A stretch of DNA of 64,000 nt, taken from the NCBI GenBank assembly GCA_009833045.1, contig WUUP01000007.1, forward strand, positions 18,382-82,381, given 5' to 3'. The translations under genes were made by a program, and so were the position numbers. Of the stretch, positions 1 to 64,000 are shown piece by piece. The notes beneath the pieces are model-generated. The model did no database searches. It was not told where the DNA came from and saw only the letters and a program-made list of their open reading frames with translations. How positions within the stretch are numbered: the stretch's first letter is position 1; every line of letters starts with the position of its first letter. Origin of the DNA: Saprospirales bacterium GYS_P2D. GTDB taxonomy: Bacteria > Bacteroidota > Bacteroidia > Chitinophagales > Saprospiraceae.

Positions 1-2340
1 CATAATCACCAGGTAGTAGATTATCGAAGCTATAGAGTCCGTCCATGTCAGTCTGCGTGCTGTCGAGTACTGCACCCATATCATCGAGGAGGTAAACGGT
101 TACTCCCTCTACTCCTGACTCAGTCCCATCTTGGATACCGTCGTTATTTTCATCAAACCAAACGTAATCACCAAGACTCGCTAATTCTGGACTTAAGCCT
201 GCATCTAAATCTGGGTAGTTTTCTCCAGCAGAAAGGTTCACTACTTGTGTCTCTCCTGTCAATGGATCTGCGTCACTGTCCAGCGTGTCATCGCCAATAT
301 TCTGTATCGTAGGTACGACCGATACGCCATTCACACTGTCTGGGTAAGCAAACCGCACTGCATAATCACCAGGCAGTAGATTATTAAAGCTATATAGACC
401 ATCAACATCCGTCAGCGTGCTGTCAAGCAAGCCGCCCATATCATCGAGGAGATAGACGCTTACGCCCTCTACTCCTGACTCTGTCCCATCTTGAATACCG
501 TCATTATTCTCATCAAACCAAACGTAATCACCAAGACTCGCTAATTCTGGACTTAAGCCTGCATCTAAATCTGGATAATGCTCGCCAGCAGAAAGGGTCA
601 CTACTTGTGTCTCTCCTGTCAATGGATCTGCGTCACTGTCCAGCGTGTCATCGCCAACATTCTGCATCGTAGGTACGACCGATACGCCATTCACACTGTC
701 TGGGTAAGCAAACTGTACCGCATAATCACCAGGCAGTAGATTATCAAAGCTATACAGACCATCAACATCCGTCAACGTGCTGTCAAGCAAGCCGCCCATA
801 TTATCGAGAAGGTAGACGCTTACGCCCTCTACTCCTGACTCAGTCCCTTCTTGGATACCGTCGTTATTCTCATCAAACCAAACGTAGTCGCCAAGACTCG
901 CTAATTCTGGACTTAAGCCTGCATCCAAATCTGGGTAGTTTTCGCCAGCTTCCAATGTCACTACTTGCGTCTCGCCTGTCACTGGATCAGCATCACTGTC
1001 CAGCGTGTCGTCGCCAATATTCTGCATCGTAGGTACTACCGATACGCCAGCTACACTGTCTGGATAGGCAAACTGTACCGCATAGTCATCAGGTAGTAAA
1101 TCTTCAAAGCTATATAGACCATCCATGTCAGTCATAGTGCTGTCAAGTACTACGCCCATGTCATCAAGTAAGTAGACGGTTACGCCCTCAACTCCTGACT
1201 CACTTCCGTCTTGGATGCCGTCGTTATTTTCATCAAACCAGACGTAGTCTCCAAGGCTTGCCAGCTCTGGACTTAATCCTGCATCTAAATCTGGGTAGTT
1301 CTCACCTGCTTCTAATGTTACGGTTTGGGTGGTTCCCGTCACTGGATCAGCGTCGCTGTCCAGCGTGTCGTCACCTGCATTTTGCATCGTCGCTACGACT
1401 GACACGCCAGCTACACTGTCTGGGTAAGCAAACTGTACCGCATAATCACCAGGCAATAAATTATCAAAACTATATAAGCCATCCATGTCAGTCTGCGTGC
1501 TGTCAAGCACTACGCCCATGTCATCAAGAAGGTAAACAGTTACACCTTCTACTCCAGTTTCGCTTCCGTCTAGGATGCCATCACTATTCTCATCAAACCA
1601 AACATAGTCGCCAAGACTCGCTAACTCTGGGCTTACCCCAGCATCAAGATCTGTATTGTTTTCACCTGCTTCAAGCGTTACTGTTTGCGTAGTACCTGTT
1701 ACTGGATCTGCATCATTGTCCATCGTGTCATCTCCAATATTCTGCTTCGTAGGCACTACTGATACTCCATCCACACTGTCTGGATAAGCAAACTGTACTG
1801 CATAATCGCCAGGCAGTAAATCATCAAAGCTATAGAGTCCGTCCATATCCGTCAGCGTGCTGTCAAGCACTGCACCCATGTCATCGAGGAGGTAAACTGT
1901 TACGCCTTCTACTCCTGACTCACTTCCGTCTTGGATGCCATCGTTATTTTCATCAAACCAGACGTAGTCTCCAAGACTCGCCAGCTCTGGACTCAAGCCT
2001 GCATCTAAGTCTGGGTAGTGCTCGCCAGCTTCCAATGTTACTGTCTGAGTAATTCCTGTAATCGGATCAGCATCACTGTCCAGCGTGTCATCACCAACAT
2101 TTTGTATTGTCGGTACGACTGTTACGCCATCTACACTGTCTGGATAAGCGAACTGTACCGCATAGTCGCCAGGCAGTAAATTATCAAAGCTATATAGTCC
2201 GTCCATATCCGTCAGCGTGCTATCAAGCACTGCACCCATATCATCGAGTAGGTAGACAGTAACTCCCTCTACTCCATCCTCGGTGCCATCTTGGATGCCG
2301 TCGTTATTTTCATCAAACCAGACGTAGTCACCTAAGCTGG
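1..2340 (-). repeat. Tandem 360-bp repeats encoding SdrD_B-like domains
   Basis: The sequence realigns with itself every 360 bases: the block beginning near 1, 361, 721, 1081, 1441, 1801 and 2161 is nearly the same each time. This gives six full units and a half unit cut by the window edge. Each unit encodes 120 residues starting with GDYVWFDENNDGIQDG, followed by GVEGVTVYLLDD and LYSFDDLLPGDYAVQFA, the signature of SdrD_B / Cna_B-like beta-sandwich domains with a calcium-loop-like DxNxDG segment. Such domains act as stalks in surface adhesins. The number of units beyond the edge is unknown. Confidence 0.93.
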
Positions 2341-5300
2341 CAACGCAAATAATAGATGAATCTATACTTAAATTAATTGTTGTAATGCTATCGCAACCGT
2401 TCGCTGCAGCACCGGCTAAAGTATCATAGTAAATACCGGCTGATTCGAGGCTGAGCGTATTCCACGTAAGTGGTAAATCAATCTCACAAACCATAGTATC
2501 TACGATCCCCTCGCCTCGTGGCAAAACAGTGAGGTCCACATGAACGATACTATCGCAACCATTGGATGCTGCACCAGAAATAATAGTCGTACCAGATGGA
2601 TTAGATTCATCATATATATCACCTGCTACGGCGAAAGAAGTGCCATCTCCCACACATATCGTCTCGACAATCGTGCTATCGGGAACTGGAAGTTCCACAG
2701 CTGTGACATCTGCTCTCAACTCAGGACAAGTACCTGTACCGCCGACAGTGTAGGTATATATGCCAGGTCCATCAATAGTAGGACTCCAAGATCCTCCTGG
2801 ATCTGGTGTGCCTTGAAGGGCGCTAAATAACTTTTGGGTAGTAATCGTATCACCTGTACATATAGAAAGAGTACCGTCATTACCTGGATCAAGACTTGAT
2901 TCCTCTGTCACAGTGACTGTCGACATATCACCTGAGCACAGGCCATTGGCTGGCAAAGTATACGTGTAAATCCCAGCTCCTGCAGGTGTAGGAGTCCAAG
3001 ATCCCAATGAATCTGGGCTTCCGCCTAATGCACTGAATAATATTTCTGGAGTAACCATATCACCTTCACAAAGAGTGATTTCAGCGTCTTCACCAGCGTC
3101 TACAGCCTCATCAACCGTCAAGACTAAAGTCGCTAAGCTATCGCAGCCATTCCCATTCGTCAAAGTAGCCGTCTGACTGCCTGCACCAGTGAAAGTCAAG
3201 CCATTCCAACTATACGGCAGGTCGTTCTCACAGATCGTCTCGGTGTTATTGCTTGAAGTATTCGGATTCACCGTCAAGACTAAGGTCGCTAAGCTATCGC
3301 AGCCATTCCCATTCGTTAAGGTAGCTGTCTGACTACCGGCAGTATTGAAGGTCAAACCATTCCAACTATATGGTAAATCGTTCTCGCAAATCGTCGCCGT
3401 GTTATTACTCGAGGTATTTGGATTGACTGTCAAGACCAAAGTCGCTAAACTGTCACAACCATTCCCATTCGTTAAGGTAGCTGTCTGACTGCCTGCAGCA
3501 ATGAAAGTCAAACCATTCCAACTATATGGCAAATCGTTCTCACAGATCGTCGCCGTGTTATTGCTCGAGGTATTTGGATTCACCGTCAAGACTAAGGTCG
3601 CTAAGCTATCGCAACCATTCCCATTCGTTAAGGTAGCCGTCTGACTGCCAGCAGTATTGAAGGTCAAACCATTCCAACTATATGGAAGATCGTTCTCACA
3701 GATCGTCGCCGTGTTATTGCTTGAAGTATTCGGATTCACTGTCAAGACCAAAGTCGCTAAGCTATCGCAGCCATTCCCATTCGTCAAGGTAGCCGTCTGA
3801 CTACCTGCAGTATTGAAGGTCAAACCATTCCAACTATACGGAAGATCGTTCTCGCAGATCGTCGCCGTGTTATTGCTTGAAGCATTTGGATTCACAGTCA
3901 AGACTAAGGTCGCTAAGCTGTCGCAACCATTCGCATTCGTTAAGGTAGCCGTCTGACTGCCCGCACCAGTGAAGGTCAAACCATTCCAACTATACGGAAG
4001 ATCGTTCTCGCAGATCGTCGCCGTGTTATTGCTTGAAGTATTTGGATTCACAGTCAAGACTAAGGTCGCTAAGCTGTCGCAACCATTCGCATTCGTCAAG
4101 GTAGCCGTCTGACTACCTGCAGTACTGAAGGTCAAACCATTCCAACTATACGGAAGATCGTTCTCGCAGATCGTCGCCGTGTTATTGCTTGAAGTATTTG
4201 GATTCACAGTCAAGACTAAGGTCGCTAAGCTGTCGCAACCATTCGCATTCGTTAAGGTAGCCGTCTGACTACCGGCAGTATTGTAGGTCAAACCATTCCA
4301 ACTATACGGAAGATCGTTCTCGCAGATCGTCGCCGTGTTATTGCTTGAAGTATTTGGATTCACAGTCAAGACTAAGGTCGCTAAGCTGTCGCAACCATTC
4401 GCATTCGTTAAGGTAGCCGTCTGACTACCGGCAGTACTGAAGGTCAAACCATTCCAACTGTACGGTAAATCGTTCTCACAGATCGTCTCTGTGTTATTGC
4501 TTGAAGTATTTGGATTGACTGTCAAGACCAAAGTGGCTAAGCTGTCGCAGCCATTCCCATTCGTTAAGGTAGCTGTCTGACTACCTGCAGCAGTGAAGGT
4601 CAAACCATTCCAACTATACGGAAGGTCGTTCTCACAGATCGTCTCTGTGTTATTGCTCGAAGTATTCGGATTCACCGTCAAGACTAAGGTCGCTAAGCTA
4701 TCGCAACCATTCCCATTCGTTAAGGTCGCCGTCTGACTCCCTGCAGAAGTAAAGGTCAAACCATTCCAACTATACGGCAAGTCGTTCTCGCAAATCGTCT
4801 CGGTGTTATTGCTTGAAGTATTCGGATTCACCGTCAAAACTAAGGTTGCTAAGCTGTCGCAGCCATTCCCATTCGTTAAGGTAGCCGTCTGACTGCCTGC
4901 AGCAGTGAAGGTTAAACCATTCCAACTGTACGGTAAATCGTTCTCGCAAATCGTCGCCGTGTTATTACTCGAGGTATTCGGATTCACCGTCAAGACTAAG
5001 GTCGCTAAACTGTCACAACCATTCCCATTCGTTAAGGTGGCTGTCTGACTGCCTGCAGAAGTAAAGGTCAAACCATTCCAACTATACGGCAAGTCGTTCT
5101 CGCAAATCGTCTCGGTGTTATTGCTTGAAGTATTTGGATTCACCGTCAAGACTAAGGTCGCTAAGCTATCGCAACCATTCCCATTCGTTAAGGTCGCCGT
5201 CTGACTCCCTGCAGAAGTAAAGGTCAAACCATTCCAACTATACGGCAAGTCGTTCTCGCAAATCGTCTCGGTGTTATTGCTTGAAGTATTCGGATTCACC

Positions 5301-8300
5301 GTCAAGACTAAGGTTGCTAAGCTATCACAGCCATTCGCATTCGTCAAAGTAGCCGTCTGACTGCCTGCAGCAGTGAAAGTCAAACCATTATAACTATATG
5401 GTAAATCGTTCTCGCAAATCGTCGCCGTGTTATTGCTCGAGGTATTTGGATTGACTGTCAAGACTAAAGTCGCTAAGCTATCGCAGCCATTCGCATTCGT
5501 CAAAGTAGCCGTCTGACTGCCTGCACCAGTGAAGGTCAAACCATTCCAACTATATGGTAAATCATTCTCACAGATCGTCGCCGTGTTATTGCTTGAAGTA
5601 TTCGGATTCACAGTCAAGACTAAGGTTGCTAAGCTATCGCAGCCATTCGCATTCGTTAAGGTCGCCGTCTGACTACCAGCAGCAGTAAAGGTCAAACCAT
5701 TCCAACTATACGGCAGGTCGTTCTCACAGATCGTCGCCGTGTTATTGCTCGAAGTATTTGGATTGACTGTCAAGACTAAAGTGGCTAAGCTGTCGCAACC
5801 ATTTGCATTCGTTAAGGTAGCTGTCTGACTACCGGCAGTATTGAAGGTCAAACCATTCCAACTATACGGAAGGTCGTTCCCACAGATCGTCGCAGTGTTA
5901 TTGCTTGAAGTATTCGGATTCACAGTCAAGACTAAGGTTGCTAAGCTGTCGCAGCCATTCCCATTCGTTAAGGTAGCTGTCTGACTGCCTGCACCAGTGA
6001 AAGTCAAACCATTCCAACTATACGGCAAGTCGTTCTCACAGATCGTCGCCGTGTTGTTGCTCGAGGTATTTGGATTGACTGTCAAGACTAAAGTTGCTAA
6101 GCTATCGCAACCATTCGCATTCGTCAAGGTAGCCGTCTGACTACCTGCAGTATTGAAGGTCAAACCATTCCAACTATACGGTAAATCGTTCTCACAGATC
6201 GTCGCCGTGTTATTGCTTGAAGTATTCGGATTCACCGTCAAGACTAAGGTTGCTAAACTATCACAACCATTCGCATTCGTTAAGGTAGCTATCTGACTAC
6301 CGGCACCAGTGAAGGTCAAACCATTCCAACTGTACGGAAGATCGTTCTCGCAAATCGTCGCCGTGTTATTGCTTGAAGTATTTGGATTCACCGTCAAGAC
6401 CAAAGTCGCTAAACTGTCACAACCATTCCCATTTGTTAAGGTAGCCGTCTGACTACCTGCAGAAGTAAAGGTCAAGCCATTCCAACTATATGGTAAATCG
6501 TTCTCACAGATCGTCGCCGTGTTATTGCTTGACGTATTCGGATTCACAGTCAAGACTAAGGTTGCTAAACTATCACAACCATTCGCATTCGTTAAGGTAG
6601 CCGTCTGACTGCCCGCACCAGTGAAGGTCAAGCCATTCCAACTATATGGTAAATCGTTCTCACAAATCGTCTCTGTGTTATTGCTTGAAGTATTCGGATT
6701 CACTGTCAAGACTAAGGTTGCTAAGCTATCACAACCATTCGCATTCGTTAAGGTAGCCGTCTGACTACCGGCAGCAGTGAAGGTCAAGCCATTCCAACTA
6801 TATGGAAGATCGTTCTCACAGATCGTCTCTGTTTTATTGCTTGAAGTATTCGGATTCACCGTCAAGACCAAAGTCGCTAAACTGTCACAACCATTCCCAT
6901 TTGTTAAGGTAGCCGTCTGACTACCTGCAGAAGTAAAGGTCAAGCCATTCCAACTATATGGTAAATCGTTCTCACAGATCGTCGCCGTGTTATTGCTTGA
7001 AGTATTCGGATTCACAGTCAAGACTAAGGTTGCTAAGCTGTCGCAGCCATTCCCATTCGTTAAGGTAGCTGTCTGACTGCCTGCACCAGTGAAAGTCAAA
7101 CCATTCCAACTATACGGCAAGTCGTTCTCACAGATCGTCGCCGTGTTGTTGCTCGAGGTATTTGGATTGACTGTCAAGACTAAAGTTGCTAAGCTATCAC
7201 AACCATTCGCATTCGTCAAGGTAGCCGTCTGACTGCCTGCAGCAGTGAAAGTCAAACCATTCCAACTATACGGTAAATCGTTCTCACAGATCGTCTCTGT
7301 GTTATTACTCGAGGTATTTGGATTCACCGTCAAGACTAAGGTTGCTAAACTGTCACAACCATTCGCATTCGTCAAGGTAGCCGTCTGACTACCTGCAGTA
7401 TTGAAGGTCAAACCATTCCAACTATACGGAAGGTCGTTCTCGCAGATCGTCTCGGTGTTATTGCTCGAGGTATTCGGATTGACTGTCAAGACTAAGGTTG
7501 CTAAACTGTCGCAACCATTCGCATTCGTCAAGGTAGCCGTCTGACTACCTGCAGCAGTGAAAGTTAAGCCATTCCAACTATATGGAAGGTCGTTCTCGCA
7601 AATCGTCTCGGTGTTATTGCTTGAAGTATTCGGATTAACCGTCAAGACTAAAGTCGCTAAACTATCGCAACCTTCGGCATTCGTTAAGGTCGCCGTCTGG
7701 CTGCCTGCAGTAGAGAAAGTCAAGCCATTCCAACTATATGGTAAATCGTTCTCACAAATAGTCTCCGTATTGTTACTTGAAGTATTCGGATTCACCGTTA
7801 ATACCAAAGTCGCTAAGCTATCGCAACCTTCTGCATTTGTCAAAGTCGCCGTCTGGCTGCCTGCAGCAGTGAAGCTTAAGCCATTCCAACTATATGGAAG
7901 ATCGTTTTCACAGATCGTCGCCGTGTTATTGCTTGAAGTATTTGGATTGACTGTCAAGACCAAAGTGGCTAAGCTGTCGCAGCCATTCCCATTCGTTAAG
8001 GTAGCCGTCTGACTACCGGCACCAGTGAAGGTCAAACCATTCCAACTATACGGCAGGTCGTTCTCGCAAATCGTCGCCGTGTTATTACTCGAGGTATTTG
8101 GATTCACCGTCAAGACCAAAGTGGCTAAGCTGTCGCAGCCATTCCCATTCGTTAAGGTAGCCGTCTGACTACCGGCAGAAGTAAAGGTCAAGCCATTCCA
8201 ACTATACGGAAGGTCGTTCTCGCAGATCGTCGCCGTGTTATTGCTTGAAGTATTCGGATTGACTGTCAAGACCAAAGTCGCTAAGCTGTCGCAACCATTC

Positions 8301-11300
8301 CCATTCGTCAAGGTAGCCGTCTGACTGCCCGCACCAGTGAAAGTCAAGCCATTCCAACTATATGGTAAATCGTTCTCACAGATCGTCTCTGTGTTATTGC
8401 TCGATGTGTTCGGATTAACCGTCAAGACTAAAGTCGCTAAGCTGTCGCAACCATTCCCATTCGTCAAAGTAGCCGTCTGATTGCCCGCAGTAGTGAAGGT
8501 CAAACCATTCCAACTGTACGGAAGATCGTTCTCACAAATCGTCTCGGTGTTATTGCTCGATGTGTTCGGATTAACCGTCAAGACTAAAGTCGCTAAACTG
8601 TCACAACCATTCCCATTCGTCAAGGTCGCCGTCTGGCTGCCTGCAGTAGTGAAGGTCAAACCATTCCAACTATATGGAAGATCGTTCTCACAAATCGTCT
8701 CGGTAGTGTTGCTTGAGGTGTTGGACAATACGGTCAGATTTACCGTGACGATACTATCACAACCATTTGCAGCAGCTCCGGCCAAGGTCGTCGTACCTGA
8801 TAGATTACTCTCATCATAGACATCGCTGCCTATCGTCACGCTATACCCACTTCCCTCACAAAAAGAATCCGTGAAAGTACCAGTCGCATGAGATAATTGA
8901 GTCACGACTACTTGTGCACTTACTGCCGGACAATATGTGGTAGCGGCATGTGTATAGGTATACGTACCAGCCCCAGATGGGCTTGGACTCCAGCTACCTC
9001 CACTATCTGGACTACCTCCCAAGGCATTAAATAATTGAGTCGCATTTACACTTTCACCTGGACAGATGGATAAAGAGCCATTTGATCCTGCTGACTGAAT
9101 ATTCTCAACAGTCAAGACTAAGGTAGCAGTACTATCACAGCCATTGCTATTCGTGAAATTTGCAGATTGGCTTCCTGCACTATTAAAGGTTAGACCATTC
9201 CATGAATAAGGAAGCTCAGTTGAGCAGATTGTTTCATTAGTGGTACTACTTGTTGGTTGATTAACAGTGACAGGGAGGCAATTACTAGTATCTCGACATG
9301 CTGATCCTGAGCAAGATTGATCCACCGAGGCGATGACTCTATAGTAAGTAGTCTGACTGAGCACTGGTGGATTATATCTTTGATTATTCGCTCCAGCTAT
9401 ATCTGTGAATCCCTCAGAGCAATTAGTAGTGCTCTGCTGCCACTGATAGCTAATGGCACTCGTCCCTGATGCTGCGGAGGCTATTTCAAATCGTACAGGA
9501 TCGTCTCCTGCACATATAGTCTGATTTCCTGTGATAACTTGAGCAGTGACTTCACCAGCATGGATATTTACTGTATATGAGAATGCGCCACACTGGCTCC
9601 CTCCATTTCCATCTGAAGAAAACTCGAATGAGGCACAGGCTGTAGCACCTGTCAGAGTCAGTGTATAGCTACATGGGTCATAAGAAAATCCCGATGATGA
9701 CAGCTGTGTCCACTCCCCTTCGCAGAAAGTACCTCCACCACAGTCTAATATTGACGTCAAGTCAATCTGATCATTGATAGAAAGACCACAGTAAGAGGTA
9801 TCAATGGTAATATTTTGAGCAGTAGGACAGCACTCTCTCACTATGTATAACGCCTTAGCATATGTACCTGGGACGTGACCGATACCCAGCGGTGCCTGAT
9901 AGACCATAGGCCCTGTAGCACCACCTGCATCGAGTACGGCTACACAGTCGTCATTTCTGGTACCTACGTAAATTTTTCCTGAATTTTCATCATACTCTAT
10001 ACCCCATGCACCTGCAAATCCCGAGGCATTCATTGATGCATCTGAGATAGTCTGTATGACATTGCCAGATGGATCGATTTTATAGATAGTCGTAGCACCA
10101 GTACTCCCTGAGCTGGTCGTAACCATGTAGATATTGTCATACTCATCTTGGACTATACCATGAGTGGTATATCCCCCAGGATTTGGCAGGGCTACAAAAG
10201 GTGTAAATGAAGTCAGATTTTGATCTACTATATAGATGTTATGAGTTTCATTTGTATTTCCGCCAAAAGATTGAGTGATGTAGAGGTCTCCGTTGTTGCC
10301 TTCCATGATATCCCAACCTGCTAAAGCATTAGGCAATGGAATGGAATCAACCGCTGACTGAGTACAGAGATCATGCATATATACGTAATATGGCCCACCA
10401 TTTGGGTCACGCCCAATGGAGAATATGTTATTTCCAATACTCACCATGTTCAGCGTTCTTCGCCAGTTAGGTATATAGTCAGCATCTTTTATAGATCCAT
10501 CACATCCAAGTTGGAATAACTGGGTCGTGGTCGTAGTTCCTGTTGACCCTTCGATTTGAGCGATGTACAGATTACCATTAAGGTCACTGACCACACCATG
10601 AGGGTCAACTATATTACCAGTGGGGACCCAAGGCGTACCAATTTCGTCACCGATGGATCCATCAGGATTAAGTGTAAATTTATGTACCAAATCTTCCGAA
10701 GGATCAGTAACATATAGATAGTCGGTACAGGCACAAGTTGCACTTTCAGGACAGATATCAACCACCTGTACTCCACAGGTACTGGATAATGCATATTCTG
10801 TATCTGTGACAGTCATGGTATAATACCCCGGCTGATCCACGATCGGGTTTGCTGTATTAGCTCCACTGACAATATTCCCATTATTTGTTGACCAGCTATA
10901 AGTAACCCCACTGGTATTACTGCCGCCCTCAAGACTGACCGATGTTGTTTCGCAATCCATTTCTTTACTGGGTCCTGCACTACACGTTGGCACAGGTAAC
11001 TCGATGATTATATCGTCGACTGCAGCTTCTGCAAAAGAAGCAGTAGTACTACTTGCTTCAACTAAAATTCGGATGTTTTGTCCTGCGTATATCGAAATAT
11101 CAAAATCCTGAACAGTATATGTAGGTGTAACATCTGTACTAGTCCCATTGGTAGTAAACAGTACTTGATTAAAAGTACCTACAATTGTGACACGTAAGAA
11201 ATCTTGAGCACCAGATCGATTATCATTAGAAAAATATGAGCTCAGACTAAGCCCTATAACGGGACGATTAGGAATGGCTATTACAGGCGAAATAGCCGAT

Positions 11301-11635
11301 GTCAAGCCACCGTCAATATCATGTGAGCCATCAGATGTATTGGCAGCACCAGTGACTAAGGCGTTAGATCCACTGGGTGTTATATTGTTTTGATAGTTCG
11401 TACCAGTTGGGTTGCCGACCTCAAACTGGCCAGTAGTAGGCAAAACAGCCGTATCTGTACCATCAGGATTAATCGTCCAATCAGTAGCGCCCTCAAAATC
11501 CTCAGAATATATGATAGCCTGGGCCGAGATATCAGAAATAAGCCATGAACTACACAATAGTGCCATCAAGCAGATCATAGCAGTACCACACTGCTGACAA
11601 GAGGACATAGTTGTCCCAAGAATTCGTTTCATCAT
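1..11635 (-). CDS. Giant repeat-rich secreted surface protein (adhesin-like), C-terminus beyond the window
   Basis: One open frame runs from ATG at 11635 (second ATG at 11632) to the left edge, at least 3,878 residues, with its stop outside the window. In order: a short N-terminal region with a hydrophobic signal segment (about 20-40), a jelly-roll-like region to about 200, a PKD-like stretch, a beta-propeller-like region (about 300-600) with NHL-like wording such as DPHGVVSDLNGNLYIAQ, one divergent 52-residue repeat (about 790-841), 36 tandem 52-residue repeats (968-2839), PKD-like modules, and 120-residue SdrD_B-like repeats from about 3100 to the edge. The frame was checked as unchanged at the start, in the 52-residue array and in the 120-residue array. 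The 52-residue unit resembles repeats known from T9SS gliding-motility-associated Bacteroidota proteins. Export by T9SS and an adhesive role are inferred; the C-terminal signal is not visible. Confidence 0.9.
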   Translation of the reverse strand, partial: MMKRILGTTMSSCQQCGTAMICLMALLCSSWLISDISAQAIIYSEDFEGATDWTINPDGTDTAVLPTTGQFEVGNPTGTNYQNNITPSGSNALVTGAANTSDGSHDIDGGLTSAISPVIAIPNRPVIGLSLSSYFSNDNRSGAQDFLRVTIVGTFNQVLFTTNGTSTDVTPTYTVQDFDISIYAGQNIRILVEASSTTASFAEAAVDDIIIELPVPTCSAGPSKEMDCETTSVSLEGGSNTSGVTYSWSTNNGNIVSGANTANPIVDQPGYYTMTVTDTEYALSSTCGVQVVDICPESATCACTDYLYVTDPSEDLVHKFTLNPDGSIGDEIGTPWVPTGNIVDPHGVVSDLNGNLYIAQIEGSTGTTTTTQLFQLGCDGSIKDADYIPNWRRTLNMVSIGNNIFSIGRDPNGGPYYVYMHDLCTQSAVDSIPLPNALAGWDIMEGNNGDLYITQSFGGNTNETHNIYIVDQNLTSFTPFVALPNPGGYTTHGIVQDEYDNIYMVTTSSGSTGATTIYKIDPSGNVIQTISDASMNASGFAGAWGIEYDENSGKIYVGTRNDDCVAVLDAGGATGPMVYQAPLGIGHVPGTYAKALYIVRECCPTAQNITIDTSYCGLSINDQIDLTSILDCGGGTFCEGEWTQLSSSGFSYDPCSYTLTLTGATACASFEFSSDGNGGSQCGAFSYTVNIHAGEVTAQVITGNQTICAGDDPVRFEIASAASGTSAISYQWQQSTTNCSEGFTDIAGANNQRYNPPVLSQTTYYRVIASVDQSCSGSACRDTSNCLPVTVNQPTSSTTNETICSTELPYSWNGLTFNSAGSQSANFTNSNGCDSTATLVLTVENIQSAGSNGSLSICPGESVNATQLFNALGGSPDSGGSWSPSPSGAGTYTYTHAATTYCPAVSAQVVVTQLSHATGTFTDSFCEGSGYSVTIGSDVYDESNLSGTTTLAGAAANGCDSIVTVNLTVLSNTSSNTTETICENDLPYSWNGLTFTTAGSQTATLTNGNGCDSLATLVLTVNPNTSSNNTETICENDLPYSWNGLTFTTAGNQTATLTNGNGCDSLATLVLTVNPNTSSNNTETICENDLPYSWNGLTFTGAGSQTATLTNGNGCDSLATLVLTVNPNTSSNNTATICENDLPYSWNGLTFTSAGSQTATLTNGNGCDSLATLVLTVNPNTSSNNTATICENDLPYSWNGLTFTGAGSQTATLTNGNGCDSLATLVLTVNPNTSSNNTATICENDLPYSWNGLSFTAAGSQTATLTNAEGCDSLATLVLTVNPNTSSNNTETICENDLPYSWNGLTFSTAGSQTATLTNAEGCDSLATLVLTVNPNTSSNNTETICENDLPYSWNGLTFTAAGSQTATLTNANGCDSLATLVLTVNPNTSSNNTETICENDLPYSWNGLTFNTAGSQTATLTNANGCDSLATLVLTVNPNTSSNNTETICENDLPYSWNGLTFTAAGSQTATLTNANGCDSLATLVLTVNPNTSSNNTATICENDLPYSWNGLTFTGAGSQTATLTNGNGCDSLATLVLTVNPNTSSNNTATICENDLPYSWNGLTFTSAGSQTATLTNGNGCDSLATLVLTVNPNTSSNKTETICENDLPYSWNGLTFTAAGSQTATLTNANGCDSLATLVLTVNPNTSSNNTETICENDLPYSWNGLTFTGAGSQTATLTNANGCDSLATLVLTVNPNTSSNNTATICENDLPYSWNGLTFTSAGSQTATLTNGNGCDSLATLVLTVNPNTSSNNTATICENDLPYSWNGLTFTGAGSQIATLTNANGCDSLATLVLTVNPNTSSNNTATICENDLPYSWNGLTFNTAGSQTATLTNANGCDSLATLVLTVNPNTSSNNTATICENDLPYSWNGLTFTGAGSQTATLTNGNGCDSLATLVLTVNPNTSSNNTATICGNDLPYSWNGLTFNTAGSQTATLTNANGCDSLATLVLTVNPNTSSNNTATICENDLPYSWNGLTFTAAGSQTATLTNANGCDSLATLVLTVNPNTSSNNTATICENDLPYSWNGLTFTGAGSQTATLTNANGCDSLATLVLTVNPNTSSNNTATICENDLPYSYNGLTFTAAGSQTATLTNANGCDSLATLVLTVNPNTSSNNTETICENDLPYSWNGLTFTSAGSQTATLTNGNGCDSLATLVLTVNPNTSSNNTETICENDLPYSWNGLTFTSAGSQTATLTNGNGCDSLATLVLTVNPNTSSNNTATICENDLPYSWNGLTFTAAGSQTATLTNGNGCDSLATLVLTVNPNTSSNNTETICENDLPYSWNGLTFTSAGSQTATLTNGNGCDSLATLVLTVNPNTSSNNTETICENDLPYSWNGLTFTAAGSQTATLTNGNGCDSLATLVLTVNPNTSSNNTETICENDLPYSWNGLTFSTAGSQTATLTNANGCDSLATLVLTVNPNTSSNNTATICENDLPYSWNGLTYNTAGSQTATLTNANGCDSLATLVLTVNPNTSSNNTATICENDLPYSWNGLTFSTAGSQTATLTNANGCDSLATLVLTVNPNTSSNNTATICENDLPYSWNGLTFTGAGSQTATLTNANGCDSLATLVLTVNPNASSNNTATICENDLPYSWNGLTFNTAGSQTATLTNGNGCDSLATLVLTVNPNTSSNNTATICENDLPYSWNGLTFNTAGSQTATLTNGNGCDSLATLVLTVNPNTSSNNTATICENDLPYSWNGLTFIAAGSQTATLTNGNGCDSLATLVLTVNPNTSSNNTATICENDLPYSWNGLTFNTAGSQTATLTNGNGCDSLATLVLTVNPNTSSNNTETICENDLPYSWNGLTFTGAGSQTATLTNGNGCDSLATLVLTVDEAVDAGEDAEITLCEGDMVTPEILFSALGGSPDSLGSWTPTPAGAGIYTYTLPANGLCSGDMSTVTVTEESSLDPGNDGTLSICTGDTITTQKLFSALQGTPDPGGSWSPTIDGPGIYTYTVGGTGTCPELRADVTAVELPVPDSTIVETICVGDGTSFAVAGDIYDESNPSGTTIISGAASNGCDSIVHVDLTVLPRGEGIVDTMVCEIDLPLTWNTLSLESAGIYYDTLAGAAANGCDSITTINLSIDSSIICVASLGDYVWFDENNDGIQDGTEDGVEGVTVYLLDDMGAVLDSTLTDMDGLYSFDNLLPGDYAVQFAYPDSVDGVTVVPTIQNVGDDTLDSDADPITGITQTVTLEAGEHYPDLDAGLSPELASLGDYVWFDENNDGIQDGSESGVEGVTVYLLDDMGAVLDSTLTDMDGLYSFDDLLPGDYAVQFAYPDSVDGVSVVPTKQNIGDDTMDNDADPVTGTTQTVTLEAGENNTDLDAGVSPELASLGDYVWFDENSDGILDGSETGVEGVTVYLLDDMGVVLDSTQTDMDGLYSFDNLLPGDYAVQFAYPDSVAGVSVVATMQNAGDDTLDSDADPVTGTTQTVTLEAGENYPDLDAGLSPELASLGDYVWFDENNDGIQDGSESGVEGVTVYLLDDMGVVLDSTMTDMDGLYSFEDLLPDDYAVQFAYPDSVAGVSVVPTMQNIGDDTLDSDADPVTGETQVVTLEAGENYPDLDAGLSPELASLGDYVWFDENNDGIQEGTESGVEGVSVYLLDNMGGLLDSTLTDVDGLYSFDNLLPGDYAVQFAYPDSVNGVSVVPTMQNVGDDTLDSDADPLTGETQVVTLSAGEHYPDLDAGLSPELASLGDYVWFDENNDGIQDGTESGVEGVSVYLLDDMGGLLDSTLTDVDGLYSFNNLLPGDYAVRFAYPDSVNGVSVVPTIQNIGDDTLDSDADPLTGETQVVNLSAGENYPDLDAGLSPELASLGDYVWFDENNDGIQDGTESGVEGVTVYLLDDMGAVLDSTQTDMDGLYSFDNLLPGDY
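3117..8732 (-). repeat. 36 tandem copies of an exact 156-bp repeat (52 residues each)
   Basis: The landmark GTCAAGAC recurs at 3117, 3273, 3429, 3585 and so on to 8577, always exactly 156 bases apart, giving 36 contiguous units with no spacer and no indel. Each unit encodes a 52-residue module with the core TICENDLPYSWNGLTF, then AGSQTATLTN, then GCDSLATLVLTVNPNTS, and holds two cysteines. Units differ mainly by synonymous changes and by a few variable residues. The module belongs to a repeat type common in large Bacteroidota surface proteins. Confidence 0.96.
9111..9266 (-). repeat. Divergent outlying copy of the 156-bp repeat
   Basis: A single further unit of the same 156-base length lies on the N-terminal side of the array, separated from it by about 380 bases. 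It keeps TICSTELPYSWNGLTF and GCDSTATLVLTV but differs at many bases. It looks like an old copy that has escaped the homogenisation seen in the main array. Confidence 0.85.
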
Positions 11636-12093
11636 TTTTCCAATGTCTTATTGTATCGGTAGGCGCAGCGAAAGTACCCGTCAGAAAAGACGGAGAATAG
11701 ATAATAGGTCTAAAATCAATCTATCATAAGGGTGAAAATGACAGACCGATCCAATCACTTCTCAGTTGGCAAGGGTGATTTGGGCAAAAGTAACTACATA
11801 TTACAATTTATTCTAATATGTATAGAATTGATTTATGTCAATTCTAATATTTAACACATTGGAAAAAGGGGGAAACGTATATGATATGTAGTTATCCGAT
11901 CATCATATGTAGATGACTTGTAGGTCAGTGGGGGATGCTCGGTATTTTCAATTCTTAAGGTCGGTCCTTAGTATTGATGAATAGATAAATATCTAAGTGA
12001 CAAAGCGAGCTAAAACCACAGATTAGCCTAATAGATTAGGCGGATTATGAGGAGAGCGATGAACTAAAAAAACCCAGGTGAAAGAAAAAAGTG
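11636..12093. other. Intergenic region, AT-rich, no gene seen
   Basis: This stretch of about 460 bases separates the giant surface gene (transcribed leftwards from 11635) from the tRNA-Ser gene. No convincing reading frame is present. It should hold the promoter of the giant gene; one TAnnTTTG-like element is noted at 11785-11792. A T-rich run on the minus strand just after the tRNA (about 12062-12091) may help end tRNA transcription. Confidence 0.5.
11785..11792 (-). promoter_or_regulatory. Candidate Bacteroidota -7 element for the giant surface gene
   Basis: On the minus strand the sequence reads TACTTTTG, which fits the Bacteroidota TAnnTTTG -7 consensus, about 150 bases upstream of the ATG at 11635. 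No well-spaced -33 TTG is seen, so this is a weak call. The same octamer occurs upstream of ruvX at 13243-13250. Confidence 0.3.
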
Positions 12094-12181
12094 CGGAGAG
12101 AGAGGGATTCGAACCCTCGGTACGCTTTTGACGTACACACGCTTTCCAAGCGTGCTCCTTAAGCCACTCGGACACCTCTCC
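12094..12181 (-). tRNA. tRNA-Ser (anticodon GGA)
   Basis: The minus strand folds as a class II tRNA of 88 nucleotides: acceptor GGAGAGG pairing with TCTCTCC and discriminator G, anticodon loop CTTGGAAA giving anticodon GGA, a long variable arm, and a T-arm GAGGG-TTCGAAT-CCCTC. The long variable arm and anticodon identify serine. CCA is not encoded. It lies about 50 bases downstream of def on the same strand and may share its transcript. Confidence 0.95.
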
Positions 12182-12232
12182 GTGTAATTGAGCGATGCAA
12201 AAATAATACAATCTATCGATCCATAGAAAGTA

Positions 12233-12796
12233 TTAGCGCTTTGTAGGTTTAAACTTCATTTTATATCCTACATCGACTTTTCCTTTACGTATATTATCGA
12301 GCTTTCTGGATACAAGCCTTTTTTTGAGCGGCTTGAGTCGCTCTGTGAATAGTATCCCTTCGAGATGATCATATTCATGCTGTATGACACGAGCATTCAT
12401 ACCATCATAGGTCTCAGTATGCTCATTCCAATTTTCGTCTTTGTATCGTATGGTTACTTTCTCCTGACGATCTACCTCACCTACTAGCTTGGGGATACTG
12501 AGGCAGCCTTCTTCATAGGCCCAGTATTCTCCTTCTTCAGTAATGATAGTCGGATTGATGAATGCTTTTTTAATACCTGCGCTTTCTTCTCCTTCTTTAT
12601 CGAGCTGTATTGTGTCCACCAGAAAAATCCTAATACTCAACCCTACCTGAGGAGCAGCGAGTCCTACGCCATTCGCACCATACATCGTCTCCCACATATT
12701 CTCAAGGAGCACATTCAGTCCCTCATAGTTTTGCTCTATAGGCTCAGCTACTTTCTTTAGTACTGGATAGCCATAGGCGTATATCGGCATTATCAT
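12233..12796 (-). CDS. def: Peptide deformylase
   Basis: Removes the formyl group from the N-terminal methionine of nascent proteins in the cytoplasm. All three family motifs are visible: GVGLAAPQVG (motif 1), EGCLSIP (motif 2, metal-binding Cys) and QHEYDHLEG (motif 3, HExxH metal site). At 187 residues it has the usual length. Its start codon overlaps the ruvX stop in an ATGA arrangement, so the two genes are translationally coupled. A second in-frame ATG two codons on is an equally possible start. Confidence 0.97.
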   Translation of the reverse strand: MIMPIYAYGYPVLKKVAEPIEQNYEGLNVLLENMWETMYGANGVGLAAPQVGLSIRIFLVDTIQLDKEGEESAGIKKAFINPTIITEEGEYWAYEEGCLSIPKLVGEVDRQEKVTIRYKDENWNEHTETYDGMNARVIQHEYDHLEGILFTERLKPLKKRLVSRKLDNIRKGKVDVGYKMKFKPTKR

Positions 12797-13206
12797 AAGA
12801 TCTTATTTAGGTAGTCTCTTAATATTAATACAGCGCTCATCTGATCGATATTTTCTTTTTTCTCCCGTTTCTTCTTTTTGGTACCCATCTGTACCATCAG
12901 ATTGCGAGCTCTATGTGAGGTAAATGACTCATCGATGGTGTCAAACTTAATAGAGTGATATTTAGCTTTCAGCTGGGCGATGATCTTGAGGACCTTCTCA
13001 CCTACAGGAGTGAGATGACCATCGGCATGAGTCGGTAGTCCAAAGACTACAGTCTCTACTTCTCCACTATTCAGACAGTCTGTACAGCATGCATCAAAGT
13101 CTGTAGTCGCACAAGTCTCCAATGGAGTGATCGCTATCTGTAGCGGATCGGTCCAAGCCATCCCTGTCCGCTTCATACCATAGTCTATAGCGAGTACTCT
13201 CCCCAA
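12793..13206 (-). CDS. ruvX: RuvX/YqgF-family RNase H-fold nuclease
   Basis: A 137-residue YqgF-family protein, known as a putative Holliday junction resolvase and, in some bacteria, a pre-16S rRNA processing nuclease. Visible features are the N-terminal RNase H-fold strand VLAIDYGMKRTGMAW with its conserved Asp, the VVFGLPTHADG segment, DESFTSHRA with an acidic catalytic residue, and a C-terminal ENIDQMSAVLIL helix with another Asp. It overlaps def by four bases and is the first gene of that pair. Pairing of ruvX with def is common in Bacteroidota. Confidence 0.93.
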   Translation of the reverse strand: MGRVLAIDYGMKRTGMAWTDPLQIAITPLETCATTDFDACCTDCLNSGEVETVVFGLPTHADGHLTPVGEKVLKIIAQLKAKYHSIKFDTIDESFTSHRARNLMVQMGTKKKKREKKENIDQMSAVLILRDYLNKIL

Positions 13207-13242
13207 AACAATGTATTTATATCAACAATGAACTTCATCACG

Positions 13243-13250
13243 CAAAAGTA
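13243..13250 (-). promoter_or_regulatory. Candidate -7 element upstream of ruvX-def
   Basis: The minus strand reads TACTTTTG, a match to TAnnTTTG, 37 bases before the ruvX ATG. The position suits a promoter for the ruvX-def pair. No good -33 element is seen. Confidence 0.35.
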
Positions 13251-13290
13251 ACACTCCTAAGTGAGTAGAGAGTTCATTTCTGATTTTGAC

Positions 13291-13332
13291 AAAATAAAAA
13301 AGACCCCTCTCCACCTCTGTGGAGAAGGGGCC
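13291..13332 (-). terminator. Rho-independent terminator of the 1,711-residue gene
   Basis: Read on the minus strand, a GGCCCCTTCTCCAC / GTGGAGAGGGGTC hairpin with a four-base loop and one bulge is followed by a T-rich run. It lies about 60 bases past the stop codon at 13394. Its sequence closely resembles the terminator at 21958-21996. Confidence 0.85.
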
Positions 13333-13393
13333 TCATCCCAAAAACAGTAAACTCTTTTACCGCTTGGTAGCCTTAGTCGTAGTTTGTAGTTTC

Positions 13394-16300
13394 TTATTTT
13401 AAGACCACCATGCGTTTTGTATCTGTAAATCCGTCAGTCTCAAGCGTGTAGTAAAGTACACCTGTGCTTGATAGATCAGATTTGTTTAATTCTATTGTAT
13501 TTAATCCTCCGTCGAAAGAGCCTTTGATTACCTTCAGTACTTTACCTGTCACATCGAATACTGACAGCGTAGCATCCGCTTTAGCAGGTAGTAAGAAAGA
13601 AATCACAGTTTGATCAGCGAATGGGTTAGGAGTGTTTTGCATCAACTCAAATCCACTTGCTAATACACCAGACTCTTTAGAGTATGTGAGGTTAATGTCC
13701 ATTGTCTCCAAGTTAGCATTGTACACTTCTGCTTGTGCTACTTTAGAGTTAATAAAGAAGCTCTGAGCGATAGATCCCGCAGCGTAAGCTTTGAAATTCA
13801 TCGTCACGATAGCCTCATCTGCACCCAGATCTACGGCCTCTACATCGTTCCAACTCATCGTCACGATACCATCAGCAGATCTGTTAGTAGCGATATTCTG
13901 AGGGAGTACGTTGAGACCATTAGCGTCTACACCTGCAAACTGAAGCGTCGCAGCGTCAAACTCTACAGTGAACTGTACACCGATCATATCGATACCTGAC
14001 TTCACTCTCACTGGTACCTGTACGATATCACCAGCGCTGAATGATTGATCAGCTACGATCATGTCAAATCTGCTTCTGCTCTGAGCTAAGATGCTCGCCG
14101 CATCTACAGATCCATTGACATCTCCTACTTTCACACCGACGAAGTCGATATTCATATCTGTATCCAATCCTGCGATCGTATAGCTCTCAGAGAAGTTCTC
14201 TGCGAGAGGGTTTTGCTTGTCAGCGAAAGTGTAATTCGCATCAATGAATCTCCAAGAATCATTGTTAGTGAATTTATCACTTACACCTAAGATCACACTT
14301 CTCAAGTCTACGAGGTCAATCGCAGATACGTTGTTATCATTGTTGACATCGGCAGCGATGATTTTGTACTCAGACTCGAGATCTGAGATACCTAATACAT
14401 ATCGCTGGATCATCACGAGGTCAAGCGTAGTGACACCATTGAGGTAGTCAGTAGAGCTCACAGGATCGATCACATATGCTCCACCCATAGGCATAGCAGG
14501 GAATGCGTACTCTCCACGAGTATTAGTAGTAGTAGCATCGAGAGCAGATGCCCCTTGGTTGCCACCAAGTAATCCTACCTCTACATCTGGTACCTGTACA
14601 GAAGACTCTGTATTGATACGTCCTGTGATGAAGGCATTCTGTCCAGTACCTTCTGTAGATCCACCTTGGAAGCCATCACACGCCCCTTGGTTATCCTGTA
14701 GTGTCACTGTCACTGTAGCATAGTCTTCACTATTAGGTACTCCAGGTACATATGCCCAGAACTTAATGTCTACATCTGGTCCATCCACAAAGTCTTGACA
14801 TGTGAACGTGATAGATGAAGCCGCCTGATCAAATGTCTCATTAATACGTGAGATAAGTACAGCTGCATCTTGATTACATGGGCCTGCACTCTTGTTGTCA
14901 AGATCAGAAGCCCAGATGGCTACCATACCACTACTCATCAATACTGTAGATACATCTACTGCGAAAGGAGTAGCAGGCTTGTTCAACTCTACAGAGAACA
15001 CAGACTCGCATGTAGATAGATTACCACATCTATCTTCTACTACCCAGAATACTCTGTGCTGACCGATAGGGAATGATTTAGTCAATACTACTCCGTCATT
15101 AGTCGTGACGATATCATCAGCTAAATCCTCAAACTTATAGTCATAGTCGCCATCATTGTCTATATCCACTTTTACTTGCCAGAAGAGCTCATCTGTAGGA
15201 GTACACTCATCCGTAGCAGTAGCGAATAACTCAACAGTAGCACCTTCACAATCTGTAGTCACCACTGGATCAATATCATCACATACGATCACTGGAGCAT
15301 CTGGATCATTTACTTTGATCACCTGCTTATGCGGCACGACATAGCTATTGCTATTGTGGTCGTCTTTGTTACACCAGTCGATTACATTCCATGTTCTGAT
15401 GAGCTTGAAACAAGCGTCAGCATCTGGATTGTCTCTATTGTTAAATCTAAATACTTGATCTTCATAAGAAGTACCAAATAACATACAAGCATCATCCGCC
15501 GCCTCTGGTACACCAAACATAGTAGCAGTGATATCTTCTTCAGACATACATGTAGTAAGTTCAGCATCTTCTGGCCACTTGATGTTTTTGTAATCAAAAT
15601 CAACTTCGCTTTCTATAGTGATAGTCTGTACACATACATTTGATCGGTTACCACTGTTATCCTCTGCATAGAAAGATCTTGTGATCTCACCAGTATTACA
15701 CTGATTTGTATTGATATCTACTCTCACATAGATATTGATAGGCTTACAGTTGTCGTAGTATACACCGTCGAATAACTCATCTTCATTGTCACTTACTACA
15801 TGTGAAGGATGAACTCCAAATGGCTCTTGGAAATGCTCAGCAGCAATCTTTCCAAATAATGCACTCAAAGGATCTTCATCTTGTAGGATGTATGTACCCA
15901 AAGTAGTCTCATCAAGAGATGGAAGAGGAAGCTCACAATCTACTGTTACATCTGCAGGACATGATATAGAAGGCTTCGTCTTATCTTGGATATCAACGAA
16001 TACCATACACTCATTACTATTTCCTGATACGTCAGTGGCTCTAAAGATTACCATTACATCATCTTCATTTTCAGACGCATCGTCATCACAGCAGAACCAA
16101 ATATTTGGCTGACATAAGTCTCCTCTATGTAATTGAAGAACTTTGTCTTTGCCTCTTTCTACTGCAAACTCTCCATACCAATCCGCTCGAGTACAAGCCA
16201 ATGGCGCAGCGTAAAGGTCTGTCATATTGACCCAACCGTCACCATCTGTATCCAATGCATCAAATGTTTCTTGATCATCCATTCTGACTACACAAGTAGA

Positions 16301-18529
16301 CTCAAGAGCACAGTCATCATATGATCCATTGTCAAATGCAGTCGCTGGTACTCTTACTGTACCATCCACAGAGATACCTACTACGAGGAACTCTTTACAC
16401 ACCGTCACAGGAGCAGACTTATCTACTACTGTCACGATAGATGTATCCTTAGTCACATTGTGACAGTCGTCATAGATATCATAGACTACATAGTTCACAC
16501 CCAATTTGAATTCTACTTCGTCTCCATCATAAATATCTGGACCGATCACATTCCACTCAGAGTCATATGCTACAGCCTGATAGTGTACGCTTGTACAGTT
16601 ATCTACAGCCTTCGGCATTTTGATAGGCTTGAACTTGGTACAAGAGTAAGAATTCACACTTACTTCTGCATCCGGTATAGCCTCTAAAAGTACCGGTGCA
16701 AGTGTATCAACAATCTCAATAGTTTGCTGATATACTACCTCTTTTTCACCTTCACAAGACCATTCTCCAATAGTCCATCTTCTCATGTACTTAGTCACAC
16801 AGTCATATGTGCCTAATTTTATATCTTGGTAGCTTGCACCAATTTTACAATTGATCATAGCTTTTGCACGTCTCTCCTGTAAATCGCTACTATAGTGATC
16901 AAATGTCAATGCAGGTAATGGGAATGTATCAAACTTCCCTCCTCCTTGTGCCAAGACAAGTATAGGCATACCAGCTCCGTCAAATGTAGGGTCAGGAATA
17001 CCATCACCATCAACATCAGTAAATCCGTCACAACTGAAAGGATTATTACCTTTTCCTCTATCTTCTGGCCAAATAAGTTCTATTTCCTCGATAAACGTCA
17101 ACTCTGAACTGTCTGGCTCAACTATTCTAACAATATCTACGGTATCTGTACATTGATCAGATGCTCTACCCCATTCATCTTCGGCGAAATAAATTAATTC
17201 CACACGGCTCATTACAGAGCCTTCACATGCCTCTATATCTTTTCTTCTTACTATTGTCACATCAAAATCGCTACAATCATCTATAGCAGACTTTAATGAC
17301 TCTGCCATATCATCTCCATCATACTCAATACAGAGAATTTCTGTACGCCCTGGATTATTACATGTTATTACTGGTGCAGCTTTGTCTTCAATCAGCACTG
17401 TACCCCAGCAATAGTTTCCACTCATTGCATCATGTACTTCTACAATTACTTCTTCTCCAAATGTGAAATGCCCTGGGAACAAACGAACTGCAACTCCTGA
17501 TCCAGTTTGTGCATTTGGTGCATAACTACCAGGGGCTCCCATAAGCCCAGTTCCGATCAATTCATTAGTTCGTGGGTCTCGTACATTTATATACTCAGCA
17601 GAGTCATTTGCAGTACAAGGGTCACCTACTCCTAACATAATATCAGATAATTCTATAGTAACAGAGCAGTCAGTAGGATCTACAGAAGAAGACATATTTA
17701 CTCGATCAATACAAGCTATTGACGCAGACTTATCAGATGCCTCTGGAATTACAACAGTAATCGATGCTGGCGCATTTAACGGACAAACACAATCCTGTGG
17801 AGCTGCATTTACAGCAAATGTTAATTCATACGTACCTGCCCCGCCTAAAAGAACAAGTTGATTGTTTTCAAATGACATTGATTTAGCTGGTGCCAAAGAT
17901 GATGGAGGAGTAACTAACGAGACTTCTATACCCGCACCACAGTTTTTGCTTAAATCGACGTTTCCTAATGATAAAGTAACCTGACCATTAGATTCACCAG
18001 GGCAAGTTGGCTTAATCACGGAAGCTGTCACCTTCGGAGTTACTCCTTTAGGCTTTGCAGTGGGGCTGCTCGAAGTTTGTGTTGCTCTATCACTTGGCGT
18101 TTTACCCACTCCGTTAAAAGAGTATGTTCCGGCACCAGCGCCTTCACCCGCAACATTTAATACTCCGTATACAGGAAAATAGTAATGCTTAGAAGGATCT
18201 GTCTTATCAGCACACTTCTCTTTAATGTAAAATTCAAAATCTGTACCAGGGGTAAGATGTGTTGGAATGAAGTGCGAAATAGGTGCACTTTCTTGGTAAA
18301 ATTCCGCAATGTCACCGACACTTGCTGTACCAAATACATAGTGACTTGACTCTTCAGCTTTGACAACTAAAGATCCGTCACAATCAATAATAAGTTGAAT
18401 TTCAGCTAAGCTATCCAAAACTCCGCATGGATCAGCTTTAAGCCCGATGGACATCGTACAGAAAAATAGAAGTGGCACTATAGCCCTCCATTTTTCTTTA
18501 AATAATTTAGTAAAACTCGTTTTCATCAT
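13394..18529 (-). CDS. Large secreted multi-domain protein with dockerin-like, cohesin-like and T9SS type A domains
   Basis: 1,711 residues. An N-terminal signal peptide (ending near residue 33) is followed by a long region of Cys-rich HYR-like / Ig-like modules with the recurring pattern D-K/T-x-A-P-V...DNC. A dockerin-like module lies at about 1365-1420 (first EF-hand degenerate, second canonical, DVNNDNNVSAID). A cohesin-like beta-sandwich lies at about 1490-1613. The tail, about 1616-1711, starts with NTPNPF and ends TKRMVVLK, a T9SS type A sorting domain. The protein is therefore predicted to cross the outer membrane by T9SS and sit on the surface or be released. Ligand or substrate is unknown. 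It is clearly paralogous to the genes at 22039 and 31122 and more distantly to 18843. Confidence 0.92.
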   Translation of the reverse strand: MMKTSFTKLFKEKWRAIVPLLFFCTMSIGLKADPCGVLDSLAEIQLIIDCDGSLVVKAEESSHYVFGTASVGDIAEFYQESAPISHFIPTHLTPGTDFEFYIKEKCADKTDPSKHYYFPVYGVLNVAGEGAGAGTYSFNGVGKTPSDRATQTSSSPTAKPKGVTPKVTASVIKPTCPGESNGQVTLSLGNVDLSKNCGAGIEVSLVTPPSSLAPAKSMSFENNQLVLLGGAGTYELTFAVNAAPQDCVCPLNAPASITVVIPEASDKSASIACIDRVNMSSSVDPTDCSVTIELSDIMLGVGDPCTANDSAEYINVRDPRTNELIGTGLMGAPGSYAPNAQTGSGVAVRLFPGHFTFGEEVIVEVHDAMSGNYCWGTVLIEDKAAPVITCNNPGRTEILCIEYDGDDMAESLKSAIDDCSDFDVTIVRRKDIEACEGSVMSRVELIYFAEDEWGRASDQCTDTVDIVRIVEPDSSELTFIEEIELIWPEDRGKGNNPFSCDGFTDVDGDGIPDPTFDGAGMPILVLAQGGGKFDTFPLPALTFDHYSSDLQERRAKAMINCKIGASYQDIKLGTYDCVTKYMRRWTIGEWSCEGEKEVVYQQTIEIVDTLAPVLLEAIPDAEVSVNSYSCTKFKPIKMPKAVDNCTSVHYQAVAYDSEWNVIGPDIYDGDEVEFKLGVNYVVYDIYDDCHNVTKDTSIVTVVDKSAPVTVCKEFLVVGISVDGTVRVPATAFDNGSYDDCALESTCVVRMDDQETFDALDTDGDGWVNMTDLYAAPLACTRADWYGEFAVERGKDKVLQLHRGDLCQPNIWFCCDDDASENEDDVMVIFRATDVSGNSNECMVFVDIQDKTKPSISCPADVTVDCELPLPSLDETTLGTYILQDEDPLSALFGKIAAEHFQEPFGVHPSHVVSDNEDELFDGVYYDNCKPINIYVRVDINTNQCNTGEITRSFYAEDNSGNRSNVCVQTITIESEVDFDYKNIKWPEDAELTTCMSEEDITATMFGVPEAADDACMLFGTSYEDQVFRFNNRDNPDADACFKLIRTWNVIDWCNKDDHNSNSYVVPHKQVIKVNDPDAPVIVCDDIDPVVTTDCEGATVELFATATDECTPTDELFWQVKVDIDNDGDYDYKFEDLADDIVTTNDGVVLTKSFPIGQHRVFWVVEDRCGNLSTCESVFSVELNKPATPFAVDVSTVLMSSGMVAIWASDLDNKSAGPCNQDAAVLISRINETFDQAASSITFTCQDFVDGPDVDIKFWAYVPGVPNSEDYATVTVTLQDNQGACDGFQGGSTEGTGQNAFITGRINTESSVQVPDVEVGLLGGNQGASALDATTTNTRGEYAFPAMPMGGAYVIDPVSSTDYLNGVTTLDLVMIQRYVLGISDLESEYKIIAADVNNDNNVSAIDLVDLRSVILGVSDKFTNNDSWRFIDANYTFADKQNPLAENFSESYTIAGLDTDMNIDFVGVKVGDVNGSVDAASILAQSRSRFDMIVADQSFSAGDIVQVPVRVKSGIDMIGVQFTVEFDAATLQFAGVDANGLNVLPQNIATNRSADGIVTMSWNDVEAVDLGADEAIVTMNFKAYAAGSIAQSFFINSKVAQAEVYNANLETMDINLTYSKESGVLASGFELMQNTPNPFADQTVISFLLPAKADATLSVFDVTGKVLKVIKGSFDGGLNTIELNKSDLSSTGVLYYTLETDGFTDTKRMVVLK

Positions 18530-18842
18530 GAGATACTTTTAAAAGAGTTAATAAAACATATACTGCTTTGGGAGACACATACTTGTACGAGTCCCAAAGG
18601 GTTTTGAAATAAATTGTTACCAAATAGTATGTGAGAGGAGGAGAGGTGGGATCAGTTTTCATCATTGTCCATACATCTCTATCTCTCGATGTTCTATTAT
18701 CGTATCTCGGTCTAAGTTCTTGATTTTACGTTTTCATCACCATCTAAGGTGAGATGACTTGCACCCATTAAGTACAAGTCACACACAAATGTAATATTTC
18801 TTTAATATGTAGTACTACCTTTTTTCAGGTATTTTAAAAAAA
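18530..18842 (-). other. Intergenic region with leader hairpins upstream of the 1,711-residue gene
   Basis: No gene is seen in this 313-base gap. On the minus strand it holds a TACATTTG element (18786-18793), then a seven-pair hairpin at 18755-18781 (TGACTTG / CAAGTCA) and an eight-pair hairpin at 18566-18599 (CTTTGGGA / TCCCAAAG). If transcription starts just after the element, both hairpins lie in a 5-prime leader of about 250 bases. Whether they regulate anything is unknown. Confidence 0.4.
18786..18793 (-). promoter_or_regulatory. Candidate -7 element for the 1,711-residue gene
   Basis: The minus strand reads TACATTTG, matching TAnnTTTG, about 257 bases before the start codon at 18529. 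It lies just before a perfect small hairpin that would form the very start of the transcript. No good -33 TTG is seen. Confidence 0.3.
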
Positions 18843-21776
18843 TTACAATTTAATATACTTGATTGATCTATTTGCCTCTCCTTGACGGATCTTAATCCAG
18901 TAGGTTCCTGTAGCAATACTGCTCGTATTAAGATCTATTGAAGTGGTAGTCTTCATCGATTTTACATCCAGACGATTTTGAAGTACCAATTGACCTAACA
19001 GGTCAAACATTTCTATTTCTATATCAGCTTCCGCACCTTTAGTGGCACCATCCCACGTCAGAGTTACTGACCGATCTTTACTCCCTGGATTTGGATAGAT
19101 ATAAAATTGATTCAGCTGATGCATATCACGTGAGAGGGCTTTTCTGTAAATCTTAGGCGATAGCGAGTGATGCCCCTCGACGTCATACAGCATTGATGAT
19201 TTTTCAGCACTACTATTTACTGTTATATCCGAAGCGATCCTTGATGGTATTACCTCTATTTCGATATCACCTAAATCACTACTTGTTTTATCAGCTATAC
19301 TCAGTATTCTAAGGGTACCATCTTTATACGTCCACATACTCTCTTCGTAATCCATCGATACTTTTTCTACTCCTTCTAATTCTAATGTCACATCGAGTGC
19401 ATTACCAATCAAAGATGGCATAGATAAAATCACGTGATCCGGATAGTCTACTCGTTCGATGAGGAGGTCCTGGTCAGACCTCACACCAGCATTCAATAAA
19501 ACATCTCCGTCAATGTCTCCTCGTTTAGCGGTATAGACTGTGTTTATACCCTTTTTGACAGATATGCTGCCCTCATGTAGTATTTGATTCCTTTGTCCCG
19601 TTGTATAAAATTGCCACGGCGCAGAATCTTCTAAGTATTTATTCTCACCATTGAGCAATAATCTCTTGAGCTGAATAAAATCTAATCCACTGATAGAACC
19701 AGAGCCATCTACATCTCCTGCTACCTCATACATCATATCAGTAGGCACTATACCTTGTAATATCTTTTCTAATTCATATAAATCATTAACAGTAATACCA
19801 GCCATCCAGTCATCGTCTATAGAAAGGGTGACCTCCCCAGCTTGACTTAATTGAACTATTCCATCTTGATCAGTACTGAAGACTTCAGATCCCATAGCAA
19901 TATTAACCTCAGACATCGGCATATATTCATATGCCAGAATTTGAACAGCTACATTATCACTGCATATACCTGCACTATCTATAACCTCTAAATCAACATT
20001 GCATAAAAATGTGTCTGCGTGGACTTCATTGATAAAAGCCATTTGAAGATTATAAGATCCAACATTATCACAGTTTAGAGCATTAGAGCCATCATCTACA
20101 ACAATACTATTAAAAGATGTGAAAGATGCACCAAAAGCAAACCCACTACCTGTTGCCCCAAATATTGGAAGTCCTGATCCAGATAAGGCCACACCAGATC
20201 CAGTCAATGAACCAAAAGCAAGATTACCTCTATCTGCGAATACTGATAATGGATCAAACAGTATAGTCGTATCTGTCAAGAATACATCAAGGCTATCTAA
20301 ACAGGTCGGATATATTCGATCTGGTATGGCTTCCTTATATTGGACATCAACCATCACCATACAAGTAGTCGGACTGAATAGTCCCTGTTCATTTTGAACT
20401 ACTATTTCTACCATGACCCTATCCATTGTATCAGCTAAACAAAACTCTACAAATTCTGAATAGCTCGAATCTGGACTGCAATTACCACTTAGGCTTCTAC
20501 CCAAAATGCTTATTGATTGACAACTAATGATATCACCTGGATTTATTAAAGAGGCAACTTTAATAATTCGATTTCGAAGACTATCATTTAAGGATATGGC
20601 TAATACTTTCGCAGGGGGACATTCAATTATGGGCAATTCAGATGATGTATATATCAAGGTATCTACATCTCCATTAATAGGCTCGTAGCAATCATCTCTA
20701 CCAGTATATGATATGATCGCTGTATCTCCTTCATTCATATGGTAAGTATCCCCAATAGCCACAGTAATGCCATTAACAAAAGCATTAATATACTCCGGCA
20801 CAAATGAAGAGCAGCCTGCACCAATAGTATCTGGAAAAGGAATAATAAATGAGCTCTCACAATTTTCTATATCACTTTCTATGACTATATCTGGTACATT
20901 AAGATACTTCGGTAAAGTATCTACCAATAGTATGAGCTGTGTATCGATCCACATACGATCCCTCTCCCAATCAGTAACTACCCATAATCGCTCATATTTT
21001 ACTTTTGTATCACAGCCTTGATCTATACCCTGTGAAATCTGAGTAGAGCTCATTACGGAGCATAAGGCCTGTAGATCAAGACCTTGGTAAGATGGAGTCC
21101 CAGTGACCGATATATCTGTAGGATCATCTGGACAAAATACCATCGTATCATTAGGAAATATCACCTCATCTATATCAAAAGGACGTACCAGTATCTTACT
21201 TACTGCATTCACTATATCCTCACCATCTGAAAATCGCCAATGACGCTCATATAAACGTAAACTATCAGGATCTGTATCGTAGGAGCGAATTAAAACGTCA
21301 GTAATACTGACATCTACATCACTTTTTGTGATACAATTATCACTTACAGTAAATAACGACTGGATATCAATACTATCTAATAGGCTTAAACAAGAAATAG
21401 AAGTATCAAATACTTCTACCTTAAATACTGATTTATCCTCGACATTTAGTAAAGACATACATTGCGTAGTATCATTATAGACCCTTACCATTACTTCTTT
21501 TCCTACCATACTACAATCCACCATATTAGGTTGACTCAATGTACTTTCCATTACTTCGAGCTCATATCCAGAAGCATTGCCTCTGATGAACATAGATGGA
21601 TAAATGATAGCTTGACCTGCATCATTAAGGGTGATATTGACTTCACTGATACATGCTGGAGATGATGCGTAAATTCTATTTGAGCAGAATGCTAAAATGA
21701 ATAAGATGGAGTATGGAAGGCGCAATAAACGCCATCCATATTCCATTCTTGGGATTGGATTAAAATCGGTTCTCAT
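18843..21776 (-). CDS. Secreted protein with HYR-like region, dockerin-like module and T9SS type A signal
   Basis: 977 residues, with a hydrophobic signal segment at about 20-37. Most of the protein is made of Cys-containing beta-rich modules like those of the neighbouring paralogues. A dockerin-like module lies at about 659-712, with the canonical calcium loop DVDGSGSISGLD in its second half. The C-terminal 90 residues begin YIYPNPG and end with IKYIKL, a T9SS type A sorting domain (MFDLLGQLV...GTYWIKI). It is shorter and more diverged than the paralogues at 13394, 22039 and 31122. Predicted surface or secreted protein; function not identified. Confidence 0.88.
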   Translation of the reverse strand: MRTDFNPIPRMEYGWRLLRLPYSILFILAFCSNRIYASSPACISEVNITLNDAGQAIIYPSMFIRGNASGYELEVMESTLSQPNMVDCSMVGKEVMVRVYNDTTQCMSLLNVEDKSVFKVEVFDTSISCLSLLDSIDIQSLFTVSDNCITKSDVDVSITDVLIRSYDTDPDSLRLYERHWRFSDGEDIVNAVSKILVRPFDIDEVIFPNDTMVFCPDDPTDISVTGTPSYQGLDLQALCSVMSSTQISQGIDQGCDTKVKYERLWVVTDWERDRMWIDTQLILLVDTLPKYLNVPDIVIESDIENCESSFIIPFPDTIGAGCSSFVPEYINAFVNGITVAIGDTYHMNEGDTAIISYTGRDDCYEPINGDVDTLIYTSSELPIIECPPAKVLAISLNDSLRNRIIKVASLINPGDIISCQSISILGRSLSGNCSPDSSYSEFVEFCLADTMDRVMVEIVVQNEQGLFSPTTCMVMVDVQYKEAIPDRIYPTCLDSLDVFLTDTTILFDPLSVFADRGNLAFGSLTGSGVALSGSGLPIFGATGSGFAFGASFTSFNSIVVDDGSNALNCDNVGSYNLQMAFINEVHADTFLCNVDLEVIDSAGICSDNVAVQILAYEYMPMSEVNIAMGSEVFSTDQDGIVQLSQAGEVTLSIDDDWMAGITVNDLYELEKILQGIVPTDMMYEVAGDVDGSGSISGLDFIQLKRLLLNGENKYLEDSAPWQFYTTGQRNQILHEGSISVKKGINTVYTAKRGDIDGDVLLNAGVRSDQDLLIERVDYPDHVILSMPSLIGNALDVTLELEGVEKVSMDYEESMWTYKDGTLRILSIADKTSSDLGDIEIEVIPSRIASDITVNSSAEKSSMLYDVEGHHSLSPKIYRKALSRDMHQLNQFYIYPNPGSKDRSVTLTWDGATKGAEADIEIEMFDLLGQLVLQNRLDVKSMKTTTSIDLNTSSIATGTYWIKIRQGEANRSIKYIKL

Positions 21777-21957
21777 GTAATAACAAGGTTCTATTATCCT
21801 TTCGGATAGATTTATAATGACGAAACCATCTCGTGGATGGTCATTATATCTTATTACTACTTTTGGGATGTTAACACATTGCGAATATAAATAATATGTT
21901 ATTGAATAATGGATATCTCTATGCTTTAGTTCATATTTCGATTTAACATATTAATAA

Positions 21958-21996
21958 ATAAAAAAAGCCCCCTTTCCACCTAAGTGGAAAAGAGGC
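21958..21996 (-). terminator. Rho-independent terminator of the 1,520-residue gene
   Basis: On the minus strand a GCC-TCTTTTCCAC / GTGGAAAGGGGGC hairpin with a short loop runs straight into TTTTTTT. It lies about 40 bases past the stop at 22039. Stem, loop and the flanking CATCCCAAAAAC are shared with the terminator at 13291-13332. Confidence 0.88.
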
Positions 21997-22038
21997 CATC
22001 CCAAAAACCGATTTTATTCTAAGTCTATATAGAGTGGA

Positions 22039-25000
22039 TTACTCTATTACAACCATCTTCTTAGTAGCAGTAAATGAACCGCTCTCTAATTGGTAGTAAA
22101 GTACTCCACTTGCATTAAGATCTGACTTATCTAAAGTGATAGTGTTGTAACCTTTGTTAAAGTCACCTTTCACTACTGATACAGTCTTACCTGTAACATC
22201 AAATACTGTTAATGTAGCAGCACCTGCTTGAGCCAATTCGAATGCTACAGTAGTAGTCTGATCGAATGGGTTAGGCTCATTCTGATATAAAGCGAACTCA
22301 GAAGCAGCAACTCCGTTGTAAGCAACGTTAATGTCAAGCTTCTCAGCATTTGCGTTGTACGCAGCAGCTTGAGTTACTCTTGAGCTTACAGCTAATGCCT
22401 CACTCAAGTTTACATCTGCAGTAGCAGTAAAGTTCATAGTGAATAATACATCACTTGTACTTACAGCCTCAGCGTTGAACCATGCAGTTGTCACTGTATT
22501 AACATCAAGAGCTGCAAAGTTATCTGCAGTTACATTGATAGCACCAGCTTCAACACCAGTGAACTCTAATCCAGCTACATCCATAGTGAACTGGTAAGCA
22601 GCAATCTCAGAGAAGTTAGCAGCAGTAACAGCAACACTTACAGTGTTTCCAGCAGCTACAGCAGCATCACTAATCTCAAGATTAAGTGTACCAGCGCTTC
22701 TTGTACCAGCAGCGATTAAGCTGTTAGCGATAGCGTTACCACTCACATCACCAATTTTAGCAGCAATGAAATCTTGATTTAATGCCTCAGCATCAAGATT
22801 TACAGTAAGTGCCTCAGTGAAAGGGAATGGATTAGCAACATCATCAAATGATTGTGCTGCATCTACAAATCTCCAAGAATCGTTTGATGGTAACTCAGTG
22901 TAAACACCTAAGATTAATTTTCTAAGGTCTACAAGGTCAGCACCACTGATTTTAGCATCACTGTTGATATCAGCAGAGATTACTTTGTATGGGCTATCAA
23001 GAGCTTCAATTCCTAATACATGCTTCTGTATCAATACTAAGTCAAGAGTAGTAACACCGTTGAGGTAGTCATCATCTTTCTTAGAAGTTACTTCATATGC
23101 ATTGTACATTGGAGTGTTAGCGAAAGCATACTTACCTTCTACTGAAGTAATATCAGTATTAGCTTTGTTCAAGCTTACTTTTGCACTCTCTACCATATCA
23201 CCTAGCTCAGTTCTCACTTCACCAGCGATAAGAGCAGCCGCACCACCATCTACATCGTCACAAATGTCAGCGTTGTCATCAATTCTTAGAGTAACGTAAC
23301 AGAAATCTTCATTACCACTCTCATCAGCAACATAAAGTTGTAATTCTTGAGTAGCTGAGATGCCGTTAGCGATATCATCACATGAGAATGAAAGACTGCT
23401 TACAGCGTTTCCTTCCTCATCTTTGAAGTATACTTCTACGTCAGAACAGTTATCAAATGATCCGAGATCATAATCAGAAGCCCAGATAGCTACAGAACTA
23501 CCATCTACATTCATAGTAGCAGTTGAGATATCTTGAAGACATACTGGAGTAGGATTCTTAGTATCCGCAAAAGTAACTACAGTGGTAGCACTTGAAATAT
23601 TACCACAAGCATCAGTAGCTTGCCATCTAATGACATGAACATCACCAGGAGCTCCTTCTTGAGTGCTCATAGTAGCTTCCATTCCTTTGGCAGTTTTACT
23701 TGCCACGACTTTGTTGTCTTTAGATACTGTAATCCACCAAGTGATAGATGCAGGATCAATTTCAGAATCACCACATACATCAGTAGCTGTAGCAGTAAGT
23801 ACATCACTACCTGCGCAGCCATCAAAATCATCTCCTTTAGCAGTTGCACCACCAGTAACCTCTACAACGAATTCATCGTCAGCAGAAACAACAGGAGCGT
23901 CATTATCAACAACCTTGATTACTTGAGTAAATGTATAATAACCATCTACGTCAACTTCTTTATAAGCGAAGTAGTAATTTGGAACATCTTCTGTAGCTAC
24001 AGAATAATGATCACAATCATCACAAGCTTGACCAATTGTCCAGTCTTCTACTGCAACAAACCAATCGTCAGCATCTTCATCAACACCGTAATTCGGCTGA
24101 TAAGTACACCAATCGATGATTGTGTGCTTTCTTAGAGTCTTCTTACATGCATCGCTTGCTTCTGCCTCAAGATCTTCATATGAATAAGCAATAAGCGCAC
24201 ACTTAGCATCACACCATACTGGCTCATCTACTACATCAGCAGTACACTCTAAAGCATAGTTCATAAATACTGAAGTCTCTTCAGAGTATACCTCATCAGC
24301 AACTCCGTCACCATCGGCATCATAACACTCGTAGTTAATTCCTTCTACTACATCCGCATCATTACCAATAATGAAAGACCCTGTTATTGTAGATCTTGTA
24401 TAATGTAATGGCCACTTAATAGTATAAGGATCAAAAGCTGCATCTGTGTAAGCAAAGAAGTAAGAACAAGTCTTTTGACTTACTAACTCACCGTCAGCAT
24501 CAAATGCTCCGTAAACTATAAATAATTCTCCATCACCACATGTCTCATCGTAATCTCTTGCGATTTCTTGTACGGTGAATCCATTATCACATACAAGACC
24601 GCCATAAGACGGAAGGCTATATGGTTGCCATACATCCACATTCTCACAAGTTAATGCAGGACCTGTAGGACAAGAGCTCCAAGTAGAACCAGCTTTATCT
24701 TCAACAGTTACTGTAGACCAAGAGTGATTAGTATTACCCGCAGCATCTTCTACTACTAATGCAACTAAGTTATCTCCTAAGTCTTCACAACAGAACTTCA
24801 CATAATCTTTACATACATTGAAAGATACAGAACCTGTACGAGTAACAACACCAAACTTATCAACTGAATAAGTGTATACAGTAGCATCTGGTCCACCACA
24901 CTGAAGCGGCTCATATCCTAATGGCAAGTAAGAACCAGACCAAGCTAAATCACCTGCTTTTGTAATGCTTCCGCTGTAAGAATAATAAGTATTAGCAATT

Positions 25001-26601
25001 CCAACTGGATTCTCTAATTCTTCTTTTAATAGTAAGCAAGTACTTACAGGTCCACAACCAGCATCATGAGATCCTGCGTCGATAGCCGTTGTAGTTACTT
25101 TAGCAATACCACCATCAGCAGACACATTTCCACCTTGAGTCAATGAAACAAGTACTTGATCTTCAGCAATTGCTACTGGAGCGATGTAATCATTAACATA
25201 CACAACAAAAGTTGCTGTATTAGTCAAACCATTACATTCGTTATAAGCGGTAGCAGTTATAATGTGCGTTCCTGCCCAGAGATTCCAGACATATGCACTG
25301 TTTCCGTCAGCTCTAATTGAACCTTCTTCTAAGCTCCATTCCCAAGAAACATCACCACATAGTGAACCGAAAGGAACAGTCAAGTTAGTCTGGCCATAAC
25401 ATAACCATGGCTCAGTGCTCAAGTAAACCTCTCTTGAAGTTTGAGGTCCATCAATACTACTAAAGAAATCAATATATGGAGCAGTATTATCTACTACTTT
25501 AATCCATTGTACGCTATCGGCAACACTTGTCTTAGCATTACACCAATCAGTCACTGTCCACATACGCATGATCACAGGTAGACCACACTCTCCGTCAAGC
25601 ACCATGTCTTGGCACTTTGTATTCAAATTACAAACTGTTTCGTTTGATTCACCATTAGTTTTCAATGGAATAACTACTGGAATAGTATCGATATAAGGAA
25701 TTTCGATAACTCTTTCCTTATGCCAAATAACTGTTTGCTGAGTCCAGACCCACTCGTCATCAATTTTGAATGAATCCATAACTATACCAACAGAATCATA
25801 TTTCACCGTCTCGTATCTGATACCATCTTCATAAAGAGTATCTTTTATGATATGAGGCCAAGCCATTGTATCTGGGTAGTATGACAATGCTTGTCTTCCT
25901 GGAGCACTACTTCTATCTCTGTAGAAATACTCGTATACTCCACTAGGAGATAGATCAGTATAATCATTACACTGAATTTCTACCTCTCCATAAGGGAAAA
26001 TAACATCATTGAAATCTAAAGGAACTACGTAAATAGTGTCAGTAGCTAATAACACTTCTGTTTTAGCTCCGTTTTCACCATTATAGTTTCCAGTGATATC
26101 TCTTACATACTGTAGAGTATCACAAATTTGTCCAGAAGTCTTAGAAACTTTAGACTGAACATTGTAGATGTCAGCATAGCATCCTCCCGCTGTAATAGCA
26201 GATAAGCTGAATTTTGGCCAGTAGTCATCGACTTCTTGACCACAACAAATTGTCTGTACTGTAGGATCGATCTCTGGTACATCTTTGTACTCAAGATTCA
26301 CATATCCCCAACACAGAGCACCTCCCGAGAGAGTAGGCTCATACTTAATTTGTCCTGCCAAACCATTCACAGGAAATGGTACACCAATTTGCACACCAGA
26401 ACCAGCCGCAGGCAAACCAGGCGCATATAACGTAACGCCAGTTGCCGCATCAGGAAGAACCCCGCCATCGATGATAGCAGAGCAAGTAGCACCATCTACC
26501 GTCACATTGAGGTAAGTAGCACACGCCTGACCTGAAAGGTTAGTTGAGGCAAAACTCAGTAGAGCGAAAAGAAAAAGAAACGTAAAATTCGATCTTTTCA
26601 T
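22039..26601 (-). CDS. Large secreted multi-domain protein with dockerin-like, cohesin-like and T9SS type A domains
   Basis: 1,520 residues with a clear signal peptide (FLFLFALLSFASTNLSGQA, cleaved near residue 26). A long Cys-rich, HYR-like region follows. The dockerin-like module lies at about 1175-1235 (NGVTTLDLVLIQKHVLGI, then calcium loop DINSDAKISGAD). A cohesin-like domain lies at about 1299-1430 and a T9SS type A tail at about 1433-1520 (QNEPNPF ... TKKMVVIE). Domain order and wording match the 1,711-residue protein, so the two are recent paralogues. The long upstream gap (26602-27267) suggests its own promoter. Predicted to be exported across the outer membrane; partner or substrate unknown. 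Confidence 0.92.
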   Translation of the reverse strand: MKRSNFTFLFLFALLSFASTNLSGQACATYLNVTVDGATCSAIIDGGVLPDAATGVTLYAPGLPAAGSGVQIGVPFPVNGLAGQIKYEPTLSGGALCWGYVNLEYKDVPEIDPTVQTICCGQEVDDYWPKFSLSAITAGGCYADIYNVQSKVSKTSGQICDTLQYVRDITGNYNGENGAKTEVLLATDTIYVVPLDFNDVIFPYGEVEIQCNDYTDLSPSGVYEYFYRDRSSAPGRQALSYYPDTMAWPHIIKDTLYEDGIRYETVKYDSVGIVMDSFKIDDEWVWTQQTVIWHKERVIEIPYIDTIPVVIPLKTNGESNETVCNLNTKCQDMVLDGECGLPVIMRMWTVTDWCNAKTSVADSVQWIKVVDNTAPYIDFFSSIDGPQTSREVYLSTEPWLCYGQTNLTVPFGSLCGDVSWEWSLEEGSIRADGNSAYVWNLWAGTHIITATAYNECNGLTNTATFVVYVNDYIAPVAIAEDQVLVSLTQGGNVSADGGIAKVTTTAIDAGSHDAGCGPVSTCLLLKEELENPVGIANTYYSYSGSITKAGDLAWSGSYLPLGYEPLQCGGPDATVYTYSVDKFGVVTRTGSVSFNVCKDYVKFCCEDLGDNLVALVVEDAAGNTNHSWSTVTVEDKAGSTWSSCPTGPALTCENVDVWQPYSLPSYGGLVCDNGFTVQEIARDYDETCGDGELFIVYGAFDADGELVSQKTCSYFFAYTDAAFDPYTIKWPLHYTRSTITGSFIIGNDADVVEGINYECYDADGDGVADEVYSEETSVFMNYALECTADVVDEPVWCDAKCALIAYSYEDLEAEASDACKKTLRKHTIIDWCTYQPNYGVDEDADDWFVAVEDWTIGQACDDCDHYSVATEDVPNYYFAYKEVDVDGYYTFTQVIKVVDNDAPVVSADDEFVVEVTGGATAKGDDFDGCAGSDVLTATATDVCGDSEIDPASITWWITVSKDNKVVASKTAKGMEATMSTQEGAPGDVHVIRWQATDACGNISSATTVVTFADTKNPTPVCLQDISTATMNVDGSSVAIWASDYDLGSFDNCSDVEVYFKDEEGNAVSSLSFSCDDIANGISATQELQLYVADESGNEDFCYVTLRIDDNADICDDVDGGAAALIAGEVRTELGDMVESAKVSLNKANTDITSVEGKYAFANTPMYNAYEVTSKKDDDYLNGVTTLDLVLIQKHVLGIEALDSPYKVISADINSDAKISGADLVDLRKLILGVYTELPSNDSWRFVDAAQSFDDVANPFPFTEALTVNLDAEALNQDFIAAKIGDVSGNAIANSLIAAGTRSAGTLNLEISDAAVAAGNTVSVAVTAANFSEIAAYQFTMDVAGLEFTGVEAGAINVTADNFAALDVNTVTTAWFNAEAVSTSDVLFTMNFTATADVNLSEALAVSSRVTQAAAYNANAEKLDINVAYNGVAASEFALYQNEPNPFDQTTTVAFELAQAGAATLTVFDVTGKTVSVVKGDFNKGYNTITLDKSDLNASGVLYYQLESGSFTATKKMVVIE

Positions 26602-27217
26602 GAGATTGAGTTTAGTTATTAAAAGTTTTTGAGTTAAAAAAAAATCGGTTATTGATCCTCTGATCCATTTTTAATAATGATGATTTCGTCAGAATCTTCA
26701 GATCGTATTAAATGATTTTTAATACTGTGATGATCACTTTTGACCTTCACCGACCGCTTACCCACATTTGGATTACGACCATCTTTTTGATTCGCACAGG
26801 ACTACATTTAGCCATATACACGAAAAGCACAAAACCACTTCTGGCTTTGAGTCAAAAGAAAGAATCCGTACTTTAACGGACTTTTGCCCGACGAGTCGAG
26901 CGAGGTTTAGACTAAAATGGATATATGAGAATCATAGCTGGGTGGGATAAGCTAAATTGTCACAAGGACGTGACACCCGATTTCGTCTTAGAAGTTAATA
27001 ACTAAGCCTCCGTGCCCAAGAATGATTTCATCTTTTCCTTAATAATGAATGACACCTTTCGCATCATCAGCCACAAATATAGCATTTCACTCTTCGATTG
27101 TATCAACCCGATACGGGTATTTTAGATATTACAAATAGTTGTAATATGTTGTATTTCTGCTTTTTACACATCAGACTTTTATATATTATATTTTTCCACA
27201 TGTATTGCATCGGGCAT
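26602..27217 (-). other. Long intergenic region, probable 5-prime leader of the 1,520-residue gene
   Basis: About 615 bases between the start codon at 26601 and the porP terminator. No convincing gene is present; the short frame at 26768-26950 on the plus strand has no family features. A promoter-like pair (TATATTTG with an upstream TTG) at 27074-27106 would give a leader of about 465 bases. Small inverted repeats such as GTCAC / GTGAC near 26959 and CCGT / ACGG near 26868 lie inside it. Confidence 0.4.
27074..27106 (-). promoter_or_regulatory. Candidate promoter (TTG-N22-TATATTTG)
   Basis: The minus strand has TATATTTG (27074-27081), a perfect TAnnTTTG -7 element, with a TTG about 22 bases upstream (27104-27106). 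The same TATATTTG preceded by TGCTA occurs upstream of the haem peroxidase gene. It would drive the 1,520-residue gene with a long leader. Confidence 0.45.
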
Positions 27218-27242
27218 AAAAAAAGCCCTCCATTTGGAGAGC
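27218..27242 (-). terminator. Rho-independent terminator after the porP/sprF-like gene
   Basis: On the minus strand GCTCTCC-AAAT-GGAGGGC (one mismatch) is followed directly by TTTTTTT. It lies about 25 bases beyond the stop at 27268 and closes the two-gene unit of the four-cohesin protein and PorP. Confidence 0.85.
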
Positions 27243-27267
27243 ATTTAAACTATTTCTTACTTTATTC

Positions 27268-28194
27268 TTAGTTAGCACTATTACTATATGGTATCAATCT
27301 CAATCTAAGACTCAACTCATGTGATCCATTATTGTATTGTTGGAATTCATGAAATGACATATTATAGGAATAGTGAAATCCAAAATTGCTCACCTGAGTA
27401 CCAATCAAGAATCCTAATCTCTCCTCTGCTCCATATGAGTAGGTCAATCCAGCAGTCAACTGCTCACTCAAAAAGTCTGCTTTTAGATTCACATCTACAT
27501 GAAATGGAACCAACATTAACTTCTTAGCGTAAATCGTCGGCTCGAATACTAAATCCTTATCTGGCACTTCCAATCTATATCCTAATGTACCGATGAAGCT
27601 CAAATCAGATGAGGCAGCATCAGAATCTGGACCACTGACTCTCTGACTGATGATCGATGGGAAAGATACTCCGTAAATAATTTTATTATCATAGATACCA
27701 TATACACCTATAGTCGCATCAAAGTATCCACTCGCATCCAGACGTGATGTCACCTCTGGATCCAATGTATTGATGAATGGATTATTGACGATCTCGTCAC
27801 CATCCAGTTTGTGCTGTATATACTCTCCAGCTATACCTACCCCTACCTTGTTAGTAGGACTATCGATAGTATAGGATAGACTTAGTCCACCTTTGTTAGT
27901 GCTGAACGCCGCATAGCTATCAGATACACCGATGAGCCCTATACCTATTCTATTTCCTATTGGCCCTTCATATCCTACTGTCACCGTTTTTGGTGATCCG
28001 GGGAATGAGGTCCAAGCATTTCGATAATTAGCCAATACTTGGCTGTACTCCTTCTGACCCGTAGCTCCCGGATTGAGGAGATAAGGAGATAAGAAGTATT
28101 GTGTATAGACAGACCTCTCTCCTATCAATCTGGTCTGAGCATCAACTCCCCAAGCCAAACCGATTAAGACAATAAGTATGTATAAATTTTTCAT
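27268..28194 (-). CDS. PorP/SprF family type IX secretion system membrane protein
   Basis: 308 residues with a signal peptide ending in VDAQ. The family start is clear: YTQYFLSPYLLNPGATG and NYRNAWTSFPGSPKT, followed by an outer-membrane beta-barrel pattern of alternating hydrophobic strands. PorP/SprF proteins work at the outer membrane with T9SS; SprF is known to be needed for delivery of the type B-tailed adhesin SprB in Flavobacterium. Here the gene sits 31 bases downstream of a type B-tailed protein (28226-30868), so the two are probably one operon and the PorP protein a dedicated partner. Other T9SS core genes are not in the window. Confidence 0.92.
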   Translation of the reverse strand: MKNLYILIVLIGLAWGVDAQTRLIGERSVYTQYFLSPYLLNPGATGQKEYSQVLANYRNAWTSFPGSPKTVTVGYEGPIGNRIGIGLIGVSDSYAAFSTNKGGLSLSYTIDSPTNKVGVGIAGEYIQHKLDGDEIVNNPFINTLDPEVTSRLDASGYFDATIGVYGIYDNKIIYGVSFPSIISQRVSGPDSDAASSDLSFIGTLGYRLEVPDKDLVFEPTIYAKKLMLVPFHVDVNLKADFLSEQLTAGLTYSYGAEERLGFLIGTQVSNFGFHYSYNMSFHEFQQYNNGSHELSLRLRLIPYSNSAN

Positions 28195-28225
28195 AATCTC
28201 TTTGTTCGTTTATTAGGGGATGTGA

Positions 28226-30868
28226 TTATCTAAGTATAGTTACTGTACCTCGATAGATTTCTCTCGCTGTTGGACCTCCTATAGTGAATACCCACATATA
28301 GCCGCCTTCATCGAGCTCATCATTATTCATATCAGTACCTGTCCAGTTATTCTGATAGTTGTCAGCTGCGAAGACTAATTCTCCCCATCTATTGTAGACT
28401 GCTAAGTCATTGATCGTACCCAGTACTGCAGGATCATTCAGACAGCCTATGACGAAAGCATCATTCATGCCATCACCATTGGGTGATATGACCGTACGAG
28501 CATCATTACACTCTGTCACAGGACCATTCGTATCTGGACATGCCATCATCGCATAGCTAAACATGTACTCACAGCCCTCTGCATCTTCTACCATGAATGT
28601 CACATCTCCAGCCTCAAGGCCCGTAATGCTCAATCCGCTGACAGATCCTTGACTTACCGAAGTGATGACATATCCACCATTACCACCAGTGAAAGTGATC
28701 ACTATCTCTCCGTCTGCCTCACCAGGTGTGGCACAAGTCGTCACGTTAATACCAGAAGTATCCACTTGAGATGGATCAGTGAGTGTAAATGTCTCTACTG
28801 CCATCGTACCATTCTCATCAGTAGCGGTGATTGTATATGCACCTGCACCCTGTCCTACGAGGTTACAGTTATCAGTCACTTCGGTACCTGTAGAGTCAGC
28901 CCAGCTACATCCTACGGATCCTACGAGATTTTCAAATTCTACTAATATGGCTCCATCGAGATTACCAGGACAGCTCGGATTAGTAAGCGTGATCAGATTC
29001 ACTTCAGGATCCACCGTCTGACATGCCTCTGCCGAGACAGTCGCAGTATTGATACTGACTGGTACCGTCTGATTATTATCATCAATAAATTCTAATGACA
29101 CATTGCTATCACTTCCTACCGATATCTCTGTAGATGCTCCGCTGTCACATCCTGGGATAGCGACAAAGCATAATGAGAAGATCGTAGTACCATCAGCAAC
29201 TGATGCTGCAGCACTCGGTGTGTGAAGTACTCTCACTGAGTTAGGATTGACAAAAGAGAAATTAGAGGCTCCGTCTGTTAATTCTGGAAGATTGATATTT
29301 CTTGGTCCTACATAATCTAATACTGACTCATCCCAAGAAGCAACAAAACTCATACCTGCTATATCAGTATAGCCTGCTACAGAGAAATCGACACAAACAG
29401 TATCTCCCATGTCAAACATTACGTCTGATAAATTCAACTGTAATGAATCCGCTGGGACAGGTGCATCCCCCACTGTGACTGAACCATCCTCTATGAAAAA
29501 GTCAGTAGCTGCGGAAGGAAACTCAATGGCTTCTATTGCAAAATTGGGCGGTATATTGATGAAGCCAATCTCTGATCGATCGCCATCCATACCAGTCACA
29601 TCAAAGCAAAGCTCAAACAATGTCTCACCGTCTGCGATAGTCACAGGGTTTGCATTTTGGTCAGTCCAGAGCACTCTCAGCTCACCAGCATCTTTATTTT
29701 GATCCGCCACATTGACATTGCTGAGGCTGACATTATTAAATCCAGTATAACTTAATACATCTGTGTCAAAACTAATACCCGACATAAATGCCACGATACT
29801 ATCAAAATTCATAGTAGTGATAGGCACACAAAAATTAGTAGCGCCTCCTGTATATAGATCATCAATAATGAATCCTACACCGGTCTGCTCTCCTCCATCT
29901 CCACTGCCTACTGTGAAAGTGGCATCATCTACAAAAAAGTCTAATACTGTATTATTACTATTGATCTCTATCTCAAATGGTGGCGATGCATTAGGAAAAT
30001 CAACTATCTCTATCTGCGTGTTATCTCCAGTATCTCCGATGACATCAAAGCATACCTCAAACAAAGTCTCGTTGTCAGGCAGTGTCACTGCAGTACTTTC
30101 AAAGAACCACAACACCTGTAGCTCACCTGTCGCAGCTCGACTGGTATTAGCATTCACAGGTGATAGGCCTGCATTTTTGATACCCTCTTCTGTATCAAAA
30201 GCTAAAACAGTAGGATCCCATTTAATACCCATCTGCACACTCTCGATATTATTGAAGTCAGTAGTCGTTATCGGGACACATAGTTTTTCGCCCTCTGGAG
30301 CACTGAGATCATCTATGATAAGACCTACGCCGTCCATGCCCATCATATCACAGTTGCCATTGCCATCATCGATATTGATAGCCCCTCCATTGAGTGTTAA
30401 ATCCAGTTCATCGAAATCATCATTGACTACTTCAATCACACGAGGAGTATTAGACAGTACGATGCTCGTCATATCACAATTGTCCCCTGCTGAGAAAAGT
30501 CTAAGGGTAAACAATCGGGTATCGTCTGGGATACTTGCTGACTGCGTACTACTCTGATTCCAAGAGACAGTCAGCTGACCATCGCTGAGGGCATCACCCG
30601 TTGCAGGAGTACCTATATTATTATCCAGTGTAAATTCTGGTAGTACATCAGTAGCATTAGCTACTGAGCTATAGTTGTACACAGTAGGATCCCAGTTAAG
30701 CGAAAACTGCATCGAAATGATATCAGTGAATCCACTGACCACTACATCTATATCCACTGTCTGACCACTCGCTGTAGCGGTAGCATCTGACACCTGCAGG
30801 GTCACCTGCGCATTCATCACACCGACCGACAGAAAGAAGATTAAAAAGGAGGCGTATAATTTATTCAT
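28226..30868 (-). CDS. Four-cohesin secreted protein with SprB-like repeat and T9SS type B (gliding-motility) C-terminal domain
   Basis: 880 residues with a signal peptide (ending VMNAQ, near residue 20). Four successive cohesin-like beta-sandwiches lie at about 20-170, 185-325, 330-470 and 480-615, each with the pattern xxMxFxxxWDxxVLxYxG...GxLxVxW...DGxxLFxLCF. Next come SprB-like repeat material (about 618-780: TLTNPSCPGNLDGAI, CSWADSTG, GAYTITATDENG) and the type B sorting domain (VISPNGDGMNDAFVIG ... LAVYNRWGELVFAADNYQNNW ... GTVTILR). Paired with PorP just downstream. It could act as a scaffold for dockerin-bearing neighbours; that is inference. Confidence 0.9.
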   Translation of the reverse strand: MNKLYASFLIFFLSVGVMNAQVTLQVSDATATASGQTVDIDVVVSGFTDIISMQFSLNWDPTVYNYSSVANATDVLPEFTLDNNIGTPATGDALSDGQLTVSWNQSSTQSASIPDDTRLFTLRLFSAGDNCDMTSIVLSNTPRVIEVVNDDFDELDLTLNGGAINIDDGNGNCDMMGMDGVGLIIDDLSAPEGEKLCVPITTTDFNNIESVQMGIKWDPTVLAFDTEEGIKNAGLSPVNANTSRAATGELQVLWFFESTAVTLPDNETLFEVCFDVIGDTGDNTQIEIVDFPNASPPFEIEINSNNTVLDFFVDDATFTVGSGDGGEQTGVGFIIDDLYTGGATNFCVPITTMNFDSIVAFMSGISFDTDVLSYTGFNNVSLSNVNVADQNKDAGELRVLWTDQNANPVTIADGETLFELCFDVTGMDGDRSEIGFINIPPNFAIEAIEFPSAATDFFIEDGSVTVGDAPVPADSLQLNLSDVMFDMGDTVCVDFSVAGYTDIAGMSFVASWDESVLDYVGPRNINLPELTDGASNFSFVNPNSVRVLHTPSAAASVADGTTIFSLCFVAIPGCDSGASTEISVGSDSNVSLEFIDDNNQTVPVSINTATVSAEACQTVDPEVNLITLTNPSCPGNLDGAILVEFENLVGSVGCSWADSTGTEVTDNCNLVGQGAGAYTITATDENGTMAVETFTLTDPSQVDTSGINVTTCATPGEADGEIVITFTGGNGGYVITSVSQGSVSGLSITGLEAGDVTFMVEDAEGCEYMFSYAMMACPDTNGPVTECNDARTVISPNGDGMNDAFVIGCLNDPAVLGTINDLAVYNRWGELVFAADNYQNNWTGTDMNNDELDEGGYMWVFTIGGPTAREIYRGTVTILR

Positions 30869-31020
30869 GTTCTGGGTTTAAACCATTCGACAAAATTAAC
30901 AATGTTTTTTCAATCATCAGTGATTTCTACCATGCTACGCAGGCAGAAGTGACGAGAGAATCGTATTCTGCCCGTTATTATAATGATATTCAAAAACGTA
31001 ACGCTTAGAATTACATTGCG

Positions 31021-31067
31021 ACAAAAATAGTTTAAGTCCTCCTGAATAGTACAGGAGGACTTAAACT
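31021..31067 (-). terminator. Strong hairpin terminator after the 1,530-residue gene
   Basis: A perfect 16-pair stem (AGTTTAAGTCCTCCTG / CAGGAGGACTTAAACT) with a seven-base loop lies about 55 bases past the stop at 31122. On the minus strand it is followed by ATTTTTGT, a short U run. The symmetry could also slow transcription from the other side. Confidence 0.75.
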
Positions 31068-31121
31068 TAACAAATATTAAAGTATCTTTTTGTCTCTTAT
31101 CCTTTTAGAGTTACTGTCCAC

Positions 31122-34100
31122 TTATATCACTATCATTTTTCGTACCAAATATCGTGACTGTGTTTTGATCTGATAGTAGTAGATACCCTTATTTAGTCCG
31201 AGCTCTGATCTATTGATATTGATTTCGTTCATTCCTTTATCATAGTGACGCTCTGACTGATAGATGCGAGCTCCATTCAGACCGTATACTTCAAAGTTTA
31301 CAGATTCGGCATGACCTAAGTAAAACTGTATGCTCGTCATCTCAGTGAATGGATTCGGCTTATTCTGATAAAGCTCTACCTGATTAGTGACTCCATATAC
31401 CGATGACATCGTCATAGCGAATGGTCGTACCGATAGTGATCCATCGTACCACTCATTGTAAGCAGAGACGAATACATGCTCCGGTAGATCTATCATAGTA
31501 TTAGCTTTTAGCTTGACGCTAAATAATACTTCCCCTCGAGGGATATCTGTCACCTCCACATCTGCATAGCTGAGCTTGAGACCCTCATCATTGATGTGAT
31601 AGTCGTCAGCCTCTATCTGAAGCCATCCATCCTCTACAGCTCCATCCAAGATATCAAGTGGGAATATCATCTGAAGACCACGTAGGTCCATAGCTGTCGC
31701 TGTCACGAAGTCAATATAATCTCCGTCGTTGTCCTGACGCAGCTTTACCTCTATATCATCCTCATGGTATGAACGGGTGCCTGCTACTAAGCTATTAGCT
31801 ACTGCTGAGCCATTGATATCTCCGATCTTGATGCCTATGAAGTCTTGATCAGCACCATCAGCATCTGTATTGATATCAGCTTCCGTATTGTATGACCATG
31901 GATCATTCGCATTGAGGAATGGTTTCTCTTTATTTAAGAATACCCATGATGACTGATTAGGTAGCTCGTCAGTGATACCCAATATGAGCTGTCTGAGTTG
32001 TACCAAGTCGATTGATGAGATACTTTGATTATTATTAGCATCAGCGGCGATGAGCTTATAGGGATCTTCGATTGGATCGAGTCCAAGTATATGCATTTGT
32101 ATGAGGATCAAGTCCAATGTCGAGATACCATTAGTATAGTCATCAGTCTTATCCGCCTTGAGCTGGTAGTTTTTATATTTTGGTACGCTCTCAAAAGCAT
32201 ATTCACCCTCTACATCCGTACTGTGATAGGACATGCTCCCCGCACCTCGATCTTCTAATGATAGTGTCGCACTCTCGACCGATACATCGTCTGGAGTATA
32301 GATATGTCCACCTACAAGCACACTTGCCGCAGCACCATTATTACTGTCTGGACAGTCGATCGTCGCCAGGACAAACTGTGGTAATGCATTTGATCCCGCA
32401 GTACCATTGAGCTGACCATTAAGTTGATTAGGCCCTTTGTCAATGAGGACGCCAGCTACCGCATTAAAGTCATAGTAAGCAGTCAGTCCCGACTCATCAC
32501 CAAATAAGATCGTACCAACTGTCGAGCCAACCTCCTCTGCAGATCTACTATAATCCCATATGCGCACCTCCTCCATGCTGCCATGGAAATATCCATCACC
32601 ATCATGGTACCCGATACCCATGCCTTCTCCGATGAATGAAGAGGTAGCAGCTCCGGTCTTGATCGCTACGCCATTGACATAGATGACAGACCTATTTTGG
32701 CTCGGACTGTAAGTGAATGCCAGATGAGTCCAAGTGTCCAAAGCGATCGCCTCGTCACCTATGATCTGGCCAAAGATAGTAGGCACTCCATTTTGTAATC
32801 CGATGAACGGATTGTCCTGACCAAACTCTATGAGCGTAGTATATGACTCACTGAAAGACTCAGGATTGATCAATAATTCTACTGTAAACTCTGAGGTAAT
32901 ATCAAGGTCTGGTACGCTGATATAGTCATCTGTACCATCAAAATGCATCGTATATCCACATGGGAGACTTCCGTCGAATACGCCTTGATTACACACACCT
33001 GTAGGGTCTGCTATAGTCACGGTCGTGATACAGTTGTCACTGACATTATTTTCATCAGTCACGACGAGCTCGATGGCTATCTCGCCGACCTCATCACATC
33101 CGAATAAGATATTCTGAGCTAAGATATCATCTGTCCCTGCCCTACGTATACCGATGCTCATATTAGCACTACAGGCATCCTGTGGCGAGTTATTGATATC
33201 TGATACTGAGAGTATTGCTTGCTCTGTATCTGGGTTTATATTTTTTGTCACATTAGGATTGCATATTGCCTCTGGGCCTCTATTGTCCACTACTGAGAAC
33301 TCAACACTCTCTGAAGTCGCATTGCCACAGTGATCCGTCACTGTCCAGGTAGCGATATAGCTTCCATTATCAAAAGTATTTACTATGTCCTTGCCATCCG
33401 TCTCTGGGATGATCGTCAGCATAGACGCCCCGCTGATCAGCTGGACGGTATAGCTCCACTCGAGCTCTCCGTCAGATGTACAGTCGTCAGAGGCTAATGG
33501 ATTCAATGTTACGAGAGCATTACATGCATCTGTATTGTAAGTGATATCGACATTAGCTACAGCTGGAGCGAAAGCAGGAGCCTCAGACTCATATACTATG
33601 ATAGTCTGTACATGCTTCCAGATGGCACTTGGATTATCAGGATACTGACACCAGTCGACTACTGTCCAGGTACGCAGCACCTTGATACATGCGCCAGAGA
33701 TATTGTCAAATATTTTATCCTGTGGCTCTGAGTAGATCACATTGCCACATGCTACAGTATTAGGTATGAGATTATCGATCTCGGCCTGAGTAGGCGCCAG
33801 ATCATCACATGATGATACAGAGCGATTAGCCGGCCAAGTGATATCCTGCTCCTCGAATAAATCCAGATTTTGGAAGGTCAACAAGTTAGAACAGATCACT
33901 GTATCCGCTCCATTAAAACTGATGACCCAGTCTACTGACTTAAACCCATTGCCACACTCATCTAAACTCTCATTAGTAACGATCGGCTCAGGATTAAGAT
34001 CTCCGATACAGTCATTTTCTGTAGTGATCACAGGTCGCTGTAGGATATTAGGATTAAAGTCCTCAAATCTGCGGCAGTCAAATACTGGCGGGTCAAGAGG

Positions 34101-35714
34101 ACATGCCACTTGGATCAGTGGATTCTTATATTGTACTACGACCTCTGCCATACAGGTACTCATGAGACCATTTTCGTCGGTTATTTTCAGCTCTACCATG
34201 ACTATCTTTCCAAGATCCTCGCAGCAAAACTTCACAAAGTCACCATATAGTAAGTCTGAACTACATCCCAGATCCATACGACGTACTTGATAGGTGATAT
34301 CGCTACATCCATCAAAGCTGCCATCGTCAAAAGTGAGAGCAAAAACCTTAGCGGTGAACTCATCATTGAGCGTCACTACGGTACGAAGATCACATACAGC
34401 CATCGGCTCATCCAGATCCGATACCGTTACGGTGATGTCCTCACTATCCATGTTGTCACAGTCATCCGTGACAGTATATCTGACAGTAGACTCTCCTAAT
34501 GGGAAAGTATACACCAAACCACTACCTACTAATCCTGAAGACACCTCGGTGAACTCCGTCTCTCCTGGCAGCTGTACGCTCACTGCCCACGTCCAGCCAC
34601 TGCACTCAGTACCGGATACGGTAGGTCTGAGTAGACTCGTAGAAGCCTCACAGGTCGATGGATTTGCCTGAAGCTCGATATCATCAGGTACATCTGTGAT
34701 GATAATTTCATTATCAACTACTTTTATGACTTGATAATAATATTCAGAATTTCCACTATCGCACCAGTCCGTGACTAACCATGTACGAACTATCTTATAG
34801 CTACCACCGCAGCTCGGAAACTCCTGATCATCATAAGATATCATGAAGTTGCATAGATTGTCTGTGATGAACTGCCCATCTATCAGATCTGCTATGGCAT
34901 TACCATTGATATTAGGTACTGAGAGGTCGCCATCCAGTCCTAATAAATACTCTACGGTAGGATATGGACGACCTTCTACTAAAGGAAAATTATCCGTACA
35001 CTCTAGCACCATATCTTCAGTATAATTTTTAGGCGCATCGATGTCACCAGCCGGCGTTTTTTGATAGTATATTTCAAATGCGCACGAGGTAGCATTGGCC
35101 TGATTGTCCAATGCATCAAACTCTATATATCTCACTGCTGTGAAAGTATCTACACAGCTGGTGCTTAGCTGATTGCGAGTGACATTGACCATGATTTCTT
35201 CATTATCACAGTTGTCTATCAGTGTAGACTCCAGTAGATTCTCCAGATAGGTCTCGAGAGAAGCATTATTAGCACCGTAGTCGGTAGCATCACAGCGGAT
35301 AGTATCATTTTCAGGACATACGATCTCTGGTGGGAGTTTATCTTCTATTTTGACATAAGCCCAGCAGTTGGTTCTACTGCCGTTCAGAGTGACTTCTGCT
35401 GTCAAAAACTGACCTACTAAATCTCTGGTGATAAGCGTATACTGCCCAGTCTCAGAGAGTCTCCCCACTTGTCGGTTAGAGCTATTTTTAAGGACTATCG
35501 TGAAGTCATCACAGTCTCCTGCATCTTCTAAAATCATGTCAGCAGTCAGGGTCGCTTCACAGTTTCTATTGACCGAGACATTGATCGTATCATTACAGGC
35601 AAAGTGGCAACCAGCTTGTGATTGAGCATAGCTACTCTGAGCACTGATAAAGACCAATACCAGGCATGTGATAGTAATGCTGAGAATCCTTTTCGTACAA
35701 TTAGATATTGTCAT
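31122..35714 (-). CDS. Large secreted protein with HYR-like, LamG-like, dockerin-like, cohesin-like and T9SS type A domains
   Basis: 1,530 residues with a signal peptide (ending SSYAQ, near residue 30). A Cys-rich HYR-like region fills the first 900 residues. A concanavalin-A/LamG-type domain follows at about 915-1090 (MHFDGTDDYISVPDL, DTWTHLAFTYSPSQNRSVIYVNG, MEEVRIWDYSRS), which in this family binds carbohydrate or protein ligands. A dockerin-like module lies at about 1191-1252 (DANNNQSISSID), a cohesin-like domain at about 1318-1438, and the T9SS type A tail at about 1448-1530 (QNKPNPF ... RKMIVI). It is the only member of this array with a lectin-like domain. Predicted surface or secreted protein. 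Confidence 0.92.
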   Translation of the reverse strand: MTISNCTKRILSITITCLVLVFISAQSSYAQSQAGCHFACNDTINVSVNRNCEATLTADMILEDAGDCDDFTIVLKNSSNRQVGRLSETGQYTLITRDLVGQFLTAEVTLNGSRTNCWAYVKIEDKLPPEIVCPENDTIRCDATDYGANNASLETYLENLLESTLIDNCDNEEIMVNVTRNQLSTSCVDTFTAVRYIEFDALDNQANATSCAFEIYYQKTPAGDIDAPKNYTEDMVLECTDNFPLVEGRPYPTVEYLLGLDGDLSVPNINGNAIADLIDGQFITDNLCNFMISYDDQEFPSCGGSYKIVRTWLVTDWCDSGNSEYYYQVIKVVDNEIIITDVPDDIELQANPSTCEASTSLLRPTVSGTECSGWTWAVSVQLPGETEFTEVSSGLVGSGLVYTFPLGESTVRYTVTDDCDNMDSEDITVTVSDLDEPMAVCDLRTVVTLNDEFTAKVFALTFDDGSFDGCSDITYQVRRMDLGCSSDLLYGDFVKFCCEDLGKIVMVELKITDENGLMSTCMAEVVVQYKNPLIQVACPLDPPVFDCRRFEDFNPNILQRPVITTENDCIGDLNPEPIVTNESLDECGNGFKSVDWVISFNGADTVICSNLLTFQNLDLFEEQDITWPANRSVSSCDDLAPTQAEIDNLIPNTVACGNVIYSEPQDKIFDNISGACIKVLRTWTVVDWCQYPDNPSAIWKHVQTIIVYESEAPAFAPAVANVDITYNTDACNALVTLNPLASDDCTSDGELEWSYTVQLISGASMLTIIPETDGKDIVNTFDNGSYIATWTVTDHCGNATSESVEFSVVDNRGPEAICNPNVTKNINPDTEQAILSVSDINNSPQDACSANMSIGIRRAGTDDILAQNILFGCDEVGEIAIELVVTDENNVSDNCITTVTIADPTGVCNQGVFDGSLPCGYTMHFDGTDDYISVPDLDITSEFTVELLINPESFSESYTTLIEFGQDNPFIGLQNGVPTIFGQIIGDEAIALDTWTHLAFTYSPSQNRSVIYVNGVAIKTGAATSSFIGEGMGIGYHDGDGYFHGSMEEVRIWDYSRSAEEVGSTVGTILFGDESGLTAYYDFNAVAGVLIDKGPNQLNGQLNGTAGSNALPQFVLATIDCPDSNNGAAASVLVGGHIYTPDDVSVESATLSLEDRGAGSMSYHSTDVEGEYAFESVPKYKNYQLKADKTDDYTNGISTLDLILIQMHILGLDPIEDPYKLIAADANNNQSISSIDLVQLRQLILGITDELPNQSSWVFLNKEKPFLNANDPWSYNTEADINTDADGADQDFIGIKIGDINGSAVANSLVAGTRSYHEDDIEVKLRQDNDGDYIDFVTATAMDLRGLQMIFPLDILDGAVEDGWLQIEADDYHINDEGLKLSYADVEVTDIPRGEVLFSVKLKANTMIDLPEHVFVSAYNEWYDGSLSVRPFAMTMSSVYGVTNQVELYQNKPNPFTEMTSIQFYLGHAESVNFEVYGLNGARIYQSERHYDKGMNEININRSELGLNKGIYYYQIKTQSRYLVRKMIVI

Positions 35715-35847
35715 TGTGTATTCTGTTTTAGTTGATCTTCAACCGTTTGCAGAATACTCTCGGGATATCGGGGAGATGAGATATTTATACTGATCCAAGA
35801 CTCAATATTGGGGGCTGAGTCAAGCATCAAGAGCTAATCTTCAATAT

Positions 35848-36510
35848 TTATACCAATTGATGGTCTATTGCAAATTTTATAAGATTCACGGTATTTCTTA
35901 CATTAAGCTTTCTCATAATGTTTTTACGATGTACACCGACAGTCTGATCACTGATATATAGCTGCTCAGCGATCTCTTTATTATTCATTGCCTTAGTGAT
36001 GAGCTCGAGCACTTCTTGCTCTCTTCTGGTGAGCTTTTTCTTGAGCAAGAACCTATCTTCAAAAGCATCGGTATTCTTTTTCATGGAGCCATTTTTCTTT
36101 GGGGTAATATTTAGCCCAGAGGCTAAAAATGTATTGCCCAGCATGACCTCATTGACACATTCAGCGAGCTCATCAATAGTATTGAGCTTACTATAATATC
36201 CATCAGCACCACTTTGAAAAGCCTCTTTGACAAACTTGTGATCAGTATAGCCGCTTAGTATACATATTTTGAGATCTGGAAACTCCTTCCTAAGCTCTGG
36301 CAATAACTCCAAACCATCCTTATCTGCAAAATTAAGCTCCATAAATAAAAGGGACGGGCTTAGATTTTGGATAGTACTTACTATGTCTTCAGCAGAATGT
36401 GCTCTGGCTACTACGTCCACCTGCGGATAATCCAAGTCTTCTAATAATCTCTCAAATCCATCTAAAAACAAGTGGTGTATATCGGCTAAGACTGTTCTAA
36501 TTGGTGTCAT
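35848..36510 (-). CDS. LuxR/NarL-type response regulator with a degenerate receiver domain
   Basis: 220 residues: receiver-like domain (1-120) and LuxR-type helix-turn-helix (about 155-215, LTRREQEVLELITKAMNNKEIAEQLYISDQTVGVHRKNIMRKL). The receiver has Glu58 (LLFMELNF) where the phosphate-accepting Asp is expected, and ADIH near residue 10 where ADDH is usual, so one acidic pocket residue is also lost. The Lys at 108 is kept. It may be active without phosphorylation, as Glu often mimics the phosphorylated state. No partner kinase is adjacent. Its place between the surface-protein array and the peroxidase gene suggests, but does not show, control of neighbouring genes. Confidence 0.9.
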   Translation of the reverse strand: MTPIRTVLADIHHLFLDGFERLLEDLDYPQVDVVARAHSAEDIVSTIQNLSPSLLFMELNFADKDGLELLPELRKEFPDLKICILSGYTDHKFVKEAFQSGADGYYSKLNTIDELAECVNEVMLGNTFLASGLNITPKKNGSMKKNTDAFEDRFLLKKKLTRREQEVLELITKAMNNKEIAEQLYISDQTVGVHRKNIMRKLNVRNTVNLIKFAIDHQLV

Positions 36511-36708
36511 CTATCGGCTTTTGTAAAAAACGAATGCTTATAAAATATTATTTGTCATCTATAGAAAGACAAAATGAATGCCAAACTCATAAATCAAAGC
36601 AGTAGGCGACACATAATTTAAATCGCCATGTGTATGAGACTATTGCACAGCAAATTGATGCATAGTTCAAGCTATGCTCTGACAAATTAACGGAAATAGG
36701 TAAACTAA

Positions 36709-38613
36709 TTAGTTGTGGAAAACTCTCAGCACTTTGTAGGTAAGTTGATCTCTCTGAATGACCACATTGTAGTAAGCTCCATGAGCAAAGTTCGACAGAT
36801 TCATAGGTATGAAATTACTACCTTCTTCAAGTTTAGAAACCTGAGAGTGCACTTTAGCTCCATTGAGATCATATACATCTATCTGGGCATCAAAGGCTTG
36901 CTCAGCGTATATTTTCACTTCAAATGGCCCAGATGTAGGGTTAGGGAATGCCTCTGCAGAAAGCAAACTTACCTCAGCAATCTCTGGACCTCTCTCAAGA
37001 AGATCGATTGGCATTGCCTCGAATACATTTTCTTGCATAATGTCTATCCCTGTATTGCGCATGATAATGTCATGCATGGTGGTATTCTTGATTTCAGCAA
37101 TCTCGTTAGCAGAAAACCCTCTGTCTCCTTCGAAATAAAATCTATCACCATCTCTGAGTACCTGAAACTGTCGCTCAATGATCTGCATTAGGGTACGCCC
37201 GATGATCGCATCAGGCATGTAGTCCTCGGATAGCATACCCACCCACGGATCAACATTGTCAACACCTCCGTACAGCTTTTGTAATAATGCAGCATCCTCT
37301 GGATGTTTAGTGATCTCATCGAAAGCTTTAATACGTGGCAATCCAAAGTCTGCTCTCACCGTATTATAATCAGGTAATCCCCGCTCACGCCCTCTATTGA
37401 TATTGATAGCTGCGAGATCAAGTCCACCAGCAGATGGAAGACCAAAAAGGAAATTTCTGACGTCATCGATTACCTTATTATCCATTTTCTGCTGGACCTG
37501 AGTAGCCATGCCTTTGAGATATGGCTCTATACCTCCAGCTAAGTTGATTAGAGTAGGATTGAAATAAGAATCTTTCAATGAGACACTTCCTGCCGCTAAC
37601 TCCTCTCCATCATTACCTAATCTAATCAAATTACTATTGATCAAAGTATGACCGACTCTGAAAGCAGCCGCCGAGAATACGTTAAATATCCTTGGATTAA
37701 CTTCGGCTCTATATCCTTTGTATTCTGGCATTTTGATGCCCATGGCCGGGAGCCACTCATTATACAGTATACTCTGCAAAAATGCACCGTTCCACTTTCT
37801 GGCTTTCTGGTAGACTTCTTCATCTGATAGACTTGGATCTTCAGCCAATATTTCATCACAAAGTCTGTTATGCTCTCTGACGAATAATGTATGAAACGCT
37901 ATCAAAAGTGGATTTTCATTGGCCCTTGCATCACCCGCTACATAGATTTTTGACGAGATGCCAGTTGCATTATCCATGTGAGGACTGTTTGGGTCGATCG
38001 GATCATTAAAATATCCAGTCACTGTATTCCATGGAAGGTTATTACCTTCAGATGTTTTTAGTTTACCGTCCTCAAAGGTACGGAGCCATGCAGCTCTACG
38101 ATCATCAGAGCCGTACACCCCACTCGCATCTACGAAGGAGGTGATATCATTTACATATTCTCTGGGATTATCTGGAGATGTCCCAGTCCCTCGAGCAGCT
38201 ATGGATCTGAACATAGGTATAGGCGGTCCGCCGGGTATAAAAACCTTATCATCAGAAGGAATAGAAATCAAAAGGGGCTCAGTCAAATCATCTAAGACGA
38301 AAGTGATGTCATGATCTATAAACTGCCCAAACACCCAAACAAAATCACTCAGACTTTTCACATCATTAGTGATGCCGTCCTGTGCAAATAAAACATTACT
38401 TATTTCTCTTGGATTGGGTCTGTCTGCGCCACCTGGTAGTGAGATACCGTCCGCAAAACCATTAGTCGTGACCCTCGCTAATCTATCATCTTGAGCACCC
38501 CATTCAGGATTGAAAACATTATTAAATGTGCCATCTATGGTTCTTATAGCTTGGCCAAATGCAGTACTAATCAGTACAGTGGATATGATTAACGAACAAA
38601 CAATTCGGGTCAT
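36709..38613 (-). CDS. Animal-type haem peroxidase with T9SS type A sorting domain
   Basis: 634 residues with a signal peptide (ISTVLISTAFGQ). The peroxidase domain covers about 25-545: distal-side FGQFIDHD with His101, the calcium-loop-like SFVDASGVYGS, ENPLLIAFHTLFVREHN with the conserved Arg-Glu pair, and proximal FRVGHTLI with His near 320. These match the myeloperoxidase/cyclooxygenase superfamily, which uses hydrogen peroxide to oxidise halides or organic substrates. The C-terminal 80 residues (EAFPNPTSGPFEVKI ... YKVLRVF) are a T9SS type A tail, so the enzyme should act outside the cell. A TATATTTG element lies 40 bases upstream. Confidence 0.93.
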   Translation of the reverse strand: MTRIVCSLIISTVLISTAFGQAIRTIDGTFNNVFNPEWGAQDDRLARVTTNGFADGISLPGGADRPNPREISNVLFAQDGITNDVKSLSDFVWVFGQFIDHDITFVLDDLTEPLLISIPSDDKVFIPGGPPIPMFRSIAARGTGTSPDNPREYVNDITSFVDASGVYGSDDRRAAWLRTFEDGKLKTSEGNNLPWNTVTGYFNDPIDPNSPHMDNATGISSKIYVAGDARANENPLLIAFHTLFVREHNRLCDEILAEDPSLSDEEVYQKARKWNGAFLQSILYNEWLPAMGIKMPEYKGYRAEVNPRIFNVFSAAAFRVGHTLINSNLIRLGNDGEELAAGSVSLKDSYFNPTLINLAGGIEPYLKGMATQVQQKMDNKVIDDVRNFLFGLPSAGGLDLAAININRGRERGLPDYNTVRADFGLPRIKAFDEITKHPEDAALLQKLYGGVDNVDPWVGMLSEDYMPDAIIGRTLMQIIERQFQVLRDGDRFYFEGDRGFSANEIAEIKNTTMHDIIMRNTGIDIMQENVFEAMPIDLLERGPEIAEVSLLSAEAFPNPTSGPFEVKIYAEQAFDAQIDVYDLNGAKVHSQVSKLEEGSNFIPMNLSNFAHGAYYNVVIQRDQLTYKVLRVFHN

Positions 38614-38653
38614 GGTCTTCTTATTATCACTCCTCCTCTGGGATTACGAGGGT

Positions 38654-38661
38654 CAAATATA
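38654..38661 (-). promoter_or_regulatory. Candidate -7 element for the haem peroxidase gene
   Basis: The minus strand reads TATATTTG, a perfect TAnnTTTG match, 40 bases before the ATG at 38613. The preceding TGCTA is also shared with the element at 27074-27081. No -33 TTG is obvious. Confidence 0.4.
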
Positions 38662-38823
38662 GCACTTAAGACGGAATATCCGACATAACTATACAGAGGA
38701 TTTGTGATGGATATTACAAATTAATACATCAAATAATAATCCAAAGTTTTATTAGGTCGTACTGTAGCTGAGAACGGCAAATATATTAAAATAAATAATA
38801 ATTCATACAAAACTCATAATGAG

Positions 38824-40131
38824 TTATTTACTTAAATATTTAAGTAATTTTGTCGCAATGATATTTCTCCAAATAATAGTCTGCAATAAAGATCGAAATC
38901 CAAGAAAAATAAAGAAACTATACCATATGCCATTCGTAATGTCTCTGAAAAACACCATGTGAAAAACGATGAAAACAACCGCCGATATCACCATCGTATT
39001 ACGCATCCAAATAGACTCAGTCAAACCAATATATATACCATCCCACACATAGCAGAGATACGCCACTATAGGCAATGCAGCAATGACGCATCGATATCTC
39101 ATCGCAAATGAAATAACCTCTTCATCTGAGGTAAAAAGTGATATCAATGCTTCTGTAAAAGCGAAATACACCATCGCATAGACCACAGCCAACGCAGTAC
39201 CCCATTTGATCACCTTATTCACCGCTTCTACGACCTTATCATATGACTTAGCGCCATAGTACTTACCTACTACGCTCTCGGCAGCAAATGCAAATCCATC
39301 TACTGTATAGGATAACCAATTGAGCAACTGAAGCAATACAACATTAGCCGCTAAGACGATCGCTCCCTCCTCGGAGGATAATCTATAGAACATCAAAAAC
39401 GCACCCGTAAGGGCGACTGTTCTGATAAATAGATTAGCATTGACAGAGAAAAAATCATCTAATCCATCAAATAAATTCTTACTTCTCCAAGCAAGCCCAT
39501 AGAGGTACGAGCGATAGCGATATAACATCAAAGAAATAGCAACAAGTACTCCAATATACTCTGCGATGACCGTCCCCCAAGCTACTCCAGCAATACCAAG
39601 ATCTAATACTCTGACGAAATAATAGCTCAAGACAATATTGCTGACATTTATGATGACAGTAATTATCATTGGGAAAAGTGAGTTTTGTACTCCAAAATAC
39701 CACCCGAGAAAAACATACATTATCATCGTGGCCGGTGCTGCCCAGATCCTCACCTGAAAATACTCCCTCACCAAGGGCCTATGTTCAGCACTTACTTGCA
39801 ATAAAGAGGCCATTCCTCGCAAGAGAAATGGAGAAAATGCCATTAAAGCCGATGCGATCACCAGTGCCAAAAGTCCTCCCCTCACCAAGGACATAAAAAC
39901 CGCCCGTCGATCATCGCCTCCATACTGCTGTGCCACAGTACCTGTCGTGCCCATGCGGAGAAAACCAAAATTCCAATAAATGAAATTAAAAATCATAGAT
40001 CCCAAACCGACTGCGCCCAAGTGAATCGCCGACAGATGTCCCATCAACGCCGTATCTACTGCAGATAATAACGGCACTGAGATGTTGCTTATAATATTAG
40101 GTATGGCTAAACGGAGTATCTCCCTATTCAA
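38824..40131 (-). CDS. MATE family efflux transporter
   Basis: 435 residues, about 12 membrane helices. The N-terminus ILRLAIPNIISNISVPLLSAVDTALMGHL is the MATE/DinF signature, repeated more weakly in the second half (LFIRTVALTGAFLMFYRL). MATE proteins export cationic drugs or metabolites by sodium or proton antiport in the inner membrane. The predicted start codon is TTG; a stop codon lies only three codons upstream in frame, so the protein cannot begin earlier, and the family motif begins almost at once. Downstream of no obvious partner; probably transcribed alone. Confidence 0.93.
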   Translation of the reverse strand: MNREILRLAIPNIISNISVPLLSAVDTALMGHLSAIHLGAVGLGSMIFNFIYWNFGFLRMGTTGTVAQQYGGDDRRAVFMSLVRGGLLALVIASALMAFSPFLLRGMASLLQVSAEHRPLVREYFQVRIWAAPATMIMYVFLGWYFGVQNSLFPMIITVIINVSNIVLSYYFVRVLDLGIAGVAWGTVIAEYIGVLVAISLMLYRYRSYLYGLAWRSKNLFDGLDDFFSVNANLFIRTVALTGAFLMFYRLSSEEGAIVLAANVVLLQLLNWLSYTVDGFAFAAESVVGKYYGAKSYDKVVEAVNKVIKWGTALAVVYAMVYFAFTEALISLFTSDEEVISFAMRYRCVIAALPIVAYLCYVWDGIYIGLTESIWMRNTMVISAVVFIVFHMVFFRDITNGIWYSFFIFLGFRSLLQTIIWRNIIATKLLKYLSK

Positions 40132-40291
40132 AATAGATCAAAGCTGTAAAATGTCTTAAAAAAGCTATCAAGTGCCCCCCCCTCGCAGGAGAATCACACA
40201 ATAATAAAATCAAATATGCATTTATAAATTATTTTTGTGGTCTATCTAAATAAAGCGGGCAGCTGGAAGATGGGCTAATTAACATTGATTA

Positions 40292-41119
40292 ATGAAAAAG
40301 AAGGGAAAACCAAACGCCTTCCGACAAACCATAGACTTCTTGACTAACAAAAGATTCATACTCAACCTATTAGGTATATTGCTATTCTTGTTTTTAGTAA
40401 TATTCGGAGTCATGCAGTGGCTCAAGATATACACTAATCATGGCCAAAAACTCGAACTACCAGACTATATAGGCAGTCATATATCTGATGCGAATCGTGA
40501 TGCTGATCGCAAATCATTTGAGATAATCGTCAATGACTCAGTCCATATCGTAGGTCAGCCTGGAGGTATCATCCACCACCAAAATCCGCCAGGTGGCTCA
40601 AAGGTCAAAGAGGGTCGAAAGATATATACCACCATCACTAAATACAATGCTGACAAAGTGGATATTGCTTCGACATTTCCACTATATGGGCAAGACTACG
40701 AGGCCAAAAAGAATCAACTACAGCAAAAAGCAATCGCATCTGAGATCAAAGAATTCAAATATGATCCGCTGACTACAGGGACCATACTGGAGGTATGGCA
40801 CAATGGACGCCCCATCATCACCAGAGATCGAGATCTCAAGAGCTACGAGATGGAGCGAGGAGATAAGTTAGCATTCGTCGTGAGTACACCGGAGGGGGGC
40901 TCTTTCGTAATACCAAATCTCGTGGGTCAGACTGTAAAACGTGCTCGATGGGCTGTCGAAAACTCAAAATTCAGAATAGGTAATATCACCTATGCCAATG
41001 ATCTCGGCGTCGACGATCCAGAGAATGCAGTGATCGTCAGTCAGTCTCCTGCCTATGATGGTGTCACCCTGATGACATCTGGAGAGAGTATCGATATCGT
41101 CATCAAGGCTGGACAGTAG
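40292..41119 (+). CDS. PASTA-domain membrane protein
   Basis: 275 residues: a cytoplasmic stub, one membrane helix at about 24-44 (FILNLLGILLFLFLVIFGVMQWL), then three PASTA-like modules at about 53-117, 118-190 and 200-275 (for example LPDYIGSHISDANRDA and IPNLVGQTVKRARWAVE). PASTA domains bind peptidoglycan fragments or beta-lactam-like ligands; in Gram-positive bacteria they sit on Ser/Thr kinases or penicillin-binding proteins. Here there is no kinase or transpeptidase domain, a stand-alone form that is common in Bacteroidota. It faces the dcd gene tail-to-tail, three bases apart. A weak TATTTTTG element lies about 54 bases upstream. Confidence 0.88.
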   Translation: MKKKGKPNAFRQTIDFLTNKRFILNLLGILLFLFLVIFGVMQWLKIYTNHGQKLELPDYIGSHISDANRDADRKSFEIIVNDSVHIVGQPGGIIHHQNPPGGSKVKEGRKIYTTITKYNADKVDIASTFPLYGQDYEAKKNQLQQKAIASEIKEFKYDPLTTGTILEVWHNGRPIITRDRDLKSYEMERGDKLAFVVSTPEGGSFVIPNLVGQTVKRARWAVENSKFRIGNITYANDLGVDDPENAVIVSQSPAYDGVTLMTSGESIDIVIKAGQ

Positions 41120-41122
41120 GTA

Positions 41123-41659
41123 TTAGAATTTATTCTTCCACATCATCGACTCGACTGGTCTTGTCGTTCTATTGATGTACTTAGCATTTTTCTTTTTGTT
41201 ATAATAATTGATAATATCGCCTTCAACGGTGAAATAGATTAATTGTCCAATTGGCATACCTGCATAGACTCTCACTGGCTGTACACAGCTGATCTCCAGC
41301 GTCCAAGTATTACAAAATCCGACATCTCCCTTGCCAGCTGTAGCATGTATATCGATCCCGAGCCTGCCGATACTGGACTTCCCCTCTAAGAATGGCACTG
41401 TGCTATGTGTCTCTGTATACTCTTCCGTCACTCCGAGGTAAAGGGTCCCTGGTTGTAGAACAAATCCCTCCACCGGGATCTCTAAATGTTTTATTTTATT
41501 ATGCTTTTTAGCATCAAGGACCTCATCCTCATATATTGCGAGATTCTTACCAAGGTGGACGTCATAGGAGTTAGTACCGAGACACGATCGGTCGAATGGC
41601 TCTATGACTATATCCCCTGTTTCTATAGCTTCAAGTATTTTGGCATCGGTAAGTATCAT
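41123..41659 (-). CDS. dcd: dCTP deaminase
   Basis: Converts dCTP to dUTP for thymidylate synthesis. 178 residues, the usual length, with the family segments GTNSYDVHLGKNL, VLQPGTLYLGVTEEY, the KSSIGRLG nucleotide-binding loop and HATAGKGDVGFCNTWTLEI with the catalytic Glu. A bifunctional dCTP deaminase/dUTPase cannot be ruled out from motifs alone. It is divergent from the phosphopantetheinyl transferase gene, with 47 bases between start codons. Confidence 0.95.
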   Translation of the reverse strand: MILTDAKILEAIETGDIVIEPFDRSCLGTNSYDVHLGKNLAIYEDEVLDAKKHNKIKHLEIPVEGFVLQPGTLYLGVTEEYTETHSTVPFLEGKSSIGRLGIDIHATAGKGDVGFCNTWTLEISCVQPVRVYAGMPIGQLIYFTVEGDIINYYNKKKNAKYINRTTRPVESMMWKNKF

Positions 41660-41706
41660 AAAAGAGTAATTTGCACAAATAAACTGCGAAAATAGACAAA
41701 AGACTC

Positions 41707-42351
41707 ATGCCGCTGGTCATAAATAAAACATCCCCGAATGGCTCTCAACTCATCCTCTGGAAAAATACCGAGCCTGAAGAATACTACCTTGAGCGCTGTG
41801 ATATCAGAGAAGGTAGACTCATAGATATCGACACCTGGTCTGCATCAAGACGTCATGAATGGCTCGCTGGGAGATACCTGATCCAGCACTATGCACAATG
41901 CAGCTCGAGAGAGCTCATCATAGATCAATATGGCAAACCTCACACTACTACCCCTGGACAAGAAATCTCCCTCACTCATAGCCATGAGTATATCTGTCTG
42001 ATGATAGATCATGTACCCTGTGGCGTAGACATACAAAAGCATGTATCCAAGATCAATAGGATCATCCACAAGTTTAGCACAGTAGCTGATTATCATGTCC
42101 TTTGCACGGTAGATTCTATAGATCATGCACACTATATCTGGTGTGCAAAAGAAGCCATATACAAAGCCTATGGAAAGAGATCTCTCGACTTCAGACAGCA
42201 TATACTCCTCACCTCATGCACTATGATAGGGACAAATCGAGCGGTAATGCAGGGAAAAGTATCAAAAGGTGAAACAGTGATCCAATATGCTCTTAAATTA
42301 TTGAAAGTCAACGACCTATATGTCGTGACAGCTATCGAACAGAGGCCTTAA
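41707..42351 (+). CDS. 4'-phosphopantetheinyl transferase superfamily protein
   Basis: 214 residues. Attaches the phosphopantetheine arm of CoA to carrier proteins. The Sfp-type signature is present: GVDIQKHV with the metal-binding Asp, and WCAKEAIYKAYGK (WxxKEAxxK) with the catalytic Glu and Lys. The N-terminal ASRRHEWLAGRYL segment is also typical of this group. No carrier protein or synthase gene is nearby, so the target is unknown. It overlaps the convergent MarR gene by four bases. Confidence 0.9.
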   Translation: MPLVINKTSPNGSQLILWKNTEPEEYYLERCDIREGRLIDIDTWSASRRHEWLAGRYLIQHYAQCSSRELIIDQYGKPHTTTPGQEISLTHSHEYICLMIDHVPCGVDIQKHVSKINRIIHKFSTVADYHVLCTVDSIDHAHYIWCAKEAIYKAYGKRSLDFRQHILLTSCTMIGTNRAVMQGKVSKGETVIQYALKLLKVNDLYVVTAIEQRP

Positions 42352-42800
42352 TATCGGAGTTTATCCAGCAGTTCAGACAGCTGTAGCACTTCCGCTTCGG
42401 TGAGTTTTTTGAATATTTCTTTAACCTTATGATTGGTATGCTCCATCTCTTCAAGCTTAGCTAATCCGGCATCTGTGATGATCACATCTACCAGTCTCCT
42501 ATCATCACTACATATCTTTTTCTCGACCCATCCTTTTTTGATCATACGATCTATGAGCCGAGTAGTATCAGACATCTTATCTATCATCCTATTTCGGATC
42601 GTCGAGGTACTGATGGGTTCTTCTGCGCCTCGTAGGATGCGGAGTATATTGTACTGCTTATTAGTGATACCATAGGGCTTGAATATAGAGCGTAGGTGCT
42701 CCATAACCCATCCATTAGTATACATTATATTGACCAGTGCTTTCTCCTCTACGTGGCTAAATGGTCTACTCTGCTTAATATCTTCCTCTATACTTCCCAT
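42348..42800 (-). CDS. MarR family transcriptional regulator
   Basis: 150 residues with a winged-helix core: GITNKQYNILRILRGAEEPISTSTIRNRM, recognition helix DTTRLIDRMIKKGWVEKK, and the wing DDRRLVDVIITDAGLAKLEEM. MarR proteins bind palindromes near their own genes and respond to small phenolic or oxidising ligands. It is separated by about 50 bases from the downstream end of the receiver-CRP regulator on the same strand, and could be read through from that operon. Target genes are unknown. Confidence 0.92.
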   Translation of the reverse strand: MGSIEEDIKQSRPFSHVEEKALVNIMYTNGWVMEHLRSIFKPYGITNKQYNILRILRGAEEPISTSTIRNRMIDKMSDTTRLIDRMIKKGWVEKKICSDDRRLVDVIITDAGLAKLEEMEHTNHKVKEIFKKLTEAEVLQLSELLDKLRY

Positions 42801-42852
42801 ATCCCCAATATAACCCTAAACTAATTTCTATGTTTAAACGATAAAATAATAA

Positions 42853-43911
42853 TTATTGAGGGATGGCATCCAACTGATCTATGGATAGGATCTTGATCAG
42901 TGTGCCATCAACCTCGATGAGACCATCAGATTTAAATTCTGAGAGCATTCTGATCAGTGTTTCTTTAGCCGTACCAGCTATGGCGGCGAGGTCATCTCGT
43001 ACGACCTTGATCTCTACATTTTCACTCTGACCAGAGCATTGCTTGTCGGCCATGGTGATGAGTGCATTTGCTACTTTCTTTCGTACTGAGCTATAGGCCA
43101 GCTCGATGAGTTTTTGCTCTGCATTTTCGGCCCGATTAGCCAGCATTTTTATGAATTGGGCACCAAAATCACGATTATTAAACAATAGTAAAGAGAAATC
43201 TTCTTTAGGTATCAATCGTATCTCACAGTCTGATATCGCCTTAGCAAAATCAGAATAACGAGTCTCCTGTATTAATGGAAAATATCCAAAAAATTCGCCT
43301 TCAGAATATAAGTTAGTAATCAATTCCTTCCCAAATTCATTAATATGATAGCATTTGACCTGTCCTGTCACTAAAAAATATAGCCATCTTGCATTTTGGC
43401 CTTCTTCATATATGAAGTCCTTTGCCTGGTACTTTCGCACTTCTCGGTTTTCGCTAAGCTTTTGGAATTCTTCATGTGCCTTCGCTTCATTGATAAAGCG
43501 ATGAAGCCCCTCATCACTCTGATCAAAAGCAGACTTGATCTTAGCACTCCGCTGTAGACGCATCTCTATGGCCTCGAGCAGCTCTGTATCGTCAAAAGGC
43601 TTAGTGATGTAGTCATCAGCACCAAGTCCCATACCTTTTCTGAAGTCTGTTTTTTCAGCTTTGGCAGTCAAAAATATAAACGGTATGCCATTGGTCTTTG
43701 GATTTTTATTGAGGATCTTGAGCACTCCAAATCCATCAAGCTCTGGCATCATCACGTCACAGATGATGAGATCAGGGTCGCCCGTCGTAGCTGCTTTGAC
43801 ACCCTCTACTCCATTAGGGGCAGAGATGATATCATAGCCACTGAGCTCCAGTATCTCGCAGAGATTTTCTCGGACCTCATAGTTGTCCTCTATGACCAGT
43901 ATTTTCTTCAT
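42853..43911 (-). CDS. Receiver-CRP/FNR fusion response regulator
   Basis: 352 residues with an unusual output. Residues 1-120 are a complete receiver domain (acidic pair Glu8/Asp9, phosphate-accepting Asp52 in ICDVMMPELDG, Lys in ITKPFD). Residues about 150-270 are a cyclic-nucleotide-binding-type sensor fold (FIYEEGQNARWLYFLVTGQVK). Residues about 280-345 are a Crp-type helix-turn-helix (DDLAAIAGTAKETLIRMLSEF). The recognition helix keeps the Glu and Arg that contact TGA/TCA half-sites in CRP and FNR. No Cys cluster of the FNR type is seen, so oxygen sensing must come from the partner kinase. The gene starts six bases after the kinase gene ends. Confidence 0.94.
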   Translation of the reverse strand: MKKILVIEDNYEVRENLCEILELSGYDIISAPNGVEGVKAATTGDPDLIICDVMMPELDGFGVLKILNKNPKTNGIPFIFLTAKAEKTDFRKGMGLGADDYITKPFDDTELLEAIEMRLQRSAKIKSAFDQSDEGLHRFINEAKAHEEFQKLSENREVRKYQAKDFIYEEGQNARWLYFLVTGQVKCYHINEFGKELITNLYSEGEFFGYFPLIQETRYSDFAKAISDCEIRLIPKEDFSLLLFNNRDFGAQFIKMLANRAENAEQKLIELAYSSVRKKVANALITMADKQCSGQSENVEIKVVRDDLAAIAGTAKETLIRMLSEFKSDGLIEVDGTLIKILSIDQLDAIPQ

Positions 43912-43917
43912 TTGTGA

Positions 43918-45189
43918 TTATTTCTTTGGTATTATTATCTTAAATGTGCTACCTGCCCCTTCTTCACTTTCAAAATCGATCGAGCCTCCTAACAGCTCTA
44001 TATATTCCTTGACAATATTGAGCCCGAGCCCCGTCCCTTGGATAGTCTCTACATTACTTGCCCTAAAGAATCTATTAAATAAGTGCTTTTGCTCAGCCTC
44101 TGGGATACCGATCCCTTCATCTTTGACATCTATTTTGATTGATTCTTCACTCACCTCCGATCGACAGGTGATGGTACTATTCTCCCCAGAATACTTGATG
44201 CCATTAGATACTAAGTTGAATAGGACATTTTTTAAAATTCGCTCATCACTATTGACTATTGGCTCACCCGTATGCTCATGGCATATAGTCTGTCCAGGCT
44301 TGAGTAGCCCTTGCACCTCATCATGGATGAGCTGACAGAGATCCGTCAGATTGATCGGACTGAGACCCACCTCTACCTTGCCCTCTTCGAGCTTGGACAG
44401 CGACAAGAAATCATTGAGTATACCAGTAAGATTAGCCACGGCAGATTTGATCCGGCCGATATGTTTTTCTCGTTTTGGGTGCTGTTCTTCGGTAGTGTAT
44501 CGGCCGATCAGCTGTGCCGACGACAGGATAGTACTCAGCGGCGTCCGAAACTCATGAGAAGCCATCGAAACGAATCTCGATTTAAGCTCATTCAGCTCCT
44601 TCTCCTTGTCAAGCGATTCTTGCAGTTTTAGTTCGTTCTCCTTCAGCTGCTGATTCGTACTTAGTAGTCGATTGACCACTTCTTCGAGTTCATTAGTGCG
44701 CTCCTCGACGAGATTTTCGAGCTTTTCATTGACACGGATGAGCTCTTCTTCTGCTTGTTTGACTTCCGTCAAATCATGTATCACACCAGTGAATATCACT
44801 CGATCATTCAGTATGACCTCACTCACCGCCAGTCTAAATGGGAATATACTCCCATCTTTTCTTTTAGCTGTCACCTCTCGTCCTATACCAATGATCCGAG
44901 CCTCCTTAGTATCGTGATATCGCTGTAGATATCCATCATGCTCACTATGATAGGGCTCTGGCATGAGCACACTTACATTTTGGCCCATGACCTCGTCGAT
45001 ATGATAGCCAAACATCTCAAGAGCCGCAGGATTCATCATCTCGATATGCCCTCGAGCATCGATGCTGATGATACCATCTATTGCAGTCTCTATAATCGCC
45101 TGCAGGCGCTGCGTAAAGTCAGAATCAATAGCTCCCAATACACGGTGTTTTTTTAGTGACCAAAGGCCAAAATAATAGAAATGTGACAA
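43918..45189 (-). CDS. FixL-like PAS sensor histidine kinase, probable haem oxygen sensor
   Basis: 423 residues, no membrane helix. PAS domain at about 27-145, coiled coil to about 200, HisKA with SHEFRTP near 213, and HATPase to the end (GIKYSG, DEGIGIP, GTGLGLNIV). The PAS domain closely follows FixL: EPYHSEHDGYLQRY...IIGIGREVTAKRKDGSIFP. His84, Arg90 and Arg104 match haem ligand His200, Arg206 and Arg220 of Bradyrhizobium FixL with the same spacing (6 and 20 residues). It is the upstream gene of the receiver-CRP regulator. The start is uncertain: codon 1 is TTG, and another TTG at codon 18 would leave the PAS domain complete and place a CRP-like palindrome in the promoter. Confidence 0.92.
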   Translation of the reverse strand: MSHFYYFGLWSLKKHRVLGAIDSDFTQRLQAIIETAIDGIISIDARGHIEMMNPAALEMFGYHIDEVMGQNVSVLMPEPYHSEHDGYLQRYHDTKEARIIGIGREVTAKRKDGSIFPFRLAVSEVILNDRVIFTGVIHDLTEVKQAEEELIRVNEKLENLVEERTNELEEVVNRLLSTNQQLKENELKLQESLDKEKELNELKSRFVSMASHEFRTPLSTILSSAQLIGRYTTEEQHPKREKHIGRIKSAVANLTGILNDFLSLSKLEEGKVEVGLSPINLTDLCQLIHDEVQGLLKPGQTICHEHTGEPIVNSDERILKNVLFNLVSNGIKYSGENSTITCRSEVSEESIKIDVKDEGIGIPEAEQKHLFNRFFRASNVETIQGTGLGLNIVKEYIELLGGSIDFESEEGAGSTFKIIIPKK

Positions 45190-45197
45190 AGCTCACT
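45182..45197. promoter_or_regulatory. CRP-like palindrome at the kinase start
   Basis: TGTGA-N6-TCACT, nine of ten positions of the classical TGTGA-N6-TCACA CRP box. It overlaps the first possible start codon (TTG) of the histidine kinase and lies about 70-85 bases before the divergent CBS gene. It could be an autoregulatory site for the receiver-CRP regulator if the kinase starts further downstream. Confidence 0.4.
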
Positions 45198-45205
45198 GAG
45201 CCACA

Positions 45206-45217
45206 TGATATATATCA
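45206..45217. promoter_or_regulatory. FNR/FixK-like box between the kinase and CBS/USP operons
   Basis: TGAT-ATAT-ATCA, a perfect 12-base palindrome with the core of the FNR consensus TTGAT-N4-ATCAA. It lies in the divergent promoter region, centred 56 bases before the CBS gene ATG at 45268. The receiver-CRP regulator encoded next door is the natural candidate to bind it. Confidence 0.55.
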
Positions 45218-45267
45218 GCACAAAGCTGATTGATGTTTCTGAATTTAGTCTTTAAATAATCACAAAT

Positions 45268-45708
45268 ATGAACCTATTAGCACCTATAACAACGATCATG
45301 ACCAAAGATGTCCTCACACTGGAGGCCACAGCAGGTCTGGACAAAGTAGAAAAGATCTTTCAAAACAATAACATACATCATCTCCCGATCACCGAAGGTG
45401 AAAAAATGGTGGGGATGATCAGTAAAACTGACTTTTTGCTCTTTAAAAGAGGATTCTTTGACTTTCAGGTAGAGGCGAAGTATGATCTATTTAGGCTCAA
45501 GACGCATAAGGCATCTGATATCATGACTCGTGGTATCGCCAAACTCGAACCCACTGATAAGATCAATGTCGCTCTGGAAGTATTCAAAAAAAATATCCTC
45601 CATGCACTGCCTGTAGTAGATGGCGACCAGCTCATAGGCATCGTCACTACTCATGATATAATCACACATCTGGCTGACGATAAATCAGCTATTAATCAAT
45701 ATCAGTAA
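45268..45708 (+). CDS. CBS-domain pair protein
   Basis: 146 residues made of two CBS motifs (about 8-60 and 78-140): IMTKDVLTLEA, IHHLPITEGEKMVGMISKTDFL, then IMTRGIAKLEPT and LHALPVVDGDQLIGIVTTHDII. CBS pairs bind adenine nucleotides and act as energy sensors. First gene of a six-gene plus-strand operon; the next gene begins one base after its stop. It is divergent from the FixL-like kinase and has an FNR-like box upstream. Confidence 0.92.
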   Translation: MNLLAPITTIMTKDVLTLEATAGLDKVEKIFQNNNIHHLPITEGEKMVGMISKTDFLLFKRGFFDFQVEAKYDLFRLKTHKASDIMTRGIAKLEPTDKINVALEVFKKNILHALPVVDGDQLIGIVTTHDIITHLADDKSAINQYQ

Positions 45709-45709
45709 G

Positions 45710-46855
45710 ATGATAAAAGTAAAACTATATGGTCAGCCCACATCGACCTACGAATATGCCAAAAGCAAACTCGTAGAAGCTCTCAAAGACGCTGGTGTCG
45801 AAGTGGACCTCATCGAAATCAATGATGTCAATGCTTTCATCCAAGAAGGGATCAAGTCTGTACCATCAATCCGAGTGAATGGATCACTCGAGATGAATTA
45901 TGACAAGAGTCAGGACATCAATGCATTCGTCGATGAGACTATCAAAAACATAATGAAAGAAATAAACTTCAGTCATATGGACCATATAGTCGTACCTACT
46001 GACTTTAGCGCCAGCTCTGAGAATGCCCTCCGATATGCTAAGCACTTAGCACATCACAAAGGGATGCTTCTGAGATTAGTACATGCTTATCATCCCGTGT
46101 CTGCAGACTTGGATGGAGTGAGTGTAGTCGACCCCCATCTCGAAAGTATCAAGAGAAAACAACTCAAAAAGCTCTGCCTATCTGTACAAAGTGTAGAAGA
46201 TACAGAGATCACAGTCCCATTTATGGATGAGGAGTTCAGAGTAGGATTCGCTACAGAGGAGATCATCACGATCTCTAAAGAGCCCAATACTGAGCTCATC
46301 GTGATCGGTAGTACGGGCAGAGGCACGACGATGAAAAAATGGTTTGGCTCTGTGTCTCTGGAAGTGATGAAAAAAGCAAAAGCCCCAGTGCTGGTCGTTC
46401 CTCCAAAGGCGACGTTCGTCGCACCACAAAAAGTACTATATGCCTCTGACAATCCAATCCTCGATGCATTATCATTTGAGAAGCTGTCAGAGTTTTTAGC
46501 CCCATTTGATATATCTCTGCATATCGTACATGTGGGCGATCAAGACGAAGTCTATAAGACTGAAGTCATGAATCTGGCTAAATCATATTTCAGCGACAGC
46601 GAGATCAGCTACACTGAGATGCCAAAGGATGATATCTGTGCAGTCCTCGAGGCCTATGCCAAAACACACGAAATAGATCTCGTCGTCATGTCAAAGAAGA
46701 AAAAGAACTTCGTAGATGGGCTCATCCATCCGAGTGCGACTAAACAGATGGCGATACATACAGATGTGCCACTATTAGTCTATCACGAAGCGGATAAAAT
46801 CTGCAAATGTGGTGGCGCCTGCAAGAAAATAAAGAAAGCTGACCATAAGTGTTAG
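45710..46855 (+). CDS. Glutaredoxin-like / double universal stress protein fusion with Cys-rich tail
   Basis: 381 residues. Residues 1-80 have a thioredoxin/glutaredoxin-like fold pattern (VKLYGQPTSTYEYAKSKL, VDLIEIND, SVPSIRVNG with the cis-Pro), but the CxxC site is replaced by QPTSTY, so it should not be redox active. Residues about 92-232 are a universal stress protein domain with an intact ATP-binding motif (GSTGRG...FGSVS). Residues about 238-360 are a second USP-like domain lacking that motif. The tail holds Cys365, Cys367, Cys371 and Cys381, a possible metal-binding site. Second gene of the CBS/USP operon. Confidence 0.88.
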   Translation: MIKVKLYGQPTSTYEYAKSKLVEALKDAGVEVDLIEINDVNAFIQEGIKSVPSIRVNGSLEMNYDKSQDINAFVDETIKNIMKEINFSHMDHIVVPTDFSASSENALRYAKHLAHHKGMLLRLVHAYHPVSADLDGVSVVDPHLESIKRKQLKKLCLSVQSVEDTEITVPFMDEEFRVGFATEEIITISKEPNTELIVIGSTGRGTTMKKWFGSVSLEVMKKAKAPVLVVPPKATFVAPQKVLYASDNPILDALSFEKLSEFLAPFDISLHIVHVGDQDEVYKTEVMNLAKSYFSDSEISYTEMPKDDICAVLEAYAKTHEIDLVVMSKKKKNFVDGLIHPSATKQMAIHTDVPLLVYHEADKICKCGGACKKIKKADHKC

Positions 46856-46883
46856 ATATTAGCTACCGCTAAAAAACAAAATC

Positions 46884-47705
46884 ATGAAACGCTCTCTGAT
46901 CTCCATGGACTTCTCTGAGGTATCTGTCAATGCTCTGAGATATATCCTAAGTATGCACCATACAGGCGATCAGATAGACATCCTACATGTAGACGGTACC
47001 GTACTGTCCATGACTGAGTCTCCAGTATTGGTCAATCTCGAAGAGCAGCAGCATCAAGTCGCTGCACGCCTCGAGGCCTACATCAGAGAACATCTCCCAA
47101 TCGACACTCCTGATCACTATAATATCACGGTCAAAACTGGAGAAATCGTCAATACCATATGCCATCACGTAGCTCACCATAAGTATGACACGGTAGTACT
47201 AGGCACTCGTGACAAATGGAATCTCATCGATAAGATCATAGGAAATGTGGCGCTCGGGGTCGTCAAAAAATCATCCATCCCTGTACTCCTCATCCCTCAT
47301 CAGTCCAGCTATAATCCGATCGCCAAAGCATTAGTAGCCATAGATGAAAAAATGAAGGTGGCCGAAAATCTGGATAAGATCAAAAACTGGAATCTCGATA
47401 CTCGATCCGTACTCCATATGCTACACATAGCTGATGAAGACCAAACCGAAAAAGCATTTAATAAAACAAAGAGTGAGATCATTGCTTCTTTCTTCGAGCA
47501 AGAAGAAGTCCCTTTTTCATATCAGATAGATCGGATTATCTCGACTGATATAGCGACCAGTGTCCTAAGCTATGCTGATGAGATAGATGCAGAGCTCATC
47601 ATCACTCTACCGAGCTACCAGGACTTCATCACGTCCCTATTCGTATCAAGTGTATCTAAGGAATTGATACTCAAGACTAAGCGACCTATCCTATTCATCA
47701 AGTAA
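46884..47705 (+). CDS. Universal stress protein, two USP domains
   Basis: 273 residues in two USP halves. The first (1-145) begins RSLISMDFSEVSVNALRYIL and ends VVKKSSIPVLLIPH; its nucleotide loop GTRDKWNLIDKIIGNVA is a variant of GxxGxxxxxxxxxGS. The second half (about 150-273) begins AKALVAIDEKMKVAENLDKI and ends KELILKTKRPILFIK. USPs respond to energy starvation and hypoxia. It lies 28 bases after the glutaredoxin-USP fusion and about 70 bases before a CBS gene that has its own FNR-like box. Confidence 0.9.
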   Translation: MKRSLISMDFSEVSVNALRYILSMHHTGDQIDILHVDGTVLSMTESPVLVNLEEQQHQVAARLEAYIREHLPIDTPDHYNITVKTGEIVNTICHHVAHHKYDTVVLGTRDKWNLIDKIIGNVALGVVKKSSIPVLLIPHQSSYNPIAKALVAIDEKMKVAENLDKIKNWNLDTRSVLHMLHIADEDQTEKAFNKTKSEIIASFFEQEEVPFSYQIDRIISTDIATSVLSYADEIDAELIITLPSYQDFITSLFVSSVSKELILKTKRPILFIK

Positions 47706-47731
47706 GTGACTGCCTCATAGGCCTCTGATAC

Positions 47732-47745
47732 TTGATCTGAATCAT
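47732..47745. promoter_or_regulatory. FNR-like box upstream of the second CBS gene
   Basis: TTGAT-CTGA-ATCAT, nine of ten positions of TTGAT-N4-ATCAA. If it acts from the usual activator position (centre at -41.5), transcription would start near 47780, after the first ATG at 47776. That favours translation from the in-frame ATG at 47833. Confidence 0.5.
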
Positions 47746-47775
47746 GAAAAAAATTGACAGCGATCAAGGCTATAA

Positions 47776-48282
47776 ATGATTAAGTATTCGATCTTTAGTA
47801 CAGATAGACAAATCATAAAAAGCACGACTCATATGGAACTGAACCTAAGTACTAACATCAAGGAAATCATGACGGAAAACTACACCTCGGTGACTCCTGG
47901 CACACTGATGAATGAGGTGGCGGCACTTTTTGCTAATCATGACTGGCACCATCTACCTGTCCTCGATATGAATCAGCGGGTAGTAGGTATGATCAGCTCA
48001 AAAGACTACTGCCAGCTCGAGCATCCACTGACTCGTCTCAATAAGGCTCGAGCCTCCAAACAAAACGAAAGACTCATGAGTAGTCTGACTGCAGAGGATA
48101 TCATGACTGCTGATCCTGTGACTATACATCACGAAGCATCACTGGCCAGTGCTATCGCTGTGTTTTTAGAAAATCAATTTCACATATTGCCCGTTATTAA
48201 AAATGATAAGTGCATCGGACTCATATCTCCGATGGACATACTACAATACATCCAAATGAATAATCTAATACCATCAGAATGA
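47776..48282 (+). CDS. CBS-domain pair protein
   Basis: 168 residues from the first ATG; the CBS pair occupies about residues 28-165 (IMTENYTSVTPGT, WHHLPVLDMNQRVVGMISSKDY, then IMTADPVTIHHEA and FHILPVIKNDKCIGLISPMDIL). The in-frame ATG at 47833 gives a 149-residue protein beginning directly before the first CBS motif and fits better with the FNR-like box at 47732. It overlaps the next CBS gene by four bases (ATGA). Confidence 0.88.
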   Translation: MIKYSIFSTDRQIIKSTTHMELNLSTNIKEIMTENYTSVTPGTLMNEVAALFANHDWHHLPVLDMNQRVVGMISSKDYCQLEHPLTRLNKARASKQNERLMSSLTAEDIMTADPVTIHHEASLASAIAVFLENQFHILPVIKNDKCIGLISPMDILQYIQMNNLIPSE

Positions 48283-48698
48283 GCAATATAGACCAAATCA
48301 CAATCAGCGACTCCTACTCTCCAGCACACCAGACTACTGATCAGACTACTCTCGATGTGATCTACGATACTATGAAAAATCACCTGATCAATCATGTGCT
48401 CGTAGTAGATCAAGAAGGGAAGCTCACAGGTATCATCTCCAAAGAAGATATCCTGCTAAAGATGATGTATCTATCTCAACATAGCTCTGGAGCCAGCTAC
48501 AATGAGAAAGTACTAAGTACTACTCCGGCCCAAGAGATCATGACCTCAGATGTCATCAGCATACATGTAGACTCTCCGATGAGCACGGCCGTCGAGACCA
48601 TCTGCAAATATAACCTCCAAGCCCTGCCAGTAGTGGATGATGGCGAAAAAGCCCTCGGCATCCTCTATGGTAACGGAGTCCTCAAAAAAATGATCTAA
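48279..48698 (+). CDS. CBS-domain pair protein
   Basis: 139 residues with two CBS motifs (about 5-65 and 80-139): HLINHVLVVDQEGKLTGIISKEDIL, then IMTSDVISIHVDSPMSTAVE and LQALPVVDDGEKALGILYGNG. The first CBS motif is more diverged at its start. Start overlaps the preceding CBS gene and its stop overlaps the start of the secreted protein gene, so all three are translationally coupled. Confidence 0.88.
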   Translation: MSNIDQITISDSYSPAHQTTDQTTLDVIYDTMKNHLINHVLVVDQEGKLTGIISKEDILLKMMYLSQHSSGASYNEKVLSTTPAQEIMTSDVISIHVDSPMSTAVETICKYNLQALPVVDDGEKALGILYGNGVLKKMI

Positions 48699-49375
48699 TG
48701 AGACTACTGATCGTCATACTCACGCTGCTGCTCAGTAGTAGTTCAAACTCTCAGGAGGGACTGCTAAGATCACTGCTACAGGCCAGAGAGGCTATCCTCA
48801 TGGATCAGTGTCCATCTATCTGTCCAGCCATCTCCGATCTCCAAAAAAGCTGGAAAACCAACGGCAAATACTATGAGGAGGATCAAACCATGAAGTATGG
48901 GATCAATAATCATCTCCAAAAAGCCAGTAATCCAGAGACACCGAAGGCAGAAAAACTAAAATCGGTAGAGTCTATCATCACTACCCTACACGAGTATCGT
49001 AGAGCGACTAATAGTGAAGTGCCTTTTGATGAGCTGTGGGATGCCTATCTCGCCTATCAAGAGATCAAAGAAACAGTGAATGATCAGATGATGAACCTCA
49101 AAGAATGGTTTGAATTTGACGATCAGATAGATCGGTTCATGTGCGAATGGGACGACTATGACCTACTGGATCCAGCGCTCATGAGCCGCTATCATCCTGA
49201 GATAGACCGCTCCGATCGTAAAGAACTGGGTATCAAAATGCAAGAGTGTCTCAACACCTTCATGAAGAGTATAGAGAGTGGATTCAGACCGGATTTCGTA
49301 CTACCATGCGATGAGATAGGACGTGTACTGGATGATAGCCTCAGTCTATTCGCTCAGGAGTCTAAAGTAGGATAA
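48698..49375 (+). CDS. Unknown secreted helical protein, last gene of the CBS/USP operon
   Basis: 225 residues, not recognised. A clear signal peptide (LLIVILTLLLSSSSNSQ, cleaved near residue 19) predicts a periplasmic or exported protein. The rest is helical and acidic, with CPSIC at about 34-38 and single cysteines near the middle and end (FMCEW, MQECLN, LPCDE), so disulfides are possible. No enzyme motif is seen. Its start overlaps the CBS stop by one base, tying it to the stress operon. Confidence 0.8.
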   Translation: MRLLIVILTLLLSSSSNSQEGLLRSLLQAREAILMDQCPSICPAISDLQKSWKTNGKYYEEDQTMKYGINNHLQKASNPETPKAEKLKSVESIITTLHEYRRATNSEVPFDELWDAYLAYQEIKETVNDQMMNLKEWFEFDDQIDRFMCEWDDYDLLDPALMSRYHPEIDRSDRKELGIKMQECLNTFMKSIESGFRPDFVLPCDEIGRVLDDSLSLFAQESKVG

Positions 49376-49414
49376 GTACCGACTTATACAGGCTATCTCT
49401 TCTGTTAGATCCGC

Positions 49415-51502
49415 TTAAAGATTCTTAGCAATGGTGAAAGAGAAAGTACTGCCCTGGCCGACTTCTGATGCTACTTCGATCTGGCCAAAATGCTGCTCTA
49501 CGATCTTAGCACATATAGCGAGGCCCAATCCAGTACCTTCGTAGATATCTTTGCTATGTAGCTTCTCAAATATGCCAAAGATCTTCTCCAAATGTCGATC
49601 AGGTATTCCGATCCCATTATCCTTGATCTCAAATCTATGATGCCTGTCATTTTCTTTATGAGAAATGTGGACACAAGGTTGCTCTCCAGGCTTTACAAAT
49701 TTTAGTGCATTTCTGATCAGATTTTCAAAGAGCTGGATCATTTTAGTCTTATCAGCACTCATCACCGAATCATCAAATCCCTCCCACGTGATCTGTCCTG
49801 AGCAGCCCTCTATAGTATCAGTCAGATCTATGTTTATAGTAGCCCTGAGATCGGCGAGCTTGATCTCATCCAGTTTTATCTTTTGGGTATTCACCCTCGA
49901 GAAAGTCAATAAATCCTCGATGAGCGACATCATGTTGGTCGAGCTATTGATCACGATATCCAAAAACTCTTTATCCTTATCATCTAATAATTCATAGGAA
50001 GACTGCTTGATCAGCTGCGAGAAAGATAATACGGTACGCAATGGTGCTTTTAGATCATGCGAGGCTATGTACGCAAAGTTTTCAAGCTGCAGGTTGGACT
50101 CAATATATTTTTCGAGTTGGACCTGACGTTCTTTGAGAGCTACCAGCTGATCAGATATGATCTTTTTACGCTTTGACTCTTCGGTGATATCATCTAATAT
50201 TCGGACCAAGAAAGACTTGTCATCTACCTCTATATGCCTGAAGATCCCTCTGACCTTTATTTGATTGCCCCAGATGTCTTCTGAGTCAAACTCTAATAAC
50301 TTGATTCCATTTTCGATAAACTCTTTGAACTGTGAGCCCCATGTACTTTTATCTTGACCTAATATTTTAGAAGCTTCTTTTGCTAAGTCTTCTGTTTTGT
50401 ATTCTCGTATGGGACCAAAGACTTTCTCAGCACCACCATTCCTGAGGATGACATCCATTTTGACTACCCCGAGATGTGGTTCTATCTTGACCTCTGATAT
50501 ATCGATTCCTAAAAATGAATGATCTAATAGTGCCTCATATAGCGAGGTTCTTTCTTTGAGTATTTTTTCTTGTTTTACCTTTTCTCGAGCGTCAGAGATA
50601 TAGGTGATATACTCGTATTTATCTGTTTCTTGATTTTTAAACTTGTTGACATGTATTTCTAAAGGAAAGTTGCTACCATCCTCTCTTTTTGCAGCGAGTA
50701 GAGCATGGTATGTTCCACCATCTTTCAGGTTATTTGCTTGCTCTATCATATAGCCTTTGCTGTCAAAGTCAAAAGCATCAAAAGCGTGAGTCCCCACATC
50801 TACCCATGTATCAGACCCAAATATTTCTTTGACCTGCGGTGATACATATAGATGCGTGCCTTCTTCATCCACATGGCTGACACCACCAGGTAGTGTCTCG
50901 AGTATATTTCTGAGTAGCTCTTTTTGCTCTGTGATCTCCCGCTCTTTCAGCCTCTCCTCTGTGACGTCTCGATACTGACGTGTCATGATGAGCTGCCCAC
51001 TGATAGTACTCAGCTGAAGAGTAGTGACATAGTGTCTCTCGATATTATCCATGGTCACCCTCCTATCGGACTTATAGTAGCCTGAGGTCAGTAGTGCTTT
51101 TATCGCCTCATTAGTCAGTTTTCGAGACTCTTCTTCTGTAGAGTAGCTAAACCGAGCGCTCAGCTCTTCATGAGTCAAATAAAGCTTATCGTCGGGGAAT
51201 AGCTCTCTGAGTGCCATATTCCTAAAGATCAATCGATGGTCAGGGTCGTACGGATCTGATGAGGCTAATGCCACTACATCAAATCCATCTACAGAATCAT
51301 TCAGGAGATGCTGATATACCGAGTCTACTCTGTCTTTTACCTTATCTTGAAACTCATTTTCTTTGGCAACGACACGCACTATGACTCGCTGTAGTTTAGG
51401 ATCATTGATATCATAGCCCTCCTCCTGGAGGATATCGGTCAATGTACTTTCGGTCTCATATAAAAGGTGCAAACTAAGTGGATTTTCGTTTTCTAAAGTC
51501 AC
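49415..51502 (-). CDS. Multi-PAS sensor histidine kinase
   Basis: 695 residues, no membrane helix seen. An N-terminal helical region (1-70) is followed by PAS-like domains at about 75-190, 193-320 (GGVSHVDEEGTHLYVSPQVKEIFG ... REDGSNFPLEIHV) and 325-445. HisKA with ASHDLKAPLRT lies near 480-545 and HATPase to the end (NLIRNALKF, DNGIGIPDRHLEKIF, GTGLGLAI). The start codon is GTG; the next upstream in-frame stop is ten codons away with no ATG between. No response regulator is adjacent. It lies between the CBS/USP operon (convergent) and the cbb3 operon, but the terminator at 51610 separates it from the latter. Confidence 0.9.
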   Translation of the reverse strand: MTLENENPLSLHLLYETESTLTDILQEEGYDINDPKLQRVIVRVVAKENEFQDKVKDRVDSVYQHLLNDSVDGFDVVALASSDPYDPDHRLIFRNMALRELFPDDKLYLTHEELSARFSYSTEEESRKLTNEAIKALLTSGYYKSDRRVTMDNIERHYVTTLQLSTISGQLIMTRQYRDVTEERLKEREITEQKELLRNILETLPGGVSHVDEEGTHLYVSPQVKEIFGSDTWVDVGTHAFDAFDFDSKGYMIEQANNLKDGGTYHALLAAKREDGSNFPLEIHVNKFKNQETDKYEYITYISDAREKVKQEKILKERTSLYEALLDHSFLGIDISEVKIEPHLGVVKMDVILRNGGAEKVFGPIREYKTEDLAKEASKILGQDKSTWGSQFKEFIENGIKLLEFDSEDIWGNQIKVRGIFRHIEVDDKSFLVRILDDITEESKRKKIISDQLVALKERQVQLEKYIESNLQLENFAYIASHDLKAPLRTVLSFSQLIKQSSYELLDDKDKEFLDIVINSSTNMMSLIEDLLTFSRVNTQKIKLDEIKLADLRATINIDLTDTIEGCSGQITWEGFDDSVMSADKTKMIQLFENLIRNALKFVKPGEQPCVHISHKENDRHHRFEIKDNGIGIPDRHLEKIFGIFEKLHSKDIYEGTGLGLAICAKIVEQHFGQIEVASEVGQGSTFSFTIAKNL

Positions 51503-51609
51503 GTCATATCCATGACTCTGTACAAAGTATGACTAAAGCCTATAGCAGACAAATATGCCTTACTACAAATAGACAACAAAGCCAATATCACATCCCTATC
51601 TATAGGGCA

Positions 51610-51636
51610 TAAAAAAAGCCTCTCCTATGAGAGGCT
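51610..51636 (-). terminator. Rho-independent terminator of the cbb3 oxidase operon
   Basis: On the minus strand a perfect seven-pair hairpin GCCTCTC-ATAG-GAGAGGC is followed by TTTTTTT. It lies about 125 bases beyond the stop of the safE-like gene, the last gene of the operon. Confidence 0.9.
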
Positions 51637-51761
51637 CACTAACAAAATAAATAGTCTATTTGTGAAACTAACTAACTAACAAATGATAGTACTAATTTAA
51701 AAATCAGCACGCTCATCTATAGTGACCAGGATCACCCTATACCCTGATACTCATCATGGTA

Positions 51762-52460
51762 TCAATGGCATCGTACTGGCTGCGCCAAGAGTGAATAAAA
51801 GTCTAACTCCTGGGGCATATCAACCACCCAGCCACGGTATATCAGATATACACCCAGACAGAGCTGCATCACTGGGAGCAGCCGCTGTAGTCGCAATGAT
51901 CTGATCGAGAAAAGCTCTCTACCAAAAATCACCACCCCCAGCATCGCAGGTATGGTACCCATGCCAAAAGCGGTCATGAACAAAGCTCCATTCCAAACAC
52001 CTCCGCTGGTCATCGCACCGAGTAGCGCCAGATAAACTAAGCCACAGGGCAAGAGTCCATTCACGGCGCCGAGTACTACTGTCGGTAGATGCTTCATGCG
52101 CCCGATGAATCTGCTAAACCATGATGTGTAGCTCCCTAAGCTCTGACGATACCAGCCAAATCGGCTCAATAATGTCTCAATATCAATAGTCATCAAAAAG
52201 AGTATGATCAAAAATACTCCTGAGACGATTGATAGTGACTTCTGCAGACCTGACAGCATGGCCGTCTGTCCGATCAGCCCAAAGACCACCCCCAGCAATC
52301 CATAGGTCACTACTCGACCCATATTGTAGGAGAGCATGTGTCCGATCATGGACCATCGACCTCCTGGATGAAGCCTACTGACTCCCATCGCCAAGGGACC
52401 ACACATGCCGACGCAGTGTAGACTCCCAAAAAAGCCGATCGTCAATGCTAAATAAATCAT
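51762..52460 (-). CDS. Sulfite exporter TauE/SafE-like membrane protein of the cbb3 cluster
   Basis: 232 residues with about six membrane helices. The N-terminal GFFGSLHCVGMCGPLAMG, with Cys16 and Cys20, and the later VNGLLPCGLVYLAL are typical of the COG2836 branch, which is repeatedly found beside cbb3 oxidase assembly genes and has been linked to copper or cytochrome biogenesis. Its start overlaps the ccoH stop by four bases. A true sulfite exporter role is unlikely in this context; a role in oxidase maturation is inferred. Confidence 0.88.
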   Translation of the reverse strand: MIYLALTIGFFGSLHCVGMCGPLAMGVSRLHPGGRWSMIGHMLSYNMGRVVTYGLLGVVFGLIGQTAMLSGLQKSLSIVSGVFLIILFLMTIDIETLLSRFGWYRQSLGSYTSWFSRFIGRMKHLPTVVLGAVNGLLPCGLVYLALLGAMTSGGVWNGALFMTAFGMGTIPAMLGVVIFGRELFSIRSLRLQRLLPVMQLCLGVYLIYRGWVVDMPQELDFYSLLAQPVRCH

Positions 52461-52906
52461 GACTGTACCATATAGACATCGTCCTCGTAGTAATACTCTC
52501 TCGTGTCATCGTGCCACGTGATCTGTATACTCCACTTACCTTCTCGGAGCTGCTTGACAGGTATGGATAGACGACTCCCCTCTGTCAAGGAGAATGACTC
52601 CGATTGGTCTACGGACTTCTCCATAGCTCTATATAGCGTTATATCTCCAGATATATTCCCTTCCTTTTTGAAGTCTATTTCTACCGATTTTTGATTTTCA
52701 TCAAAGTCGATCGACACGCCAGGATAGTGCTTCATCCGATTACGCTGCTGATCGTAGTGACTTTGATACTTGATATCCTGAGCATAGTAGTCCTCTGTGA
52801 CGAGACTATGATCGACCGTACGACTTTTGAATACTACAAAAATCAGTGTCCCGATATAGCATACAAAAAAGAGTGCTATTGCTTTTCCCCAATGAAAATT
52901 CTTCAT
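52457..52906 (-). CDS. ccoH: CcoH/FixH family cbb3 oxidase assembly protein
   Basis: 149 residues with one N-terminal membrane helix (GKAIALFFVCYIGTLIFVVF) and a beta-rich periplasmic domain. YYAQDIKYQSHYDQQRNR and WSIQITWHDD match the FixH family, which is needed to assemble active cbb3 oxidase. It lies eight bases after ccoG and overlaps the safE-like gene. Confidence 0.92.
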   Translation of the reverse strand: MKNFHWGKAIALFFVCYIGTLIFVVFKSRTVDHSLVTEDYYAQDIKYQSHYDQQRNRMKHYPGVSIDFDENQKSVEIDFKKEGNISGDITLYRAMEKSVDQSESFSLTEGSRLSIPVKQLREGKWSIQITWHDDTREYYYEDDVYMVQS

Positions 52907-52914
52907 GATTATGG

Positions 52915-54345
52915 TTATTTTACTGGTCCTAAGAAATTAGTGTCGACATCATCGACTTTCTCACCTGTCTCTGTAGAGATCACCTCCACCTTGAGTTCTG
53001 TTTTTCGTCCATCCAGATCCTCTGCTTTTATCTTGATGAATACAGCGCCTTCTATGATATCATTCTCTGCAGTCACTGGTGGTGTACCTACCCACTGTAC
53101 TACTGCATCGATATTAGTGACTCGGAGCTCTATTGGATATTTCTCCTTAGTCTTATTGATCAGTTGATAGTTGTACAGATTACTGATATATCCGTCCTCC
53201 TGCTCTTGGTAGAGCATACCTGGTGTACGGAGGAGGAGAGTCTCCACCTCAGATCGACTCCAAAACAGGAATGTCTCTAATCCTATCAGTACTGCCAGTA
53301 CTCCACAGTATGCTAATGCTCGAGTGGTGAATATCGTACTCTTATTCTCCTTGATCCCTTCGTAGCTATCCAGACGGATGAGACCTGTCGGCTTATCGAT
53401 CTTAGTCATCACCTCATCACAGGCGTCCATGCAGGCCGTACAGTTGACACACTCGAGCTGTATACCATTACGGATATCGATGCCTGTCGGACAAACATGG
53501 ACACACAGCTTGCAGTCGATACAGTCACCTTTAGGCTGCTCATCAACAGGAGCATTCTTCTTCATACGACCTCTCGGCTCACCTCTGATCCAGTCATAAT
53601 AGACAGCCAAAGACTGCTTATCCAATAGTACTCCCTGCAGACGACCATATGGACAAATGGTAGTACATACCTGCTCTCTCAGCGATGCGAATACGAAATA
53701 GAACACCAAGGAGAAAATGATCATCGCCATGAATCCCTGCCAGTGCTCATTAATAGGCTCAGAGATGATCTTGAGCACCTCGTCGATCCCTATGATATAG
53801 GCTAAGAATGTATTGGCGATAAGCACAGCTATCCCAAAGAAAATAGCCTGCTTAGATACTTTCTTGATGATCTTGTCACGAGTCCAGGGAGCTTTCGCTA
53901 ATCTGCGCTGAGCACCTGCATCTCCCTCGATCCAGTACTCAATGCGCCGATAGACCATCTCCATGAATATCGTCTGCGGACATATCCATCCACAGAATAA
54001 TCGCCCAAAAATCACGGTGAAGACAACGATGATCAACATCATGATCAGCATCCCGATCACAAACAGGTGAAAATCCTGCGGTGCAAAGTGAATACCGAAT
54101 AATATAAATCGCCTCTCCAGCACATTGAGCAATACTAATGGCTCGCCTCCGACCTTAATCCATGGCAATCCAAAGAGCACTGCTAATAGCAAATAGGACA
54201 AGAGCTTCCTCTTGTTATAAAACTTACCTTTTGGCATTTTGGGGAAGATCCATATACGCTTCCCCGATGCATCTACAGTCGCTAAAGAATCACGATAGGC
54301 CGCTTCTTCTGCTCCTTCTTCAAATACATATTCAACCTGACTCAT
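52915..54345 (-). CDS. ccoG: CcoG family iron-sulfur membrane protein, cbb3 oxidase accessory
   Basis: 476 residues. Five or six membrane helices, with GRLFCGWICPQTIFMEMVYR near 115-135, a second Cys pair in EQVCTTICPYGRLQGV, and two 4Fe-4S ferredoxin motifs (CIDCKLCVHVCP and CVNCTACMDAC). The C-terminal periplasmic part is beta-rich. CcoG is known to take part in cbb3 biogenesis, in some bacteria as a cupric reductase. It follows ccoP after 59 bases. Confidence 0.95.
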   Translation of the reverse strand: MSQVEYVFEEGAEEAAYRDSLATVDASGKRIWIFPKMPKGKFYNKRKLLSYLLLAVLFGLPWIKVGGEPLVLLNVLERRFILFGIHFAPQDFHLFVIGMLIMMLIIVVFTVIFGRLFCGWICPQTIFMEMVYRRIEYWIEGDAGAQRRLAKAPWTRDKIIKKVSKQAIFFGIAVLIANTFLAYIIGIDEVLKIISEPINEHWQGFMAMIIFSLVFYFVFASLREQVCTTICPYGRLQGVLLDKQSLAVYYDWIRGEPRGRMKKNAPVDEQPKGDCIDCKLCVHVCPTGIDIRNGIQLECVNCTACMDACDEVMTKIDKPTGLIRLDSYEGIKENKSTIFTTRALAYCGVLAVLIGLETFLFWSRSEVETLLLRTPGMLYQEQEDGYISNLYNYQLINKTKEKYPIELRVTNIDAVVQWVGTPPVTAENDIIEGAVFIKIKAEDLDGRKTELKVEVISTETGEKVDDVDTNFLGPVK

Positions 54346-54404
54346 TTTTATAATATTCAGTATTCACAAACAGTATAATAGTTAGCGCTGTAGATATAGT
54401 TAGT

Positions 54405-55331
54405 TTATGACTCTTGGTCAGCGGACTCAGCCGCTGCCTCATCTTCTTCAGGTACCCAGATGGTACCTTCTGCTTTCTTCTGATTAGGAGGATCAGTACC
54501 TTCTAATGTGAGTATGTAGGACGCCACTTTTTGCATATCAAATGGCCCCATCTGTGCTTTCCAGGCGATCATACCTTTCTCCGGCACACCGTACTTGATC
54601 GTCTTGAATACATTTTTGATGCCTCCACCATGTATCCAGTATTCGTCAGTCATATTAGGACCGATGAGTCCCTCTCCTTGAAATCCATGACACGCAGCAC
54701 AGTTAGCATTGAATATATCCTTACCAGCTGCGATATCGGCCTCTGCCATGAGAGCTTCTACGTTATTCTCATTGACTTTGTTAGCCATTTTTTCGAGATA
54801 GATGGACTGTGCCTCTTCTGCTACCTCCATCTCTGCTTCATACTCAGCGGCAGATGACCACTCTGAGCCTGACCAGTGATAATTGTAGAGATATATGAAG
54901 GCAAATATGATAGAGCCATACATGATGCCCAGCCACCAGGGTGGTAGGCGGTTGTCCAGCTCACGGATGCCATCATAGTCGTGTCCGAGATCTATGCTAT
55001 CCTCTTTTCCTACAGGTATGAGTGCTACACTCCAGTCATAGACTTTCTTCCACATCGGAGTGGTCTCGATCAGCTCTGGATGCTCGATAGCCTCTATACC
55101 ATGCTCTCGGAGGGCCTGTATTTTCTGAGACTCGAGGATCATCATATTGATCTTAAATAACGCAAATATCACTGCCAAAATGACTAAGATCCCAGAGACT
55201 AAGACAATGTTTTCTAATAGCCACACCATCGCTCCAGATCCCTCTGATCCGGCCGCATCCTGTCCATAGAGCATCGCCCCTATATGCGTGATTAGGAGGA
55301 TTAGTATCGTTTTACTTTTGATCGTTTTCAT
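54405..55331 (-). CDS. ccoP: Cytochrome cbb3 oxidase subunit CcoP (monohaem)
   Basis: 308 residues: a hydrophobic N-terminal segment, a helix at about 35-62, the conserved LDNRLPPWWLGIMYGSIIFAF membrane segment near 128-150, and one cytochrome c domain with CAACH near residue 210 and an EKGMIAW methionine ligand. Proteobacterial CcoP usually has two haem c sites; only one is seen here, as is common in Bacteroidota. It passes electrons from a donor cytochrome to CcoO. It lies five bases after ccoQ. Confidence 0.94.
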   Translation of the reverse strand: MKTIKSKTILILLITHIGAMLYGQDAAGSEGSGAMVWLLENIVLVSGILVILAVIFALFKINMMILESQKIQALREHGIEAIEHPELIETTPMWKKVYDWSVALIPVGKEDSIDLGHDYDGIRELDNRLPPWWLGIMYGSIIFAFIYLYNYHWSGSEWSSAAEYEAEMEVAEEAQSIYLEKMANKVNENNVEALMAEADIAAGKDIFNANCAACHGFQGEGLIGPNMTDEYWIHGGGIKNVFKTIKYGVPEKGMIAWKAQMGPFDMQKVASYILTLEGTDPPNQKKAEGTIWVPEEDEAAAESADQES

Positions 55332-55336
55332 AACGC

Positions 55337-55516
55337 TTATTTTGTGCTACCTGCCTCATCCTCCTCGAGTGGGAGGTGAGACATTTTAGTGATAAAATCA
55401 TTGTTCTTCCTGAAGACGAGGATCGCACTGAGTATGAATACGGTCATGAACGTAATCAAAGCGAATAATGCCATCCAGTTGATGTTGCCCGCCTCGCTCA
55501 ATATATATTTGTACAT
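55337..55516 (-). CDS. ccoQ: CcoQ-like small subunit of cbb3 oxidase
   Basis: A 59-residue reading frame between ccoNO and ccoP, start ATG at 55516, stop TAA at 55337. It has one membrane helix (about 14-35, WMALFALITFMTVFILSAILVF), a basic turn (RKNN) and an acidic tail (LPLEEDEAG), the size and layout of CcoQ/FixQ. Spacing of 12 and 5 bases to its neighbours supports a real gene. CcoQ stabilises the oxidase complex. Confidence 0.85.
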   Translation of the reverse strand: MYKYILSEAGNINWMALFALITFMTVFILSAILVFRKNNDFITKMSHLPLEEDEAGSTK

Positions 55517-55528
55517 CTTCTTAGATTT

Positions 55529-57658
55529 TTATTGTTCTACCATTAGTTCTGGCTTGATATCCGTACCCAGACGCTGTAGGTAGGCGATCAATGCCACGAT
55601 TTCTTTATTCTCCAGATTTTCCTGATTGATGCCATCTGCTCTTAGGCTTGCTGCTACTTCTGCTGCTTGCTTTTGGAGGTCATCGACTGCATCATCTTCA
55701 TAACCTTCTGGATATGGTGTATTGAGCGTCTTGAGGACTTTGATCTTAGCCGCTGTATACTTAGTGCTGAGATCATCCTCGATCAGCCATGGATACGGAG
55801 GCATGATAGATCCTGGAGACATAGACTCTGGATCGAGCATATGATTGTAGTGCCAGCTATCCGGATACTTCTTGCCCAGTCTATGGAGATCTGGACCTGT
55901 ACGCTTAGATCCCCAGAGGAATGGTCTATCATAGACGAACTCTCCAGACTTACTATACTCTCCATATCTCTCTGTCTCTGATCTGAATGGTCGGACCATC
56001 TGACTGTGACAACTGATACATCCCTCTCTGATGTAGATATCTCTACCTTCGAGTTCGAGTGGTGTATATGGCTGTACAGATTCTATCTTAGGTACATTAT
56101 TATCGATGAGCATCATCGGGAATATCTCTACTAAGCCACCTATCAATATCACCACTGTAGATCCTATGAGCATCTGTACTGGTCTACGCTCGATCCATCT
56201 GTGCCAGTATTCACCTTTGTGAGCGACATACTTTTCACGAGCTGGAGCTTGAGTAGATTTATCCTCTACAGATCCAGACTTAGCAGTCTTATAGAGATTG
56301 ACCGCCATCATGATAGCACCTCCTACGTATAGCGCACCACCGAGAGCTCTCATCGCATACATCGGGATGATCTGCGTGACTGTCTCGAGGAAGTTACCAT
56401 AGCTCAAGAAGCCATCTGGCTCAAACTGCTTCCACATCATAGACTGCGTCCATCCTGCCCAATACAATGGGATACAGTAAAACATGATACCCAGCGTAGC
56501 GATCCAGAAGTGGACGTTAGCTTGCTTCACAGAGTGTAGCTTAGTATTGTACAGCTTAGGGAATAACCAGTAGAGCATACCGAAGGTCAACATACCATTC
56601 CATCCGAGTGTACCTACGTGTACGTGACCCACTGTCCAGTCAGTATAGTGACTGATCGCATTGATCGACTTGATGGATAGTAGCGGGCCCTCGAGAGTAG
56701 CCATGCCATATGCTGATACAGCTACTACCATAAATTTCAAAATAGGGTCATTTCTTACTCTATCCCATGCACCACGTAGTGTTAATAGACCATTGAGCAT
56801 ACCACCCCAAGATGGAGCGATCAGCATCAGTGAAAATACGGTACCCAGTGACTGCGCCCAGTCAGGGAGCGATGTATAGAGTAAGTGGTGAGGACCTGCC
56901 CAGATATAGATGAAGATCAGACCCCAGAAGTGGACGATCGACAGCTTGTAGGAGTATACCGGCCGCTTAGCAGCCTTTGGTAGGAAGTAGTACATCAAGC
57001 CCAGATACGGTGTGGTCAAGAAAAATGCTACCGCATTGTGCCCATACCACCACTGTACGAGTGCATCCTGTACCCCTGCAAATACGGGAATACTCTTCCA
57101 CATACTCACTGGTATCTCCAGATTATTGAATACATGCAGCACGGTGACGGTCACCCAGGTAGCTATGTAAAACCATATCGCTACATAGAGATGCTGCTCA
57201 CGACGCTTGAGGATCGTACCAAACATATTGATACCAAATACGATCCATACCAAGGCGATGGCGATATCTATAGGCCACTCGAGCTCTGCATACTCATGGC
57301 TACTGGTGATACCCAGTGGTAGCGTCAGCGCTGCGGCCAGTATGATCGCCTGCCAGCCCCAGAAGTGGACCTTGGATAGGACATCGCTAAACATGCGTGT
57401 CTTAAGTAATCGCTGTAGGGAGTAGTATACTCCGGTGAAAATACCATTGCCCACAAATGCGAAAATCGCTGCATTAGTATGCAGCGGTCTGATACGTCCG
57501 AATGTAGTCTCTGCCAGACCCAGATTAGCCGCTGGCCAGACCAGCTGAATCGCAGCTAATAAGCCGACAGTCATCCCGACGATACCCCATATCACAGTGA
57601 CAACCGCAAAATTCCTTACGATCTTGTCATCATAATGGAAAGTCTCAATCTTACTCAT
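55529..57658 (-). CDS. ccoNO: Fused cytochrome cbb3 oxidase subunits I and II (CcoN-CcoO)
   Basis: 709 residues. Residues 1-470 are CcoN with 12 helices and the haem/copper ligands: PLHTNAAIFAF, WWYGHNAVAFF, WAGPHHLLY and HYTDWTVGHVHVGTLGW. After a linker (about 475-505) comes CcoO: a membrane anchor (VQMLIGSTVVILIGGLVEIF), the haem c site GCISCHSQ near 547, RTGPDLHRLG, and a Met ligand in MPPYPWL. This is the catalytic core of a high-affinity terminal oxidase reducing oxygen to water. The N-O fusion is known in Bacteroidota. Second gene of the operon after ccoS. Confidence 0.96.
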   Translation of the reverse strand: MSKIETFHYDDKIVRNFAVVTVIWGIVGMTVGLLAAIQLVWPAANLGLAETTFGRIRPLHTNAAIFAFVGNGIFTGVYYSLQRLLKTRMFSDVLSKVHFWGWQAIILAAALTLPLGITSSHEYAELEWPIDIAIALVWIVFGINMFGTILKRREQHLYVAIWFYIATWVTVTVLHVFNNLEIPVSMWKSIPVFAGVQDALVQWWYGHNAVAFFLTTPYLGLMYYFLPKAAKRPVYSYKLSIVHFWGLIFIYIWAGPHHLLYTSLPDWAQSLGTVFSLMLIAPSWGGMLNGLLTLRGAWDRVRNDPILKFMVVAVSAYGMATLEGPLLSIKSINAISHYTDWTVGHVHVGTLGWNGMLTFGMLYWLFPKLYNTKLHSVKQANVHFWIATLGIMFYCIPLYWAGWTQSMMWKQFEPDGFLSYGNFLETVTQIIPMYAMRALGGALYVGGAIMMAVNLYKTAKSGSVEDKSTQAPAREKYVAHKGEYWHRWIERRPVQMLIGSTVVILIGGLVEIFPMMLIDNNVPKIESVQPYTPLELEGRDIYIREGCISCHSQMVRPFRSETERYGEYSKSGEFVYDRPFLWGSKRTGPDLHRLGKKYPDSWHYNHMLDPESMSPGSIMPPYPWLIEDDLSTKYTAAKIKVLKTLNTPYPEGYEDDAVDDLQKQAAEVAASLRADGINQENLENKEIVALIAYLQRLGTDIKPELMVEQ

Positions 57659-57666
57659 ATTAGAAT

Positions 57667-57840
57667 TTATTTGCTTAGTGGATTTTCAGATCTGTCCACT
57701 TCTTCGTCATCAAAAAGGATACGCATAGAGGGCGTGTAGCTATCGTCGTATTGACCATTGCGCACTGCCCAAAAGAAGGCTATCAGGAAGCCTCCTGCCA
57801 CGATTAAACTAATGATGATGAGAAATAAGATGATCTTCAT
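57667..57840 (-). CDS. ccoS: CcoS family cbb3 oxidase maturation protein
   Basis: A 57-residue reading frame, ATG at 57840, TAA at 57667. One membrane helix (about 3-25) is followed by AVRNGQYDDSYTPSMRILFDDE, the CcoS signature. CcoS is needed for insertion of cofactors into cbb3 oxidase. It is the first gene of the operon, eight bases before ccoNO. In many bacteria the copper ATPase gene ccoI precedes it; here the upstream gene is a divergent RidA gene. Confidence 0.93.
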   Translation of the reverse strand: MKIILFLIIISLIVAGGFLIAFFWAVRNGQYDDSYTPSMRILFDDEEVDRSENPLSK

Positions 57841-57913
57841 GCCGAATCATAGAATTTGGAAGCAAGGTAGAGATGAGCTCTTGCTATTCTGATGACCTAC
57901 ATCACAGTGGCTA

Positions 57914-57927
57914 TTGATATGAGTCAT
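57914..57927. promoter_or_regulatory. FNR-like box upstream of the cbb3 operon
   Basis: TTGAT-ATGA-GTCAT, matching TTGAY-N4-RTCAA at nine of ten positions. Its centre is 80 bases before the ccoS ATG, so an activator at -41.5 would give a start point near 57879 and a leader of about 40 bases. It also lies about 39 bases before the divergent RidA start. cbb3 operons are classic FNR/FixK targets. Confidence 0.5.
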
Positions 57928-57959
57928 ATTTAGATTGACTTTCGTCGAATGAAGTCCAT

Positions 57960-58343
57960 ATGGCTGCTTATCTTGACGACTCAAGAAAACAGCAAAATAT
58001 CATGGCAGGACACTACTCACCCTATGTCGAGGCGAATGGATTCATCTTCACCTCAGGACAGCTACCGATCATCGATCCAGCGACTAAAGAAGTCCCAGAA
58101 GACATCCAAGAACAAACCCGAATCGTACTCCAAAAAGTCGAAAAACTACTCGAAGAAAAAGGACTCGACCGCACAGCGATCGTCAAAACCACCGCATTCA
58201 TAACTGACATCGCCGACTGGCCTGCAGTCAACGAAATCTACATCGAATTCTTTGGCGATCATAAGCCGGCCCGTAGTATCATACCCACTCCGACGCTCAA
58301 TTACGGCTGTAAAATAGAACTCGAGGCAATCGCAAAGTATTGA
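57960..58343 (+). CDS. RidA family protein (enamine/imine deaminase)
   Basis: 127 residues with the RidA core: GHYSPYVEANGFIFTSGQLPIIDPAT, VLQKVEKLLEEKG, VVKTTAFITDI-like strand and the conserved Arg in KPARSIIPTPTL. Family members hydrolyse reactive enamines and imines released by pyridoxal-phosphate enzymes. An internal ATG at codon 15 (MAGHYSPY) would give a shorter protein starting closer to the conserved core. Divergent from the cbb3 operon. Confidence 0.92.
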   Translation: MAAYLDDSRKQQNIMAGHYSPYVEANGFIFTSGQLPIIDPATKEVPEDIQEQTRIVLQKVEKLLEEKGLDRTAIVKTTAFITDIADWPAVNEIYIEFFGDHKPARSIIPTPTLNYGCKIELEAIAKY

Positions 58344-58462
58344 TATTCTGCTATTTATGTATTAGTGAAAAATAAATTTTTCAATCTTGTAATAATCAGC
58401 TCCCTATCTGCTACTAATGATATCGAAGACAATGATCAAATAATCAAGTAGCGTAAATCAAT

Positions 58463-58945
58463 ATGTCAAAAGAAAAAGAGCAGCGATATCTCGAGATGAT
58501 GGAGGCCCACAGCGGGCTCATCATCAAGGTCGCTCATCTCTATGCTGATCACTCTGAGGATCGACGTGATCTACAGCAGGAGATCATGATTCAGGCATGG
58601 CGCTCTTTTGATTCATTCAGTGGCAACTCAAAATTTTCTACCTGGCTATATCGGGTCAGTCTCAATACTGCCCTAAGCTATATCAAGGCAGAGAAACGAA
58701 GAAAAGAAACCATGAATGAAGTGAATATTGACGAAAGTCAGGATGTCAGCACAGAAAGAAGCGATATCCTCTATGCTGCAATAAAAAATCTACCAGAAGT
58801 GAGTAGAATGATCATCACGCTACATCTCGAAGGATATAAAAATCCTGAAATAGCGGCCATCACAGGCATGTCGGACAATCTGATCGGAGTCAAACTCCAC
58901 AGGATAAAAACTCATCTCGTCACCCAACTAAAATCAGCATCATGA
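58463..58945 (+). CDS. ECF-type RNA polymerase sigma factor
   Basis: 160 residues. Region 2 is clear (DLQQEIMIQAWRSFDSFSG, KFSTWLYRVSLNTALSYIK) and region 4 follows a short linker (LPEVSRMIITLHLEGYKNPEIAAITGM, then VKLHRIKTHL). Such factors direct transcription of a stress or envelope regulon when released by an anti-sigma protein. Its stop overlaps the start of the next gene by four bases (ATGA), so that membrane protein is the likely partner. Confidence 0.94.
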   Translation: MSKEKEQRYLEMMEAHSGLIIKVAHLYADHSEDRRDLQQEIMIQAWRSFDSFSGNSKFSTWLYRVSLNTALSYIKAEKRRKETMNEVNIDESQDVSTERSDILYAAIKNLPEVSRMIITLHLEGYKNPEIAAITGMSDNLIGVKLHRIKTHLVTQLKSAS

Positions 58946-59562
58946 CAGAGCTACAAGAAGCATGGGAGCAGATCCAAAATGAAAAATTTAATACACTAAC
59001 CATACAAAAAGAAGATATCATGAAATCCATCTATGAAGACTCACACTCTACTATCTCTCTCCTCAAGTCTCGACTGACGGCGAAACGAAACTGGTGTACG
59101 TTTTTCCTCATCTTATTCATTGGCTGGTTCGTCTTTAGCCTGGATAGGCCCTACGTACTACCAGTGATCGGTGGCCTCATCGGGCTGTATGTCATAGGCT
59201 GGTTTATGCTGACCTACTTTGTCCGACGCATGACTGATCAACTGGACTATAGCGAGGCGACACTACCGCTGATGAAGCAAAACTATGCTGCCATCACTTC
59301 TGCCCTCAAATATGAAAATCTCTGGGGCATTGTAGCATTCCCATTAGTGATAGTGGGCGCTATCCTACTCCGACCGCTCTATGACGGCATACCAATGATG
59401 GAGGCCATAGAGCAGAGCTACTTCATCCGACGGAGTCTGCTCATCATCGTCATCGCTATGCCGATCATGTACTGGATAACTAATAAAATGAACAACTCCG
59501 CCTACGGAGCCCTCATCGAAAAACTCCAAAAGAATATCCATCAAATGGAAATGCTGGGGTAA
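58942..59562 (+). CDS. Membrane protein coupled to the ECF sigma factor, possible anti-sigma factor
   Basis: 206 residues: a soluble N-terminal part (1-50), then about four membrane helices in two pairs (near 50-66, 72-92, 124-144 and 162-182) and a C-terminal helix. No known anti-sigma domain such as a zinc HxxxCxxC motif is visible. The role is inferred only from the four-base overlap with the sigma gene. A terminator follows, so the two genes form a complete unit. Confidence 0.8.
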   Translation: MTELQEAWEQIQNEKFNTLTIQKEDIMKSIYEDSHSTISLLKSRLTAKRNWCTFFLILFIGWFVFSLDRPYVLPVIGGLIGLYVIGWFMLTYFVRRMTDQLDYSEATLPLMKQNYAAITSALKYENLWGIVAFPLVIVGAILLRPLYDGIPMMEAIEQSYFIRRSLLIIVIAMPIMYWITNKMNNSAYGALIEKLQKNIHQMEMLG

Positions 59563-59574
59563 GGAGATAAAGCA

Positions 59575-59606
59575 GCGAGGCAGGGCACATTCTGTCTCGC
59601 TTTTTC
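59575..59606 (+). terminator. Rho-independent terminator of the sigma factor operon
   Basis: GCGAGGCAG / CTGTCTCGC form a nine-pair stem (one G-T pair) with an eight-base loop, followed by TTTTTC. It begins 12 bases after the stop of the membrane protein gene. Confidence 0.85.
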
Positions 59607-59646
59607 ATTTTCATTGGGTATATTGTCAGAGTATTAATGCATAGGT

Positions 59647-60353
59647 ATGAGCACTGATATCCAATTAGTCATCCAAGAAATAGAAAAAGAAAGGACCTAC
59701 CTCAAAAGTGAAATGGACAAAGCTGTGGCTGAAGGCGAATACATAGAAGCATCTCTGTATGAGAAAGCTTGGAAAAATACGGGACAGCAACTATACATCC
59801 TCAGATGTCTCCAGGATAAAAACTACGTAGCGCTACATCACACAGAGCAGGTACTCAAGAATAGTAAAGAGATACTCAAGAGTCTCACTAAGAAGCAAGA
59901 AACCAGCTCTACCCAAAATGAAAGATTTCGCCACTTGGAAATCAATCAGCTTAGAAAAATGATGCAACGTGCTGAATCACGAAAGGAGAAATTCTATCTA
60001 AACCATACTCTACAGACCTGGATGGCGATAAAATACTACACTTACTCGATGAGCTCGACAACGGTCGAATCAAAAGCTTCGAACTAAGATCCACAGAAAC
60101 TAAAAGTTCAATATTTCTGCACAAAGAAAACAAGCAGGTAACTGTCACATTAGCACCACAAAATGAGCATTTTTCGAAAGCATCATATGGCAAACTAATT
60201 AGAATAGGATATGTGCTCAGTGAAGACAATTGGACAAAATCCTATCTCAACCATCTGTCTCATCTGGCCACATTAGAGGACCTATCGGTTATATGTTTAG
60301 AGATTTTAGGATGGCGTGGAGCATCGCATGTACATGTAGTCACAGAGGAATAA
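59647..60353 (+). pseudogene. Unknown coiled-coil gene with an apparent single frameshift
   Basis: The first frame (59647-60087) gives 146 residues beginning MSTDIQLVIQEIEKERTYLK; it is helical and its first part resembles UVR-like helical repeats (AVAEGEYIEASLYEKAW). The last 25 residues look out of character. From about 59976 to a TAA at 60353 the -1 frame is open for over 120 codons with plausible protein (LDGDKILHLLDELDNGRIKS ... RGASHVHVVTEE) but has no ATG and no early GTG or TTG. The simplest reading is one gene of about 235 residues broken by one extra base between about 59976 and 60060. No slippery heptamer for programmed shifting is seen. Family not recognised. Confidence 0.6.
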
Positions 60354-60358
60354 TGGAA

Positions 60359-61843
60359 TCACCTCACCACTCGCCCCAATATCAGGGTCGGCACTACAGA
60401 CACCAATAGGCCAATAGAAGCGGTAACGCCAGGATTAGAAAAGCTGAGCGCACTATCTGGAAACCATGCCTGACCATAAAAATACAAAAGGAAGTGTGTC
60501 ACGATACCTATGACTGAGAGTATCCATACTCGCTGGGTGGCATGATTTTGATAGAGGACACCATTGATCAGCGGAGGGACTGCTGCCAGCACCAGTCCAT
60601 AGACGCCCACCTGCCCAAATATCCCGAGCAGCTTGGGTGGATCGAGATTGACAAGAAATGTCAATACGGCTAATATGACTAAGACCACATGTGACCATCG
60701 AGTGGCCATTTTCATGTAGACATGATTAGATTGATTGGGATTTTTTCGTTTGACGATATTGAGGATGAGATCATTGCTGGTGATCGTGGACATGCCTACC
60801 AGTAGTCCATCCAGAGTCGACATAGCTGCTGCTAATAGCACCACACTCACTATCGAAAACACCCAGTCTGGAAACATCTCTCTGAGATAAGCTGTCATCA
60901 CCAGATCCTGGCGAAAAGCCTCACTATCAGCATCCAATAAAGCCTCAGCAGGCACGACCGCATGCGCCCAAAATCCAACCAACAGTAAAGCTGTAAACAA
61001 GACATATACGACACTAAACACCCCAATATATCGACTCACATCACGATCTGTCTTGACGTAGAGGGCCTTAGTCAGTATATGAGGCTGACAGACCAGCGCT
61101 GCACCGATGAGAAATCCAGATATGTAGACTCCAAAGTGAGTATTAAAAAGCTTGCTATCCCGATTGACCACGTCCATCATGTGACTCGAATAGCTCGAGA
61201 TACTGCCTACTACGTCATACTGATCACTCATCATGACATAGATGCCCGAGCCTATGATCAAGATCGATACGCCGATCATCAGATAGCCCTGTAGCATATT
61301 AGTATAGACATGTGCGTAAGTACCTCCATACATGACGTATGTCGTGACGAATATCAAGGTGATCAGTAGGGCCGTAACATTATTCACGCCGAGAAAGGAC
61401 TGCATCACGATCGATATACCACCGACAATCAGGACGATAAAGGCAAAGCCCAAGAGATTGACCAAAGCGAAATACAAGGAAAAATTAGCCGAACCATAGC
61501 GCTTGCCGATCCAGTCAGGTATGGTCAGCGCACTCATCTGCTCGCCCTGCCTCCTAAATGAAAAAGACAATAGCAAAAGCATCGTCACAATGCCCAAAAA
61601 AACACTGATGCCCAGATGCAAAAAGGCAGATAAACCATCGACGTAAACGAAACCAGGATTGATGATAAAAGTAGCGGCAGAAGCTGTACTCGTCGCTAAG
61701 GTCACACCGACTACGAATGGCGATAGATCGCCCCGCCCAATGGCAAAACTGCTGAAATCATCGACTGTCTTCTTATACCCGAGCCAGCCCAGATATGAGG
61801 TCCCAATGAGATACACGATGAATAATGCCCAAGCTAAGATCAT
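60359..61843 (-). CDS. Sodium:solute symporter family transporter
   Basis: 494 residues with about 13 membrane helices. The SSS family pattern is clear: GYKKTVDDFSSFAIGRGDLSPFVVG, TLATSTASAATFIINPGFVY, and PDWVFSIVSVVLLAAAMSTLDGLLVGMSTI with the sodium-site Ser/Thr residues. Family members import sugars, amino acids or short organic acids with sodium. It overlaps the hydrolase gene by four bases, so it is the last gene of a three-gene operon and probably brings in a substrate for, or related to, the acyl-CoA ligase. Confidence 0.93.
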   Translation of the reverse strand: MILAWALFIVYLIGTSYLGWLGYKKTVDDFSSFAIGRGDLSPFVVGVTLATSTASAATFIINPGFVYVDGLSAFLHLGISVFLGIVTMLLLLSFSFRRQGEQMSALTIPDWIGKRYGSANFSLYFALVNLLGFAFIVLIVGGISIVMQSFLGVNNVTALLITLIFVTTYVMYGGTYAHVYTNMLQGYLMIGVSILIIGSGIYVMMSDQYDVVGSISSYSSHMMDVVNRDSKLFNTHFGVYISGFLIGAALVCQPHILTKALYVKTDRDVSRYIGVFSVVYVLFTALLLVGFWAHAVVPAEALLDADSEAFRQDLVMTAYLREMFPDWVFSIVSVVLLAAAMSTLDGLLVGMSTITSNDLILNIVKRKNPNQSNHVYMKMATRWSHVVLVILAVLTFLVNLDPPKLLGIFGQVGVYGLVLAAVPPLINGVLYQNHATQRVWILSVIGIVTHFLLYFYGQAWFPDSALSFSNPGVTASIGLLVSVVPTLILGRVVR

Positions 61844-62688
61844 GTCAGTGAAGATATGAATCTATCGATAGCTACTACACTCTCTTGAGCTCCCTCTCCA
61901 AACATCATCGTCATATGATTGCCCGACACGGCGGCATAATACCCATCATATAGTAGATCTACGGTCTCCAGGGCCAGCTCCATGGGTAGCAGAGCCTTAT
62001 CATCGACATAGGCGTCAGGACCATTGATGAGTAGCGTCGGACAGGTAGCGCCAGTGATGTACTCCAGCCATTGCTCCCCTATCCCAAGCGACTTAGTGAC
62101 GGCCTCGATGATGTGATGCTTCTGACTGCGAGGAGTCACAGAGTAATCCTCCAAATCACGAATGTCTGCGTCGAAATAGCTCTCTAGTGCTGCATCCCAT
62201 GCTCCACCGAGATAGACCGACTGTCGCATCTCCTCTATAAAGGCTGTTCGGTTCGGCCATATCTGGCCTAATCTTTCGATCGCAGGCCCGACCAAATCCC
62301 GTGCATCAGGATGTAGTCTCGCCGCTGCATCTATCAAGATCATAGCCCTAAATCGATCTGGATGATGATATGAGGTATAGATAGACAGCAACGCTCCAAA
62401 TGAATGCCCCCCGATGATCGCTTGATCGAGCTCAAAATGATCTAAGACAGCTATCAAATCTCTCATATGAGCCTCCATGCTATAGTCCTCCGGCTGATCA
62501 CTCAGACCTCGACCTCGCAGATCGATGAGCACCACACGATATCGCTCTGATAGTCCCGCCTCGATATAGCCAGCGAACGAATGAGCATTAGCAGTCAGGC
62601 CATGGCTGAGGACTACTGTCTCTGGACCATCTCCAGCCACGAGACAGTGGATTTTGACACCATGAGCATCTACATATTCACTCCTCAT
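61840..62688 (-). CDS. Alpha/beta hydrolase
   Basis: 282 residues with the alpha/beta hydrolase fold: oxyanion region LSHGLTANAHSFAGY, nucleophile elbow GGHSFGALLS (Ser near 97), an acidic residue in LLINGPDAYVDD, and a late His in AVSGNHMTMM. Substrate is not predictable from motifs; esterase, lactonase or thioesterase are possible. Four-base overlaps with both neighbours show tight coupling to the acyl-CoA ligase and the symporter. Confidence 0.9.
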   Translation of the reverse strand: MRSEYVDAHGVKIHCLVAGDGPETVVLSHGLTANAHSFAGYIEAGLSERYRVVLIDLRGRGLSDQPEDYSMEAHMRDLIAVLDHFELDQAIIGGHSFGALLSIYTSYHHPDRFRAMILIDAAARLHPDARDLVGPAIERLGQIWPNRTAFIEEMRQSVYLGGAWDAALESYFDADIRDLEDYSVTPRSQKHHIIEAVTKSLGIGEQWLEYITGATCPTLLINGPDAYVDDKALLPMELALETVDLLYDGYYAAVSGNHMTMMFGEGAQESVVAIDRFISSLT

Positions 62689-64000
62689 ATCGCCTTGCTC
62701 TTATTTTCATAGGTAGATTGCAGTTTTCGCTTCAGTATTTTGCCAGCCACATTGCGAGGAAAAGACTCCATGATGATCACATCACTGACCTTCTGATAGC
62801 GGACATGCAGGTGATCATTGATCCATATTTTCAGTTCTTCTGATGAGATGGACGGATTTCTCAAGACCACGGCTGCTATTGGAGTCTCACCCCACTTATC
62901 ATGTGTCACGCCAAATACCGCCGTCTCCAGCACCTCATGATGTCTCAGCACGATCGCTTCGATATCGGCTGGATATACATTCACTCCACCTGAGATGATG
63001 AGATCCTTCTTACGACCAGCGAGATAGAGGTATCCATCCGCATCGACATAGCCCAGATCTCCGGTATACAGCCATCCATCTTTGACCGCCTCAGCAGTAC
63101 GCTGAGGATCTTGATAGTAGCCCTGCATCTGTAGCGGACAGCGTCCGATGATCTCTCCTACTTCGCCTTGCGGCAATGTCTGACCATTCTCATCCACTAT
63201 CCTCATTTCAAAAAACTGGGGTGGCTTACCCACAGATCCCATTTTGGCGACAGCCTCTGTCTTATCAAGTATCGTCATGAAGCCCTCCGTCAGGCCATAT
63301 AACTCATAGAATACATCAGGGATACGCTCTTGGAGTTTCTCTTTATAGACTTTATCAAGTGGAGCACCCACCGTCAGGATCATCTCGAGATGCGGTAGAT
63401 TTTCCTTGCGGAAATCTGGATGCTCCAGCATCTGTATGATTTGCGAAGGGACCAAGATCGTATGTGTCACCTGCTCCGTCTGCATCAGCCGGAGGGTCGA
63501 CTCGACATCAAATCCCGGCGCCAAAACAAACTTACAGCCTTGATACATCGCCGGCATAGTCGTCAAGAAAGATCCATTGAAAATGATAGAACCCGTATGC
63601 AGCACCACGCTCTCTGGCACTATCCGATAGGAGCAAGAATATAGCGTCATATATCGAGCTCTTACCTCATGAGATAGCATGATCCCTTTTGGCTGTCCTG
63701 TAGTGCCACTGGTGTATACTATATTGTACAGATCATCACCGCTGATCGTAATCGGTGGGATAGCCTCTGTAGAAATACCCTCTGTCATCCGCTGTAGACT
63801 TTCATAAGGGCCCACTTGATCATCGATGAGCCAAATTCTTTCCAGATTGAGCTGACTGAGCTCTTGTCGTACGGGATCTATGTGGTCCACCATGGCTTTC
63901 TTAGTCAGGAGGAGCTTAGTATCGGAGCCATTGAGGACATTGATGAGGCCCTGCTCTCGGAGTAGAGGGCTGAGCGGTACTACGACTGCTCCTATTTCGG
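62685..64000 (-). CDS. AMP-forming acyl-CoA synthetase/ligase, N-terminus beyond the window
   Basis: The reading frame continues upstream of the ATG at 63893 to the right edge (IGAVVVPLSPLLREQG), so the gene is cut and the ATG is internal. About 438 C-terminal residues are present. Adenylation motifs are intact: YTSGTTGQPKGIMLSH, YELYGLTEG, WLYTGDLGYVDADGYLYLAGRKKDLIISGG and the catalytic Lys in AGKILKRKL. It activates a carboxylic acid to its CoA thioester; the acid is unknown. First gene of the overlapping operon with the hydrolase and symporter. Confidence 0.94.
   Translation of the reverse strand, partial: EIGAVVVPLSPLLREQGLINVLNGSDTKLLLTKKAMVDHIDPVRQELSQLNLERIWLIDDQVGPYESLQRMTEGISTEAIPPITISGDDLYNIVYTSGTTGQPKGIMLSHEVRARYMTLYSCSYRIVPESVVLHTGSIIFNGSFLTTMPAMYQGCKFVLAPGFDVESTLRLMQTEQVTHTILVPSQIIQMLEHPDFRKENLPHLEMILTVGAPLDKVYKEKLQERIPDVFYELYGLTEGFMTILDKTEAVAKMGSVGKPPQFFEMRIVDENGQTLPQGEVGEIIGRCPLQMQGYYQDPQRTAEAVKDGWLYTGDLGYVDADGYLYLAGRKKDLIISGGVNVYPADIEAIVLRHHEVLETAVFGVTHDKWGETPIAAVVLRNPSISSEELKIWINDHLHVRYQKVSDVIIMESFPRNVAGKILKRKLQSTYENKSKAI

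Follow-up and report, generated by a model that had tools for sequence, protein, structure and literature searches.

Gene content of the locus

The window, that is, the whole 64,000-nucleotide stretch analysed here from Saprospirales bacterium GYS_P2D, carries a sensor histidine kinase gene followed by a response regulator gene on the minus strand, both lying where the first-pass annotation had placed them (Table 1). CBS-pair and universal stress protein (Usp) genes and a second PAS kinase gene belong to the same neighbourhood, and a cbb3 oxidase operon is found 7-13 kb from the pair. Elsewhere in this genome, outside the window, an oxygen-independent hemN gene stands beside a Cu-type P-ATPase gene. 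The start called for the first kinase falls within a candidate operator, so that translation may instead begin at the TTG at 45138.

Table 1. Features of the kinase/fusion locus and its surroundings (positions in the window)
Feature	Position	Strand	Remarks
Receiver-CRP/FNR fusion regulator	42853..43911	-	352 aa; 6 bp downstream of kinase
Crp-type HTH of regulator	42865..43077	-	Residues 279-349, with E317 and R321; Pfam HTH_Crp_2
CRP-type beta-barrel of regulator	43180..43437	-	Residues 159-244; Pfam cNMP_binding
Receiver domain of regulator	43564..43902	-	Residues 4-116, with D9, D52, K104; Pfam Response_reg
FixL-like PAS sensor histidine kinase (PAS-HisKA-HATPase)	43918..45189	-	423 aa from called TTG start 45189
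Predicted haem-pocket PAS domain of kinase	44764..45108	-	Residues 28-142; H84 (codon 44938-44940), R90, R104, L120, V122
Candidate tandem operator, one mismatch	45184..45217		TGACAAAGCTCA-N10-TGATATATATCA; between kinase and CBS gene
CBS-pair protein	45268..45708	+	Divergent from kinase; candidate target
Universal stress protein	45710..46855	+	Thioredoxin-like N-terminus (Thioredoxin_3 just below cut-off)
Universal stress protein	46884..47705	+	
Perfect candidate tandem operator	47733..47766		Before two CBS genes; 9 bp before called start 47776; next ATG 47833
Two CBS-pair proteins	47776..48698	+	Candidate targets
PAS histidine kinase	49415..51502	-	695 aa; possible target; Met at FixL His position
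Perfect candidate tandem operator	51723..51756		About 220 bp upstream of 695-aa kinase, just past end of cco operon
cbb3 oxidase operon	51762..57840	-	ccoS, ccoNO, ccoP, ccoG, FixH-like, SafE-like
SafE-like	51762-52460	-	Named by appearance only, without NCBIfam match
FixH-like	52457-52906	-	Named by appearance only, without NCBIfam match
ccoG	52915-54345	-	
ccoP	54405-55331	-	Score below its family cut-off
ccoNO	55529-57658	-	
ccoS	57667-57840	-	
Perfect candidate tandem operator	57893..57926		52 bp upstream of ccoS

The FixL-type PAS domain of the kinase

The kinase is composed of PAS, HisKA and HATPase_c domains, all above their Pfam cut-offs, with the PAS domain beginning close to the N-terminus. 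His84, Arg90 and Arg104 of this domain had been equated with His200, Arg206 and Arg220 of FixL in the first-pass annotation, which proposed a structure prediction aligned to FixL as a check, and both database matches and model bear the assignment out. Indeed, the top PDB matches are FixL chains (1d06 of Sinorhizobium meliloti, E 3.8e-31; 1dp6 of Bradyrhizobium japonicum, 1.9e-30), and the AlphaFold model of the domain (mean pLDDT 91.6) superposes on Bradyrhizobium FixL 1dp6 without a gap (Z 21.4, rmsd 0.8 Å over 115 residues, 45% identity). Residues 18..132 of the model align to 154..268 of FixL, so that H84, R90 and R104 of the kinase correspond to positions 200, 206 and 220. In the FixL point mutant 1y28, titled R220A, the mutant alanine aligns opposite R104, and that of the mutant 2cmn, titled 'a proximal arginine residue' and presumably R206A, opposite R90. 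After FixL, the next structural matches are 10jx, another haem PAS (Z 16.7), and E. coli DosP (Z at most 16.6).

The domain therefore combines the FixL PAS fold with the proximal His (H200 in FixL) and the distal Arg (R220) in register, Arg220 being the O2 contact in FixL. It is FixL-type in sequence and in predicted structure, and haem binding is the expected consequence. The protein is termed FixL-like rather than FixL because it scores 167.9 bits against the rhizobial FixL equivalog NF041777 of NCBIfam, for which 850 bits are needed. As a control, 29 PAS S-box matches of the same genome were considered, the three weakest fragments being left out, and none of the 25 other PAS domains compared, several of them partial matches, has a His at the H84 position.

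A receiver fused to a CRP/FNR module

The regulator had been read as an intact receiver (Asp52) joined to a CRP fold and a helix-turn-helix, and this architecture is recovered by Pfam, with Response_reg, cNMP_binding and HTH_Crp_2 each over its cut-off. In an alignment of 26 of the 42 full-length fusion sequences, the receiver residues D9, D52 and K104 never vary, nor do E317 and R321 of the HTH. The protein thus has the intact receiver of a two-component response regulator together with the CRP beta-barrel and Crp HTH of the Crp/Fnr superfamily. Given this receiver, it would be controlled by phosphorylation, unlike FixK. The top NCBIfam matches of the receiver are mostly OmpR/PhoB-type regulators, and no LuxR/FixJ-type HTH is found in the fusion, which displays HTH_Crp_2 and cNMP_binding instead. 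Stand-alone FNRs of the phylum possess a CxxC motif and two further Cys that are invariant (nine aligned); this cysteine cluster of Fe-S FNRs is absent from the fusion of the window, and none of the 26 aligned fusions has the barrel Cys.

The CRP part of the fusion groups with stand-alone FNRs from other genomes of the phylum. In the trees, these FNRs nest within the fusions with weak support, and the AU test does not reject one clade of fusions (p 0.41) on a tree built without four long fusion rows (L067, L069, L070, L071) and without L240, a protein of the same genome as the window whose very long branch was placed among the fusions in an earlier tree. The proposal that FixJ and FixK functions are collapsed into one protein is supported in part: as an idea about function it fits the cbb3 operon, hemN and the tandem boxes described below, whereas a literal FixJ-FixK fusion finds no support, because the receiver comes without a FixJ HTH and the CRP module groups with the stand-alone FNRs of the phylum.

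Distribution of the fusion and of its partner kinases

The fusion regulator is not peculiar to this genome. It was detected in at least 56 of 395 sampled genomes of Bacteroidota; the best five candidates per genome were scored in this survey and the best seven in the survey of FNRs, with full scoring in 18 genomes, so that absence of either protein from a given genome is provisional. In a scan of named genomes with receiver patterns, 11 of 80 rows are full-length fusions, and the other 69, partial and mostly receivers, were left uncounted. A PAS kinase adjoins the fusion on the same strand in 35 of 41 loci of relatives, the adjacency and co-conservation typical of a two-component pair, and both genes overlap by 4 bp in 10 loci.

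FixL-type PAS domains are found in 25 of these 35 partner kinases and another PAS class in the remaining 10. At least two sensor types thus partner the fusion, the FixL-type PAS being one of them, and the regulator is not tied to the FixL pocket. Among cultivated relatives, Arcticibacter svalbardensis and Sphingobacterium corticibacter have a FixL-type partner and Jiulongibacter sediminis one of the second class. H84 and R104 are kept in all 25 FixL-type partners and the I99, L120 and V122 positions with few exceptions, while only 15 have an Arg at the R90 position. In the second class, the equivalent of His84 is present in 10 of 10 but that of Arg104 in just 3, so that His84 alone is not specific. 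On a tree in which many forks are weak, the 21 fusion rows analysed imply at least four switches of PAS type. A ccoNO gene is present in the retrieved neighbourhood of 7 of the 41 loci, several of these stretches being truncated by contig ends. Of the 11 full-length loci from named genomes, 4 likewise include one (L076, L077, L080, L082).

No description of a receiver-CRP fusion or of a FixL-type system in Bacteroidota was found in the literature searched, which covered few subscription papers. The fusion may well figure in existing catalogues of domain architectures, two response-regulator censuses lying outside this search.

Tandem FNR/FixK-like boxes in the genome

FNR/FixK-like boxes of the form TGAY-N4-RTCA occur as pairs 22 bp apart. 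Six perfect tandem boxes are present in the 4.95 Mb of the genome, whereas the reversed motif, used as a control, gave none in the same 4.95 Mb, even with one mismatch allowed. Three of the six lie at ccoS, the CBS pair and hemN, and two adjoin haloperoxidase-like and LuxC-like genes, for which a low-O2 role is not obvious. The box before ccoS also precedes, by 33 bp, a gene of RidA-like appearance on the opposite strand. Among tandem boxes with one mismatch, seven of eight places have no evident link. At the DNA level, FNR-type boxes are therefore found where a FixK-type regulator would have them, at the cbb3 genes, hemN and its own operon, the tandem box of the latter carrying one mismatch. 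The plain FNR consensus TTGAT-N4-ATCAA was discarded for regulon calling as too loose, with 39 places in this genome, and the tandem form is thus needed. A two-mismatch FNR scan of the window is inflated by a repeat array at 143-2316.

Tandem boxes across relatives

In the loci of relatives, box density is 18.9 per 10 kb ahead of kinase, regulator, CBS, Usp and ccoNO genes and 2.25 elsewhere in these loci; with any other spacer from 0 to 10, it is 0.5-2.7. Against other intergenic DNA, the densities are 46.0 versus 14.4 per 10 kb. The distance within pairs is 22 bp in 38 cases and 23 bp in 7, every other spacing up to 80 bp being seen once at most. Scored by gene, a single box precedes only 17 of the 31 kinase genes, 4 of the 13 regulator genes and 1 of the 4 ccoNO genes, a count that leaves out ccoS, which can precede ccoNO; the figure for other genes is 49 of 244.

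Perfect tandem boxes are present in 27 of 37 genomes with the fusion only, 11 of 19 with the fusion and a stand-alone FNR, 9 of 46 with a stand-alone FNR only and 4 of 293 with neither. In these counts, a stand-alone FNR is a profile match that starts at position 16 or earlier with E no higher than about 1e-66, and the cysteines were read in nine of the genomes so counted. The co-occurrence of box and regulator gives a Fisher p of about 1e-27, but the species are related and such p-values do not count independent events. A fairer figure comes from the window's own family, where 22 of 26 fusion-bearing genomes have tandem boxes, against 2 of 10 of those that lack the fusion; across the remaining families of this order, box and fusion are only weakly associated (6 of 10 versus 4 of 13 genomes, p 0.22).

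The perfect tandem box is missing in 18 of the 56 fusion genomes, 14 belonging to one family (f24) and 4 to another (f22); in three of these f22 genomes (G179, G270, G317), the partner kinase is of the FixL type. The idea that a fusion had been missed in 13 fusion-negative genomes bearing boxes was rejected. Indeed, full candidate scoring, which covered these 13 and 5 others, gave receivers and stand-alone Crp proteins and no full-length fusion, and two receiver frames of fitting length in fusion-negative genomes are receiver-kinases. As the box also occurs in genomes with a stand-alone FNR only, it is no proof of a fusion regulator.

Proposed circuit and alternatives

To our knowledge, how aerobic Bacteroidota sense falling O2 is poorly worked out. 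The computed evidence, namely the domain make-up, the residues of the FixL pocket, the conservation of the gene pair, the enrichment and spacing of the boxes and their co-occurrence with the regulator, points to an O2-responsive two-component system that probably does the work of FixL, FixJ and FixK in two proteins. The PAS domain of the kinase would bind haem via His84, and O2 on the haem, held by Arg104, would switch the kinase off. With falling O2, the kinase would autophosphorylate and pass its phosphate to Asp52 of the fusion regulator which, through its receiver instead of FNR cysteines, would then bind TGAY-N4-RTCA pairs. The 22 bp period is about two helical turns, placing both boxes on the same face, and most likely two adjacent dimers would be bound. 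Activation is expected for its own operon, the CBS/Usp genes, the cbb3 oxidase, hemN and the neighbouring Cu-type P-ATPase. Such a scheme offers a concrete circuit with named residues for low-O2 sensing, a predicted regulon with the cbb3 oxidase at its core and a DNA signature that can be scanned for in any genome.

The sign of control might be reversed, the regulator being a repressor or the kinase mainly a phosphatase, with low O2 relieving repression. The sign does not follow from the position of the boxes, which lie near several called start codons, whereas the ccoS box, 52 bp upstream of its start, would suit a class II activator by the positioning rule for such proteins. In addition, FixK and FnrN activate cbb3 genes (PMC7888657) and both cco and hemN are FixK targets (PMC4999443), which makes the reversal unlikely.

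A little less likely again is a kinase answering NO, CO or the redox state in an otherwise unchanged circuit. The FixL haem also takes NO and CO (structures 1dp8, 1lsv) and FNR-like regulators serve NO responses (PMC1274295), but Arg104, aligned with FixL Arg220, is invariant in the FixL-type partner kinases, the gene company consists of a cbb3 oxidase and an oxygen-independent hemN, and no denitrification or NO reductase gene was recognised by eye among the ORFs of the window.

The tandem boxes could also belong to another Crp/Fnr protein, with the fusion controlling something else. This would agree with their occurrence in FNR-only genomes, and stand-alone FNR genes themselves adjoin boxes at three loci (L216, L218, L229). 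Against it, most fusion-only genomes carry tandem boxes, and the fusion is the only match of this genome to the FNR profile at E<=1e-40 among the best 7 of 11 candidates. With all candidates scored, three other Crp proteins of the genome exceed the HTH_Crp_2 cut-off, and their recognition helices, SRQTVTT or SREAVSR, differ from that of the fusion. Such a division of labour is judged improbable. Least likely, though by a narrow margin, is a PAS domain FixL-like in look that has lost its haem and takes flavin, redox or a partner protein as cue; the second partner-PAS class, with its His and mostly without Arg104, gives this some room, whereas the identity to FixL, the model fit across the whole domain and the conserved proximal and distal residues speak against it.

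Beyond the two-protein O2 switch preferred here, it is conceivable, though on the doubtful side, that the fusions form a separate class of low-O2 regulators in Bacteroidota, an FNR-lineage module in which a receiver replaces the cysteine sensor and which shares its operators with CxxC FNRs. Phosphorylated receivers would tetramerise two dimers on the 22-bp sites and yield a sharp switch over a dormancy-like regulon, comprising genes for Usp and CBS proteins, the cbb3 oxidase, haem synthesis, an anaerobic ribonucleotide reductase, Hsp20 and ribosome hibernation. One type of operator could then serve a direct O2 sensor, the CxxC FNR, as well as a haem kinase acting via phosphate, which would provide a natural comparison of one operator type under a direct FNR-type sensor and under a phosphorelay.

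Relation to known systems

The kinase resembles FixL of Bradyrhizobium japonicum and Sinorhizobium meliloti in the register of H200, R206 and R220, in its HisKA-HATPase part and in an expected off state with O2. It differs in that FixL is described as membrane-bound (PMC7888657) whereas the PAS domain of the window kinase stands near the N-terminus, and in that its partner is a receiver-CRP fusion and not FixJ. In the rhizobial FixLJ-FixK and hFixL-FxkR-FixK cascades (PMC7888657 and PMC4999443), cbb3, hemN and regulator genes carry TTGAT-N4-ATCAA boxes through which a CRP/FNR protein acts. The system proposed here has the same ingredients, namely a predicted haem kinase, a response regulator and a CRP/FNR output at cbb3 and hemN boxes. 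Unlike in those cascades, the steps from FixJ or FxkR to fixK would become one phosphorylated CRP/FNR protein, and the boxes are tandem with a 22 bp period.

FNR and FnrN share with the fusion the CRP fold, the kind of recognition helix (GTA-x-E-x2-IR) and, in some genomes, the same tandem boxes, whereas the fusion of the window lacks their N-terminal cysteine cluster and has a receiver instead, O2 sensing having presumably moved to the kinase. In Mycobacterium tuberculosis, DosS/DosT-DosR consists of a haem kinase and a regulator over Usp, CBS, small heat-shock, ribosome-hibernation and cation ATPase genes. The pair of the window likewise joins a predicted haem kinase to a response regulator with candidate targets of similar kinds; however, DosS and DosT carry GAF haem domains and DosR is a NarL-type regulator, and neither a GAF haem domain nor a NarL-type HTH is found in the window pair, which displays PAS and Crp HTH domains. 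E. coli DosP, the haem PAS protein met among the structural matches after FixL, is distinguished from the window kinase by its phosphodiesterase output and its Met distal ligand.

Gene pair and predicted haem-PAS sensor

The two adjacent genes of the first-pass annotation are borne out by the ORF positions, both on the minus strand, the regulator gene standing second after a gap of 6 bp. With every Pfam domain over its cut-off, the kinase displays a PAS-HisKA-HATPase architecture and the regulator a receiver, a CRP barrel and a Crp HTH. The nominal kinase start, TTG 45189, falls within a candidate operator and the kinases of the two closest relatives are called at 407-408 aa, so that TTG 45138 is the likelier start.

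The closest solved relatives of the kinase PAS domain are FixL structures (1d06, E 3.8e-31; 1dp6, E 1.9e-30), with DosP next (E ~1e-18). Structure prediction and comparison with FixL, proposed earlier as a check, gave a model with a pLDDT of 91.6 and FixL as its best match: B. japonicum FixL 1dp6 overlays gap-free over 115 residues at 0.8 A (Z 21.4), ahead of two further haem PAS proteins, 10jx (Z 16.7) and DosP (Z 16.6). In this overlay, H84, R90 and R104 (PAS numbering) correspond to FixL residues 200, 206 and 220 with a constant offset of 136, upholding the register claimed from residue spacing. As a control, the PAS matches of the own genome were aligned (29, the three weakest left out and several others partial), and none of the 25 others carries His at the H84 position.

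Table. Coordinates of the features
Feature	Position	Strand	Remark
Receiver-CRP/FNR fusion regulator	window 42853-43911	-	352 aa
FixL-like PAS kinase	window 43918-45189	-	nominal start
DNA repeat array	window 143-2316, 7557-8012		regular
Very large proteins	window 13394-35714		several; secreted-looking, by appearance only
NarL-like regulator	window 35848-36510		by appearance
Animal-type haem peroxidase-like protein	window 36709-38613		secreted, by appearance
Partner kinases with two successive FixL-type PAS	L033:7739-9415; L034:7733-9418		H84 and R104 equivalents in both PAS
Partner kinase in two frames	L040:10544-11846		broken gene or assembly error
Triple boxes, each 22 bp apart	L209:1501-1556; G053:C9:96410-96465		two overlapping tandem sites

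Spread of the fusion and its partner kinases

In a first sample of 60 genomes, own genome counted, 37 have a full-length fusion; the raw tally of 38 takes in one genome whose sole match is a stand-alone Crp protein. When the phylum was sampled evenly, 56 of 395 genomes had a full-length fusion. Eleven named full-length fusions include those of Crocinitomix, Jiulongibacter, Chitinophaga, Arcticibacter, Aquimarina and Sphingobacterium, and it is these named relatives that suggest a place in the Bacteroidota for the own genome. In 35 of 41 neighbourhoods, a related PAS kinase of the same orientation adjoins the fusion at a distance of at most 115 bp; it lies on the opposite strand in three, and no partner kinase was found within the fetched stretch in the other three.

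Among the 35 adjoining kinases, 25 are of the FixL type, with H84 and R104 invariant and the R90 position occupied by Arg (15), Asn (8), Glu (1) or Lys (1). The other ten (at loci L042, L046, L051, L052, L054, L056, L057, L060, L064 and L070) form a second PAS class with the wording ..H..HR..Y...P..RxMGxG..DL...FPVEISL, in which the His is kept in all ten and Arg104 in three. The partner type switches at least four times on the regulator tree, whose forks are weak, suggesting that sensors were swapped over time while the regulator was retained. Atypical partner kinases are listed in the table.

cbb3 oxidase genes and the candidate operator

The window also includes cco genes: ccoS, ccoNO and ccoG exceed their family cut-offs, ccoP falls below its own, and FixH-like and SafE-like genes, named without an NCBIfam match, come next. 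These cco genes lie ~7-13 kb from the kinase, with CBS and universal stress protein (Usp) genes in between; ccoNO occurs inside the fetched neighbourhood at 7 of 41 relatives' loci and 4 of 11 named loci.

When inverted repeats preceding the pair and neighbour genes were counted blind, ATGAT-N4-ATCAT ranked second behind a T-run, with ATGAC-N4-GTCAT and TTGAT-N4-ATCAA lower. The density of TGAY-N4-RTCA is 18.9 per 10 kb upstream of these genes versus 2.25 elsewhere in the same loci, and enrichment at this level is limited to the 4-base spacer. Compared with other intergenic DNA, the figures are 46.0 and 14.4 per 10 kb, the latter indicating that some further nearby promoters carry the box too. 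Single boxes stand upstream of kinases (17/31), regulators (4/13), ccoNO (1/4), the CBS classes (9/10 and 3/4) and the Usp classes (13/23 and 1/1), and of 49 of 244 other genes. Boxes are paired at 22 bp (38 pairs) or 23 bp (7 pairs), any other distance up to 80 bp being represented by at most one pair.

Six perfect tandem boxes (two boxes 22 bp apart, no mismatch) occur in the own genome: at the CBS pair, at ccoS-ccoNO, at hemN, which has a divergently oriented P-ATPase gene of the Cu type as its neighbour (ccoI-like, truncated and below family cut-offs), upstream of a 695-aa PAS kinase, and at haloperoxidase-like and LuxC-like genes. One mismatch is found at eight further places, including the kinase/CBS intergenic site, the other seven having no evident link; the reversed pattern gave no match over this genome. 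At 29 loci from other genomes, one per genome, the genes beside tandem boxes include those for Usp, ccoI-like, ccoNO, hemN, hemA, ferrochelatase, anaerobic ribonucleotide reductase, NiFe hydrogenase, Hsp20, S30AE and cation ATPases; on the other hand, methyltransferase, YceI, flavodoxin and DUF genes stand beside boxes too, as do some without a family match. Genes of baeRF_family3 (bacterial archaeo-eukaryotic release factor family 3) adjoin tandem boxes at loci L200, L204 and L205 (box at 1501), of three genomes, and could be a translation-related regulon member.

Regulator associated with the boxes

Across the 395 genomes, with the best five (fusion) or seven (FNR) candidates scored in each, perfect tandem boxes occur in 27/37 with the fusion alone, 11/19 with both fusion and stand-alone FNR, 9/46 with stand-alone FNR alone and 4/293 with neither; the backward pattern was seen in one sampled genome. 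The fusion genomes that lack a perfect tandem box, 18 in all, belong to families f24 (14) and f22 (4), three of the latter having FixL-type kinases. In the window's own family, boxes accompany 22 of 26 genomes with the fusion versus 2 of 10 without; of these two, one genome is 58% complete and the other is split into ~1040 contigs. Elsewhere in the order, 6/10 versus 4/13 is no significant difference.

A profile search of the own genome, the best 7 of 11 candidates scored, found no stand-alone FNR like those counted above, and the recognition helices of its other Crp proteins differ from that of the fusion. Nine stand-alone FNRs, drawn from re-scored fusion-negative genomes and from G203, a genome with a fusion as well, have four invariant cysteines in common, CxxC among them, and a recognition helix of the fusion's kind. 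Trees place the FNRs together with the fusions in a single group, separate from the own-genome Crp proteins L237 and L238 (support 100/100); judged from sequence, descent may have run in either direction.

Proposed mechanism

In rhizobia, FixJ is phosphorylated by FixL when O2 is low and goes on to induce fixK, whose product recognises TTGAT-N4-ATCAA and switches on fixNOQP (PMC7888657); bound O2 inactivates the kinase, and FixK targets include cco and hemN (PMC4999443). Here, input would most likely follow FixL logic and output FNR/FixK logic, a single protein linking both. The 22-bp phasing would set two dimers on the same helix face. Because some FNR-only genomes have the same phasing, it looks like a property of the DNA-binding lineage rather than of the receiver; the receivers might, as a guess, bridge the two dimers. 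The literature searched, most subscription papers being outside its reach, gave no description of the fusion or of a FixL-type circuit in Bacteroidota. Every part is of a known kind; the novelty lies in how they are wired and in the tandem operator.

Other features of the window

The very large proteins have, by appearance only, dockerin-like segments and a common wording at the C-terminus that resembles type IX secretion signals, and the NarL-like gene adjoins the haem peroxidase-like one. In the repeat array, pattern matches stand 360 bp, or a multiple of it, apart; its plus-strand ORF has a repeated PFQLYG..SFSQIV peptide, and the array is perhaps a long repetitive minus-strand protein running past the window edge.
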